From Macrocystis pyrifera (lineage: Eukaryota; Sar; Phaeophyceae; Laminariales; Laminariaceae): a stretch of 64,000 nucleotides of DNA. The DNA is taken from contig JASSKH010000031.1 in NCBI GenBank assembly GCA_031763025.1, forward strand, positions 620,001 through 684,000. Reading direction: 5' to 3'. How positions within the stretch are numbered: the stretch's first letter is position 1; every line of letters begins with the position of its first letter. Position numbers and translations under genes: made by a program. This document shows positions 1 to 64,000 of this stretch, one piece after another. Below the pieces are notes generated by a model, which ran no database searches, was not told where the DNA came from, and worked only from the letters and a program-made list of their open reading frames with translations.

Positions 1-245
1 AATCCAGTTGCACTTGTTTGTTGTGCCTCCCGTGGAAATACTCGCGACTGCATGGGACGCAAGACGACGTGCATAATTCAAGCTTCTCTCTTGGAATTTC
101 GTGGCGTTGCTGTACTCCTAGGTGCACCGGACTGGCGCCATACTCCTCCGACTTGCATCCCGTGAAGGACAGTTATCCTTCCCTTCCGGTATCGTCGGAT
201 CTGAATTCGCCGCTCGTCGACGACAAAGCATCACATGATATGTCA

Positions 246-445
246 TCACATATGCCCCATCGCTTTTCCGGCGTCCAAGAAGCGCACGGCAGAGTTGTCG
301 ACAATGCTATTGGCGTCAGCAGCAATGTTGGTGAAATCGTTTACTTGGGAAGTGGAAACGACGGCTTGGGTGGCCAGCCGCTCGGCAATGAAGACACCCG
401 AAGCTCGCATGCCTTGGAGGGCCAACAGTCGGCGCTGTTTCCCCC
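246..445 (-). other. Unrecognised open frame, possible exon end
   Basis: Minus-strand frame of about 66 codons ending in TGA at 246-248. It reads ...MRASGVFIAERLATQAVVST... and ends D-A-G-K-A-M-G-H-M. The composition is protein-like, but a stop precedes it and no family is recognised. It could be the last exon of a gene off the window edge, or chance. Confidence 0.2.
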
Positions 446-1252
446 CTCAACGAGAGAAATTGTTGGGATCGAAAACATGGCACATCATGTAGACGAAGCT
501 CCAGGGCATCATCCGTCGCCGTTTCACCATCACCATTAGCAGCAGCCGCAGGGCAACAACAGCACATTACCGATATCATGGGAGCAGAAAAATTTACAGC
601 ACCAGCAGTAGCAGGAACTGCACTTCAGTGGGTATGTTCAGTCCCGGGTAGAAGCGTGATGGTAGCTGCAGATTGTGAATCGATAAGCGCTACGCCAACG
701 CCTGTTGCGTGCACTCCTTGGATGGCATTAATTTCCTATCAAAGGAAATAGTTCGTAAGATACCTTTGGGAGCTTTGGACGCCAAGCTGCAAGGCGCCTG
801 ATAGAAAAATGGTAAATGCCGGTGAAAGGATCGGTTTCGATGGCAGCTCGCGCACTAGGAAAGTGGGTACAGAGCGGGTGTTTTGGGTCAGGGCTTCCGG
901 TTGGGGCGAACTCTTTGCTTAGTTTTTTGTTTCCCCTATTGTTCACCTCAAACCTGTGTGTCGTACGGCTTGGCTGCAGTCATCCATACGGCTTAATATG
1001 GTCGGATTATGCTTTAATACTGTACAGTAGGCGCGCACAGTCTTGACTAGTGTCGTATAGTGCTAGTGTGAATAGTATGAATAGGTTTACAGACTACCCG
1101 ATTGGTGGCCCCAGTCATCTGAGTGGTGTAATTGTCCTCCCGCCTTTGCAAAGTGGGAGAGCCTCGGTTGCGATCCTGGCCATGCGGAGTTTCCCCTGTG
1201 GAGGCTGCCGACTAAAATTGGTATCAAAAATAGATACATTAACGGTAATGTT

Positions 1253-1732
1253 TTAACCGTGCGTAACTAACTGCGGAAGGGATCCCACTCGTGTTCCAAG
1301 CATGTATATTGCAATCCTACAGATAGTGGTAACTGTATTTTGTCCCCATAACCATGGGTGGGTGTACTGTACACTGGCTAAGCCAAGTCGAGCGAACGGG
1401 TAACTCTCGTGGCAGACGAAAAAATCAAAACAGGGCTTTGCGACACCTTCGCAGGTATTCCCTCCAAGAGACGGAAACCTATTCTCGCTGCGTGGGTGAT
1501 TGCTGCTGTCAATCTTGGAGAGGAATACGGCGGGATTAGCGATATATTCCGGGTCTCGGAATGCCGTTCCGATGTCAAGAGTCAAGAAAGCACGCACCCC
1601 TACGATCCTCCGGCAAGCATCAGCCAAGGTCTTCATGACATTTAGTCCCGACCGGAACAAATCAGACGCGAGAAAACTATGATCACGTCTCGCCGTTGGA
1701 CATTCGCTGAACCAGCCTGTATCAATTATCAA
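1253..1732 (-). other. Unrecognised 159-codon open frame
   Basis: The middle part reads KTLADACRRIVGVRAFLTLD and then I-G-T-A-F-R-D-P-E-Y. Another frame on the plus strand is open over 1409-1645, which weakens the case. No family is recognised. Confidence 0.2.
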
Positions 1733-1837
1733 TGGTTTTTATGGGTTTTTATATTCCCTAGGGTTTCTAGGAGCAAAATTAAAGACCTGTCCCACTCAAC
1801 AAAATGATATAAAAACGGTACACCATTGTTTTTTGCC

Positions 1838-2120
1838 AGTATTCGGTACAATACATATAACCAGGTAATCAGGGTACACTAAACCCAAGTTATATTACGT
1901 TTTATGTCATGGTATACCGTTTTCTGGTAAAATATCAATATGTCGGTCCGTCCAAGTCACGAAAATGACGAAAAAGCGTATACCCAGTATATACTTTCCA
2001 GGTTTCGGTACAAAAAAAACAAGGTATTTCAGGGACACAAAACCCGAGTTAGATGACGTTTTCTGTCATGGTATACCTTTTTCTTGTAAAATATCTTTAG
2101 TGTACAATTTCGAACAAAAA
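1838..2120. repeat. Diverged 164-bp tandem duplication
   Basis: Units start near 1838 and 2002. Both contain TTCGGTACAA, then TGTCATGGTATACC and GTAAAATATC at matching offsets. Confidence 0.75.
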
Positions 2121-2363
2121 CCAATTTCATGAATACAAGCGTTTTCTCGTATATTCATTAGAAGTGCATGCCAGTTCTGTTTTCCGGTCCCGTAAGATTC
2201 AGCCGCCAAAGTATTTTCCCCAAAGAGTGTTGCGTGTGTTTGCAGAACGCGTCATAACTGTTGTAGTACTAAATAGCACTGCTGTCATAGTATATCGTAC
2301 TCAGAAAAGCCAATGGGACAACAACAACAGGTCGGTGTTATCGTTTAGGTGTGCGTGACAGCA

Positions 2364-2480
2364 GTGTGTGTTCTTCACATCAAAGCCGTTCTTTCTACCG
2401 GTCGACATCCCAAAACAACCAGTGCCCGTGCCGATTCTTCTATCCTGGAGAGATAAAAGCTCTGTGGTGCCCACGCTACA
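2364..2480 (+). repeat. Dispersed repeat B copy
   Basis: About 120 bp with GTGTTCTTCACAT, GTCGACATCC, CCAGTG-CCGTGC and GATTCTTC in order. Copies elsewhere share all four motifs. No coding content recognised. Confidence 0.75.
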
Positions 2481-2525
2481 AAGAGTTGGTGCTGGAGTTC
2501 GAATCCCGCATGGGTCGGACTCTTG

Positions 2526-2687
2526 AGGTTTATTGGCAAAAATATAAGAAAAACGGAATGTACTGCTGAGAGCGCCTGGCGGCGTGGGTGAGGTGCGATT
2601 CGGCTCAGGTTTATCGGCAAAAATATAAGAAAAAAGGAATCTACTGCTGAGAGCGCCTGGTAGCGTGGGTTAGGTGCGATTCGATAC
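2526..2687. repeat. 81-bp tandem duplication
   Basis: Two copies with GGCAAAAATATAAGAAAAA and ACTGCTGAGAGCGCCTGG. The second runs into a dispersed repeat containing GAGTCGACGAGGGAA. Confidence 0.8.
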
Positions 2688-2770
2688 GAGTCGACGAGGG
2701 AAGAATGGACCGAATTCCTATTGCGAAGAATATGCAAGGAACGAACCGTATTAGGGAGGAGGGAGGGGTC
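2660..2770 (+). repeat. Dispersed repeat C, partial copy
   Basis: Family marked by CGAGTCGACGAGGGAA, a following AT-rich stretch with ATGCAAGG, and in full copies a GGCCCC-GATCTGAG-ACGACT motif. Here the right half is missing. Confidence 0.65.
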
Positions 2771-3334
2771 TAGAGCCTACTTTGTGACAGCGGCTTTACA
2801 CATCCAATCGTGTGGGCGAAGAAGTTAGCTTGATCGGCCACGAACAACTTGGTTGCGGGGCCGTCGAAGATTCCCCGAAATTCGTTGCATAAAAAAAAAG
2901 ACCGGGGCTGTTCACTGCATACTGAAATGGTGCTAAAAAGACTCCGCGAACTAGGGGTCATTTTTCGAAAGCATAGTCAAGGCGAGGCGCGCGAAGGGTT
3001 TACGGGGACTGGCATGCACCACTAATAAACCGTCGGGAGCGGCCTGACACACTCTCCACGTGCCACCTATGAATAACCAAAGGCTGGGTTTGTACGTCCA
3101 GCAGTCGTCGTGTAGGTCATGCATGGCTAAAAAGGTTCTAGAATAAACACAAAACAAAACGATTGCTGCTGTTTTTTAAACTACTGCATGTTGTACAAAA
3201 GTCTACGGCAATGGCATTTACATTGTTGTCATTTTCGCGACATGCCGTGACATTGCCGTCGCACCACCTGCGGCAAAGCCTTCCACGGCATACCATGGAA
3301 CCTTCCACGGGCACCTCCACGGCATACCATGGGA

Positions 3335-3362
3335 CCCTAACCCTAACCCTAACCCTAACCTA
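3335..3362. repeat. Interstitial telomere-like tract
   Basis: Four perfect CCCTAA units plus CCTA, read as TTAGGG on the other strand. It lies beside several CCATGG palindromes. Confidence 0.85.
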
Positions 3363-4422
3363 GGTACCGTGGATATTGGGGTGCCGTTGGGGTTGCCATG
3401 GAGTAGATCCCTATTGGTGAGAGGCCATGGAGGAACTTTGCCACCCCCCATCTCCGTGTCTTCGGGAGATTTTATAAGAAACTAAGAAAGCACGTCAGCT
3501 GTGAGTTCAACCGATCGGCAGATCCGTCGATACTCAACTTTGCAAGCTGCGTGAACCGCGCGCGTTAGATTGTGATGTCTATGTTTGTGCGTGATAGAAG
3601 TTCCGCCGCTATCTTGGCACGTTGCGTTTGGACATTCGGCTGGTTCGTGCCTTCGACAGGGCGGGTGTATCATATCATGTCAGCTTCTTGCTTCTTGCTT
3701 CTTGCTCCGTCCACAGTAGTACCTTCCGAATACCTCAAGATTGGCTGTACGCAGGTTCTCACCAAAGGTTTACACATGAACGTTTGGGTGTTGCGGTGGT
3801 CGAAATTAGTCGATATTCAGAAGGCACAATATGACACATAATCCCACCCCCAACGGAAAGTTTGTACTTCACTTGCGGACGGCTACAGCTCTTCACGGGA
3901 CACAACCCGCTCAAAATGATGCACGCTGCTGGTGAAGTGTATGAGGGCGTCCGGTGCGCCAGACAGTGATCGAAGTTAGCCAGAAACGACTCGCGAGGTG
4001 TTCGCGTGCTCGTACTTGCGAGCCATCAGCAACAAAAAAGTCGCAAAATCGCATATTGTGTTGTCCCACGCGGCGGTAGGCAGTGCCATGGTTATCCCAA
4101 CCGATAAAACTGATTTCACCAAAACGTTTGCTTGCTTCCCCGCCGCGGGTAGTTTGAACCTTACGCATCCGAAAATTCTGCGCACGGAGACTTTTCACCA
4201 CTGTGAGAAGGTTCTTAATCATTTTTTGGGACAACATATGACGAAAATATCTTACAAGCTCGAGATTCTTGTTCATCTGAAACACAGATTATAAACATTG
4301 GAGACGCTGGCCTTATTTATAAAACCTCCAACTCGTTTTCCAAGTAATTTTCACATTGTTTGGCCTAAACGCCGAACTTGACAACATATTCCCGAACGAT
4401 CCTCCGCTTCCTTGGTCTACTA

Positions 4423-4526
4423 TTACGGGGGACCATAGTAAATAGAACCAAATATTGTTAGTAAAAAAGCGAAATATCTAGTTTTTTATGTTTACCATAG
4501 GTCCTATTTAATATAGGCCACCGTAC
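4423..4526. mobile_element. MITE family A copy
   Basis: Non-autonomous inverted-repeat element of about 105 bp. The termini are TTACGGGGGACCATAGTAAA and its complement, with the core motif ACCAAATATTGTTAGTAAAA. It is flanked by TA on both sides, as for Tc1/mariner-type elements. It encodes nothing. This copy has a diverged right end. Confidence 0.85.
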
Positions 4527-5069
4527 TACCACCTACTGTAGTAGTAGGTTACGCTTCCAACCGACCAAGACGGCCTGTCTCAGACGGTCTCCTCGTTGCG
4601 TATTTTTCTCGCGCTTGCTTCCTCTCGTTTCTCCTTCCCCACGCTTCTTGATCATCTCCGGCATCTACTGGGTAGCCTACTGTAGTACCGTAAAACATGC
4701 AAGATATGACACACGCACCCTGTACTCAATTTCAGATGCACTTCTCTCCGAAAGTACTGAAGTGTCTGTGGAGGAGCCCAACGAAAATGGCGACGATGGG
4801 GGGTTCCCGTCGAAATCCGTCCATAGAGCCGTCGCTCGGCCTGTGGACCCTTCCCGTTGTCGAGAACATCAGTTTTCGAATCACACCAAGCTCGTGCAAG
4901 GGGGTATGCTATCGTGCGTGTCGTACGGTGGGCTACTCATTCAAACCAACGAAGAGGACAGCTCTCAGACGTCCTTATCGTTGCACTTTCTTTCCGGGTT
5001 GCTTCCGCTCGTTGCTCCTTCTCCACGCGTTTGCCCCTCTCTGGTACTGGCTCGACTGCCCGAACCAAG

Positions 5070-5188
5070 GGTATTCCGGTCGGTGTGCCCTACCTTGAGG
5101 GATTTCCTCCGGCGGACGATCTTCCGGGGATTTCCTGGATCGCCAAGCTCATCGCCTCGATCGCCCGCACGCTTCTAGGCGCCGCAAG
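5070..5188 (+). CDS. Plus LOX copy, exon 3 equivalent
   Basis: 119 nt, phase 0 in and 2 out, acceptor accaag, donor gtactg. It encodes GIPVGVPYLEGFPPADDLP and then an amphipathic helix. The pyrimidine-rich stretch before it (about 4945-5035) is a diverged duplicate of 4561-4650. Confidence 0.85.
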
Positions 5189-6096
5189 GTACTGCCGCTC
5201 TACTGCTACGTGTACTTTTTTTCAAGTAGCCTACTCTAGCTGAGTAGTACATGTATTGCGCGTCCTACGACGTAAGTACTGTGGCGTGTTTAGGCTTTGA
5301 TGCTCAATATTGCGGACTGAATGAAGAGGTGCGCATTGAGGCATGATTTTATCGTTGGGTGACTTGGTACTATTAATAGTATGGAGCTATACTCAAGTGA
5401 GGCGTCTCATAAACTTCAAAACATTGGGTGCCTACCCCTACCATAGCAAGTTTCTGATAATACCAATCGTGCCAACAGGACACCAAGCTTACCCCCTCTG
5501 ATTAAGACCCCCGTATATATTTTTTTTGTATCCATCTCCTGTTGATATAAATCAGGTGCTAAGGACGGTGACGCCGCGCTGTACGGTAGGTGCGACGAAC
5601 GCTGCGGAATCACAACTTTATCAACGAAGTATGCCAGCATTAGGTGGTTCAATGTACAGCAGATGTAGTGGCGAGGCATGTTCGTGATTGTACAGAAGAC
5701 ACAAGCGACGGCAAGTCGCGGCTGACGAGGGATATCGCCTTGCACGCTGCAGCGCAGTGATCGAAGCGAAGCGGATACTGCTATAGCTATAAAAGAATGC
5801 GCAGGCTTTATGAAAAAAGGGTATCAAAGGAACCTATGGCCCACACACGTTGTTGACATGTAACACGCGCCGGACAGTCTGACAGCGGTGTTGATCCCCA
5901 GCGCGGGTAACGATATGTGGCTGCCGGAGGCACGCTCGGTGCAAGATGTATAGATCCAAGCAAACGTTGCTGGCTCTTACGGAGATCGACTATTTCTCTC
6001 CCTGCTAACCTGTGTCGTAAGATCGCATCGCGTATCACCAATACGTGACTCCGGACATTCTCTTCCAATGCAACGCGTTTCTGTTTCCTCGCCTAG

Positions 6097-6208
6097 GGGA
6101 ACCGTCGGCATTGGAGAAATAGTCGAGGCTCTGTCAGACCCGGCGCGGGCGAAGACCTTCGCGAGTCGAATCAGCGAGCTTGTCAAGGACGCCAGGGTTA
6201 ACGAGAGG
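6097..6208 (+). CDS. Plus LOX copy, exon 4 equivalent
   Basis: 112 nt, phase 2 in and 0 out, acceptor gcctag, donor gtgagc. It encodes GTVGIGEIVEALSDPARAKT and ends V-N-E-R as in the minus copy. Confidence 0.88.
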
Positions 6209-6627
6209 GTGAGCCACAACGCCTAGCTTCTGATACCACAGCATTGTGCTCGAAAATGTAGTGTTGCCAACGAGCGTATCCGTTGCTTATCTGATAAATG
6301 TATTAGAAGGTTGATTGAACGAGCACGCCCCGGCGAGGGTCCACATAGATGTCAACTGTTTGCCCTCGATTGTAGCCTCGGGCTACATCAATGTTCATGA
6401 CCTGCCGTAACAGCAAAAAACAATTCTGGTAATTGCCCTTTAGACTGCACGTTTTGGTACCCCTTTGTGGATGTTCCATCTTGATCCCAGAAACATGGTG
6501 CCAAAGAAGGTCGGTGTACATCTCGTATGGACACCAATGTTGGTCCACCAGGTTCCCAACATGTGAAAATCCGACAAAAAAAGGGCCTCTTGCCACTATC
6601 TCAGTACATTATTTTTATTTTATTTTT

Positions 6628-6716
6628 TTATCCTCCGGCGGATTGGTAAAAATAAAGCTTAAGCTCACCACACTTCCACGTTCCCAATTTCGTGTCGTGT
6701 GTCAATTTTGCCATTG
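6628..6716 (+). repeat. Dispersed repeat F copy
   Basis: About 90 bp beginning TATCCTCCGGCGGATTGGTA and continuing through AATAAAGCTT and TTCGTGTCGTG. A second copy is at 50259. Confidence 0.8.
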
Positions 6717-7322
6717 ATTCTATGGTTTTGCCGCGTTTTATTGTCCCGCAGATATACACGATAATGCATGCCCTGGTGTTATATACGAGAACGATGCATG
6801 AAATTTGTACGTATGACGTATGTATATCTGGTGCTACATACCAGAAAGATACGTGAAATATTTTGAAATATGTACGGCTACTGCAGATTTTTTACCATAG
6901 GCACTGGTGTTGCACAGCCTATACACCTCGGGTGGCGAAATAGATGTGAGGAGGGTGAGAAAGCCACAAAGTGGTACGATAACGTGCGGTCTAAGAGCTA
7001 GTGTATTTTGGGTGTGGCGGAGAGGTCAAAATACTTAGATAGGTTGACTGGAATCGTTACAAAACATCCGTGGCCGCACGTTCACAACCCAATATACATT
7101 GTGAATGGTCTCTCTTTGCGTTGATGGCTATTTCGTCACATTGTTTCTACAGCACTATCAAATGCTTTAGAGCCGATAGTGTTTCCGAAGCACTCGAGCG
7201 TGCTACCTAGCTTGCGATTGACTTGGTAGAGAATGCGGAGTAAGGCGCTCTCTCTGCTTGTTTTTTAGCGATACTCGAAGAGATCACAACAACCCGGTAA
7301 ACGATACCTTTACGACCGCCAG

Positions 7323-7431
7323 CCTGTCGATATCGGAGACTACGAAGACCTGCACGCCTTTCCTATCAAGACGCCGGATTATGTGCATGACTACGACGAC
7401 GACGATGCCTTTACCCGTCAGCGCCTGCAAG
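7323..7431 (+). CDS. Plus LOX copy, exon 5 equivalent
   Basis: 109 nt, phase 0 in and 1 out, acceptor cgccag, donor gtgagg. It encodes PVDIGDYEDLHAFPIKTP, an acidic stretch, then F-T-R-Q-R-L-Q; 29 of 36 residues match the minus copy. Confidence 0.92.
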
Positions 7432-8108
7432 GTGAGGATATTTCTCGTAGTTTCTAGCGTTCTCTTCAAGTCGCATGCATGCGTTGCTGGTTACATTGCG
7501 TCCCATCTGGTTTTGCTTGTCCTTGGGTGTGTTCTAACGTTTCTTCTCTGGTTTGCAGTCTAAGCGTAGAGAACAGCTCGTCGATGTTTATCCCGCTGTA
7601 CTGTGCAGAAACGTAAACACCGTAAGTTGACTACCTTCAGTTCACACGTTTCACAACCCTTTCGAGAGCATACGGTCATCAGCCACAAGAAATTAGGCAG
7701 CCGAAGCGCTGTGGAAAAGTTGCGGCATGACCAGCCGAAAGCGCCGGCGCACACTTTATCCGGAAGTACTCGAAAGATTTTTAGCATATCGCGGTGTCTC
7801 TCTCCTTTGCACATGCCTCTGCAGCTCTTCCTTTATCGCTTCGACTGTTGAATCGAACGAGCCTGTACAAGCACAAACATTGCGACTGGAAAAATGGGAG
7901 CACCAGCCTCAACGACATGTCTAATGCTAGTTTATCGTAAACTTGCATGCGGTGGAAACGTGTTTCGAAGACCAACAGGTGCCATTTGGATCAACATTCG
8001 GCTGACGGACTTGATGTGCAAGGAAGACTACTTGTGTAGTGTGCGGACTTTGCGCGTTTCGCTCACACCGTGAGGATTGCACTATTGCTTCGGTCTCATG
8101 TGTTGCAG

Positions 8109-8191
8109 GTGGTAACTGCGTGGTGATCGAGAAGTGCACAGATGCCACCAGCACGAAGCTCAATGCTTTGGACTCCGACCCCTCCTACACG
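8109..8191 (+). CDS. Plus LOX copy, exon 6 equivalent
   Basis: 83 nt, phase 1 in and 0 out, acceptor ttgcag, donor gtatgg. It encodes G-N-C-V-V-I-E-K-C and ends D-S-D-P-S-Y-T. A 10-bp minisatellite begins about 30 bp after the donor. Confidence 0.92.
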
Positions 8192-8220
8192 GTATGGCGA
8201 AAACGCAACGAAGCATGCAA

Positions 8221-8341
8221 TGGGATGCAGTGGGATGGAATGGTATGCGATGAAATGGGATACAATGGGATACAATGGGATACAATGGGATTCAATGGGA
8301 TCCAATGGGATGCAATGGATCTAATGGGATACAATGGGATG
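8221..8341 (+). repeat. 10-bp minisatellite
   Basis: About 12 units of TGGGATACAA, starting about 30 bp after the exon 6 donor of the plus LOX copy. Confidence 0.9.
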
Positions 8342-9863
8342 ACGCATGCTATGGTAGGGGTGCGTCATGTTGTTGTAGAGTTTTCTGCTGCTCTCCACCT
8401 TGAAGCTCCGTACTTTCAGAACTTCGTCAAAATTGGATTAGATAAACTATGTACGCTTGAGCCAACGGTATACGCCCGAAACGAATAGACACCCCACCTA
8501 TTGTTTTGAGTCACAATCGACTACAATAAAACTGCGAAAAAACATGTTTTCTTTTCTTTCTCACACAAGTCCCAACCGGGTACTGGGTATGTAGTCGGTT
8601 TTCATTTCCGACAAGGTGGCGAGTGTGGGCTCCGTTGTCTCTTTTTTCGTTATACTCCTGCTCGAGTCGACGAGCAATTCCATTGTCCAGGCGTACACCG
8701 ATTTGTTTGTCAACCCCTAACGACTGTACGAGGTACTGGTGGTACACACATAAGCAAAAAACATTTATAGAGTGTTGTATTGGTGAGTAAAACTAAACAA
8801 TTGACTTGGAGGTCGTATGAATTTAATAATGCTCACCTCCTAGGCGCACGATATATTGGGTAGAGTAGTTAGTATTGGTAAATCCCGTCAGTCAGAAACC
8901 GTTTGGGCCATAGAGTGCTGCATATCCCTATCGTAGGAGGTGTCCAATGCTAGCTAACTACTTCAAACAACCTTTGTGGTTTTCGTCGCGGTTGAGGCCC
9001 CTCGGGGCCTAGACTAACGGCGCAGAAATATTTCCAGGGTGCAACTGGCGATTCAAGTGTTACGGGTGTCAATATGAATCAGAACGCATGATGGACTCAA
9101 AAAACCGCAGGCATCCCCCTATGTATAACACACCATATTTGGATATGATTACCGTTTCCCCCGTGTTAGTGTGATGGAGCTCATCGGCGTCCATTGACTA
9201 TGTGATCACTGTGTGCTGTTCCAGCTTCAATCTGTAGGAGCTTTTTACTCCCATTATTCTTCTGGACAAGCCGTGTTCATAGGTGACTGTGTCGTGAACA
9301 AACTGGTATGGCTACCAACAATTTGTTTTTCTTGTCCCTGGCCTTAAGGTTGAAGGAGGGCGCGCTCTAAGGTAAGGGTACCACCTACAACTACAAACCA
9401 TTTTTCTGGGCCTCCTCACCCTCACTTGAGGGACTCGATACTGCTATCAATAGTAATTGTACTACTATTGGTATACAGTAGTACTATAAGTAAGTCACGC
9501 AGACCTAACTTTCAGAACATGAGTACTCTACCCTTAACCCTGTGAACGTTCCCTATACCTACGACATGTAAACTAATAACGTTAATGGGAGCTCGGTGCT
9601 GTGCTCAGTCTGTTCAGTTGAGGAGCTCAGATAGTCAGAGTCAGAACCATTTCCGCCAAAACTTGTAACAACACCCCTATCGTTAGCACACGTAGCACTC
9701 GAAGGGTGAGTGCCACGAGATGTGCCCAACGAGCACTGCGAGACCCAGTCAACGCCTGCACCAGTGCTCTGCCATCGAATCCTAACCCCAAATTTTCATG
9801 TAAGGAACCGTGGAGTAACAAAGACGACACCTTCCCCGGTACGCTTTATGTTTACCTTTACAG

Positions 9864-9935
9864 AGCTTGAAGGCGAAGGTCGATTCCCTCATGGTGGCAG
9901 GCAAACTTTTTGTTGTCGCCCTCGAGCTCCTCAAG
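9864..9935 (+). CDS. Plus LOX copy, exon 7 equivalent
   Basis: 72 nt, phase 0 in and out, acceptor tttacag, donor gtgagt. It encodes SLKAKVDSLMVAGKLFVVAL and then E-L-L-K. Confidence 0.92.
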
Positions 9936-10765
9936 GTGAGTCGTGACTATTGCCCTACAGCCCCGTTCTGGTCCTCTGCAAAATGTTATGGATGTAAGCC
10001 AATGACGGTGCCATACCCACCCGGTCGCGTTTCGAGTAGCGTTGTACAGTATCTTCCGGCCGGCTCGACAAACATTTGAACGCCTACCGCTACCGACGAG
10101 GCGTGCCACTATGAGAGTATTTCCAGCTAAAATACGTGTTATTGACTGGGCTCCATAACGATATATCGCTGGAATACTAGAAGATGTTTTGAAGTATTTT
10201 TCGTGCCGTGCCTAGGCTTCGAGATTGGTCATCAGGTTTTAGCACTTTTTGCATTTTATCAAGATCAGGTTCAGCTTAGGCATAGAGCTCTTATCCTATT
10301 ATCAAGTGCGTGTCGTAGCCTCACAAAAATTAGGTGCTTCCCCTACCGTGGCATGCATCCGACCCGTCCATCTCAAACATGGCGTGAAGAACTTTCTGAG
10401 AACGAAACGTAATACCGTGCGTAACTTTAGTAGTTCTTCTGAGCTCCCACCTTAAGCTCGATTTAGGTCCCGGCAGTAGCAGCCTCACTCGAAAACTGTG
10501 AGACAAAACGAACTCGTTGCATGCACGCGGTCTGGTTAGATGTGATAGACCCGCTTGTTTGCCTAGTGCATAGTAGAAGGTCCTAAACGTACAGGGTGTA
10601 TGCCGAATTGCAAAGGGAGGCATCCCTCCCATCGAACAGCCGTGGATTGAGCTACAGTAGACAGTATATTCTCCGTTGAAGCCATTTCTCCAACCCCCAC
10701 CCGCTGGCCGTCTCCGACACTCCGTTGTTCGCCCGAGTGCATTTGTTGAACTGGGCTTATTTCAG

Positions 10766-10880
10766 GACATGGAATCCTCACCTCTTTGACGGTCACGTTC
10801 CGCGATACCTGGCGCCCGGCATCGCGCTTTTTGAAGCTGTGAACGACGAATTGCTCCCAATCCAGCCCATCGGTATCCAG
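10766..10880 (+). CDS. Plus LOX copy, exon 8 equivalent, one base too long
   Basis: 115 nt between acceptor tttcag and donor gtggca; the minus copy has 114. In the phase set by exon 7 it reads D-M-E-S-S-P-L-stop. After the extra T it continues FDGHVPRYLAPGIALFEAV and ends P-I-G-I-Q in the correct phase for exon 9. This is a frameshift relative to its paralogue. Confidence 0.85.
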
Positions 10881-11433
10881 GTGGCAAACTGGTTCGCGAT
10901 ACATGTGCCACAGATGCGGCTATAACTTCTCTCTAGTTGTGTTTCTGGCTGATGGGAGGAGCGACACTGTTTGCGGTGTACCAGGGGTACATGTGCGCAA
11001 CGTAGTGTAATAGGGTACAAAATATTGTGTAGACAACGTAGTGTACATAATTTAGTGCAGCATGGTGCTAGTGAAGGTTAGACACCGCGATCAATCGACA
11101 GACTAACGTCGTTGCAGAGTTGAAGTTCCATATTTGTTTTCATGTATCGTCATTGTCCACTAGAAAGGTCAATGAGATATATGCGCTGAAGTGAGTGCGG
11201 GCATCACACCCGCATCAACAGCTCCCGCCAAGCTCCGAATGGCTCTGCGTTCGGTGCTGTACACGAAGGCCGTGACGGTAGGACTTAGTGTACTACTGGT
11301 GTATCAAGATATATGCTTTGTAAGCGACAAAACCGAAGAGTCAATGAAGTGCTTGGTCCTTGTCCCGGCGGTAAACAGCACTCATTCTAGAAACCCACGA
11401 CGGTCTCGCGTGCGGGCGTCTGATGTTTGGCAG

Positions 11434-11528
11434 CTGGGCCAAGGGAAGACAGCGACGCCCATCTTCACACCTGAAGACGGTTTCAACTGGAAGATCGCCA
11501 AGGCCTGCTTTGAGGCTTCTGACTTCAT
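11434..11528 (+). CDS. Plus LOX copy, exon 9 equivalent
   Basis: 95 nt, phase 0 in and 2 out, acceptor ttggcag, donor gtaagt. It encodes LGQGKTATPIFTPEDGFNWK, then I-A-K-A-C-F-E-A-S-D-F. Confidence 0.93.
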
Positions 11529-12879
11529 GTAAGTGGCGATTAGTATAGGTCATTTTCTTGCCCCTCATCCGTATTGTCTTTTCTCTGTACAAATTGCTAA
11601 AGTAGCTACATCAGGGCTTGACGCGTTGTGGGAAGTGGTGTATGGCGCACCTGTTGAGAATCAATCTGAGAAAAGCGGAAATCGTCACTCGTGTCGCCGT
11701 TGTTGCGTCTTCTCGCCTATCGGTTGCCTGACACTTCAAATTTGGCAGCCAACCACTCCCCTTCGAGGCTATATGATGCGCACGCAACTGGCTATGCTGT
11801 CCTTGGAGACCATACGAGGTGGATGTGATCGGCTACGCTGATGGTCCCGGGAACGCTGGATAACGCGCACGCCATTGACCCTCACCTCGCGAAACTCCAA
11901 GAATCCGTCGGGTATGACTCGGAACAACGTCGGAAATAATGTCAATTCTCTTCGGCTCCCACATATAGAGTTGATGACTTGAGCTGGTGTGGATGAATTG
12001 ATTTTGACAAAGAGGGAGACGATATACAGCGTGGACTAACCATATGCGTGTTGTTCAGTCGAACTCGGCGTTGATGCCGGTATTCAGCATGAATAGCAGC
12101 CTACCCCACACCGTCAGAGACAGAGAAACTCAATATCGCCCTTGAAGGGGTGCCGCCTTATTTTCGAGGCTCCTCGCTCACATAAGGAGCTCCATATCTC
12201 ACCCGAAACATGGCTTCGAAGAACCTTGTTCGCATAGACCAGTCAAGATGTATATACACCACACTATATGGCCCAAAACAAGTATGCTAGTTCATAATAG
12301 TTTCATCATACCTATAACCGGTATACTGCTGCATCTTAATAGTTATCATACCTGTAACCGATGTACTACTACTTGCTCGCTTGAAGAGCTCAACCAGTCA
12401 GAATAGACTGTCCTAAAACGTGCAACCTCTTACGTGGGATGAATCAAAAGATTGTAGTTGCGTCGCTCAAACGAGGTGATTCATGGTTGGCGGCGCGAAA
12501 CTAAATTATGGATACATTGTTTTCGCCATGTTGAGTCCCGCGTGCCAAGAATGACCTCAACGCCAAACGAGCTTACACGCTGCAAGCAGCGTCAGGCCAG
12601 TCACGGCAGTACACTGTAGTACACTGCTGTAGTACACTGTAGTACATGTTCCGGTCACTAGTTTGGTGAACGTGGCGGCGCCACTCCCGTGTCGTGCCCT
12701 GCTCAGAGCTAGATTTGGAGCCTGTAGGTACCGAAATGAGCGTCTTCCTTGGAATGCCGCGAGAACTGTTTGCTGTCGGGGTGACCCTACTGTGGTGATA
12801 GCTGCTGGTGGTGTTGCTGGCATGCTCACGTCACACCATGAGCTTCATAATTTCTCTCTGTGATATTTCAACCTATCAG

Positions 12880-13036
12880 CATTCACGAGGTGGTATCACA
12901 CCTGGGCAACACTCACCTGGTACTGGAGGGGCCCATGGTCGCCATGCGCCGCCAGCTGCCTAAGGAACACCCAATACACACGTTGCTCGAGCCGCACGAT
13001 GAAGGAACCGCCTTCATCAACTGGGGCGCCCAGGAG
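12880..13036 (+). CDS. Plus LOX copy, exon 10 equivalent (iron-binding His pair)
   Basis: 157 nt, phase 2 in and 0 out, acceptor tatcag, donor gtaagc. It encodes IHEVVSHLGNTHLVLEGPMV and ends I-N-W-G-A-Q-E; 46 of 52 residues match the minus copy, including both His ligands and the Coffa-position Ala. Confidence 0.95.
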
Positions 13037-13705
13037 GTAAGCATTCACAAAACATCGATGCCATAGCCAAACATTGCCATGCCGCATGAGTCACATAAGG
13101 AGTCACCTGGTACGTCAATCGAGTCGTCTGGATACGGAAAGATAATCCAGCCCGATGATCGCTTTCTGAGAGGGATGTGCAGTCCATTCCCGCCGACGTC
13201 GTCGTTCCTATCTTTTGCTTTTCTCGCCTGTGTTTAGACGCGCGGACCATCGGAATATTCCATATTCTACGCACTAATGCGCTACTGTAGTAACATGAAG
13301 TGACGCATTGAAAGTAAACGCTAGAACTGGTCTAGGTCCAGAAAGGGTGGATTTGACGTAGCATCAGCGTGTTTGTACCGGGGGGGTGGGGTGTTGTCGA
13401 TGCCCCTTCGCATTTGGACTTTCAGGCTTTAGGTTAGGTCGACGGCTGTCAGGCGTGCAAGGGACGAGGTGTGCTGACCGGTTAGAGAAAGAGTCACGTT
13501 TAACATATGGCAATTTTAAGTATTCTAGAGCCATGTCGACATGCTAGCTATCACGCAATAGTGAGAAAAGTAATGTTTTTTCCGTTGAATAGTTTTCGTT
13601 TTTTGTGCTATTCTTTCCTGGCACAAATTGTTCGGCGCAACGTGCAATATTTGGCTTTGAAATGCATGGCAACGTTTCGCTGTGTGTGTTTGTTATTTGG
13701 TTCAG

Positions 13706-13786
13706 CTGTTACTACCGAAGGACGGCGGGGTAGACAGGCTTCAGGGCAACAGGGTCGAACAGTCTTGGACCTTGGTACTGGAGCAG
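13706..13786 (+). CDS. Plus LOX copy, exon 11 equivalent
   Basis: 81 nt, phase 0 in and out, acceptor ggttcag, donor gtgcgc. It encodes LLLPKDGGVDRLQGNRVEQS, then W-T-L-V-L-E-Q. Confidence 0.9.
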
Positions 13787-14341
13787 GTGCGCAAAACCAT
13801 CCTGGTAGGAACGATACTGTAGACACACAATCAAGAATAGGTACGGTGTGCACAGTTTCGTCGCCAGTCGGCAGAGAGTCTCTGGTATGACGTCAATATT
13901 GCAACGTCTAACAGCAGCGGCATGTTGTACTTTTATCGCTCACGCGTGTAGTCTACAAGTTGATGATGGCTAGAGGGTGTGGATGGGAGACATGTTCTAA
14001 TCACTGGCTTGAGCTCCAGTGAATTAATTCGCTGTATATGTTTCGTATTTTATAGGCGGTATGCTGATGGCGAATGGGGACAAGATACAATACATTAAAT
14101 ACCAGGTACATTGTCGTAACCCGGTACAAAGACGGAAGTTAGGGGTAGGGACGGAAAAAAAATATGTACAATATTACATGACTGGAGCTAAATTTTGCTA
14201 GTGCAAGAGGGGCACGATACAGGGGTAGGGCTGTGTGGAATACTTTATTTAACGATGGGATGAATTCATGATTTTTGTTTTGGAAGGCGTCACAATTATG
14301 ATACCGAGTTGTAACGTATCCCTTGGCTTGTGCCCGACCAG

Positions 14342-14494
14342 ACCCTGGGACGCATATCCGAAGATTTCTCGCCAGAGGTGGACTTCAAGACTCGCCGGAT
14401 GACGAAAGAGGACTTCCCGGGTCGGTACCCCTACCGCGACAGCGGCATGATGTACTGGGAGGCAACTCACACCTGGGTCAAGGACTACCTTGAC
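14342..14494 (+). CDS. Plus LOX copy, exon 12 equivalent
   Basis: 153 nt, phase 0 in and out, acceptor gaccag, donor gtgagc. It contains Y-P-Y-R-D-S-G-M-M-Y-W-E-A and W-V-K-D-Y-L. Confidence 0.94.
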
Positions 14495-14690
14495 GTGAGC
14501 CTTGGATGGACTACAGTACATATTACAGTCCTGGTTCCTCTACAGGACCGTTATGCGCCAGCCAACAATACGAGCACTGTAGCGGCGAACGGCACTACTT
14601 CGCACAACTACCACGCTACTGAATCCCATCTCTGCCAACCGATTCCACAGACACGACAGAGGGCAACCAACACTATAGAGGCGCTACTAA

Positions 14691-14794
14691 TATAGGGGAA
14701 CATAGTAATCAGGACCAAATATGCCTAGTAAACATACTGGAACCAATAGGTTTTTGTGTATACGATGGGTTCTGATTACTATTGTCTCCCGTAA
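14691..14794. mobile_element. MITE family A, diverged subfamily
   Basis: It carries GTAATCAGGACCAAATAT and an inverted GGTTCTGATTAC in place of the usual GTAAATAGGACC, a variant related to the element at 34454. Confidence 0.65.
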
Positions 14795-15604
14795 TAGTGT
14801 AAAGGTGTAAGCTTGCTCGTGATGGGGTGATGGCCTCCGTCGTACACTACACGTTCGGGAAGCTCTCTTCAGTCCTGCCGGTATGTGAAGAACGTTGTTG
14901 CAGAGGTGATGTTGCTCGTTTAGTACGCCTACATTCGTCGCTGTCCGTTCGTTGATGTCCATGTCGGCATGCGTGTCTTCTCCCTTGGGTCCGAGCGTTG
15001 GGTAGATATGAATGTATACGCATCGTCATGCGCTCAGCTGATAATCTCCGGGCTAGCAGTTCAGCAACACGCCATGTGCGGTGTAATCCAACGCTGGGTC
15101 TGCGCCGAGGCCGAATGCAGTAGACGTGCTCCCCCCTAAAAAATTCGTGAGGGTTCCAGTCTGAAACTCCTCCGACTCTGTCCAGTGCAGTAGAGCTGTG
15201 TGGTTGCACCATGCATGGCACGAAGTACGACTCTGCTGAAGAAAGATCTGGTACTGCAGGTATTACGCACCCAATTTCCTCAGTGTTCTATAATATCGTA
15301 CACTAATAGTTCAGAGCACGGAGTTCGTATGCGGCGCAGCTACTTGTTCGGATTTTGTCTGGGCGTTTGATACTGTCTCTTAAACGCAAAGAATTTGTGA
15401 AGTCATACCACTGTGCTGCAATTTAAGGCTACGATAAAATAGTTTCACTCGGATGATACCCCTTGCCTCCGTTTATACTTGGTATCTTTATGTTTTCAGT
15501 TCGCACTTTGAACGCACCATCCCTGTCCAGTTGTGCACCACTCTTTGTGCTGTGTTACGGCACGGCAGAGCTTTAGTCGGAATACTGACAAAGCCATAAT
15601 ATTA

Positions 15605-15745
15605 GGAACTGTGTGTGTTCTTCACATGAAACCGTTCTCTCTGCCCGTCGGCATCCAGCACAACCAGTGTCCGTGCCGATTCTTCAATCCTAGAGCAGAG
15701 AGCGATACAAGTTATGTGGTCACAAAACTACGCCACAGAGACACT
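15605..15745 (+). repeat. Dispersed repeat B copy
   Basis: It contains TTCTTCACATGAAACCGTTC and CACAACCAGTGTCCGTGCCG; the longest copy. Confidence 0.75.
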
Positions 15746-16377
15746 ACATTGTTACGTATGCAGTATCTACCAGGTGCCTGATGCCGTCTGTTTCTACAGT
15801 ATGTTTGGTCGTAGACGTCGTAGGCCATGGGATTGCTCATCGGGTTGGGTGAAAAAGTGGCTTGAATCCGTGTTTTGGGTGACATACCAATAGTATAGAG
15901 CTCCTCGCCTGAGAGCCTCAGAAGGCAAACCCAGGTGCACTCCTATCGTAGCATGCGCCCCAGACCTATCTGCCATGTAGGATAGGATGGGGACGCCCAC
16001 TGCGACATCTCTGCCCTCCGTGCATATTTAAATACCCGGGTATATCGTTATTGATCCCTGAACTGCAGTACTACGAGAGCGAACACTGATGTCTACTATA
16101 ATGCGTGAGGCATAAGGTCAGTACCAGCATTCTTGTTACGCAGCTACGTCAGGCCTAGTAGCTCGGTAGAGCTAACACAATCGCTACTAACCCCACTATT
16201 TGCACGTACCTCTTCGTATGCGCAACAATCTCAACCCAAGCCCAAAAACAGAAATTTTCCTGTGCTCCTTTAGTTGGGTGACTCGTCAGCCACTTCTTCG
16301 CAGGGAAACCCCCACCCATAACGTTCCTTAGTTCGTTCTATTTCCCGCGCTTGTGACTCGCTTGGTCAACTGAACAG

Positions 16378-16425
16378 CTATACTACAAGGACGACGGCGA
16401 CATCTCGGACGACTACGAACTTCAG
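16378..16425 (+). CDS. Plus LOX copy, exon 13 equivalent (16 codons)
   Basis: 48 nt, phase 0 in and out, acceptor gaacag, donor gtgtgg. It encodes LYYKDDGDISDDYELQ. Confidence 0.92.
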
Positions 16426-16599
16426 GTGTGGAGAGAATCGTGGTTTGGTTGGTGATGAATCGTGAATGCATGGACGGGCCGTGTTTAGCTATGTTGGTGT
16501 GTTTGCTCTGTCAACACCTCGGAACGTTCCTAGTGTCCACTATTATTACCTGGAACCTACATCCTACGTCGCATAACTCACGACCTACAGTAGATCCTA

Positions 16600-16700
16600 G
16601 GCTGACGTTACGAGATAAAAACTCGCAGGTAGATTCTGGATGCAGTAGAACACATCCAACCCAGGAAATCTGCCCTAGATCGTGCAGATGTTTCATACGG
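16600..16700. repeat. GATC-rich dispersed repeat J copy
   Basis: Family marked by GATCCAACCCAGGAAACATG and short GATC palindromes such as CTACAGTAGATC. Here it reads ACATCCAACCCAGGAAATCT. Confidence 0.55.
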
Positions 16701-17003
16701 TTCTCGCGCGGTAAGATGAAATATCCCCTACAAATTACTGCAGGAATATCTCTGCCCTGGAGATATGCTGTAGATCTTCAAGGGAAGACCGATGATCTGC
16801 CCGAGGTATAAATGTTTGCTGTCTAGGTTTACTGGTTTTACGAGATACCTGGTGCCGGTAGGTTTTGGTCCCAGTTCTGTGCTACATCAGCACCATGCTC
16901 TGCACCGAGTCTACATATGACATGCCGTCGCACAACATGAATCTCATGTGTTACGCGATGCCATATCGGCACCCTCGGAATCCGTGGCGAAATCACTGCT
17001 CAG

Positions 17004-17093
17004 GCCTTCGTGAGCGAGATGATCCACCTCGGAAAGATGAAGTGGCTGGAGGAGTTGGGCATCTGCAAGGACAAGAAATCCCTCCTCGCCAAG
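17004..17093 (+). CDS. Plus LOX copy, exon 14 equivalent
   Basis: 90 nt, phase 0 in and out, acceptor gctcag, donor gtacgg. It encodes AFVSEMIHLGKMKWLEELG and ends K-S-L-L-A-K. No repeated donor array was seen behind this copy, unlike its minus-strand paralogue. Confidence 0.88.
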
Positions 17094-17649
17094 GTACGGC
17101 GCGGCAATATTTGAGGCAACTAAAGGAGAGCACCTGACATGATGAAAAGTGGAGTAGCTCACAAATTCATCCTTGTCTATGGTGTTTTTTGTTTCAAGAG
17201 CAAGGCATTCAAAACTGAACGGAGTGTGAGGTATAATAACAGATAGCCGGGACCCCCCCTTTCCCCCCCCGGTACATGATATGGGCGTACTTATACTCTT
17301 GAGGGGACACTGAACAATGTGCCACACCTTTTCGGTGTTTTTTTTTTTTTTTTTTCCTTCCCATGCATTAGCTTCGCCCTTCGTTTCTCTCTCCATCCTA
17401 GCGCATAGCTCAGATTCGGGGTCACGTAGTAGGTGCATGGGGTTGCCTTTCGGGTGAGGACCTTCCGTACTACTGCCCTCTGTCCCCCTTACCGCTGCTG
17501 CTCCCGCGACGTGCGCGAAGGTGCCCTGGGCAGTAGCGCGGCCGGTCCTAACCTGAGCTATAGTCACAACAAAGGTTGGTCACTGACCCCTTGCCCCGCC
17601 CCTCCCCGCCGCTGCTCCTTTTCTTGTTTTACTTCTCGCTTGCCTGCAG

Positions 17650-17775
17650 GTGCTGGCAAGTCTGATTTATTCGGCCAGCACTCTACACGCTGCCGTCAAC
17701 TTCCCCCAGAAGACCATAATGTCGTTCGCCCCGAACACCCCGGGTTCGATTTATGCCGCTCCACCCACCGACAAG
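17650..17775 (+). CDS. Plus LOX copy, exon 15 equivalent (His/Asn iron ligands)
   Basis: 126 nt, phase 0 in and out, acceptor ctgcag, donor gtcaga. It encodes VLASLIYSASTLHAAVNFPQ, keeping the His and Asn ligands, then A-P-N-T-P-G and P-P-T-D-K. Confidence 0.95.
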
Positions 17776-18592
17776 GTCAGAGAGATAGTGTTAACATCGT
17801 GTCCAAATATAATGTCAACTTTCAACACATATCTTCGGACGAGTGGTGTTTCCCAAGCCCGTGTTAGGATGATATACCGAGTTTCTCGATTAAGGAGTCT
17901 CTGATAATTGTAGGTGTACCCCCACCGTCGATTGCGTTATGAGATCTCCCGTCATCTCTCCTCTACACGCTCCGAACCCCGTGTAGCCGCTGGCTCCGTA
18001 GTATGGAGGGCAGAGAGTGTACAGGAGAGCAGACGTAAGCGAGCAAACCAAACCACTGGGTGGAGAGATATTCAACGGGTCAGGAGTGCGGCACACGGCA
18101 TGCAGGATCATTGACCATCTACAGTAGTTGCTACCTCGAAATTTTACGGCGATGGAAATTCCATGGCGCAGCACCTTACGACGTCCATCGGCACCGTCTC
18201 GTGCTATGAAGACGGATAGTAATGCCATGAAGGTCCATGGCATTGCCCTGCAGGACTGCGGCTGTTCGTGAAAACCCATGAACGCCTAAGAGATTCCGTG
18301 GCGGTGGTGACATGACGACAGTGCCATGAAAGCCCATGGGACGCCATGGGTACGGCCCCCGACGCGCCATGAAAAGGTCAAACAACATGCACTTCTCTCT
18401 ACCACGCACCCAACAACCGACTCTCGACATGCGCGCTACCGTAGGGTTGCACCGATTTTTTTCACTTGAATATATCATACGAGATCTATATACTCACCCA
18501 ACACCTATATTTTGAGAAAAGCTTCCGTACCTTTATAAAACTGCACCCCAATGAGCATTTCAAGAACCTATTCATAGGAATATTACCAGGGA

Positions 18593-18689
18593 CCATAGTA
18601 AATAGGACCTACGGTACACGCAAAAACCTATATATATTCCTCTATTTTTACTAATAATGTTTGGTCCTATTTACTATGGTCCCCCGTCA
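18593..18689. mobile_element. MITE family A copy
   Basis: 97 bp, reverse orientation of the core, with TA at both ends. It lies in the intron between exons 15 and 16 of the plus LOX copy. Confidence 0.85.
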
Positions 18690-18934
18690 TAATAGTAGGT
18701 GTGTCATGAGTAATACTGTAAAACAGCTATTAATAGTATTGTCGGCACTCCAACAATATTGGGTTAAGAAGCCTATTCATTGTCAGTCAGAAATATGCTG
18801 GCCAAAGTTCCGAACAGTACCCCTCTTGTAGCGCGGGTCGTAATAAAAACGTGCTCGTATGAGTTAATCCCTTCAGGCATCAATGCCTTAAGGACTGCAC
18901 TCCCGTTGGGGGGACGCAACACTTGAAGTTAGAC

Positions 18935-19115
18935 TCAGTTTCAGGCTTGTGCAATAAGGCGCGAGTCGACGAGGGAAAAAAGGATTGAACCATCCTGGCG
19001 ATGTAAAAGCAAGGCACTATGCGCAGTTGGGAAAGGGAACGAGGGGCTGCTGTGTGGACCCAGATCTGAGGCACGACTATGTAAAGGAGGGAGAGAGAAC
19101 AAAAGGGAGAAGATA
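18935..19115 (+). repeat. Dispersed repeat C copy
   Basis: Full-length: CGCGAGTCGACGAGGGAA, then CAGATCTGAGGCACGACTAT and a GA-rich tail. Plus LOX intron between exons 15 and 16. Confidence 0.7.
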
Positions 19116-19910
19116 ACAAATGAAACAAAGAAAGCCAAAATGTAACAGTGCCCTGGTAAACGAGTCAACGCCGGCATACCGTTCCATGGGCTAGGTATCC
19201 AACGAGGACTTGTTTTGTTGTACGCATCGAGTCGGAGGACCCTGCGCAGCCGCTCAGTTTTGAAGCACTGTCGCGGGGAGGGAAAGGTTTCACCCCTCGC
19301 ACAGATGACCGATTCTCACTTCATGCATGATATAAATCTTTCAAGGCAGACATGTTGCCGATCTTGTATGGTCGGATCATGGTGCCGGGCGGGATCCATA
19401 CAGCCCGCATGGTGTAGAGCGTGTTGCCTGGGTTGGATGCAGGCCCTGTATGATAACTCAGAACGGAAACTGAGGAACTATGTGCTTGATCTGCCTGAGG
19501 CACAACCCCGATGGTAGCAGAGCTCGTCATATAAACATGTCTCGCGGTGCATGGGATGATGGATGATACGGATGTACCTACTGCAGTAATGTTAAGAATA
19601 CTTCATGAGGCTCCTCACTTCATCGCGCTCTCGACTCCTCTAAAAGCTCAGGAAAATGAAAGAGCAGTCCAATAAACAGTGACATGGCGTATTCTAGGGT
19701 ATATATCGTAATATAGCGTAAACCACGAAAAGTATTCCATTGATAATGCATGCCTTATTGAAGTATTTCTTAGTTGAGAGCCCTATTAATAGTCAGTCAG
19801 AATGATTTTGGCCCGACATATGCTACCCTTATGGTAGGTCAGGTCTCTGTCTGTCACTCGGACTATCGCATCGAATATCGCCTTCAAGTTTCAGCTGTTT
19901 TCTGGCAAAA

Positions 19911-20002
19911 GGGGGGGATGTTCCTTTAGGATCGCTTACCAGGGGGGGATGTTCGTTCAGGATCGCTTACAAGGGGGGGATGTTCCTTGAGGATCGCTTA
20001 TC
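19911..20002 (+). repeat. 31-bp tandem repeat, three units
   Basis: Units begin with seven Gs at 19911, 19942 and 19973, each followed by ATGTTCSTTNAGGATCGCTTA. Confidence 0.9.
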
Positions 20003-20137
20003 GATCGGGACCGAGTATATGGCAGTGCTGTGTATTGCTGACCTGTGCAGGTCCCTGATGAACAGTAGCGCGCAGGGCTCCCTGTCCAAAAGACTAGATG
20101 TCACACAGTTATGTTGCCCAACGTCTCCTGATCGCAG

Positions 20138-20241
20138 AAGGAGAGGACGTTCGAAGACTACCTGGCTTACCTGCCCCCCATCGAGATCGCGACGACCCAG
20201 GTCATTCTCGGCACTCTTCTCGGATCCATCTACCACACCAG
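20138..20241 (+). CDS. Plus LOX copy, exon 16 equivalent
   Basis: 104 nt, phase 0 in and 2 out, acceptor tcgcag, donor gtgcta. It encodes KERTFEDYLAYLPPIEIATT and ends I-Y-H-T-R. A 31-bp tandem repeat ends about 140 bp upstream. Confidence 0.92.
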
Positions 20242-20286
20242 GTGCTAATGCGTAAGCCACGTTACCTCATCACGTAATACCACGTG

Positions 20287-20875
20287 TACGTGATACAAAC
20301 AACTGAACCCCCCAAGTGCAACCCCCCCCCCTCCCACTGGAAGAAGATAAAAAAACAATCTTGTTTCACCTAATACATGGAAGAACATAAGGAGGTCCAA
20401 AAAAGTTGGATGTGCCTCTACTAGGAGTACGAACGGTACTCCGTTTCGCAAGGGGTACGTGATCAGTGAACAGAGGACTAAGGCAAGCAACAAAGGAGTA
20501 GCAGCAAGAAACGATCGATATCGAGGAGATAGATGGTGGCTACAGGCGACGAGACAGGAACGGATCAGATGAGCAAAACGTTTTATGTTCTATGCTGAAA
20601 CAACACCATGGGCGCCAAAACGTTGGAGGTGTCTCCATCTGGAGTAAGAACTGTGCTCCGTCTCGAAAGGAATGCGTGGCCCATGGTGAACTAACTAAAA
20701 TAAACAAAATGTGAGTACCCCCTCCTCGACCCCGCTTCCCCTCTCCGGTCTCTTCTTGGTGCAAGCAATATCTGCCTGATTGGTGAATACACGTCGTGCT
20801 CCAACCCGGCATTGTAGGGATGCGAGCGTCTATGGGTATATGACTACGGCCATGCACGACATGAGTACACCCCCC
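20287..20875 (+). repeat. Composite dispersed repeat, modules E-E-D
   Basis: Two diverged E modules (about 20380-20500 and 20600-20720) contain CTCCGTYTCGMAAGG and an ACTAAG/ACTAAC motif. The D module (20747-20875) has GGTGCAAGCAATATCTGCCT, CCCGGCATTGTAGGGATGCG and ends in a C run. Plus LOX intron between exons 16 and 17. Confidence 0.7.
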
Positions 20876-21240
20876 CCCCCCCCTTCTCCCACCGATGCTG
20901 ATGATGTGTTCTCCATTGTAATATTGGCAGTGCACTGCACCGCATTAAGGACCCGCCGTATCGGTCCCTCGTTGAACACAGTGTAGAAAACCGACGTAAC
21001 CAAAACCGCTCATGAGGACAAATATCGTGTAGTGTGGTACATACGACAATCTTTTTCTTGAAGTGCGACGGTGGCACTCAGCGCTGGGTAGCACGGACTA
21101 GCAGCCACGTGGCAGCTAAATCGGTATCGGAAACGATGTTGTCGTCGGCTCTGCCAAAGACACCAACCAAGCCTTGAAAAAATGTAATCGCTCGTCCCAC
21201 TACTTTGTTACCGTCCGTGTTATGTCGCGTGCGAGAACAG

Positions 21241-21345
21241 GCTGGGCGACTACGAGGCGCACCACTTCAGTGACAAGCGCGTGCAGAAGCCGCTCGCCAA
21301 GTTCCAGGAGGCTATTGAGGCGATCGAGACCGACATGGTCGACGA
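21241..21345 (+). CDS. Plus LOX copy, exon 17 equivalent
   Basis: 105 nt, phase 2 in and out, acceptor gaacag, donor gtgagt. It encodes LGDYEAHHFSDKRVQKPLAK and ends M-V-D-E. It is the first unit of a tandem array that repeats its 3' end and donor region. Confidence 0.92.
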
Positions 21346-21860
21346 GTGAGTGATTTGTTGAAACATCAACGTCGGACAGATCTTGGTCTAGATCACGACC
21401 TTGATCATGCACTGGATCGTCTAGCTCCTGGTAGCAGGGGATCGAGGAGGTCAAGGCCCACACAGTCGACGAATGAGTTTTATTGAGCCATGAAAATCAG
21501 GCAACTCATGACCTACATCACGACCTAGATCATTTAAATCATGCCGCTCGTTTTTTATTGTATCAGGGCATTTAGGCGCTCCCGGGGCGACTTGGTTGAC
21601 AAGTTATTTTAGTGAAACAATATCATCGGGCAGTTTTATGGCCTAGATCTCGACCTGGATCATCTCGATAATCTGATTCCTAGTAGTAGGATATCGAGGC
21701 AATCGAGGCGGACATGGTGAATCAGTGAGAAAATATTGAGACATGAACATCGAGCAGATTATGCCCTAAATCACGCCCTGGAGCATGCCGTAGATAAACT
21801 ATTAATAGCCCCACAGTACTAGGATCGAGACCGACACGGTCGGCCAGTAGGTTTTCATTC
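21311..21860 (+). repeat. Tandem array of exon 17 end, donor site and intron start (plus LOX copy)
   Basis: Five units with exon-end equivalents at 21345 (real), 21472, 21602, 21724 and 21846, about 122-130 bp apart. Each has an exon-like part (ATCGAG...GACATGGTCGACGA or a decayed form), a donor-like site (gtgagt, atgagt, gttatt, gtgaga, gtaggt) and an intron-like part with TTGARRCAT, GCAG-T and GATCAYGMCCT blocks. The first unit is the working exon end. Confidence 0.85.
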
Positions 21861-22149
21861 AACCGAAACGTTCGTGAACTGCGATAATGTGAAGTGCGCT
21901 TGGCTTTTAGTTCGCCAATCGGCGAACGTTGTGCAGAGGCGAACGGGTAGAGAGAGTACATGACACCATTAACATTACTAGCCAAAACAGTTGTCCGGGC
22001 CTGACATGTTTCTTATAATGGACGCGTTCTACGATTACACCGATTTTAGTATGTATCGCCTCCCGATTGTTTGTGTTCCTGAACGCATTACATCCGTCGG
22101 ACAGGTCATTCTTCAAGTCTTTTTTTTACGGCCCTAACTTGCCGTTATG

Positions 22150-22290
22150 ATATGTTGTACAGGATCTGTACATTACAGATCTAACCCAGGAAAGATGTCG
22201 TAGATCATGAAGTTCATACGACCCCCAGCCGGCAACATGAGCTGGATCGAACAGATAGATCAGGAATGCCTCTGCCCGCAAAGATCTAGA
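22150..22290. repeat. GATC-rich dispersed repeat J copy
   Basis: It contains CAGGATCTGTACATTACAGA, AACCCAGGAAAGATG and GCCGGCAACATGAGCT. Last intron of the plus LOX copy. Confidence 0.65.
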
Positions 22291-22620
22291 TCAAATATGA
22301 AGTGAGAATCGAGGATCTGTCCTCCGTGTGAAATCTTTGCCTGGCCTTGTTGGTGTCCGTTTTCCTAGTATTAGTGATATTGGTAGGATAGTGGCTGTCC
22401 TGTGATGTACTAGCATGTTGTGAGACACAATATTGATGGTAAAGGATACCAATTGTTTGGGAGTCTGGTTGGCGTAAGCACACCGTCATCGAGCCCGCGA
22501 ATTGTTTTAGAGCGGATTGATGTTGCAGTGTACTGCACCGCAGGCAATTGTCAAGCGCCTTTTCAACCGCGTCTATGCGAGTAGAAGGAGCCGATCAATA
22601 CTTCAAAGTATATTTCACTA

Positions 22621-22726
22621 TTACAGGGGTCCATAGTTACTAGGACCTATGGTTTACATAAAAACCTATATATTTATCGATTTTTTACTAACAATATTTG
22701 GTCCTATTTACTATGGTCCCCCGTAG
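22621..22726. mobile_element. MITE family A copy
   Basis: TA-flanked, in the last intron of the plus LOX copy, about 250 bp before exon 18. Right terminus ends CCGTAG. Confidence 0.88.
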
Positions 22727-22975
22727 TACGAGAACTTAGGTCCCACACTACTTCCAAGTATCTTGTTCGCCAAAACATGCGCGTGGTAAAAGCGTTAACC
22801 GGTCAACACACGGTTTAAGTTCCAAAACCGATATCGCCCGTGCAGAAGGCGAATAATCTCCCTCCCTCAACGTCATCGGATCCACAGTGTGAGAGTAAAC
22901 CCGCATATTTCCCTCTCAAATCGTGTTTATCTTCCCACTCACCAAGCATTCGGTCTTTTCCCTGACCCTGTGCAG

Positions 22976-23090
22976 AAACGCCTACGTGGTGGCCTCCTGG
23001 AGGACGAGAGGCAAGGACAAGAAAGACGCTGCCAACTTCGGCTACACCACGCTCCTCCCCGACAACATCCCCCAGTCCATCAACAAATAG
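22976..23090 (+). CDS. Plus LOX copy, exon 18 equivalent, terminal Ile replaced by Lys
   Basis: 115 nt with stop, acceptor gtgcag. It encodes NAYVVASWRTRGKDKKDAA and ends P-D-N-I-P-Q-S-I-N-K-stop. The minus copy ends S-I-N-I. The bases after the stop, TCGG-TGCCCTC, still match the minus copy. Confidence 0.94.
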
Positions 23091-26000
23091 GTCGGATGCC
23101 CTCCCCCCCGCCCTCCCCCCGCCCCCTCGTGGGGAAACGCTCGATAGACTGGTTGGCTGGCTGGCTGCAAGCTATGATATCGCGGGAAGACTTATATGGT
23201 GTCGGTGGGTCATGTAGACCGACTGCCCTTACATCGAGGACACTGTTATAATAGTAGCATTCCGAGGTTCCAGTTTCTTGCTCGAAGGAGCCTGCAACGA
23301 TTGCATGCCAGAAATTCACCCACCTGTGGAACCGCGGTGATGTTGTGCTGCCGACCTTTGGCAGCAAATGGTTTCGTCAGCCGATCGTTAGCTATTCTTT
23401 CCTGGCTCAGTGTGTATACTGATTGCACATCGTGTACGCGTAGGATATTGAGAAATTGGAATCCATGGTACCGTTTACATGGCTCAACTTTGCTTCAACT
23501 TCAACTTCATCTTCAACGGGTGTAGACACTCTGCCGAACCGCGGTGTTTATGTCAGTGTTTGGGGGTCGACTTGGTCCACCGATGTTTGGCTACGCTACC
23601 AACCTGGCTCTGTCGGCAGAATGTACAGTGTAGGATATGTCCGCGGAGGATATCACGAAATCGATGGATTCATCGGTTGAATCCTGACAATGAAGATAGT
23701 CATTCTTGATGCGGCACGTGCAGTATAAAAAGTCAACTGGATAAGTCACAAGCTTGTGAGTAGCAGTGTCTATTTCGCAGTTTGATACCGCGAACTGGCT
23801 ATTGGTGGAGGTCAAATGAAGGCACGAAGAAGCTAGCACCAGCGCGGTGGACACTGCACCGTTAGCACGTGCTGCTGAAGTGTGCTCACCATCTGATTCG
23901 GGGCGCGTTGGCATTTTCACTCGCCTTCTCCAAGACAACAAGCCCGCGCTATTAGAATACACACCACATCCAGCTGCATCTAGCCCAATATATGTATATT
24001 ATTTATAAGTATATAAGTATGACCTATGCCAGCCACGGTAGGGGTGGCTAATAATTTTACTCACTCCTCACGTGAGGAGCTCAAACTCTCTCCCGAGTCA
24101 TGACTTCGGACGCATGCTGAGGTAGAGGCGCACCATTTCGTTTATGGGGTTCCTGACTTGAGGAGCCCTATAGTATTACCCCAGAGTCACCCAGCAACTC
24201 ATTTACAAAGAACTGAGAGCCCAACCCGACCCAAAGTCCCATGTCTAAAGCGAAAAAAAAATGTCATATCGAAAAAACACAATGTCAATCCGACGATTTT
24301 GGGTTAAGGAGCCCCCGTCACTTCCAAAAATAGTTTGGCGAAGAAGGGACACCCCTATCACAGTCGTCGAAGAATTTTGTTCGCCCAACCCGACCAAAAT
24401 TTCCATGCGCTATTGATAGACCTAAAACGAATGTTGTACTCGCAAAGTTAACATACCAACTGGTAGTTGCCCGCTTGAAGAGATCAACCAGTCAGAAAAT
24501 ATCGGACGAAAAATGCAACCCCTGACGTGGCAAGAGTCGTATATAGTCCTATACTATATTAACTTCTGTATATTGTACTTCACTCGTGGATGTTACTCGT
24601 ATGTTAGAAATCAACAGGTTCTGTCGGGATGTTCCGTTCCCTTTCGGCGCGAGGAGCTTGTGGCCGATCCCGGATGATTCAGAAGTATAAATACCGATTG
24701 GACGGACATGTACTGCAGTACTGCATGATAGTCACTACAAGGATTGAATAGGTACTGCACCTCTGCTTGGAGCAACGTGGTTTTGTCGTGAGGCACAATT
24801 CTGTTGAAAGTTGATCTAAATGGTTGGAGAAGAGTCCGCCCTTTTTTTTCGCCTCCTCTGGATAGTAGTAGCCCAACAGTGTCACAATCACACCCATGTC
24901 TGGCATCACAACTCTCATAGATCCTTCTTGGGCGTGCAATATACCTGATCGTGTGACTTACGCTCGCCGACATTCGCGTACCAGTCACAGCAGTTTTTAG
25001 TGCGCGGAATTCCTCTTGGCATAATCTGCACTGTGTACTTACATCACCGAGTGTTTGCGGAGTCAACACCCCTCCTGCTGTCTGGAACACTCCGTGTTTT
25101 CGTTGGGTCTCTCGCACCGTCACGTCACAGTATATAGTGTAGTAGGGGTAGCGCAACTCCCCAGTTGTTGCACACCTGAGCTGAAATATATGAAACCGCT
25201 ACGTACATACTTTTGTCTCGATACGATCGGAGGTCTTTGCGTTGAGCGGTAACCCCGCCCCTCGATGGTCGTCACCAGCTCCGGATTGGGATAATTGGGA
25301 TCGTGATGCGTGCTGACATAGGGGGCATGGATAGCAGTAGGAAGCACTTCTTGGGCAATAACGCCCGGTCCTAAAGTATATCGACCGTTTCAATATCAAT
25401 TTCCGAGCAGAACGGTGTTCATAATTAAATACGGAGTGGTATACTGTAGTTCTGACCCACGCGCTAATCAACTGAGAACTTTGTGTAGTACGCCAATGCA
25501 GCATCGCTGGAGCACCATACTAGTAGTGGTATACTGTGCCAGGCGCCTGGAATGATGTTTGCAGTAGGATTCGTAGTAAAAACCCGTCTGCCCGCTTTCG
25601 GTAGTCCGAAAAACTAAAGTGGTATTCGTGAGAAAACCCGGCTCCCGTTTTGATTCACACCTGCATTACATGTATGATATGTGTCATGCGATACAACGCA
25701 AAAAAGGTAAATGTATTCACACCATTGTTCAAGATGGTCAGTGCAATCTGAAATTACAGCAGTTTACACCTCCAAGACACGATAAAAAAGCAAAGAATTC
25801 ATCCTGCTGTACGACTAATTCAACACATCACTACAGTATTCAATTTTCCATCAGACAAGTGTGAAGCGCTTACTCAAATCATCACACCCACATAGAAAAG
25901 GTTTACTACTAATAGGATCCAATGACTCGTGCAAGGTGCTATCAATCAGCTACGAGGCAAACGATGTTTCGTAGTACAACTTCAATCCAAAAAACCAACC

Positions 26001-27240
26001 TATTCAGGCCTGGCGGGCTGCACTCCCAATGTGGCGACTAGAGCACTTGTGATCTGACCTCAGATGTACAGTAGTTCTCGGTGAAGAGCAGTGGGTAACG
26101 CGTTCATTGCTTTGCACCTCGGAGATTCACGACAAATGCAACATCAGTACCTATGGTTTTTAATCTGAAGGCGCTGACAGTGTTCGTCGACCAGCACCTT
26201 TGTTCTTGACAGCATCAGTGTGCTGGGCGACGGGCCGCGTAGCCCTTAAGACATTGCACTTCCTCGGGCGGATTTCCAAGCTGGTTTCCTCGACAACTGG
26301 GATTCACGAGCCAGTGCAGTGTTGTAGTGTGAGGATTGCTATAGTGCCGGTTGCTGCCACAGTGCCGGTGATGCTGGCTGGCATACTTGTATACCGGCAC
26401 TATAGAGTGGCCACTACTGCGCACGAAACCTAATTTCCTTGTGCACAGTGTGTGGTGCCTTCCTACCCCTTCCGGCTTAACTTGGAACTAGTCCCTTTTG
26501 CTGTACCTACTAGCGCAGCCCTTTTCTCGCACCACAGGGATCCCGGGAAAGCGTCCCCGGTTTGTTGCTCAGCGCCCTCCCCATTACGCAGCGCCCGCTT
26601 CCCTCGCGACCGTGCACCCCCCACCAACCAAGAGTTCTGCTCTCAGGGGTAAATACGTCGGTCATTTTATTTTGTTTCGTGCTTTTACTTCTACTCTCCA
26701 GCTCGACTTGTGTGATACCTGGTACATGTCAGGCAGGAGATACCAGGTAGGAGATATTGGGTGGTTCCCCCGTCCATTGTGAAGGCCTGTCAATGACGAC
26801 TTTGGGGCTCCAAGTGTGTTTTACACTACCCGAAATACCTGCCGTGAGTCGGCTCGAGAGCCGAGATGGTCAGGAGGAAGATATCAAGGCCGCGGCCAGG
26901 AATTATTGGGGGCAACTCCACCCTCATCGAGTAATGACTACAGTAGTACCGTATTAATGTACAACGACGGTCCACACATCGGACATATCATATACTGTAC
27001 TGTAGATTATACAGCTCATATAGATCATATCCCCGTTCATGATCTATAGATCTAGATCTTTGGGGACCGGGGGCAAATCGCTCGGTGATGCACGTGATCT
27101 AGATGTGACCTGCCAGATCTAGGCCATGTTTGCTTGCTGGTGGGGTCTGTATGACACCGCTCTTGCGCACAGCTTATTGGCAGATGTGGAATCTGTGCGT
27201 CACAGCTCTTGCGCTACATCTCATAACGACAAGTGCATGT

Positions 27241-27346
27241 TACGGGGGGCCATAGTAAATAGGACCAAATATTGTTAGTAAAAATAGGTAAATATGTAGT
27301 TTTTTTTATGTATACCATAGGTCCTATTAACTATGGACCCCTGTAA
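27241..27346. mobile_element. MITE family A copy
   Basis: Near-consensus copy in the spacer between the two LOX stop codons. TA is kept on the right; the left flank reads TG. Confidence 0.88.
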
Positions 27347-27351
27347 TAGTA

Positions 27352-27477
27352 GATTATCTACGTACTGCGATTCGAACAGGTGGATCGTCAGCTGTCCGAT
27401 GTACACAATGTCCGGGCGTCCAGCCTGCGCAACAACAACCAACTGTGCGATGCCCTGCAGGCGACCTCGTGTTACTA
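27352..27477 (+). other. Coding-like fragment, unrecognised
   Basis: Frame starting just after a MITE: FEQVDRQLSDVHNVRASSLR, then N-N-N-Q-L-C-D-A-L-Q and a stop soon after. Heptad-like spacing suggests a helix. It could be a relic exon or chance. Confidence 0.2.
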
Positions 27478-28496
27478 ATCCCATGCACCTCGGGCAGGTC
27501 CTTACTCGAATTCCCAATCAACGCAAACAGCTAATTGTTTCGGCCGCGGGATCGAGAAAGGCGAAATCATGGGCATGATTATACAGGCGCATTACATGCA
27601 AATATGATGACCACGATCAGAGAAAAGTGGGATAGCATCTCGCAGGTGGTGCGTCAACAGGCACGGGCCACATCGACGTGTTTGGCGACGGCGGGGCGCG
27701 AGCGGGGGCGGGGGGGGGCGGGGCAGTAGAAATGGGAGATAGGGGGTTGAAGAGGTCAAGGGAATTCACTAAAAGGGATGCCGATTGCAACTTTCGAGGG
27801 CGCAAGTTCCAGGGCGTATTTCCGTAAGCGCTGGGAGAGCTCCTTGATCTTGAAAGGTCGGCCGCAAGGGAAGGGCGGGGGGTTCGGGCGGGGGGGGGGG
27901 GTGAAAGGGTGGGGGGGAAAGGAGGAAGGGAGGCATCATTAACCGAAGAGGTCGAGAAAGTTCGAAAAACGATGTGCTGGAAGTGTCGAGACGGTGACAC
28001 CTGACTCATTTGTTTCAACGCTTTAAAATGTAGGGGCGACTGGCTTTCGCGAAAGCCAACAGCATCGGAATACAAAGTAAGCCCCCAAGATCGAAGGGAG
28101 GAAACGATGGTCGCTGAGTGTTGTCATTCGCATTGAACTGAAAATTGTTTATTTCTACTCATACAAGAATATATCCGTCGGCAAGGTTGGGGCGGGTCGA
28201 CACGCTCACGCTGCTGTGCTGCCGTACACCACAGCAACAACAATACAAAGTGCAGCAGTTGTGTTCGACAACCAACCGAACTGAAAAATGTCGGCACCAT
28301 CAAGTAGCCTAAACTCGGACCAATCATCGGTTCTCACTTCGTGATCTAGATGTGCCAAGGCAGACCTATTCCCGATGTTGCATGGTTTTACTTATGTTGC
28401 CTGGTAGGACCCGGAGAATCTGCATGATCTACAACAGTAACGCATGTTACTTGGGCTAGATATGTACATGTGTGCAGATCCTGCAACTTCTCACGA

Positions 28497-28590
28497 CGGC
28501 AGGTTAGGAGCTAGATCATGTAGATCATACAGGTCATACAGGTCATACAGATCATACAGATCACACAGATCACACAGATAGATCATGATA
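28497..28590. repeat. 9-bp minisatellite
   Basis: Units of CATACAGGT or CATACAGAT, flanked by GATCATG palindromes. Confidence 0.85.
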
Positions 28591-28743
28591 TGTCCGAGTA
28601 GTGCAGTAGTTGCGGTACTGCATGTAGTGTAGTGTGCGACGCCACCCAATGTGCAGCCACTTGTGTTGCTACCGGTACAAACCGTGAGCTAAACCGACAC
28701 ACGACACAGGGCACAGCAGCAGTTGGATGTGGAAGTGTGCTGA

Positions 28744-28925
28744 GCTTGACCCTTTCGGGGTCCTTTTGGGGTCCTTTCGGGGACCTTTTGAGACCCCTTC
28801 GAGAGGCGGGATCCTTTCGGGACCATATCGGCGCCGTTCGGTGCTCTTTCGGTGCTCTTTCGAGGCTGATTAGGGGCCCTTTCGGGGTAATTTCCGAGGC
28901 CGTTTCGAGACCCTTTCGGAGTTTG
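28744..28925. repeat. Short-unit repeat with CTTTCGGGG core
   Basis: About fifteen imperfect units such as CCTTTCGGGGTCCTTTTGGG, in the spacer between the LOX copies. Confidence 0.8.
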
Positions 28926-31468
28926 CGACCAAACAAAGCAACTTGTCCGGTGCTGTCTCATCAGCCTTCTACGTAGGCATGCCTAAAAGCAGTAACATGT
29001 GACAGTGCCAACTACCATCATACCATCGTGCTGCGCGTGTGTCAAGCATACATCTCCCCTTGCGCTTGGGGAAAACCCCCTACAGGTATTGTTGACCATA
29101 CATCCCCCTTAATTAAGGTGTCCGGGCTGCTTGAAGAGAGTCCCGAATCTGTACTCGTCAGCTTGACCTGTTTGTTCTTGTTCCAAGTCAATCGAAGTCA
29201 ATCGAAGTCAATCGTGAACCCAAGCGAGGCTAGCCCCTTCAGTAACTAGTGCTGCTGCAATCACAGTTTCGAGGATACATTGTTTGGAAGGAAATTATGG
29301 ACTCCCCATTTTCGTAGAGTTCCAAGGGTCCCCAGTGATGTGGAAGCTTTGGCCTGCTACCGAAGGCTGCACGTTTCCTCCCTTATATTTAGGGCAAGGA
29401 GAGAGCCCTCCACGTTGGGTTAGCAGCGTGGAGAAGAGAGAGGTCGAGGCATGTTCGGACGGGTAAACAAGGCCCGTCTCGACTTCAAGGAGGCTCGGGT
29501 TATCAAGCCGACTTCTCCCGGTTCTCGGAAAGATTGTCAGATGTGATACCACTCCTGATGTACCTTCCATGGGTACATGTGCGATGAGCGTTTGACGAAC
29601 CTTTCCCAAAACCTGTCCTCTTGGAAAACAATATCCGTGGGAAACGGCAAAGCTTTGTTGTCACCCATCCGCGGTAAGATTTTATTTTTTACACATTTTT
29701 AAAATTGAATGTATGCGTCCAGCGTACGCTGTGTCCGTGCGTATTGTGCGGTATTTTCTCTCCGATGACCTTCGAAAATGCAAATGCACCTTCAAAACCC
29801 CAAATGACATGCTCAAAATGCTACTGCTGCTACTGTCGTATATACGAAACAAAGACGTAACAACAAAACACCGTGCGGCGCAAAACAACAAGGAGATCAG
29901 TCGCTTATCATTGCGCGCGATGCCGAACTCAGTGGGCACGAAAGGGCACGCCACAAACCGAGCAAGGCGGGAAACAAACACGGAAGGAAGCAAGAAGCAA
30001 GGAACCAAAAAGGGAAGATGACATAAATACACAGAAGAAAGGAAAGAAGACCACGTCGGCAATGACAGACCTGAGAATCTTTACAAAAAAACTAGAGGAG
30101 CAAGCCAACTAACGCGCGAGAGAGGGACTACTCAGTATGTACTCAGTACATACTCAAACAGCATGTACACAGGACTTTTCGGGGAGAAACATAAACAGTG
30201 AGGGGAGAAGAAAGTAGACGCAAATCGTATCGTACCAGCCGGAAAAAAATAGCTGCCAGCAACAGCTCCTACGGATAAAAGAGTTACCACAAAAACGGTC
30301 CAAGACTCTAGGCCTACCAACTTAATTACGGCAGATACTTATACTTCCTTCTCCTGTTTGTGGCTCACTTGAACCTACTCGGTTTCCGACGGTACGAGCG
30401 ACAGCAGCATGTAGCAGCATCCACCTATGTCTCAGACTTACCACGATGCCCAACGAATGCAGCAGGTATCATCCGCTCTTGGAAGCTCTGCTACACATAC
30501 TCACGCACACGCAGGTCATCACACGATCGCACGGTGAGCATTCCGTTATCTACCCCTGCTGCATTCCTCTACAAACTTTTCATCGGGGGGTTACCCCACC
30601 TACTGCTACACCTAATATCCTGCTCGAGGGGCACCTCTACGTTCCATTCCACGCAGACGCTGTAGCACAGTCGATCTCACAGCTGACGCTCCTCTTAAAG
30701 TAAACTTTAACAAACTCGACACATGCGCCAGATACTACCACTGTTCTCGTAGTTTTAGAAACTCCTCCGAGAGATCAACTGGGCCCCGTTAAACGCACCC
30801 CGTTAAACTGGACACGGTGGAATAGTGCGTGTGTATCATCGATCCTACAGTATGTGAATAGCACAACGCTATCAATCCCCCGATCGGAAAAAAGCAGTGT
30901 TGCAGCATGACCTCCCACATGCATCACTCCTATTTTAATAGCAATCTCCGGAACCAACAGAGAACCAATAGAAACAAAACGCTTTCTAAATGAGGTCAAA
31001 CCCAAGGAAAGCATTGAAAAGCACCTGCGTAAGCACGAGTCAAGCTCCATGGTGTTGTCGACCGGTACTCCACGTGACAACCCTCTAGGATTGGGATACC
31101 AGGCACCAAGCCCAGTCTTTCACGCGTCGGAGAGATCATGACCTACGGTAGATCCTGATGTACATCATCCGCTCAATTCTAACCTGCCGACATGAGAAGC
31201 TGTGCAGGCCCTGCGTAGAGCAGATACAACCCGGAAAGCTTGATGTAGACAATGCTACAGCAGTAGATCGTTCAGCCCTCGTCGTGCAACATGGAGCTAC
31301 AGTAGCTCATACAGCAGTGTGAGAAATAGATCTTCCCTGAAAGAGACAGGGGTCAAGATAGTTACTCATCTGTCCCATGTTCGTTTGTTCGGCTGCCTTC
31401 ACACCGAACAAATGTGCTCTAGGGCTGTCCTCATACCCGACTCAGCAGTTGTTTGCATACAGGTACTA

Positions 31469-31573
31469 TTACTGGGGACCATAGTAAATAGGACCAAATA
31501 TTGTTGGTAAAAATAGGGGTATAAATAGGTTTTTGTGTGCACCCTAGGTCCTATTTACTATGCCCCCCCGTAG
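31469..31573. mobile_element. MITE family A copy
   Basis: TA-flanked copy in the intergenic spacer; the core is kept as ATTGTTGGTAAAAATAG. Confidence 0.88.
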
Positions 31574-31815
31574 TAGAAAATAAATTTGAAATAGTGATAC
31601 CAGGTGCACACAACACTGCTGTGACGCCGAACCGAAAATGTGATCGCAATGCTAATGGGCGAGGAAGCGCCATGTAACGACCTCGCAGCTCTTCCCGGGG
31701 ACACCTAGATGTAAGGGTAATCGAAGGATCTCCCCGAACGGTTGCTACCTCTGGTTTCCAGCTCAACACCATATGTAGGAGGTACTACCCTCAGGCTTCT
31801 GGACTACGCTACTAT

Positions 31816-31905
31816 GACATACCACTCTGTCCACACTATAAGACAGAGTGAATGTCTATACCGGATCCAAACGGTCATTATAAGGCGAGACAGAGTGGTA
31901 TAGTG
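31816..31905. mobile_element. Inverted-repeat element family K copy
   Basis: Both ends read TACCACTCTGTC inward, with ATTATAAG or ACTATAAG in the arms, and no coding content. A second MITE family, distinct from family A. Confidence 0.65.
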
Positions 31906-32368
31906 GTAGCCGTGGTCACAGATGCCGCTACCGCCCCCGCCCCCGCTTTCATCCCCCCCCCCCCCCCCCCCGCCCCCGTTATAAATACGTGCCTTCGTTT
32001 CTATCGCGCCTATATCGGGTTTCACACTTCCCACAGCTCGTCGATTTTCCTAGAGTTTTTCGTTCTCGCCTTCTAGATGTAATGGGTGTGCTCGAAGGTG
32101 CTCAAATGTGCCCAAACGCGTTCAATGTGTTCAATGTGCTCAACATACGCAGCTTGCCAGCGGCGCGACGTCAAGCGTGTGCTTCTCGTACGGTGTATTA
32201 CTTTCGCCTCTCCGTCCAACCTATGATACATTTATCATGCAACACAGGGAGGGAGGCCAATCGTCGTGAGGTACGCATCATATCAATTTGTGAACTCTGG
32301 ACCACCTACTGTACGTACGTATGCATGCATACTGTGGTTTGTGATGAAGTCAGTCTATCCGAACCTGA

Positions 32369-32605
32369 CTGATCTAAGCTTGCTCTCAGCTTGCTCTCAG
32401 CTTGCCCTAAGCTTGCAAGCTCCAAGCTTGCTCTACGCTTGCTCTACGCTTGCTCCAAGCTTGCTCTAAGCTTGCTCTAAACTTACTCTAAACTTGCTCT
32501 GAACTTGCTCTGAACTTGTTCTAAGCTTGCTCCAAGCTTAGAACAAGCGTGCCCTGAACTTGCTCCAAGTTTTCTCTAAGCTGTCTCTAAGCTTGCTCCA
32601 AGCAG
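32369..32605. repeat. 11-bp minisatellite
   Basis: About twenty units of AAGCTTGCTCT with G/C and A/G variants. It starts about 450 bp beyond the minus LOX stop codon. Confidence 0.92.
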
Positions 32606-33050
32606 CAAAGACGCTGGGATACCGTGATTTGACCCCTTAACTGGGCTCCAATGCTCTAAACCACAACATAAGAACAGTAGCACCTGGCCAACAAAGGCCT
32701 TCGCAACCCCACAGAAGACCAGCTTCTTGACAGCCTCAACAGCCTCAGCAGCTTCAGCGCGGGGGGAGGCGAGGAGTGTACTCGACATTTTAAATAGCCG
32801 CGGTCGTATCGGGGAGGGGGGGGGGGGGGGGGGCAACAGATCTACAGTAGATGCTGGTAGGCTGACCAGCACACTACGGCCAGAAGAGCCCTCTTGGCGC
32901 ACCCAAAACAAAACGGGCCTCCCAGAAACATTCGGGGAGAGGGGGGTGAGGGCAGCAGATCCACAGTAGTTCCTGATAGGCTGATGGGGAAACGACAGGC
33001 AACCAATCGCCAATCGATCGCATATTTGTCCACAACAGAGGGCAGCCGAT

Positions 33051-33165
33051 CTATATGTTGATGGACTGAGGGACGTTGTCGGGGAGAAGCGTAGAGTAGG
33101 CGAAGTTGGCCGCGTCTTTCTTGTCCTTGCCCCTCTTCCTCCATGCAGCCACCACGTAGGCGTTT
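33051..33165 (-). CDS. Minus LOX exon 18 (C-terminus with iron-ligand Ile)
   Basis: Residues 635-672 and stop, phase 2 in, acceptor cgcacag. It ends L-L-P-D-N-V-P-Q-S-I-N-I-stop. The C-terminal Ile672 supplies the last iron ligand in this family, so this copy has the complete set. Confidence 0.95.
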
Positions 33166-36100
33166 CTGTGCGGGGTCAGGTGGGAAAGGTAATTGCTTTC
33201 GTAAGTACGCAAGCTTGACAGCACAGTGATCTACTGTAAATAATCTAGATGGTAGACGTGCCCGATGACAACATTCTACCAATAGCTCACTATTACAATG
33301 GTCGATCTCCAGCGGATGGTCTGGATGGTGATACCGTAGATGATCTACCTCATGGTCAGCCCGATGAATTTTTCTCAAATAGAACCTCACTCGTCGATAC
33401 TCCTCTACCATGGCGGTTTTAGGTACCCGATGGTCCACCATCAAGAATTGTAGCAGTAGATGATCTACAAGATCGACGTAGATCGTGGTAGATGATGACA
33501 TAGAGTATATCCTGATATGTCCCGTGAACAAAACAGTGACAACTCACTCGTCGGCCCAGGTCGGTCACGATGCCCTCGATGGTCCGCTACGTACTAGGAG
33601 CTACAATAAGGCATGTAGATGCCAGATGATCTAGATGATCTAGATGATCTGGATGATCTACGGTAGATCGTGATATTTCCGACTGTATGCTAGATATTCA
33701 TATGTTTGAATACAAACTCACTCATCGATCATCTCGACCTCGATCGCCTCAATAGCCTCCTGGTACTTCGCGAGCGGCTCCTGCACGCGCTTGTCGCTGA
33801 ACTGGTGGGTGTCGTAATCGCCCAGCCTTTTTTCGCGCGCAACGCAGCGCAGGACGGCGACAAAGAGGCGGAAAATAAGTACATATCCATATTGATACAA
33901 GCTTTGGTTAACTTATCTGGGGCAGGTGCTGATGAGAACAACAATGTTAAGAGAGCCGTGCTACGGTTTCAAGAGGAGGGTACTGCTGCATGTTTTTCAA
34001 AAATTCCCAGTGGCGATGAAAAGCATGCATGCTTCCTACGGTACGTGTAGCGGTACTGCTGTTGCCCCCGAGGTTTGTCAGAGGCTGGGGCTCCTTCCTC
34101 ACTTGAGGGGTTCAGCTTTAACAACGTTAACAAACGTTGTACATACGTGTGCTGAACCCGACGATAGAGGTCTTTGACGATGCCATGATGCAATAATGCA
34201 ATGGTGCCATGGTTGGGTAGGTCCTTCTCCGATTGAGAAACCCCTACATATGGATGGGAAAATGTCGGCCAGAGAGGGTTTGCTGCCCCTGTCGCTGTGG
34301 CGGCATGCGTCTGGCGGGGGGGGGGGGGTCGCTTCTCGATTGAAGGCCTATATTCCCGCTGTATTTGCTTTCGATGCGTATTGCGTATAATGATTTGTAA
34401 ATCCCTCTTTACTGTACATCGGGTTAGTCTACTCTAGCTACCAACTCTAGCTATTACGGGGGGGCATACGTGGTAATCAAAACTCGTTATGGACCCAAAA
34501 ATTATCTGTCCCTCTATGCTTACAGGCCATATTTGCTTCTGATTACTACTATTACTATGTCCCAACGTAATAGTGCAGTAATAGTGCACTAACAGTGCCG
34601 TTATAGTAATAGTGCAGTAATAGTGCCGTAATAGCGCAGTAATAGCGCAGTAATAGCGCAGTAATAGTGCACTTCGTTGCGTGAGGAATTTTTTTTTGCG
34701 GATTTTGTTTTTCGCGTTTTCGCATTATTAATAGTTGCAAGGGGTAGTTTGCGGAGGGAGATGTTCCTGTTGCTCGAATCAAGGCTGCAACTACACAGTT
34801 GGCGTGCTTCCCTACCGAACTAATAACCAGCCGTTAAGTCATTACGACGGAGGGGGGCATGCATGGCCGTAGTCGTATGGCCGTAGACCCTCGCATCCCG
34901 ACAATGCCGGAACGGAGCACGTCGCGTTTCCGCCGACCAGGAAAGCATTGCTTGCACCAGGCGCGAAGCGCCGTGAGGTGTCCGGCGAATCGCATGAAGG
35001 GTGAGCTGCATCCGGCTAAGAACCGCTTGTGACGTAGGTTTGTGTATGGATAACAGTACCAAATGAATTTATGAGGGGAGGGAGGGCACAGTAATCATAA
35101 TGTAACAACAGTAATGAGAACCGAAGGTGGCGTGTAAATAGAGGATACATACATGCTTTTGGGTACATCGTGAGTTCGGATTACTATTTATTGCTAATAC
35201 GGGTGACCATAGTATATAGGACGAAATATTGTTATTACGGGGGTACATAGTTAATAGGACATAAAAACCTACATATTTACCTATTTTAACTAACAAAATT
35301 TGGTCCCGTTAACTATGGACCCCCGCAATAGTAAAAATAGGTAAATATGTAAGTTTTGGTGTATACCGTAGGTCCTATTTGCTATGACCCCTTGTAATAT
35401 GTAATACTACCTTGTATGTATTAGTATGTATTATTATGTATTATTGTACTGCTTATGCATTAATATGTACTCCTATGTAATACTATGTAATACTACTGTA
35501 TGTATTACGATGTATTTCTATATATTACTTTGTATTACTATGTTTTCCATGTCTATAAATTACTATACCCTCCGCAGTAGGAGCAAGTCAACTTCACAGC
35601 CCCGTGTATAATTGCAGTCGCATACATACGAGGTGCGAGGTTTGGGTGCATCCGCCCCAAACAGGTTGGAGCGCTAAGGCGCCCCAGAGCCCAGAGCCAA
35701 TAAACGCCTGACAGGTAAGGAAGGCTGAGAGGTTGACTGGACGCGTCGGCTGCTCCGGCCAAGGAAGCCAAAGTATCTGACTTGTGGAGTCTTCATTACT
35801 GCAACAACACATTTCGACCCGCAAGCGAACGCGCCAGTCATAAGTCAGCTGTAAAAATTACAGCGGACAATTACCGCACGCGAGAGAGTGCATTACAACA
35901 CCCATACGTGTAGTAAGTAGTAGACAACGGGAGAGCAATACTAGCGGCAAGCGATAGTAGCGGTAAGCAACAGTAGCCGTAAGCGATAGTAGCGGTAAGC
36001 AATAGTAGCGGTAAGCGATAGTAGCAGTAAGCGATAGTAGCAGTAAGCGATAGTAGCGGTAAGCGACAGTGGCGGTAAGCGAGAGTGCTCAGAACTCACG

Positions 36101-39100
36101 ATGGGCCCGAAGAAGCATGACTTCCTCTACAGTATTATTTCCAACCATATTTCATCCCAATCACTACGACACTATTACGAGGGACCATAGTAAATCGGAC
36201 TAAATATTGTTAGTAGAAATAGACAAGGATATAGGTTTTTGTGTATGCCGTAGGTCCCATTTACTATGGTCCCCCGTAATATTATCAGCGTATCCGCTCT
36301 GACCCAAAATATAAGGACCGTTTAGACTGAATAATTTTATGCTAACGAATCCTATATTTCGGGTCAGAGTGGTGTATATATCATATGCTCCAGATCACTA
36401 CCTTACTGGCAGATGTGTTAATACTGCTGTTATTACTAATTGTGTTAATATTGTCAATACTATTAATAATACTATTATTACTAATAGTGTTAATAATGTC
36501 AATACTATTAATAATACTATTATTACTAATAGTGTTGATAATGTGAATACTGCTGACACTGTTAATACCACCAATAATATTGATACTCTTAGTAGCGATA
36601 CTCCCGCTCGTGTACCAGGTACCGATTTAAGACACGATGTGCCTGTACTTACTTGGTGTGGATCACGGCTCCGAGCAGGGTGGCGAGGATGACCTGGCTA
36701 GTCGCGATCTCCAGAGGAGGCAGGTAGTTCAGGTAGTCTTTAAAAGTCCTCGTCGCCTGGAAGAGAGAGGTCGTCAAAAGCGACACAATGCATCACGGTG
36801 CGCGGGGGGGGGGGGGGGGGTTGTTTGACCAATGAAATGAACGTATATTTTTCAGGCGTTTTCGTAGCAGACCTCCAGCAGAATAGGTCAATGGTTGATG
36901 GGGTTGTTTGACCAATGGTGATATCACCCTTGTGGACCTGCAGTCCCTTTACATCAGTTGGGGGGACGAACTACTATGAATTTGAGTGGTGTGTCCCCAA
37001 AAGTGATCTAAAGAGACTGCACTCCTAAAATGGCCAAATGTTACTTTTTCTGAAAGGCTAGTTTTTGGTTGAAAAAGAGCAGTGCTTTAGTCTATGCAGC
37101 ATCAGAATAATGCAGCTGCTATAATCTCGCTCTACCATGTCATAGCACAGCATACCCCTATTCCGACCATTCCGACTATTCGGACTATTCCGACATCCCT
37201 CTGACCTTGTCGGTGGGGGGGACGGCGTAGACGGAACCGGGGGTGTTCGGGACGTAGGACACGATGGGCTTCTGGGGGAAGTTGACGGCTGCGTGGAGAG
37301 CGCTGGCCGTGTAGATCATACTGGACAGCACCTGCAATAAAAGAAACAAACAAAAAAAAACAAGGCCCAGCCCCAGAAGCAGCAGAAGAAGCAGCAGCAA
37401 GAACAGCAGCAGTGCGGGGGGGGGGGGGGGGGTAAGCGAGTCAGTGATCGAAATTCGTTGTGCGAAAAACAGTGAACCTGATGCTTTGGTTCAAGAGTGT
37501 GTGCAGTAGGCTACCGGTGATCGCTCGAGTTGTAGCCCATATACCGTAAAGAGTGAATGAAGAACACACACAGGGGTACGTCGTTTTTCAGCTCGGTTCT
37601 TCTACAACCATGGTGTTTTCCAAACGGTCTGGTCGAGAGCCTTCTGAATTCATGACGTTCGACTTCAGCACCGATGTCATTGTCGAGAAAACCATCAATA
37701 GCGCTGAAAAACGATCGCATCCTACCTACCCTGTATAAACGCATCGCTGTTTGTGCTAAACCTACGGCCACGGCGTGATCGAGGGGGTGACATAAAAGCG
37801 ATGTCCGACAGGCGGGCGGCACGGCCGCAACATGATCCTAGTCGTACCATACTGCTGGACGCTCACGTCACCAAAGAGGCGTTATCGATGGTGTTGTCAT
37901 CATCTCGGGGTCTCAAACGGGTTATATGGGTATTAAATGTTAACCTTGTGTCGTACCTTTGCGATGAAGGCCTTGTCAACTTTGACGATCTCAAGAATAG
38001 TTTTTTTAATTAAAACCTTTCTGTACCATTGTCATGAGTGCATTGATCACTTGCCCATGCTTGGGAGAGCCGTAACCTAAACCAAGCAACTGTACACCTT
38101 TGCGAAGAAGGCCTTGCCAACATTTGTTGATGCTTGGGGGAATGATTTAGTCAACAACGAAGGGTACCTTGATGATGAAGGCCTCAAGAGCATTGCCGAT
38201 GCTTGGAGCTATGCGTAAATCGCGAATTTGCATATACCTTTGCGATGAAGGCCTTCTTGTCCTTCGAGCTGCTGAACTCCTTCATCCACGTCATCTGTCC
38301 GGTGGTGGCGAGCTCGTCGACGAACGCCTGTACATAGAAAGGAACAACGGAACGAGAAGCGTAAGTAGAACCGACGTGATCGTGCTTCCTTCAGATGAGC
38401 GAGGGTTTTGAGGCAGAATTCGATTATCGTCTCTTTTAAGCCACGTCATCTTTTTTTCCCGACATTTGAGCAGCTCGTCGTCAACGAAGGCCTGTGAGGT
38501 GGGATTGTCGCAGAGTTCAGACAGCACGGCACGGCACGGCATCGTATCGTTTCCATCAAAACTCTGGAGCAATATCCCAGGCACCACCCCAACCGTCATA
38601 GCTACAGAACTCTTTTTTTTTAGTTTGTTCACCATCACGTTTTCATTTTTCCTTCTGCCTTGGACAAGCAAGCCCTGGTCACAGATGTCTTCCCTTCCCA
38701 CCCCGGCATGTCAGATGTGCCCTATTTTTTTTTATCGCGCTGAGGGTTTATTCGGCATTCCCACTCCTCGTCGAATTTTTCATCGACTTTCTTGCTATCT
38801 CTCATGTCACGCAGTGGTGGAACTCGCTATTACGGGGGTCCATAGTTAATAGGACCTATGGCATACATAAAAAACTATACATTTACCTATTTTTACCAAC
38901 AATATTTGGTCCTATTTACTATGGTCCCCCGTAATACTGCCCTACCTATCAAGAGGATCACATCATCACTAATCAAAAACGTAGAGGGGTGACCCAACTG
39001 CCAACCACAGAGTCCATTTCGTCGTGAAGTCTGTGAGAATAATGATCACGTGCATGTCTCGCGGAGAGACGCGCAGGAGGCGGATGGCAACTTGTGACCG

Positions 39101-42100
39101 TGAGGTTCGCTGGCGTTGTTCAATAGAACGGAAAAGAGAGAGAGGTGGTTGAAAGGATGGCGCTCGTGTGACCTTTTGCTGCCTCACCTACCAATAACCG
39201 CCACCAATCAAAACAAACCATAACCCCCCTCTTCATACCTGAAGCTCGTAGTCGGCGGCGATGTCCCCATCATTCTTGTAGTAGATCTGTTCAGATTATT
39301 ACGGGGGACCATAGTAAACAAGACCAAATATTGTTAGTAAAAATACCTAAATATATAGTTTTTTATGTATGGCATAGGTCCTGTTAACTATGGACCCCCG
39401 TAATAGAATCCCGCATCACAGAGCAAACGGGGGCGGCAATAAGTGTGTGCTGCGATGTGTAGTGCTTTGTTTGCACCTTAAACCGTTGTTTTGGACATCA
39501 GCATACCCAGCGAGTGGCTGGCTTAGTTCTTCATCGTCAAGAGCCAGGATATATTTCTGGTATACTACTGGCACACCGTATCAGAATACCGTATCACACG
39601 TGTGATACGATACCACACCCGTATCACACTAGGGTGATAAGATAACGCACTACTACCACCGTATCACACTAGGGTGATAACATAACACTTCCACCGTATC
39701 ACACGAGTGAGAAGACAATACCCCCGTATCACAGGTGTAAAAATAGGTAATACACTCTTATCACACGGGTGATAAAAGATAACACCCCCCCTATCACAAG
39801 TGTGATAAGACAATACCGTATCAGTATACCGTGTCACACGTGTGATAACACACTACTCCCGTATCACACCAGGGTGATAATATAACACTACCACCGCATC
39901 ACACTAGGGTGATAACACAACACACAATATCGATCACACGTGTAATGAGATATCACAGCCAGCAGCATGAGTATCACACGCACGATAAAAGATAAGACAC
40001 TCGTACCACACGTGTGACAAGATAATAAAACACCCCCGCCGACGGGTTTCCAAGCGAACTTTCGCGACAGCAAGGGACAGTGCAAACGCCGAGCGATGCG
40101 CCTATGCAACCACCTCTCGACGAGATCTCCCCAAAGCTACCAATTGCTGAGAACAAAATCGGCTCGGCTCGGGTGTGCTATGCGTTATCGCCAGTGTTTT
40201 ACGGTGAAAAAAAAGTAAGAGCAATCACCCCGTCGCTAGCTCGACTATGTGGGGGGGCGCATACACATAGTAATCGCATCCGATAATGTGCCCCCTACAG
40301 TATGTCTTCACACCATATGTGATTCGTATCGTGTAAATATTAATAGTACAGACGCAAGTGTTCTTCATACCAGTACGTATGTAGGAATTTCGGTTTCGCC
40401 CGATTTTCTTGTTTGTTTCTGTTTTAGCAGGTATTTGCAGCAGTATTGCAGCAGTACGTACAGAACAGGTTCTCGAATAAGAAACCGGAGCACTGGTCCG
40501 GGCTTTGATTTGGAATGGGAGAAAAGAGAGTGTGTTCCGCTGTAACTGTAACCGACATTACCAGTACTATGGCATGCCTGACGCTCTTTCCTATGCGAAT
40601 TGTTTTTTTTTTTCGATTCGATTTGGGGTTTTCAGCCAATCGCAGACGTTTCACGCGAGAAAAGAATCCACGTACTGTCCGAGCCATAAGCAGCTCAAAA
40701 ACCCGTTTCTCCGCCGGCGCCGTCCGAATTATTGTCGACTATTAGCCGAATAAATCTCTAAAGTAGCTTCAAATCTCAAAACCGGCCTATTTTCAAACGA
40801 GGGACAGCTTCAGACCAGTTTGTTTGGTAGTATGCACGGTGGTAAAAAAAACGAAGTACGCCTCTGGAACAGGACAAATTTAGAGATGGGTACTCGTACC
40901 CCAAGAGAGTGTACTCTGGGCTAATTCTGGGCAGTGTGTGGCTGAATCCCTCAGTGTATCGGCCAAAAACGAAGGCCTTATAGCTGCAGCTGAGGGCTTT
41001 TCTCATGGGAGGGCCGACCCGGTAGCGTTATGTCTACCGGGAAATCTCACTCCGAGATAGATACAGCAGTCCTTGCTCCAGGGGGGCACAGGCATCACCA
41101 CCACCACCGTACCGCACCGCAGCGCAGCGCACCCTACACTTACGCTCGTGTACAGTAGTGCTAGCGTAGTATGTAGTAGTGTCACAGAAGGCAAGTACAA
41201 GAGCTGTGGCTGTGGTTTGGTTGGCCAAGTAAGCCACAGACGCGACAGATGCCCTGCACGCTCTTGAGGCACGTTTCTTGGGGTCGCATCTGTGCTGCAA
41301 TTGATATGAACATCCGACGCGGCACACTACTGTATCATACCACCTCATCAAACTCATCTCTAGAGTAGAGTACATGGTGAGATCATCTGTCCGGTTTATG
41401 TTGAGTTGTCTGACCAGTGTCCGTTGGTGTGTATTGCAGACAACTGATTGCAGGCCATCCAAGCAAAGCTCACGTTGAGGTAGTCCGTCACCCAGGTGTG
41501 CGTAGCCTCCCAGTACTTCAGCCCGTTGTCGCGGTAAGGGTATCGGCCAGGGAGATCCTCCTTCGTCACCCCACGCGTCTTGAAGTCGGTCTCTGGCGAA
41601 TAGTCCTTGGAGATGCGTGCCAGCGTCTGGTCGGACACAAGCCAAAAAGTTAAAAGGGAAAAGGGGAAAGGGGAAAGGGAAATGATAAATGATATTAACA
41701 AAAAGCCCGAATAAGAAAAAACATGTAAGCGATTGACGATAAGAAAATGAAACCATAAGAACACAAGAAAATCGGATTATGAAATCGTGCTCAGCGGCGA
41801 GCGCTACACGTCAGCTTTTGCGATAAATACGCGATGGTCAAGGTTGTTGAAGGGCGGTGTCACCATAAGGTTCTGAGGCTTTCTCACACTACAACCGAGT
41901 CATGGGGGTTTCTTGTTCGCAGGCCCATACTGCTGTATCCCCAATAATAGTACACCAGTAGTGTACAGTTGTGCTGCTGCTTTTACTCGTACTACTCCTG
42001 CTGCTGTGAATTATGGGTGCAGTGGGCAGTCCAAGAGGAGAGGAGAAGAGAGGAGAAGAGAGGTTCGCGTGGCTGGTACGTAGTGGTTCAGGTATTTGAC

Positions 42101-45100
42101 AGTACCGTTGGTAGTACGGTTGGTAGTAACGTTGGTAGTACCGTTGGTAGTACCGTTGGTAGTACCGTTGGTAGTACTGTTGGTAGTAGCGTTGGTAGTA
42201 TAATACAATACAGGTGATAAAATAGCACACATTTAATAAAAACAACACATCTGGTAGTACCGTTGGTAGTACCGTTGGTAGTACCGTTGGTAGAAGCGTT
42301 GGTAGTACCGTTGGTAGTACCGTTGGTAGTACCGTTGGTAGTACCGTTGGTAGTACCGTCGGTAGTACGGTTGGTAGTACGGTTGGAGGTACAATAGATG
42401 GTATACAATACAAGCGATAAGATAGCACACTAAAAATATAATAGTAGCACACCCCCGCGCACGAACTTCTGTGGTCGTTTTCTCGACAGGGCAGACAGCA
42501 TGAAGGCCAAGCGACGCATCTGCGGCATCTACGGAATGGTCTCGAACACACCTTTCCAAGGCCACCATTTTCGTCGTCTGTGCCTTCATTGTTCATTGCT
42601 TGTTTCGGAGAAAAAAGGCTCGGAAATTCATCCCAGGGGGTGTGTGGGGGTGTGATGTCTCATCACCGCTATTATCACCCGGTGTGATACGCTGATATCA
42701 CCGGTGTGATACGCCATACGTTATCAGTACCAGTCAATGACAGGCTCTGGTTAAGGAATGCCCGGTATGGTGTATACTACACATGTACAAGTACTTAGCG
42801 TATTCAATGGGAGCAGTGTTAGCATACATGTCTGCTGCAACTCCTGCCACCTGCCATGCATACGATATTATAAAGTTCATGGCTAATGACTCTCACGGGC
42901 GAGCCTGAAGAAGTTACACACCCATCATAGGTAGGACTATACGCGGGCCGCGAGGTATTAATACTAAGGGTAAATAAAATATGTGAGTACTCTAGACGAG
43001 AGCTTTTGTTGGGATTGGTAGTATACTACCAATAGTATGAGCAGCCTAAGAGGAAAAGAGGGGTTTGGTTAGGGTACTCGGTAGTCCCCGAGTAACAGGG
43101 TACGCGAGGTTTGGTTAGGGTGTTCGGTATAATAGTACATTCGTAAGATGAGTGAGAGGAAAGGAGAGGTCTCAATAGGGTACTCAATAGTACACACTAT
43201 GAGGTTATGAGAGACAGGAGGGGAGAGGAGAGGTTCAGGTATTTGGTGCTATGCGAGTAAGAGGAAAGGAGAGATGGAGGAGAGGTGCGGTTGGGGTATT
43301 TGGTGGTCTACACTTTGATCAAGAGGAGAGGAGAGAGGAGAGGAGAGGAGAAGGAGAAGGAGAAGGAGAGGTTCGGGTATTGAAGTGCATAAGTAGCAAG
43401 AGGAAAGGAAAGCTTTGGCTCAACGCTAATAACACCAACACCGACATATTCTCCACTAAAAATAGACGCAAATACGGGAATGACGACATCGCTCCAGTTG
43501 GCCGTCAGGAATGTCGATGCCTGCATCTGCTCATCTCCACCAGAACTGCTCGACCCACTACACATAACAAGAGCGACTTACAAAAAAATCACTCTCGTTT
43601 TCCACACTACACCCCATACGTTAGTGTGATGACATGGAGAAGGCTACTATTAATACTGAGCCGTTGCCTTCTCCAGAAGATTAGAGAAGGGATAAGAGTT
43701 CTAGTATAGGATTGGGGAAATCGCGTGCACGTCGATGGGCAGAATGAACGGTTTAATGGGAAGAACACACACTAGTGACAGTGCATCTTCAGCCGCACGC
43801 ACCTGTTCCAGCAACATGCTCCAAGAGTCTTCGATCTTGTTCGCCTGAAGCCTGTCCACGCCGTGTCCCTTCGCCATCAGCAGCTGATCGAGAAGAAAAA
43901 AAAGACACAACAGACAGAACGCGTGCACCAGTACAGCGGTAGTGCAGCACAAGCTAAACACCTGGTATTACGGTAGTCTACCGTTACGGGGTACCATAGT
44001 AAATAGGACCTACGGTAGACACAAAAACCTATATATTTCCCTATTATTACTAACAATATTTGGTCCTATTTACTATGGCCCCCCGTAGTACTTCTGCTGT
44101 ATGTGTGTACCACCCTGGACGGAAATATAAGGATCGTTTACGCACAAATACTAATACTAAAATCTCCTTATAATTCCGTCCAGAGATGTAGCTGTAATCT
44201 TTGTAGGGCAAACCGCTGGTCCATTTCGGGGTCAAACCACTCTAATTTCAAGTAGCTTGTTCCCAAACCGGGACTGCAGTCCTCAATGCAATTGACAACT
44301 GCTGATCGTTCACTAGTCGGACGGACTACGGTAGAGCTTCGTACTTTCCATGAGTTGCCGACTACCCATCACCAGCTGGACGGAAAAACATGCAGTGTGT
44401 ACGGCGGTAGTAGAGAAAACCTATAGATGAGTCTACGAGCACCACTCTGCCCAGAAAGATAGGCACCATTTGGGATTGAATTGGATAAATCTTCCAGACG
44501 GTCCCTAACATTTCGGCACGACTTCAACCCCTTGAAGAACGGCACCGAGTGTTTTTTTGTGCCAAACTACTCGAAATATATATCAGTACCCGGTACCAAC
44601 GCATGCGATGTGCTTTGCGGTAGTTGGAAGGCTTTACTTTACAGTAATTTTTTTAGTCGCCAACTGTTAATATTAACTATTATCAACCTCCTTTGCCATC
44701 CGACTGTGTGTAGCATAGATGAGCTTCAACGTTGATCGCCCGAAAGCCTTCATACCCCGGGAAATGATAAGCACGGAGACAAAAAGAGCCCGCTTAGCAC
44801 AAAGTCGAACTCCCTTCTGCACCTACTTTCGGGTTGAGCTCTGTATTTCCACTGGTGCTGTCCTTGCTCCTTCCTTCTTCCTCCTTTAAGTACCACTGTA
44901 GTCGGGCTATTACTTACCAGTCTGAGCGAAAATTTTAAGCTACATTCGATTTACCTTGTACGTACAAACGTTCCCGATCAGATTGAGAGTCGTTTCCCGG
45001 AGGTGCCGACCATCCGACTTCATGGGTTTCCATACTTATAGGAAGGATTGTTGAATGCGGGATAGATACCATCCCGTACGTTTTGATTTTCGGGCGGGCC

Positions 45101-47646
45101 TTCCCCGGCCGGGGAGAGGGATGATTTGGCTCGATTGGATATTGTAAAATAGTCGTGACATCCTGCCTGCCGACTCTAAGCCCCCGTCAGTCCGAAATGT
45201 TAGCCTGGGAAGGCAAAAGGTGATACACACCCCTGCTGTATTTGCGACCCCTATTGCATATAGCGCACACGTCCTAACAGTTGCAATCCCTATCGCATAT
45301 GGCACCCGTCGTAGTTGTAATCCCTATCGTACATAGCACACCGCTAATTGCAGCCCCGATCGTGTATGGCACACGGCTATAAAACAAAAAGGCTCCCGAC
45401 TTTCTGTGAGAAGATTTGACGCACGTACGTACCGTAGCATAGCATGCGTCTAATGCTTATCGTATCATGTCATACCTCTTGGGCGCCCCAGTTGATGAAG
45501 GCGGTTCCCTCCATGTGCGGCTCGAGCAAGACGTGGATAGGGTGCTCCTTGGCTAGCTGGCGGTGCATGGCTACCATCGGCGCCTCCAGAACCAGGTGGG
45601 TGTTGCCCAGATGTGAAATCACCTCGTGAATGCTGGTTGGTTTATTTATTGTTGTTTTGCAGTTTTTGCAGAGGACCGAGGACAAAGGATGTGTCTGTCA
45701 CCTCTAGTGTTGGATATCGAATGTCTATATCGGATATCGATATCGGAATCGACTTCGATACGACAGCGATAAACAATAATTCCACGAATCGGCAATACGG
45801 TTCCGATATATGATATATGCACCCAAGCTTGGGTTCAGTACTCGTATTTGCAGAACAAAACACGGGAAGGAGGGCAACACACGTTCGATACAATGCCATT
45901 TATCTTGACTGTTTTCGTTTTACCGAGGGCAAAAAAAAAGCACGTATTTCATCCGTAGATGTGATATATCCTTCCAATTATTTTGAGCAAGTCACTGCAG
46001 CAACGTTGCGTTTCACAAATAAATATATACTCGTATATATACGTAATATCTGCATAAAAACCCAACACAAAATTGACACACGACAGAGGTGTGGAGGGTT
46101 GGTCAGAGGATCAAATCCACGCCGCCCCCGTGCACAGGTTTTCGGGGGTGTCTCGAAAAATGTCAAGACGATATTTTTAGAAGATCAAAGTCTGCTTTCA
46201 CCCAACCACCTAGGGATTACAAACGCTGTACGTACGTAAGCTGCACGGCTGCAAAAAAAAAACGGGAAAGAAAAACGTTTGTCTGCTTGTAACAGTTTGT
46301 AAGATTGTGTACACGAGTAATAGTAGTACTGTGGTAGACTATCATAAAACGTGTTTCGCTCTTTCCAGATAATGTACTGCCGTATCACTATCGTCAAAAC
46401 TTTCTACACCGCCCCCGTTGTCTACTAGTGGATACCTTCGAACGCTACTAGAATCTAATTCATCAGTTCGAATCATCACCGTGGTGAAAACAAATTGAAT
46501 GTAAATTTGCAAAAACGAAAACAATCAACTGCTGTAGAGAGTGCATGTAGGGTGCGTAGGCGCAATTAGACGCAAGCCCGCGAGAGAAGAAAAGGCTCGG
46601 GTCTCCTCGACGTAAAAAAGGCAAACCACGACCCGTATTGGGGAAGGGGGGAAGAGAGCCTCTCTCTGCTGTGTGCTATGTGGCCCCGGATCTGAGTTAC
46701 GACTGTGTATACGAGGGAGAGAGAAAAGAAGGGCGAAAGCGGTAAAGAGGATCGAAATACATGCTGGTGTGAATGAGTTCAGCTGAGGGGCGGGAACGGC
46801 GGGTCTACTCGCTGATGCCCACGCCCGCGCCCGACTTACATGAAGTCGGCAGCCTCGAAGCAAGCCTTGGCGATGAGCCAGTTGTAGCCGTCCTCCGGAG
46901 TGAAGATGGGCGTCGCTGTCTCCCCTTGGCTCAACTGCACAAAAAAAAAAAAAAAAAAAAAAAAAGATCGTTAGGGTTAAGGTTGCTTGAAACGGGAAAG
47001 CCTATTGAAGTACTTTTCCCTACCGATCGTGGCGCCAATCCGATCCGATTCGGTAAATACCGGGTGGTGCATCGGATCACGTGTCTGTATCCGCATTTTG
47101 AGGCCCCGGTCGGCTCGGAATCTACTTCTGCTCCAATACCCAAGACAACCAATAGTCGCGATGCTGTTCATCTGCTAAATGATACACCGCAAAAAATACT
47201 CTAATTCATACATAGAGGCTATCACAGTTAGAAATTGACTGGCGAGGGAAGGCAGCAACCAAGGGGCCAAAAATCTTTTGAAAACAACAAAAGCACACAC
47301 GCAAAGTTCAAGCCACATACGCAAGACTTGTCCGTAAAATCCCGAACGCAACCACTTTTCTGTAATAGTTAGCCAACTAGTGCCACCTAATGCCAATGGA
47401 TTTCGAACTAATCGGAGACTTACAGTCCTACGAAATTCACCTGCATCCCGATGGGTTTGATGGGAAGCAAGTCGTCGTCTACCGCCTCGAAGAGCGCAAT
47501 GCTAGGGGTGAGGTATCGAGTAATCTCGCCGTCAAGAGGCGACGTCTCCATATCCTGCGACACCGCGCCAAAGCAAAAGCGCACAACCACGGGGGTAAGC
47601 GATGGGGTGGAGCAGTGGAGGCGACCAGGAAGCAGGGAGTGCGTGT

Positions 47647-47682
<36 letters not shown>

Positions 47683-50600
47683 AGCAGCTTGTTAGGAGGG
47701 GGGGGGCGGGAGGAGTTGCAGCTTTGGAGGGATAACATGCGATTAATATGTACCAGTATGTACCCGTCTAACAGTGTAGTATATTATTAATAGTATTCAT
47801 AGGGTATATCCATCGATCATAGATTGGTTTAGCTATACGGTCGATCAAACAAACTAAGGTACGGGCAAGGGGGGCATTGTGTTCGCAGGGTCGCGCGGTA
47901 CATAGCACCCTCACTTGAGCACCTGTATACTAATAACAAGTCAATACTAAGTACTTAGAGCCAATGGTGGTATTACTACGTCACCCAAAACCTGATTTGG
48001 CAAAAAAAAAGCCTCAGCATAACGTGCAAAACCCGATGGACAATCCCAAAGCCTATTATAATAGTACTAAAAATAGTAATACTACTAGTAGGTATATCAA
48101 AAGAGTAGTGGTATAGCAGAACACCAATATATACTCAACGATCTTGGGTGAAGGAGGCTATTATAGTACAGTAATAATCAGTCCCAGTGACCGTTCGGCC
48201 AAAGCAAAGAAAAGTTCCCCTATCGTGACACGCCTCTAACTGTAATACTAACACACTATCACGGGGGACCATAGTAAATAGGACCAAATGGTGTTGGTAA
48301 AAATAGGGAAATATACAGGTCTTTGTGTGTATCGTAGGTCCTATTTACTATGGTCCTCCGCAATAATAGTCGTAGACTAGTACCTACTTTCGAACGATAT
48401 ACACATTGGCGTGCGCAAGTTCCACACGCAATCGGGCGAGTAGGGGACCCATGGTGCATAGTACTATTAATATTAATACTGTAATAACCGTAATTAGAAC
48501 CAAATTTGCTGTGCGAACGTAGGGGGGTACAAGGTGTTAGGAGTACATTGTAGGTTCTTATTTCTGTGTATTACTGCTGTGTGTAATGCATTGTATTATT
48601 AAGTGTTACTATGCATTTTGTTTTTAGTTATGTATTACTATGTGTTACCATGTATTAATATGTATTGCAATGCCCCCCCGTACTATTAATAGTACGCCAT
48701 TCTGGACGTAAATATAACCACCAACTGGGTGTAAAGGTGAATATCAAACGGTGCTTACATTTCCGTCAATAGCCGTATACCTTGAGGATCTGCTCAAGCC
48801 GATACCTCGAGCAGGCCGAAGCGATTCTACCACCGAGGGTTGATCGACGACCCTCCTCATTGTCCACTCCTTGGAGAGATCATGATTTACTGCTACATAC
48901 AGTATCATCATGCATCTATATCATCTAAATCATCTACATCGTCTAGTTCTTCACCTTCCGGTGTGAGAGGTTGTGCAGGATCTGTCTATAGTACAGATCC
49001 AACCCAGGAAACATGTGCTGCAGTAGATAGATCATGCAGACTACACGGGTCCCACCCGGCAACATGAGCTAGGTTATACAAATCATACAAAATCATACAG
49101 ATAGATCTGCCCTCAAATATCCATATCATGATCTGTAGATGACCTGTAGATGATCCGTACATGACCTGTAGCTCTAGATGATCTGTAGCTCGTACTCCCG
49201 AGGTGTGTATTTGTCCAACCAGCGCAAACAAGTTGACGGCAGCCTATACATGTACATATGAGGTCCCATACAGTGATATGGCGTATACCGTATACTGTGA
49301 TCAAGATAACACCCGGCCTGGGACGAATTTCAGAGCCAACCTTGTTCAAAACAAACATGGAGAGAACAACACAACAACTTAATAGTGGGCCTTGGACGGA
49401 AATGTGAAGTGTGTCGTTTCGAGAGCATTCCCTAGACGCACGAACGCATCACTCGGCGTTCGCAGCTTGCTGCCGGTTGTCCAGAAATTCCGATTCGGAA
49501 TTTAGTCCGGCGGGGGGTGTTGTTAGTTCCCTGCGTGGGATACGGTAAGACCGGTACTATCTCACCTTGAGGAGCTCCTGGTCGACGACAAACAGTTTGC
49601 CCGCCTTGAAGAGAGAGTCCACCTTCGTCCTCAACCCCTGGAGAAAAAAAAAAAAAAAAAAAGACCAGGGACCGCGGGATGCACTTGTTACACCTGTGAC
49701 GATACCACCGCACCCCAAGGGTGCACGGGATAACTACAAACAAACACAGCACGACACAACACAACACACCGCACCAGTATGATATGCACCATTTCAGAGA
49801 CCTACCTAGACATTGGGGGGACCGCGGGGGGGGTGTACTCAATAGCAGAGATGTGCTCGATCTCAGGCATGGGCGTAGTCGTATGACCATAGACCCTCGC
49901 ATCCCTACAACACCGGGGGGGGGGGAGGCGCTCAATTGTTGCTTGGGCTTAGCCATTCGACCAATGACCATGCATCTCTTTCGAGACGGAGCGACGGAGC
50001 GGGTGAGGGGGGCGTTTCCATTTGTTGCTTACCTTAGTCGTTTGACCAATGACTATGCATCTCTATCGAGACGGACCACTCCGTGACCGCGACATAGGCT
50101 CCACACTAAAACCAGACACACCAAACACCCGTAAAATAATATATAGTGTACTCATACTATTAATACTATACTTTTTTAATTTTATCCATACCAGACACAG
50201 CAGAAGTTCCAGTTCCACTTCACCGACAAGCAGTTTTGTTTTGTTTTGATTCGTTTTGCTATCCTCCGGCGGATTGGTAAAAATAAAAGCTTCATTAAGC
50301 TCAGCACACTTTCACGTTCAAAATTCGTGTCGTGGGTCAATTTAACCCATACAGTAGCTCCCGTTGCAACATCAGAACAGTCTGAACAGTCTGCTGTTAC
50401 CATTGCCGATTGGGCACGTTGGCCCAAGGGTTTGTATAGATATAGTAGTGTTCGTCGTTTCACCGTGAAGGTAAGAGCGTTGAGCTCGCTCGCACAGAAG
50501 GGGTTCTATCGTATCCTGCAGCGCTCGATTTAGCTCCAGGACCAGCGGAAGGTTTGCCAATACCGAACCAAAGGTGTTTTCGGACAGATTCTGGTGGAGA

Positions 50601-53600
50601 AAGAGAGAGAACCCCTTCCGAAAACATCATGTCCGATTTTAGCGCCACGAATTAGTTACCGCTGTCGATAAAAAAGAACGTTGGGCAAAACGGTCGCGAC
50701 CCTACTGTTGTCGCGGGGCTTGAGGTACCTGGGGCATGGGATTGTGGATCAGGCTGCCCTTTGATTTTGAAAAGGAAAAAAAAATAACTCGTGTTGGCTT
50801 AAGCCTTTCGCTCGTAGTACTGCAGTCCCGATTTGGGGTAAGTAGTTTTGTCCCCAAACTGGGACAACAGCAGTCGTATCAAAAGGGTTAATCTTTTGAA
50901 GCTTCAGAGGGGAAAAATTGACCACCGTAGGTGACGATTACAGCGACGGTCACTGCTTGCTTGGGGGATGATGCGCACAATGGTTGGTGCCCGAGTTACA
51001 ATGGTTGAATGCAAGGAGTCCTACGACACGGGCGCAAGCAACGAAATCATGTATACCCCCCGTACTGCTTCTGGCCGCTCATGCTACTCGTAGCCCCATG
51101 TGGGCCGTGACGGAGAGATATTCTTTTGGAAGGGGTCCAAGAGGGGTTACGGTAAAAAAAAAACGGCTGCACCGCTGTGGGAGCTCTCAACGCCCTTAAG
51201 GTGCCCCCTTCGTTCGTAGGCCGTGGGAATACATAATGTTGATCGGCTTGCTCATTTATTTTGGAATCAAGTGTGGTTTCGGCTCAAGGTGCAGTACAGC
51301 AGTGGTCCCTCAGTACAGCAGTAGTGCCGGTACGTGCCAGCCAGATAAACCGGCACTCTATACTGCGGAAATCGACTATACTCCGGATTGGGGGATATAA
51401 AGGTTTTGGCGTGCAAGGCAAGAACCGTGCCGGCCAAAAACACCGGCAGTACTGCGGCAACCGGTACACTACTGAGGGACCGCTACTGTACCATTAATAG
51501 TAGAGAGCTCCTCAAAGGAGGAGTCTCAGAAAAATAAAAAAAAAACGGTGCACTCCTATCGTTACATGCCTCCATATCAGTAGGCTACTGGCACACTAGG
51601 AGACTATTGGCATACCAGTAGGGTATTGGCATACCAGTAGGGTATTGGCGTACCAGTAGGCTATTGGTAGACAGTACCTCGTAGCTGGGGTCGGAGTCGA
51701 GAATCTTGAGCTTCTTTCGGGTGGCCGGCGAGCACTTCTCGATCACGACGCAGTTAGCACCTGGGGAAGAACAGCACACGGGACGAAACCAACCACGGCA
51801 TATTTATATGTAGGCGTTAGGCGTGTGCCACGTGCAAATATGCTATATAAAAAATCCCGCAAACCCTGGGCAATAGGTAGCCTCCTGGTATGCCAATAGC
51901 TTAGCGGTACAGCAAAAAAATAGTGGTACAGCAATACACTACGGGTACACCAATATCCTACTGGTTTACCAATAGCCTACTGGTATGCCAATAACCTACT
52001 CGTGTGGCAATAGTGACAATACACTACGTGCTGATTAGGCAACTGATTCCGGAGGCTGTCCACAAATAGGTTACGTACAGACAGTTAATTTCGGACACTG
52101 TCCACTAAAACAAAAGCGTTGTGTCATTGTGCTCGTGCTGTCCACCTGTCGTCTGCCTCACGCTGCAACGTGGCTGACGGGGGCTACGATGATACAGCGC
52201 TTTTCGAGCCTTGTGAATACGGGCTGCGATGACATTGAACTTTTTAGAAAATTCTAAGTGAAGCTCAAGACACAAATCAGATGGGCTGGCAAACAATAGC
52301 ATGCAATGCACATCAGATGCAAAGATAGCGGGGATAGCGGTTTGGTACCTCCTGAAAACAGAACCCCCCCCCATCACTGGGAAATATTTTGAGGCGCCTT
52401 TGCCGGCCTTTCGCGCACACACCATACCAGATAAAGTACCAAATGCACTACGTACCTGGTACGATTTTTTGCTTTTGCGTGTTTTTTTTACAAACCACGA
52501 GACGAAGGCGTCGACCCAACCCGACCCCAGCCTAAGCGCCCACCCTAACCCCAATCCCAACCCGACTCTAAGGCTAAGGCTAAGGCCAAGGCCAAGGCTA
52601 AGGATAAGGATAAGGATAAGGATAAGGCAAAGGATAAGGATAAGGCTAAGCAAGGCCAAGGCTCGACCCGAGTGCGGCTTCGCCGTGCGCGTGTTGGACC
52701 ATCTGAAAGAAAAAAAAAAAAAAAAATGTGCGACCACCCGAAAAAAAAAAAAAAAAAAAAACGTACCTGGTACTGCTGCCAAGCGATATTTTTGGTACTT
52801 TTATCCGGTATGTTTTGTGTGTCAACAACACGGAAACATGCAATGTAGGCTACGTACTGAAAGCGTTCGTGCTTGAAAAGTGCACCTCCTTCTGCTGCCA
52901 CTACCGTACGAGCACGCCTCCTGGAAAAGCCAGCAAACCCCTATTTCTTACCCTGCAGGCGTTGACGAGCAAACGCCTCGTCGTCGTCGTAGTCGCTCGA
53001 AGATTCAGGGGTCTTCATAGGAAAGGCGTGCAGGTCTTCGTAGTCTCCGATGTCTACAGGCTGGAACGGAGTTCGTAGAGGAATGGCAAAGAGGCGATTC
53101 GGGGGTTACTCGTACAAATAGGCGTGGTGCGCGGCGTCGGGGGTCGGGGTTCTTGGAAAGAAATTGGCGGGAGATCGCGGTTTGGTGGTCCCTTCACCGA
53201 CCACTTCCTGCATTAAAACTACTGTAGGGCAAAAGCCAAAATCAGGTACACCTGTTCCATTTGAGCCAGAAACAGTTACACGCCGAAACCAAGTAAAAAG
53301 CACACCACACCAGCGGCGCTTTGGGCCGTGAAAAATCACAAACATTTTGTTTTTTTGCGCCTGATGAGCATTGAGCGCGTGGCGTCCAAAATCTGAATTG
53401 TTTTCTCTTCTTCAAGGAATATAGATCCACGGGCTCCACTTGGACCTGCAGAGGGTCACCAGGCTTCGTTAGTTTCGTCACGGCGGGCGCGCCAAGAGTA
53501 TTTATTCTGTCCCCCCCCCCCCCCCCACCCTTCATGCGACTCGCCCAACACCTTACGGCGCTTCGCGCTTGGTGCAAGCAATGTCTGCCTGGTCGGTGAA

Positions 53601-53707
53601 AACCCGACATGCTCCGTCCCGGCATTGTAGGCATGCGAGGGTCTATGGTCATACGACTACGGCCATGCATGAGATCGAGTACAGTTCTCCTATCGAGTAC
53701 ACCCCCC

Positions 53708-53740
<33 letters not shown>

Positions 53741-56700
53741 TGCTGCGAGCTTTGAACCCTCTCGACCATCCTCGCGGAACCGCCTGCCCGGCACGAAATA
53801 TTTTGCCGTGCCAAACCTGAGACCACCTCAACGCTGGGTTGGGCCGACGAACTGTAATCTGTGTGCCCACGGTACTGTAATATGACTCTTGTGACCATGC
53901 TGTAGCCAACAACAGAGTACACATCATAACAACTCAAGCACACCGTACATACACCCCAGAGAAGCAAGCGTGAAATCAGCGTACGAGTATATAGTTAAAT
54001 ATACATGTGTATGCCTAAAGAAGTGGGTACGTTGAGTTTATACATAAGAATTGGAACCGAGGGGTCGCAGACCGAAAACGCAGAGAATAAACAGTGTATG
54101 ATACGTATGGCCTCTCTCTGATTGACTGAAAATCAGGCAAAAACAGTTGAAAGCTATTACGGGGGTATATAGTTAATAGGACCTATGGTATACGCAAAAA
54201 CCTACATATCTATATATTTTTACTAACAAAATTTGGTCCCGTTAACTACGGACCCCCGCAATAGACAAAGTAGACTATTCCAGATGTAACTGGCCAGTTT
54301 CAAGCCGAAAAAAGATACGATGTGAGGCTGGCCAATGGCAGGGTTCCTGCGGTTATTTTAGTACCAGATATATCTTTTTAGAGTGTATCTGATTTTAGTC
54401 CATAATGGACCAGGTATACCTGATTTTGACTAAAACCCTTAAAACTAGAAGAGAACAACGCGAAAAAGAAGGCTTGTGCTTTGTGACAAACGATTATTTC
54501 AATCGTCGTACTGGTCATTGTCTGCCTCACCTGAAACAACGATACAGGTCGTACAGAGAATGCAGATCCACGAAAGCGATCTGTTTGATATGAACAGCAG
54601 TGACATGATATGTCATGTGAAAAGTACAGTGACATGATCTGTCGAGTGATATATTACGCCCAGCAGTGATATGATCTGTCGTATGTTATACGTGCATAAA
54701 ATATAACGTAGAGCAATCGCAAGATCTTTCCGACGTGCGCATTATTTTTTGAAAGCACTGCAGGCGTTGGCGTCACGCGCAAACTGCTTTCAACTAGAAT
54801 GGTCTCATTATTGCAGTAGTACCAAACGGGTATCCCTTTCACGCCTCTGACAGATCATCCGACAGATCATCTAACAGATCATCTAACAGATCACCTAACA
54901 GATCACCTAACAGATCACCTAACATGATCACCTAACACATCATCTGACATATCTTCTGACATATCATCTAACAGATCATTCTGACTCAATGATCTAGATA
55001 TTCCTGGGCGGATAGATTCATTATCGGCAGGATTTAGCTAGTGTGCTAATGTCCTTATGTCTCTGGGTTCGTTTGTGGTTTTTTTCATCACCACTTTCAC
55101 CTTCCAGCTTCTGGACAAACCGTGGTCCCAGGTGTCGCCCCTTCTCCCCCCGGTACGTGCGTTCATATTTATCGTGCATAGGGTGCAGCATTCCCACTCC
55201 TTCTCGTCGATTTTCATCGAATGTTGCCAACCCACGCTCTCGTGCTTTCCGCTACTCAATTTGCATGCAAGGAAAATCCCCTACGAGTGGATGTGTGCAT
55301 TCGGTCACAATGGAATCCAAAACAAAATCTGGGTGGGAGCCGACTTTATCAACCTGCATGATCTAGGACATGTTCCCTGGGTTGGATATGTACTGTACAG
55401 ATCACGCAGATCCTGCACAGCATATCATTACTGTAGGACATGTTTCCTGGGTTGGATCTGCACTGTACAGATCCAGCACGACATGTCATAACGGCAACTT
55501 AGAATCCACAGTGGATTATCTGTAGATGATCTATCTGATCTGTCTGTAGATGATCTATCTGATCTATCTGTAGATAATCTATTTGATATATCTGTAGATG
55601 ATCTATCTGATCTATCTGTAGATGATCTATCTGATATATCTGTAGATGATCTATCTGATCTTTTTGTAGATGATCTATTTGTAGATGATCTATCTGATCT
55701 ATCTGTAGATGATCTGCCAGAGGTGCGCAAGGCTACGTTAGCGCTGCACACCCCTCCCTCACCCTCTCGTTGACCTTGGCGCCCTTGATAAGCTCGCCGA
55801 CACGCTTCGCGAAGTTTGCGGCACGCGACGGGTCCGAAACAGCCTCCAGTATCTCCCCTATACCCACGGTCCCCCTGCATCAGTATGTACATCATAACAT
55901 CATAACACCATAACAAAATTAGATCACAAGGCATGCATACCAGGTACGCAAGGAGGGCGAGACGCATTTCATTTGCGGAGAAGGAGTTGGCCGCGTCACT
56001 CTCAACGCGTTTTCATTGGTGGAAAAAGGGGGTCGACTCGTCGCTCTTAACGCGTTTTCATTGGCGGAGACTTTACCCCACATGACGCGTTTCACTTGAG
56101 ATTTATTACCACAGTAAGCATTTCCTTGGTGGAACGCATGTTCATGGCCTGAGATATATAGAATACTTGGTAAACGTTTTCTTTGGTGGAGACGTTACCC
56201 CATATTACGCGTTTCGTTTGGGACTTATTATGAGGCGTTTTCAGTAGTGGGAACAGGGGACGGCGTCACTTTTAACGCGCACTCATTGGCGGAGATGTCT
56301 ATACTACTTCGTAGGCGTTTTCATGGGCAGAGACTTTACCCCATAATACGCGTTTCATTGAGAGATATATTAAGCGTTTTCATTGGTGGAAAAAGGAATA
56401 AATGGTGGAAAAAGGGGGCGGCGTCACTTTTAACGCATTTTCATTGGCGGAGAAAACGAGAGCCCGACCTATCTCCCGTATACCGACGGATACCGACGGT
56501 GTGTCCCGTCCCCTATCTTGCACGACGACCAGCACCAAACCTTCAACAGATGTTTCAAAGTGGCTGGCGGACGCTGAGAAAAAGCATCAGGCAGTCATCT
56601 TTCGTCGGTGGTCAGTTTTTGCATCCGTGCTGTACCACTCTGACCACGAATATAAGCACGTCTTTTGGTCTGACGTCCCCATCAAACGAGTCTTATATTG

Positions 56701-59700
56701 CCGGCATAAGATAAAGTCAACCCCTGTGGGACGCCGACGGAGCCACCAAAGGCAATTGTTGGTAAATTTGGTGCTATCAACTGTTCACGATCAGAGTGAG
56801 TGAGTGAGAGCGAGTGAGTGCCCAGCAGTACGAGTATAGGGGCGAATGCTGCTTGTTGCTTGTTGCTTGCGCCCTTGCGGTACGACTCCTCTCACGCTGC
56901 ACGGTAACCATTGTAACTCGGACACCAAAATTGTACCAGGCGCACATCATATCATCCCCCAATCACGCGGCGGGGGTTGCTTTAATCGTCACTTTATACT
57001 CACTAAAGCTATCCTAGTTGGGACTTCTATCCCGTGTCGGAGTAGCAGTGAGCTAGTACTATTACGGGGGTCCGTAGTCAACAGGACCAAATATTTTTAG
57101 TAAAAATACCTAAATATATAGGTTTTTATGTATGCCATAGGTCCTGTTAAGTATAGACCCCCGTAATACGTGTGTCTGTTAGGTGTGTCTGTTTGTCTGT
57201 CTGTCTGTCTGTGCAGTGCGTGCGGCGCTAAAAGGACCCATCAATCATCAATCAAGTCTCGAAAGAGGCCGTTGCCGCAATCGTGAGCGTTTCCCCCTCT
57301 TCTACCAGGCATACAACAAAGCAAGCTAAAATGATCAAGTTCTTGTATCTCAGTTTTACCTGATGGCGCCGAGAAGAATGCGGACGAGCTGGTGGACGAA
57401 CTTGTGTATCCAGCCAAACGCCGGAAATTCCTCCTCGGGAGGAAAGCCCGCAAGGTACGGTAGACCAACCGGGATACCCTGGGAGCGAGCATTCGGCATA
57501 CCATACCAGGATATATACATAGCATCGGGAAAGTCGAGCGGACGTAAATGCGAGTCTCATTGGCCAATCCCACACCGTGGAAACAGCCGCACACAAGCTG
57601 CTGCAGAAAATATGGTTTTTTTTTCCTAACAAAAACTGGAGAAAGGCAGACGTAAATTGTTTTGCAGGTATTACAACGTAGCCGGCGCGGACCCTCTAGA
57701 CCTCTCTCGGACGGATGGCAGTCCCCATGCGGACACGCAACAACACTTGTAAATGGGGCCAGGTGTAGGTACAGTGCATACGTCATGTACACAGCACTGC
57801 TAAAAGGAGGTAAGAAAGAGGCAATAGCGCGCCCAGAAGATAAGCAACGAGGAAAGGTGGCGGGGGTGGGGGTGTCTGAGAGGTGACCCTGTCTTGCGTC
57901 GACGGCGCATTTTCTATGCTGTTGCACGTAAATCTTCATTGAACTGAGCAGATGCGTTTCCATTTAGCCGCTAAAAAGAACTTGAAAACGTAGCTTGGCC
58001 CTCTTATTAGGACACACTGCATACAAATTGAGTTGTTTGTCCCCCAAACGGGAGAGACTGGCTGCAGTTTGTCCTGCAAGGGGCATTTGAAGTGAACACA
58101 TCGGACAGATATGTTATGGTGGTGGATCACTAGACTATCTGCTGCAGATCACGATCCAAGTCCTAATTCTGCCGCCATGATTGATCGTTGCCGCTATGAC
58201 CTTTGCCGTCAAGATTATTTCTACTGTAGATCCAAATGATGAGACAATACAGTACATTCGCTGTTTTTAGCCGTTGTGATTCTTGCCGTCATGATCGTTT
58301 CCAGATGATCTGAATGATGTAAAGGTCCTACAGTAGATTCGCTGATCTGGGATGCTGAGCCTAAGGTGTGGGGCAGACCCAACCGGGATATGCCCTGTTT
58401 GAACAGCGTAGAACAATAGCATGGTGGTTCAGTAGTCGAGGTAGAAGCAACGACGGGCAAACAAACGGTGGGTGTTTTGAGAGGTAAGCATCACACAGGA
58501 AGCACAAATAACGTGAAAAGGTTTCATAAACCGAACAGATCCATACACTGTAGTTTATAGGTAATGTACAGCAGTAGGTCATAGGTACACTCCAGATCAC
58601 GATATCACGGCGGACCATACTATATAGGACCAAATATTGTTAGTAAAAACAGCAAAAAATACATAGGTTTTTGCGTGTACCGTCGATCCTATTTACTATG
58701 GTCCTCCGTAATAGTAGATTATAGATCACTCTACATCGCCGATATATTGCCGTAGGTCCTACAATTGCCTTTGTGGGATGCTGAGGTATGGCATGTCAAT
58801 CGGCCAATCGGAATATCCCAATGCCGTAGCGGCGCATAGGATGGAGGCACTCGAGCGAACGTCACAAGAGAGAACCAAGGGAGAAGCAACAGCGAGTGGA
58901 GAAGAGGCGTAACGATTGACACACATCAAACAGATCACCATGTACAGCATGCCGGTATCACACAGATCCTAAACTTTCCGTTTTCGAGATGTTGAAACCT
59001 TGCGGCATATGTTGGGCGTTCGCCAACCGGAAGGCCCCATCGCAGGAAAATAAGGAGGCAGTCAGCAGTCAGCAGTCAGCAGTCAGCAGTCAGCCGTAGA
59101 AGAACGTCAGAGAGCATAAAAAATGCAGAGTCTGAGTCGTCAGCAACGGTGAAAGGGGAGCACACAATAAACAGCCTAAAACGGTTAACTAACCGTAAGC
59201 TCATCGAAAATATCGCCCCCTAGACAATCTATATCTTATGATTGTATACTTGCCGGCATGATATGTTTGCTATGCTGTGATAAAACGCGTGGAGAAAGGA
59301 AGGACGTCTAAAGCCTTGATTCGCCCTCATGGGACTCCAGAGCGAGGGGGGGGGGGGGGGGGGAAGGTCGGAAAGAAGCGAAGACTAGAGGCAATACGGC
59401 CAATGCGTCATTGGGGGGAGACACAATGGTTGGTGTCCGAGTGACAATGGGTGAATACAAGGACTCGTACGGCACCGGTGCTTCATGATCCTATCCGCAC
59501 TACTCCTGGGCCCTCTCGTTGCTCGTAGATACTGTTGTAGTCGGTTCATAAAACCAAAGCTGCCAACCATTGCACTGGTCGCTATCTTCGATACCCAAAC
59601 GGCCCCATGTCCTGGGAAGCGCGAACAGATCACGGCCAACACAAGCCAATGACAACATAGGTACGTATGATTTTATGATAGCACCCAGGTAAATAAAATT

Positions 59701-61779
59701 CTCCCTGCCCCTCACCGCTGAGTTCCAGCGGTACGCCGCCTGCATGGCAACTAACTGCTCCTTGCGAGAGGCAGGGTCAGCCTTCGGGTCCTGCGGGAGC
59801 GTCGTGTCCTTATCTCCGGAACCTGTTCAACAGACGGATTTACAAGCGGATGAAAGTTCAATATTTTCCGGGCTCTTCGCGGGTCACGACCCGTCTCGCG
59901 GGTTGGTTCAGCATCTGCTCGAAATATCACGGGTCGGTTCGGGTTGGTCCGAGTCCGGAGGTTTGCAAAGTAAAACGGACGGGGTCAGTCCCCACCCTTA
60001 CTCGACCCGACCCGACGACCTGACCCGCGAGGTTTGACGCGACCCGCGAAACACCCTGCCTAAGTCTACGGGCGGCAGTATCTGCAAGCATTTGGAACAC
60101 GGTTACCCTTTTAATTCAGTTTAGCTTGAAGCGGTTGACGACGTCCGGCGTACGAACTGTAGTGTATATACCACTAGCGCAACGCACGCAAGTCGACCAC
60201 AGACCCGTGCTGCAATAGGACTTTACTTGATTACAGTATAGTATAGTATAGTATAGTATAGTATCGTATAGTATAGTATAGTATAGTATAGTATATGCAA
60301 AAACTTTACCGCTAATGCTGCTCCTGAACTGAGGAGCAGTAAATACAGAAGCAGTAGTGCCGGTTGCCCAGTATATTGCCGGTATGATATACCAGTCAAC
60401 ATTTTCGGCAACATAGCGGTAAGCGGAACTATAGGGAGACCGCATGTTCAAGTCCATTGACGGCAATGCCTGTTGACTCTTGACGGACAGCCGCCAGTCA
60501 ACGATCTCCCCAGACTTTACAGTTTAAAAATGTAATGTATCACACCGTATACCGTAGGGGGTGAATGAAGACCGTTCAGGTCTAACAGGGCAGGTGCAAT
60601 CGTTTTTGATATCTCTCGATTTTTCCAGAAGGGGAAGGTCGTGAATACCGCGTACCGAACAAGGGAGCCGTTTCCGGCAAGGTCTCTGGTCGAGAGCCTT
60701 CCGAAAATATAGCGTTCGACTTTACTTAGCACCCTTGCATTTGCCAAGCGAAAACTATCAATAGCGCTGAAAAACGAACGCACACTACCCAGTTTTAAGT
60801 CATTGCTGTTACTCTTCACTCCTCATTCCTTAGGGTAAAGCAACGACCGATGCACACGCGATTTCACGGTAACATGGGGTAGGTGTCGTGCCCCACCCCA
60901 CCCGTAGAGGATGCGTCAGGCAGAAACCTAAAGATGCCTCTACTCTAATTCCAAGCGTTTTGGTACCCACAACCCCCAACGAGAGTGCGGAGTGCGGTCC
61001 TATACTATTACGGGGGACCATAGTAAATAGGACCAAATATTGTTAGTAAAAATAGGTAAATATATAGGTTTTCATGTATACCATAGGTCCTATTAACTAT
61101 GGACTCCCGTTATATTCATATCATATACAAGGAGGATACTACCACACTACTACAATACTGGTATACGTACCCCTTTCTGCATAGCAAACACGATAGAGAG
61201 GCAAAAACATATGGGGATACAAGTATAAATAGTGTGAGATCAATTCTTGCAGCTATTATTCCGGGGGTGCCTAGTAATACCTAGTAATACCTTCTAATAC
61301 ATACGGCAGTAGTAATACGTAGTATTGCGGAGGACCGACCAAATATTGCTAGTACATACATACATACATACATACATACATACATACATACATACATACC
61401 ATATTTGGGTCCTGATTACAATGAATTACAACGCTTACAATGATCCGTATGAACAGGTCCCGCGGAGGCCGGTACAAAAAAAAGCGGATCTGGTAATACC
61501 TGGTACATAACTTACGGGAAAGAGGAAGTACAAGCGTACGCCACACTCACCGAAGAGGCTGGTAAGAGATAGTCCTCCGAGCAACCCTCCGGAGGAGGCC
61601 TCCCGTGTGTTCGCTTCGCACGACCCGTCCAAGCACGAGGTGCCGGCATCTTTCGTAGCGGCAGTATCAACAGTATTAATAGTGGCAGTCTGCTGTGTGC
61701 CTTGGAGTGCGTTCTGGATACCAAAGCAAGCCACCGCGGTCACTGCGATTGCCACAGGTACCCCCCAAGAGCGCGCCAT
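33051..61779 (-). CDS. Lipoxygenase, bacterial-type, 18 exons, apparently intact
   Basis: Predicted non-heme iron dioxygenase that adds O2 to polyunsaturated fatty acids to give hydroperoxides (oxylipin pathway). Eighteen GT-AG exons sum to 2019 nt, divisible by three, giving 672 residues; every phase matches. Residues 1-20 are a hydrophobic N-terminal segment. Residues 82-152 resemble the N-terminus of cyanobacterial LOXs (LPQ, YRWN, GIPV). Residues 190-227 carry the D-Y-E-D and R-Q-R-L-Q-G signatures. Iron ligands by family alignment are His354 and His359 (S-H-L-G-N-T-H), His536 and Asn540 (H-A-A-V-N-F) and terminal Ile672. Ala397 sits at the Coffa position, 38 residues after His359, which in the family goes with S stereochemistry (inference). 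No PLAT domain is seen. Start: the first in-frame ATG, at 61779. Introns carry many MITEs and minisatellites. Family assignment is firm; substrate and product are unknown. Confidence 0.9.
33391..33760 (-). repeat. Tandem copies of exon 17 end and donor site (minus LOX gene)
   Basis: Exon ends at 33722 (real), 33548 and 33391. Both extra copies end C-GACGA followed by gtgagt or gtgagg, preceded by ACCATCGAGGGC-like or GTAGAGGAGTAT exon sequence. Intron parts hold GATCTAC/GATCATC palindromes, as in the plus array. Confidence 0.75.
33722..33826 (-). CDS. Minus LOX exon 17
   Basis: Residues 600-635, phase 2 in and out, acceptor aaaaag, donor gtgagt. It contains L-G-D-Y-x-x-H-Q-F-S-D and a charged helix E-A-I-E-A-I-E, equivalent to the F...L-x-x-I-x-x-x-I helix before the LOX C-terminus. 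Two degraded copies of its end lie downstream. Confidence 0.93.
34454..34570. mobile_element. MITE, subfamily with GTAATCA arms
   Basis: 117 bp, TA-flanked, termini TTACGGGGGG and CAACGTAA. Internal sequence differs from the main family. It lies in the minus LOX intron between exons 16 and 17 and is followed directly by an 11-bp minisatellite. Confidence 0.7.
34571..34682. repeat. 11-bp minisatellite
   Basis: Ten or so units of TAATAGTGCAG, starting at the TA that flanks the preceding MITE. Confidence 0.9.
34852..34990 (-). repeat. Dispersed repeat module D, inverted copy
   Basis: It reads on the minus strand GGTGCAAGCAATGCTTTCCT, then GCATTGTCGGGATGCGAGGG and TACGGCCATGCATG. Confidence 0.75.
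35197..35397. mobile_element. MITE family A copy (outer element), interrupted by a second copy
   Basis: Left part 35197-35234 and right part 35331-35397 rejoin at the core ATTGTTA/GTAAAAATAGG once the inner element and one TA are removed. Outer flanks are TA. Confidence 0.88.
35235..35328. mobile_element. MITE family A copy nested in another copy
   Basis: 94 bp inserted into the core of the outer element. TA at 35233-35234 and 35329-35330 shows that insertion duplicated the dinucleotide TA. Confidence 0.92.
35400..35560. repeat. TATGTATTA-rich degenerate array
   Basis: Repeated TATGTATTAC/TATGTAATAC motifs next to the nested MITE pair. A similar stretch occurs at 48590-48675. Confidence 0.7.
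35936..36095. repeat. 16-bp minisatellite
   Basis: Nine or so units of GATAGTAGCGGTAAGC. Confidence 0.92.
36175..36279. mobile_element. MITE family A copy
   Basis: TA-flanked, minus LOX intron between exons 16 and 17; terminus TTACGAGGG. Confidence 0.88.
36290..36378. mobile_element. Inverted-repeat element family K copy
   Basis: Arms CGCTCTGACCCAAAATATAA and, on the other strand, CACTCTGACCCGAAATATAG are about 30 bp long and about 20 bp apart. Confidence 0.75.
36442..36560. repeat. 45-bp tandem repeat
   Basis: Units start GTGTTAATA at 36442, 36487 and (partial) 36532. The sense read of minus exon 16 ends about 90 bp away. Confidence 0.9.
36653..36756 (-). CDS. Minus LOX exon 16
   Basis: Residues 566-600, phase 0 in and 2 out, acceptor ttccag, donor gtaagt. 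It encodes ATRTFKDYLNYLPPLEIATS, corresponding to the L-P-x-x-x-x-A helix region of LOX proteins. A 17-base C run (sense) lies about 50 nt before the acceptor. Confidence 0.92.
37206..37331 (-). CDS. Minus LOX exon 15 (His/Asn iron ligands)
   Basis: Residues 524-565, 42 codons, phase 0 in and out, acceptor ttgcag, donor gtcaga. It contains A-L-H-A-A-V-N-F-P-Q, giving ligands His536 and Asn540, then V-P-N-T-P and P-P-T-D-K. Confidence 0.96.
37540..37745. repeat. Dispersed repeat G copy
   Basis: It shares TCTGGTCGAGAGCCTTC, GTTCGACTT and CATCAATAGCGCTGAAAAACG with the 60540 copy. The minus-strand frame M-R-S-F-F-S-A-I-D is open in both, so a short peptide or degraded coding sequence is possible. 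Confidence 0.7.
37957..38260 (-). repeat. Tandem array of exon 14 end and donor site (minus LOX gene)
   Basis: Exon-end equivalents fall at 38238 (real), 38168, 38098, 38027 and 37957: steps of 70, 70, 71 and 70 bp. In gene sense four of the five read AAGGCCTTCATCGCAAAG or close variants directly before GTA or GTG; the unit at 38027 is more decayed. Upstream of each copied end is CCAAGCAT-like sequence. Confidence 0.88.
38238..38327 (-). CDS. Minus LOX exon 14
   Basis: Residues 494-523, 30 codons, phase 0 in and out, acceptor gtacag, donor gtatat. It encodes AFVDELATTGQMTWMKEF and ends K-A-F-I-A-K. Its 3' end and donor are repeated downstream at about 70-bp steps, and its 5' half is copied once upstream. 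Confidence 0.9.
38447..38493 (-). repeat. Degraded copy of the first half of LOX exon 14
   Basis: In gene sense it reads cacag/GCCTTCGTTGACGACGAGCT and ends AGATGACGTGG, matching GCGTTCGTCGACGAGCTCGC and AGATGACGTGG of the real exon, including its acceptor. It lies about 120 bp upstream of the real exon. Confidence 0.75.
38830..38934. mobile_element. MITE family A copy
   Basis: TA-flanked, in the minus LOX intron between exons 13 and 14, about 365 bp from the next copy. Confidence 0.9.
39239..39286 (-). CDS. Minus LOX exon 13 (16 codons)
   Basis: Residues 478-493, phase 0 in and out. It encodes IYYKNDGDIAADYELQ, matching the Y-Y-x-x-D...D-x-E-L-Q segment of the family. The acceptor gaacag lies only 12 bp from the end of a MITE. 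Donor gtatga. Confidence 0.93.
39299..39403. mobile_element. MITE family A copy abutting the exon 13 acceptor
   Basis: TA at 39297-39298 and 39404-39405. In gene sense the element ends 12 bp before exon 13, so the usual pyrimidine tract and branch site positions lie within MITE sequence. Confidence 0.93.
39575..40030. repeat. Array of palindromic TATCACACGTGTGATA units
   Basis: About fourteen units of roughly 30 bp, each a near-perfect palindrome (TATCACACGTGTGATA or TATCACACTAGGGTGATA) separated by ACAACACTACCACCG-like spacers. It lies in the minus LOX intron between exons 12 and 13. A few more units occur at 42655-42720. Confidence 0.9.
41474..41626 (-). CDS. Minus LOX exon 12
   Basis: Residues 427-477, 51 codons, phase 0 in and out, acceptor gaccag, donor gtgagc. 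It contains Y-P-Y-R-D-N-G-L-x-Y-W-E-A and W-V-T-D-Y-L, hallmarks of LOX proteins. The plus copy shares 39 of 51 residues. Confidence 0.95.
42097..42432. repeat. 12-bp GGTAGTACCGTT minisatellite in two blocks
   Basis: Blocks 42097-42205 and 42250-42390, each followed by AATACAATACA-GATAA-ATAGCACAC, so a longer unit was also duplicated. Its 12-bp period creates long spurious frames. Confidence 0.92.
43040..43385. repeat. GA-rich minisatellite with GGTATTYGGTRGT spacers
   Basis: Repeated AAGAGGAAAGGAGAGGT blocks alternating with GGGTATTTGG-like stretches. Related blocks at 42025-42100 and 62145-62200. Confidence 0.8.
43722..43775 (-). repeat. Dispersed repeat B, partial inverted copy
   Basis: On the minus strand it reads GTGTGTTCTTCCCATTAAAC and then CATCGACGTG; only the first half is present. 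It lies just downstream of LOX exon 11. Confidence 0.55.
43803..43883 (-). CDS. Minus LOX exon 11
   Basis: Residues 400-426, 27 codons, phase 0 in and out, acceptor atcag, donor gtgcgt. It encodes LLMAKGHGVDRLQANKIEDS.... Leu401, four residues after Ala397, occupies the invariant Leu position of the LOX substrate channel. Confidence 0.92.
43984..44088. mobile_element. MITE family A copy
   Basis: In the minus LOX intron between exons 10 and 11, about 100 bp upstream of exon 11. The right flank is TA, the left CG. Confidence 0.87.
44101..44192. mobile_element. Inverted-repeat element family K copy
   Basis: Arms CTGGACGGAAATATAAGGAT and CTGGACGGAATTATAAGGAG (other strand). It sits directly beside the family A MITE at 43984. 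Confidence 0.7.
45476..45632 (-). CDS. Minus LOX exon 10 (iron-binding His pair)
   Basis: Residues 347-399, phase 2 in and 0 out, acceptor accag, donor gtatga. It encodes IHEVISHLGNTHLVLEAPMV, the LOX signature with ligands His354 and His359, then R-Q-L, H-P, L-L-E-P-H and I-N-W-G-A. Ala397 is the Coffa position. Confidence 0.97.
46550..46745 (+). repeat. Dispersed repeat C copy
   Basis: Diverged left end, but GGATCTGAGTTACGACTGTG and the GA-rich tail are kept. Between minus LOX exons 9 and 10. Confidence 0.6.
46840..46934 (-). CDS. Minus LOX exon 9
   Basis: Residues 316-347, phase 0 in and 2 out, donor gtaagt. It encodes ...TATPIFTPEDGYNWLIAKAC..., the conserved LOX W-x-x-A-K helix entry to the iron site. 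The acceptor gtgcag follows a T run of more than 20 in the sense strand. Confidence 0.95.
47441..47554 (-). CDS. Minus LOX exon 8
   Basis: Residues 278-315, 38 codons, phase 0 in and out, acceptor tcgcag, donor gtgaat. It encodes DMETSPLDGEITRYLTPSIA and later L-L-P-I-K-P-I-G-M-Q, the LOX segment before the T-P-E-D motif. The plus copy has one extra base here. Confidence 0.93.
47647..47680 (+). repeat. Poly(G) tract of 34
   Basis: It lies in the minus LOX intron about 93 bp upstream of the exon 8 acceptor, so it is poly(C) in the pre-mRNA. Confidence 0.95.
48259..48363. mobile_element. MITE family A copy
   Basis: TA-flanked, left terminus TCACGGGGG, in the minus LOX intron between exons 7 and 8. 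Confidence 0.87.
48697..48778. mobile_element. Inverted-repeat element family K copy
   Basis: Arms contain CTGGACGTAAATATAACCAC and an opposite GACGGAAATGTAAGCACCGT; diverged. Confidence 0.55.
48960..49085. repeat. GATC-rich dispersed repeat J copy
   Basis: It contains TGTGCAGGATCTG, GATCCAACCCAGGAAACATG and CCCGGCAACATGAGCTAGG, close to the 22150 copy. Confidence 0.65.
49566..49637 (-). CDS. Minus LOX exon 7
   Basis: Residues 254-277, phase 0 in and out, donor gtgaga. It encodes GLRTKVDSLFKAGKLFVVDQ and then E-L-L-K. The acceptor ctccag is preceded in the sense strand by a long T run. Confidence 0.92.
49838..50090 (-). repeat. Composite dispersed repeat E-E-D, inverted copy
   Basis: On the minus strand it has two E modules with CCGTCTCGATAGAGATGCAT and CCGTCTCGAAAGAGATGCAT, then a partial D module with GATGCGAGGGTCTATGG. 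Same order as at 20287. Confidence 0.7.
50259..50352 (+). repeat. Dispersed repeat F copy
   Basis: It begins TATCCTCCGGCGGATTGGTA like the 6628 copy and diverges slowly to the right. Confidence 0.8.
50455..50690. repeat. Dispersed repeat G, diverged copy
   Basis: It matches the 37540 and 60540 copies weakly: AAGGGGTTCTATCG, CCTTCCGAAAACAT and a terminal TCGATAAAAAAGAACG. Confidence 0.45.
50960..51130 (+). repeat. Dispersed repeat H copy
   Basis: It shares CACAATGGTTGGTG-CCGAGT, GAATGCAAGGA and CGGCCCCATGT-like blocks with 59410. No gene recognised. Confidence 0.65.
51590..51675. repeat. About 21-bp array on the donor side of LOX exon 6
   Basis: Four to five units of GGTATTGGCATACCAGTAG end within 5 bp of the exon 6 donor. 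The unit is the reverse complement of that in 51880-52020. Confidence 0.9.
51678..51760 (-). CDS. Minus LOX exon 6
   Basis: Residues 226-253, phase 1 in and 0 out, acceptor ccccag, donor gtactg. It encodes GANCVVIEKC..., the segment that follows R-Q-R-L-Q-G in LOX proteins. At 83 nt it would shift the frame if skipped. Inverted arrays of a ~21-bp unit lie on both sides. Confidence 0.93.
51880..52020. repeat. About 21-bp array on the acceptor side of LOX exon 6, opposite orientation
   Basis: Units such as TAGCCTACTGGTATGCCAAT, with diverged copies (GGTACAGCAAT). They begin about 120 bp upstream of the exon 6 acceptor in gene sense. Confidence 0.9.
52555..52660. repeat. Hexamer repeat AAGGMT
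   Basis: Runs of AAGGCT, AAGGCC and AAGGAT in the minus LOX intron between exons 5 and 6. Confidence 0.92.
52952..53060 (-). CDS. Minus LOX exon 5
   Basis: Residues 190-225, phase 0 in and 1 out, acceptor ttccag, donor gtaaga. It encodes PVDIGDYEDLHAFPMKTP, an acidic run, then F-A-R-Q-R-L-Q, the conserved LOX segment before the G-A-N motif. Confidence 0.93.
53500..53710 (+). repeat. Dispersed repeat module D copy
   Basis: It contains GGTGCAAGCAATGTCTGCCT and GCATTGTAGGCATGCGAGGG, with C runs at both ends; the right one is 32 bases (53709-53740). Confidence 0.75.
54157..54261. mobile_element. MITE family A copy
   Basis: TA-flanked, in the minus LOX intron between exons 4 and 5. It shares GGTCCCGTTAACTA with the nested copy at 35235, so these two may be a recent subfamily. 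Confidence 0.88.
54846..54985. repeat. 12-bp minisatellite
   Basis: About ten units of ACAGATCATCTA or ACAGATCACCTA. Confidence 0.92.
55350..55500. repeat. GATC-rich dispersed repeat J, two inverted copies
   Basis: GGACATGTTCCCTGGGTTGG and GGACATGTTTCCTGGGTTGG lie about 75 bp apart, each followed by TGTACAGATC. Confidence 0.7.
55503..55725. repeat. 24-bp GATC minisatellite beside exon 4
   Basis: Eight or so units of ATCTGTAGATGATCTATCTGATCT, ending about 40 bp from the exon 4 donor. Each unit contains GATC in two contexts. Confidence 0.92.
55763..55874 (-). CDS. Minus LOX exon 4
   Basis: Residues 152-189, phase 2 in and 0 out, acceptor atgcag, donor gtgagg. It encodes GTVGIGEILEAVSDPSRAA and a basic helix ending V-N-E-R. 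A degraded copy of its first 25 or so nt lies upstream near 56463-56502. Confidence 0.9.
55975..56460. repeat. Complex tandem repeat upstream of exon 4
   Basis: Three to four long units built from AACGCGTTTTCATTGGYGGA, GACTTTACCCCATAATACGCG and GGCGTCACTTTTAACGCG blocks. Confidence 0.85.
56463..56502 (-). repeat. Degraded copy of the start of LOX exon 4
   Basis: In gene sense ACCGTCGGTATACGGGAGAT matches ACCGTGGGTATAGGGGAGAT at the start of exon 4 (high end 55874). About 590 bp upstream of the real exon. Confidence 0.55.
56630..56712. mobile_element. Inverted-repeat element family K copy
   Basis: It begins ACCACTCTGACCACGAATAT and ends with an opposed AATATAAGACTCGTTTG arm. It makes part of an unrelated 133-codon frame look protein-like. 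Confidence 0.55.
57062..57166. mobile_element. MITE family A copy
   Basis: TA-flanked, about 190 bp downstream of minus LOX exon 3. Confidence 0.9.
57360..57478 (-). CDS. Minus LOX exon 3
   Basis: Residues 113-152, phase 0 in and 2 out, acceptor tcccag, donor gtaaaa. It encodes GIPVGLPYLAGFPPEEEFP and then an amphipathic helix. The plus copy has a 119-nt equivalent with 21 of 39 identical residues. Confidence 0.9.
58605..58711. mobile_element. MITE family A copy
   Basis: TA-flanked, terminus TCACGGCGG, in the minus LOX intron between exons 2 and 3. Confidence 0.87.
59060..59097. repeat. 7-bp tandem repeat
   Basis: Five units of CAGTCAG. Confidence 0.92.
59410..59645 (+). repeat. Dispersed repeat H copy
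   Basis: It shares ACACAATGGTTGGTGTCCGA and GTGAATACAAGGACTCGTACG with the 50960 copy. It lies just downstream of minus LOX exon 2. Confidence 0.65.
59716..59822 (-). CDS. Minus LOX exon 2
   Basis: Residues 77-112, phase 1 in and 0 out, acceptor gaacag, donor gtgagg. It encodes TTLPQDPKADPASRKEQL followed by a Y-R-W-N motif, matching the LPQ...Y-x-W-N start of cyanobacterial-type LOX proteins. Confidence 0.85.
60234..60295. repeat. TATAG microsatellite
   Basis: Twelve units of the 5-mer, one with a C substitution. Confidence 0.95.
60540..60830. repeat. Dispersed repeat G copy
   Basis: The longest copy. Its minus-strand frame reads V-R-S-F-F-S-A-I-D-S-F and later G-R-L-S-T-R, paralleling R-R-L-S-T-R in the 37540 copy. 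Confidence 0.7.
61008..61112. mobile_element. MITE family A copy, near consensus
   Basis: TA-flanked, in intron 1 of the minus LOX gene; one of the best-preserved copies. Confidence 0.92.
61355..61400. repeat. ATAC microsatellite
   Basis: About eleven units, placed inside a sequence with the MITE motif GACCAAATATTGCTAGTA on one side, so it may have grown inside a broken family A copy. Confidence 0.85.
61551..61779 (-). CDS. Minus LOX exon 1 (start, N-terminal hydrophobic segment)
   Basis: Residues 1-76, ending in phase 1 at donor gtgagt. It starts MARSWGVPVAIAVTAVACFG, a basic residue followed by a hydrophobic run that fits a signal peptide or signal anchor. A Thr/Ala/Ser-rich stretch follows. 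In an alga with secondary plastids, V-A-C-F could be a loose version of the plastid-targeting ASAFAP motif, which is inference. Not LOX-like in itself; included because phase and strand fit exon 2. Confidence 0.72.
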
Positions 61780-61927
61780 CCTTATCACCCTGTCTGCGCG
61801 CGCACAAGAAACAAAAAAAAACACACACACAAAAAAAGGGAATACGTGAGACAAACAAGAAATCGATATCCAACACTATCATAATGAGTTCACGTTATTT
61901 CATACGCCATAGAGGGATAAACAACTA

Positions 61928-62030
61928 TTACGGGGGACCATAGTAAATGGGACCTACGGTACAAAAAAAACTTTATATTTGCCCATTTTTTATACCAATA
62001 CTTGGTCCCATTTACTATGGTCCCCCGTAA
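61928..62030. mobile_element. MITE family A copy just upstream of the LOX start
   Basis: The inner end lies about 150 bp before the ATG at 61779, so it may sit in the promoter or 5' leader. The right flank has lost TA. Confidence 0.88.
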
Positions 62031-62364
62031 CAGACGGCGAATTCAAATGTGCTTGGAAGTGTTGTTCGCTGTGTGTCTGATATTGGCGACGGAAACCTTA
62101 CTCACGTACTTACTTGCTGCCCGCTGTACATGCATTTTGTTGCGCGGAGAAGACAGGAGAGGAGAGGAGAGAGGAGGTCTGCACCTCTTGGTTTAGGTAT
62201 CTACTGACTGCTGTACCTATGTACGCACGACGTATTGGATACGCTCGCCCCGGTTGTCTGGTGATTTACCTGGAATAGTGCTGTACTGCTAAGGTTTGGG
62301 TGGAGGGTTTGTATGGATTTTTATTTATTATGAATGACTAATGACACCAACTGTCTAGAGCGCC

Positions 62365-62690
62365 TGGGTAAGCACAGTCAATCAAGTAGACGCGAGTCGA
62401 CGAGGGAAGAAAGGGCTGAATTATTCTCGCGATAAAAATGCAAGGCAAGAATCGTAAGGGGGGGGGGGAGAAGAGCGAAGAGCCTAGGATACTTATTAAC
62501 AGTACGGGGGACAATAGTAAATAGGACCAAATATTGTTAGTAAAAAAAAAAAGGAAATATATACCAGGTAGATTTTTGTGTGAACCGTAGGTCCTATTTA
62601 CTATGGTCCCCCGGAATAGTGGCCCCCGATCTGAGTCACGACTATTAAATAGTACATAGTCGTAGGGGGCAGGAGCAAGAAGAACGAAGG
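62365..62690 (+). repeat. Dispersed repeat C copy split by a MITE
   Basis: The left half begins GACGCGAGTCGACGAGGGAA; the right half resumes GATCTGAGTCACGACTATTA after the family A element. Confidence 0.75.
62502..62616. mobile_element. MITE family A copy inserted in a dispersed repeat
   Basis: It interrupts a copy of the GAGTCGACGAGGGAA repeat family (about 62365-62690) and contains an expanded A run. Confidence 0.88.
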
Positions 62691-63137
62691 TGGTTAAGGG
62701 GACGGAATACGAACCAACGTACGTATAACATACGTATACATACCGGTACTTCGTACCTGCTGCGTAAACATCACAAAACGCTCGTATACACGTAAAAATA
62801 TAGCAAACGCAGAGCACTCTCATGCCCACTCTGGCGTACCGACGGTCTTCTTGTCCCGGCAATCCGGCATTCCCACGCATCCGACAACCCAATGGCATAC
62901 ACTACCGTGCAATGTGACACCAGACACCAACAACCGACACCCCAGCATATGGAACAAGACCGAACTCCACAGTATAACAAACCTTAGCACCCTCTAACAA
63001 CAAATCAAAAACCAGGTCTACTGCTAACGTATATCTACTTGTTGCTTGGCCGGTGGGCTCGGTACGGGATACCTCGGGTATCCATACAGGTAAAGTCTTC
63101 TATCTTATTAGCGGTGCTGTATGCGTACGTATATATA

Positions 63138-63160
63138 GGGGGGGGGGGGGGGGGGGGGGG
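63138..63160 (+). repeat. Poly(G) tract of 23
   Basis: It follows ATATATA and lies upstream of the dispersed repeat B copy. Other long G or C tracts: 32816-32833, 36804-36820, 37416-37432, 53709-53740, 59346-59363. Confidence 0.95.
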
Positions 63161-63181
63161 TAAGGTTTTTGCATGCGTGTG

Positions 63182-63305
63182 TGTGTGTGTTCTTCACATT
63201 AAACCGTTCTTCTACTCGTCGACATCCAGCAAGCCCAGTGTCCGTGCTGATTCTTCACCCTAGAAAGATACGAGCTCTGTGGTCACAGACTACGACACAG
63301 AGATA
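63182..63305 (+). repeat. Dispersed repeat B copy
   Basis: It contains TTCTTCACATTAAACCGTTC and GTCGACATCCAGCAAGCCCA. A 23-base G run lies about 20 bp upstream. Confidence 0.75.
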
Positions 63306-64000
63306 ACACACCGTAATGCATTAATAGCCTACGCAATACCATGCCTTCGCATTAGGTGCGGCCGACACAACATACACACATACGCCAGCAACCAAAATAC
63401 ACCATAACGAAAGAGAAGCAACGAAAAAACCAAACCGAAAAAGAACAAGAAAAAGAAAAAGAAAAGGGGAAGAATCCCAAATAAATAAATAAAATGGGAA
63501 GCCAAAGCTCAGACACATACATACTTACCCCGAGCATGAGCCAAAAGGGACGTGCAAGGAGAAAGATACGAGAAGGAAAAAGGGGACTATGCATCCCGGT
63601 GAACACTTAACTAAGTAAAAAGAGCAATAGTGAGTGGGCCAAAATACGCTCGTCACCCACCCACTACGTAGTACTTCTTTCATAAGGATAAGAAGGGAAA
63701 AAAATCAAAATGCATACCGAACGGCCGCAGCAGTTGGCGGTACGAGTAGCAAAGAAAAGTCCAACCTATTAGTCGGCCTGGTACCTTGCTACCCTATCTG
63801 CGGTCTCTCTGCTACTCTCTTCTACCGCGGTTTCCCTTCTACTCCTCCTGTTCCCCCCCCTGCCCCCATACACTTGTACGGTGTTCCTTCTACCCCTCTC
63901 TGCTGTTACCCCTCCCCATTCCCTCTAACACTACCTGCAGCGGATGCACGGCGCTGTCTACTGCATACACACACTCGGTGGTGCTTCTTCTGTGCAGTGT

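Follow-up and report, generated by a model that had tools for sequence, protein, structure and literature searches.

Two inverted lipoxygenase genes

The window, by which we mean the whole 64 kb stretch of DNA analysed here, is eukaryotic and its genes are intron-rich. It contains two inverted lipoxygenase (LOX) genes, one on each strand. Their exons, conserved between the strands, extend from 5058 to 23087 on the plus strand and from 57490 to 33054 on the minus strand. The C-terminal parts of the two genes were assembled from exons 8-16 of the 16 found and begin a few residues upstream of the exon 8 acceptor. Both match the Pfam family PF00305 well above the curated cut-off of 23.6 bits (131.9 and 153.4 bits), identifying the host genes as lipoxygenases, and they are 74% identical to each other. 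Exons are numbered 1 to 16 by conserved block only, and N-terminal exons may be missing. Accordingly, exon 15 here is exon 17 of an earlier first-pass annotation of this DNA, and we take exon 12 of the minus gene to be its exon 14.

The two proteins end differently: the minus LOX terminates in QSINI (33051-33056) and the plus LOX in QSINK (23085-23090). In lipoxygenases the last residue, usually isoleucine, is a ligand of the iron, and the plus enzyme may therefore be altered. A search for LOX relatives in viral contigs found 43 stretches that fit a pattern, of which 0 were confirmed, and a tRNA search of the window found none.

Table 1. Coordinates of the lipoxygenase exons and repeat units discussed in the text
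Feature	Position	Strand	Evidence
LOX exon 15, phase-2 end, donor GTGAGT	21241..21345	+	paralogue alignment, translation; PF00305
Unit p1: real exon end (21308-21345) and intron nt 1-92	21308..21437	+	unit alignment
Unit p2: exon-like 21438-21472, donor decayed to ATGAGT	21438..21566	+	unit alignment, donor scoring
Unit p3: exon-like 21567-21602, donor GTTATT	21567..21689	+	unit alignment, donor scoring
Unit p4: exon-like 21690-21724, donor GTGAGA, without GATC	21690..21822	+	unit alignment, GATC masking
Unit p5: exon-like stub alone (21/24 match), donor GTAGGT, intron part unrelated	21823..21846	+	unit alignment
Last coding exon of plus LOX, including stop codon	22976..23090	+	predicted splice partner of donor 21345
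Unit m1: end of minus exon 15, real donor at 33721	33722..33759	-	unit alignment
Unit m2: exon-like copy with GTGAGT	33548..33586	-	profile match 33580-33453, E 4.7e-5
Unit m3: exon-like copy with GTGAGG	33391..33426	-	profile match 33397-33341, E 5.1e-4
Array behind minus exon 12	37954..38255	-	exon-end copies start at 38255 (real), 38185, 38115, 38044, 37974
Partial duplicate of the minus exon 12 start	38436..38495	-	located 155-164 nt before the exon, starting at an ACAG acceptor

A tandem array across the donor of plus exon 15

From the donor of exon 15 on, the plus gene carries an array (21308-21846) of four full head-to-tail units and a fifth, exon-only stub (Table 1). The units straddle the donor at 21345/21346 and consist of 35-38 nt of exon-like sequence (24 nt in the last copy) followed by 87-98 nt of intron-like sequence. 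The last exon-like bases are 21345, 21472, 21602, 21724 and 21846. The resulting donor-to-donor spacing of 127, 130, 122 and 122 bp bears out the unit length of 122-130 bp given in the first-pass annotation. With several head-to-tail copies at regular spacing, p1-p4 form a minisatellite-type tandem array. At its default score, Tandem Repeats Finder (TRF) reports no row at 21300-21870; the copies are about 70% alike.

Comparison with shuffled sequence confirms that exon end, donor and intron start are repeated. The last 45 nt of exon 15 together with 60 nt of intron align to the rest of their own intron with a score of 87, compared to 32 for the best of 60 shuffles (z 22), and the exon end alone reaches z 10. 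The six pairs among p1-p4 give raw z values of 11-25. The fivefold repetition originally proposed holds for four full units; the fifth retains an exon-like stub only, which pairs with p1 and p2 (z 7.3 and 5.6) and hardly with p3 and p4 (0.6 and 1.8), while its intron part aligns no better than shuffled sequence (z -0.6). Shuffles were first-order Markov in most comparisons and single-base for unit identities and for the unit comparisons of the exon 12 array described below; 60 were used in the donor and acceptor scans and 25 for whole-intron alignments.

An alternative set out beforehand was that the likeness comes only from GATC motifs shared across the window. GATC is not enriched there (255 observed versus 250 expected). 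With GATC and 2 nt on each side masked, the pairs among p1-p4 still give z values of 2.6-12, and five of the six, all except p2-p3, exceed all 200 shuffles. Because five masked pairs stand above all their shuffles and p4 is free of the motif, we reject GATC as the source of the likeness and the array stands.

The array was also said to decay increasingly along its length, which the identities do not follow. The exon parts of p2, p3, p4 and p5 are 0.71, 0.74, 0.74 and 0.88 identical to the real exon end, and the intron parts of p2, p3 and p4 are 0.67, 0.75 and 0.71 identical to that of p1. The exon-like and intron-like parts of p2-p4 thus decay alike, the pattern that unselected DNA would show.

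A related array in the minus paralogue

The exon 15 array had been tied to one paralogue, but intron 15 of the minus LOX contains a related array (33759-33391). When a profile of p1-p4 was run against the 64 kb, the only places above the inclusion threshold were its own four units and three places in minus intron 15: those of m2 and m3 and a third match at 33756-33601 (E 8e-13), which takes in the real exon end. A profile of the intron part alone found nothing above threshold outside the plus array and missed the minus units. In the donor scan minus exon 15 reaches z 4.3, with the exon part alone at z -0.1.

Intron 15 shows likeness between the paralogues over nucleotides 7-106 (z 5.7), compared to at most 1.6 for the other 14 introns. 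Ranked against 2,506 other places in the window for likeness to the plus intron parts, m1 comes 1st, m3 4th and m2 12th, although m2 falls to 524th if nt 7-50 only are used. The sequence upstream of p2 resembles that upstream of m2 with z 4.8 (p1-m2, z -1.1), in a test where pairs without expected kinship reach z 3.3. Alignment of the two copies of intron 15 over their whole length reaches a score of 74, while none of 25 shuffles exceeds 38. Introns 14 (120), 12 (65) and 5 (58) also clear their shuffles, and introns 10, 9 and 4 do so narrowly; for intron 14 the likeness is a dispersed repeat.

Based on these similarities, the two intron-15 arrays probably go back to one old event that predates the LOX duplication. 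We hold this ancestral reading less firmly because whole-intron likeness is not unique to intron 15 and because of the noise level of the junction test. The likeness kept at the start of intron 15 alone hints at some constraint.

Folding of seven units gave z values of -2.1 to +0.9, with only p1 and m1 near -2 and no consistent fold; the folded stretches of m1 and m2 begin inside the exon-like part. No Rfam family matched the window at gathering scores. With unremarkable fold scores and no Rfam match, we reject structured RNA units.

A second exon-end array behind minus exon 12

The first-pass annotation also described an array behind what is here minus exon 12, and this array is real (z 12; exon part alone, z 8.3). 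It had been considered the same structural event as the array behind exon 15. However, it has a 70-bp period and keeps mainly the exon end: its exon-end copies are spaced by 70, 70, 71 and 70 bp and mismatch at 0, 4, 2, 6 and 0 of 21 nt. Weak likeness persists among the intron parts of u2-u4 (z 2.7-3.8) but not in pairs with u5. Gapped alignments of u2, u3 and u5 give a likeness of 0.74 for the exon-end copies and of 0.53 for the intron parts (shuffled, 0.51); with u4, these values are 0.67 and 0.54 (shuffled, 0.50). The difference in keeping between exon end and intron part is significant in one of six pairs (Fisher P 0.002). Matches to the exon end with six mismatches occur at three places besides the array and the paralogue, so the u4 copy rests on its spacing and its intron part. 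Neither the donor scan nor the unit comparison found an exon-12 array in the plus gene.

Copied donors and their possible use in splicing

Donors were scored with a matrix built from the 30 LOX donors, so that the real donors themselves contribute to it. That the plus units copy the donor proved partly right: three of the four copied donors are still GT and one is AT, and all four score at background, with values of 0.7-1.7 (67th-76th percentile of 2,643 intronic GTs) compared to 6.8 (98th percentile) for the true donor. In minus intron 15, m2 and m3 score 6.8 and 6.5 compared to 3.6 for the true donor. Behind minus exon 12, u2, u3, u4 and u5 score 5.3, 6.4, 1.2 and 9.9 compared to 6.7. Overall, three of the six copied donors in the minus gene outscore the true one. 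Use of a downstream donor would lead to an immediate stop, in GAG TGA after exon 15 and in TGA at the second copy after exon 12. Judged by these motif scores, the plus array looks dead as a source of splice sites, and the minus arrays might still offer alternative donors.

We also read the six intron-15 copies as cassettes. Used in this way, p2 would cause a frameshift and p4, m2 and m3 would introduce stop codons; p3 and p5 would keep the frame with no stop but have weak donors. On this basis we do not class the copies as duplicated cassette exons.

Arrays and exon-intron borders

A recurrent process targeting exon-intron borders had been suggested. The donor scan found copies downstream of 3 of 30 donors (plus exon 15, minus exon 12 and, more weakly, minus exon 15), and the acceptor scan found an upstream copy of the exon start at 1 of 30 acceptors (minus exon 12). 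Two of the 30 acceptors are approximate, because in both genes the exon 10 acceptor was set where the conserved block begins, a position lacking an AG. Several candidates were rejected. At minus exon 2 the signal of the exon start (z 5.4 for the exon only) comes down to a 20-nt match, and the donors of plus and minus exon 4 (z 7.7; exon part alone, 1.4 and 1.2) are followed by intron-only short-unit arrays. Inspection by eye showed no copied exon sequence in two arrays in minus-gene introns (about 39575-40037 and 55961-56561).

A sensitive scan found 47 array clusters covering 14.6% of the window. Three of 30 donors (plus 4, plus 15 and minus 12) lie inside arrays, compared to 4.3 expected by circular shift, which speaks against the suggested process, and 1.1 expected if exons are avoided (P 0.09). 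Six donors (plus 4, minus 4, minus 2, plus 15, minus 15 and minus 12) lie within 50 nt of an array, compared to 2.4 expected with exons avoided (P 0.026), but at three of them the array consists of short units and is confined to the intron, and two probably reflect a single event. One acceptor lies inside an array (expected 4.3 by shifting and 1.1 with exons avoided), and 2 lie within 50 nt in the exon-avoiding test (1 in the circular-shift test), compared to 2.5 expected. In the exon-avoiding test arrays may cover up to 45 nt of exon, and array extents are partly rounded.

When short-unit arrays are counted as well, an array comes within 50 nt of the donor in 7 of 30 introns and equally close to the acceptor in 2 of 30; the count draws on TRF rows, with overlapping rows merged and single-base runs excluded, and on seven scan extents rather than all 47 clusters. 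The donor-side lean is weak, comes from two genes and probably includes one event twice. Such a lean would also result from selection against duplicated acceptors: a donor copy comes after the original and can be passed over, whereas an acceptor copy is placed upstream and is encountered before the original.

Arrays are also found at or near the donor of intron 4 in both genes, a 10-mer at 8191-8354 (plus) and a 19-mer at 51573-51676 (minus), and appear to be independent. The sister genes are asymmetric in their overall content, as by the TRF-based count 13 of the 15 minus-gene introns contain tandem arrays, compared to 4 of 15 in the plus gene, the plus figure omitting three clusters near 6761, 12261 and 20381, one of which falls in an intron already counted.

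Origin of the intron 15 arrays

We favour, with a probability of roughly 0.65, a tandem duplication across the 5' splice site of LOX intron 15 that probably preceded the duplication of the gene, has since decayed and is tolerated. While the LOX gene was still single, a minisatellite-type DNA duplication, by slippage or unequal exchange, would have copied some 35-38 nt from the end of the exon together with the donor and about 90 nt of intron. Once there were two genes, the array would have grown and decayed separately in each. The first donor is presumably the one used, and splicing from it to the real acceptor would remove the whole array. As the original donor comes first in the transcript, the array could be tolerated. 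The likeness retained at the start of intron 15 and the strong copied donors of m2 and m3 speak against this reading. Intron 15 is present in both paralogues, and thus no intron gain is suggested. The array is probably an old, mostly harmless DNA duplication, ordinary in its mechanism.

The main competitor, which we regard as appreciably less probable, is that the two intron-15 arrays were born independently after the LOX duplication at a border prone to duplication. The plus units are closer to each other than to the minus units (mean intron-part score of 56.3 within plus units and 24.5-30.5 between plus and minus), the branching of a tree of the seven units is not resolved, and the intron-part profile misses the minus units; another array behind minus exon 12 likewise fits a process that can recur. 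Against independent births stand the likeness at the start of the intron and at the p2/m2 junction and the high ranks of m1 and m3. A general process targeting exon-intron borders seems improbable. The copies at three donors and one acceptor, and the excess of donors near arrays when exons are avoided, speak for it, but plain shifting gives no excess, acceptors show none by either test, and the plus and minus exon 15 arrays are probably not independent of each other.

Two further readings give the copies a function. The arrays could be maintained as a store of decoy or alternative 5' splice sites and so reduce or regulate productive splicing of LOX, which we consider unlikely. This would accord with the minus copied donors that outscore the true one (u3 comes close to it), with the better keeping of exon-end copies than of intron parts behind minus exon 12, and with the likeness that intron 15 alone retains at its start. 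Against it, all four plus copied donors have decayed, five of the six pair tests behind minus exon 12 are not significant, and the intron-15 arrays do not keep their exon parts better. Slightly more doubtful still is the corollary that tandem decoy donors, strong in the minus gene and decayed in the plus gene, are maintained and make the paralogues differ in productive splicing. Least credible to us is that the exon-like pieces are present or past alternative cassette (mini)exons. An AG precedes each plus copy, most copied plus donors retain GT, a pyrimidine-rich stretch ending in CAG precedes p3, two copies would be read in frame without a stop, and a 15-nt piece following AG is in frame in u2, u3 and u5 behind minus exon 12; yet the frameshift of p2, the stops in p4, m2 and m3 and the weak donors of p3 and p5 leave little room for such exons.

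Comparison with known repeats at splice borders

Tandem duplications across splice borders are known from a potato RdRp gene (PMC4974935) and from human paralogues (PMC2812944). Like the LOX array, the potato duplication crosses a splice border and carries splice signals; in potato, two near-identical copies lie across an acceptor and a new intron is spliced, whereas the LOX array crosses the donor, has four to five copies about 70% alike and gives no sign of a new intron. In human segmental-duplication genes (PMC2812944), internal tandem repeats straddle exon-intron boundaries of paralogues as in LOX. These are recent and vary in number between near-identical paralogues, whereas the LOX array has decayed and is probably of old origin.

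Direct repeats near splice sites (PMC11782384) also lie at intron borders, but they are 4-30 bp long and were found by comparing the surroundings of both borders, whereas the LOX units are 120-bp units at the donor end only. Introners (PMC9860276) resemble the LOX array in being repeated intron-like sequence with splice signals. Introners insert into many genes, whereas the LOX unit occurs in the window only in its own array and the paralogous intron. We reject an introner family, as the intron-part profile had no match above threshold outside the plus array in the 64 kb searched. A limited search of titles and abstract starts in the open-licence literature found no description of a multi-copy donor-spanning array common to paralogues.

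Found in one and the same intron of two diverged paralogues, such a multi-copy array offers a natural experiment on spliceosomal choice among tandem donors and on the survival time of a duplicated splice border. Exon-finding programs may mistake the copies for exons.

Dispersed repeats in the window

A partly palindromic element of about 110 bp, which we take to be MITE-like, occurs at about 18 places in the window and in both orientations, for example at 22619-22728, 38828-38936, 39297-39405 and 61006-61114. The copy at 39297-39405 ends about 11 nt before minus exon 11 and seems to supply its 3' splice region. A 17-mer of this element matched 2 viral stretches, and BLAST found no similarity between one of them and the window. 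A second dispersed repeat, some 100-150 bp long, is found at 20755-20869, 34858-35003, 49815-49917 and 53526-53683, and at least two of its copies adjoin a long C run.
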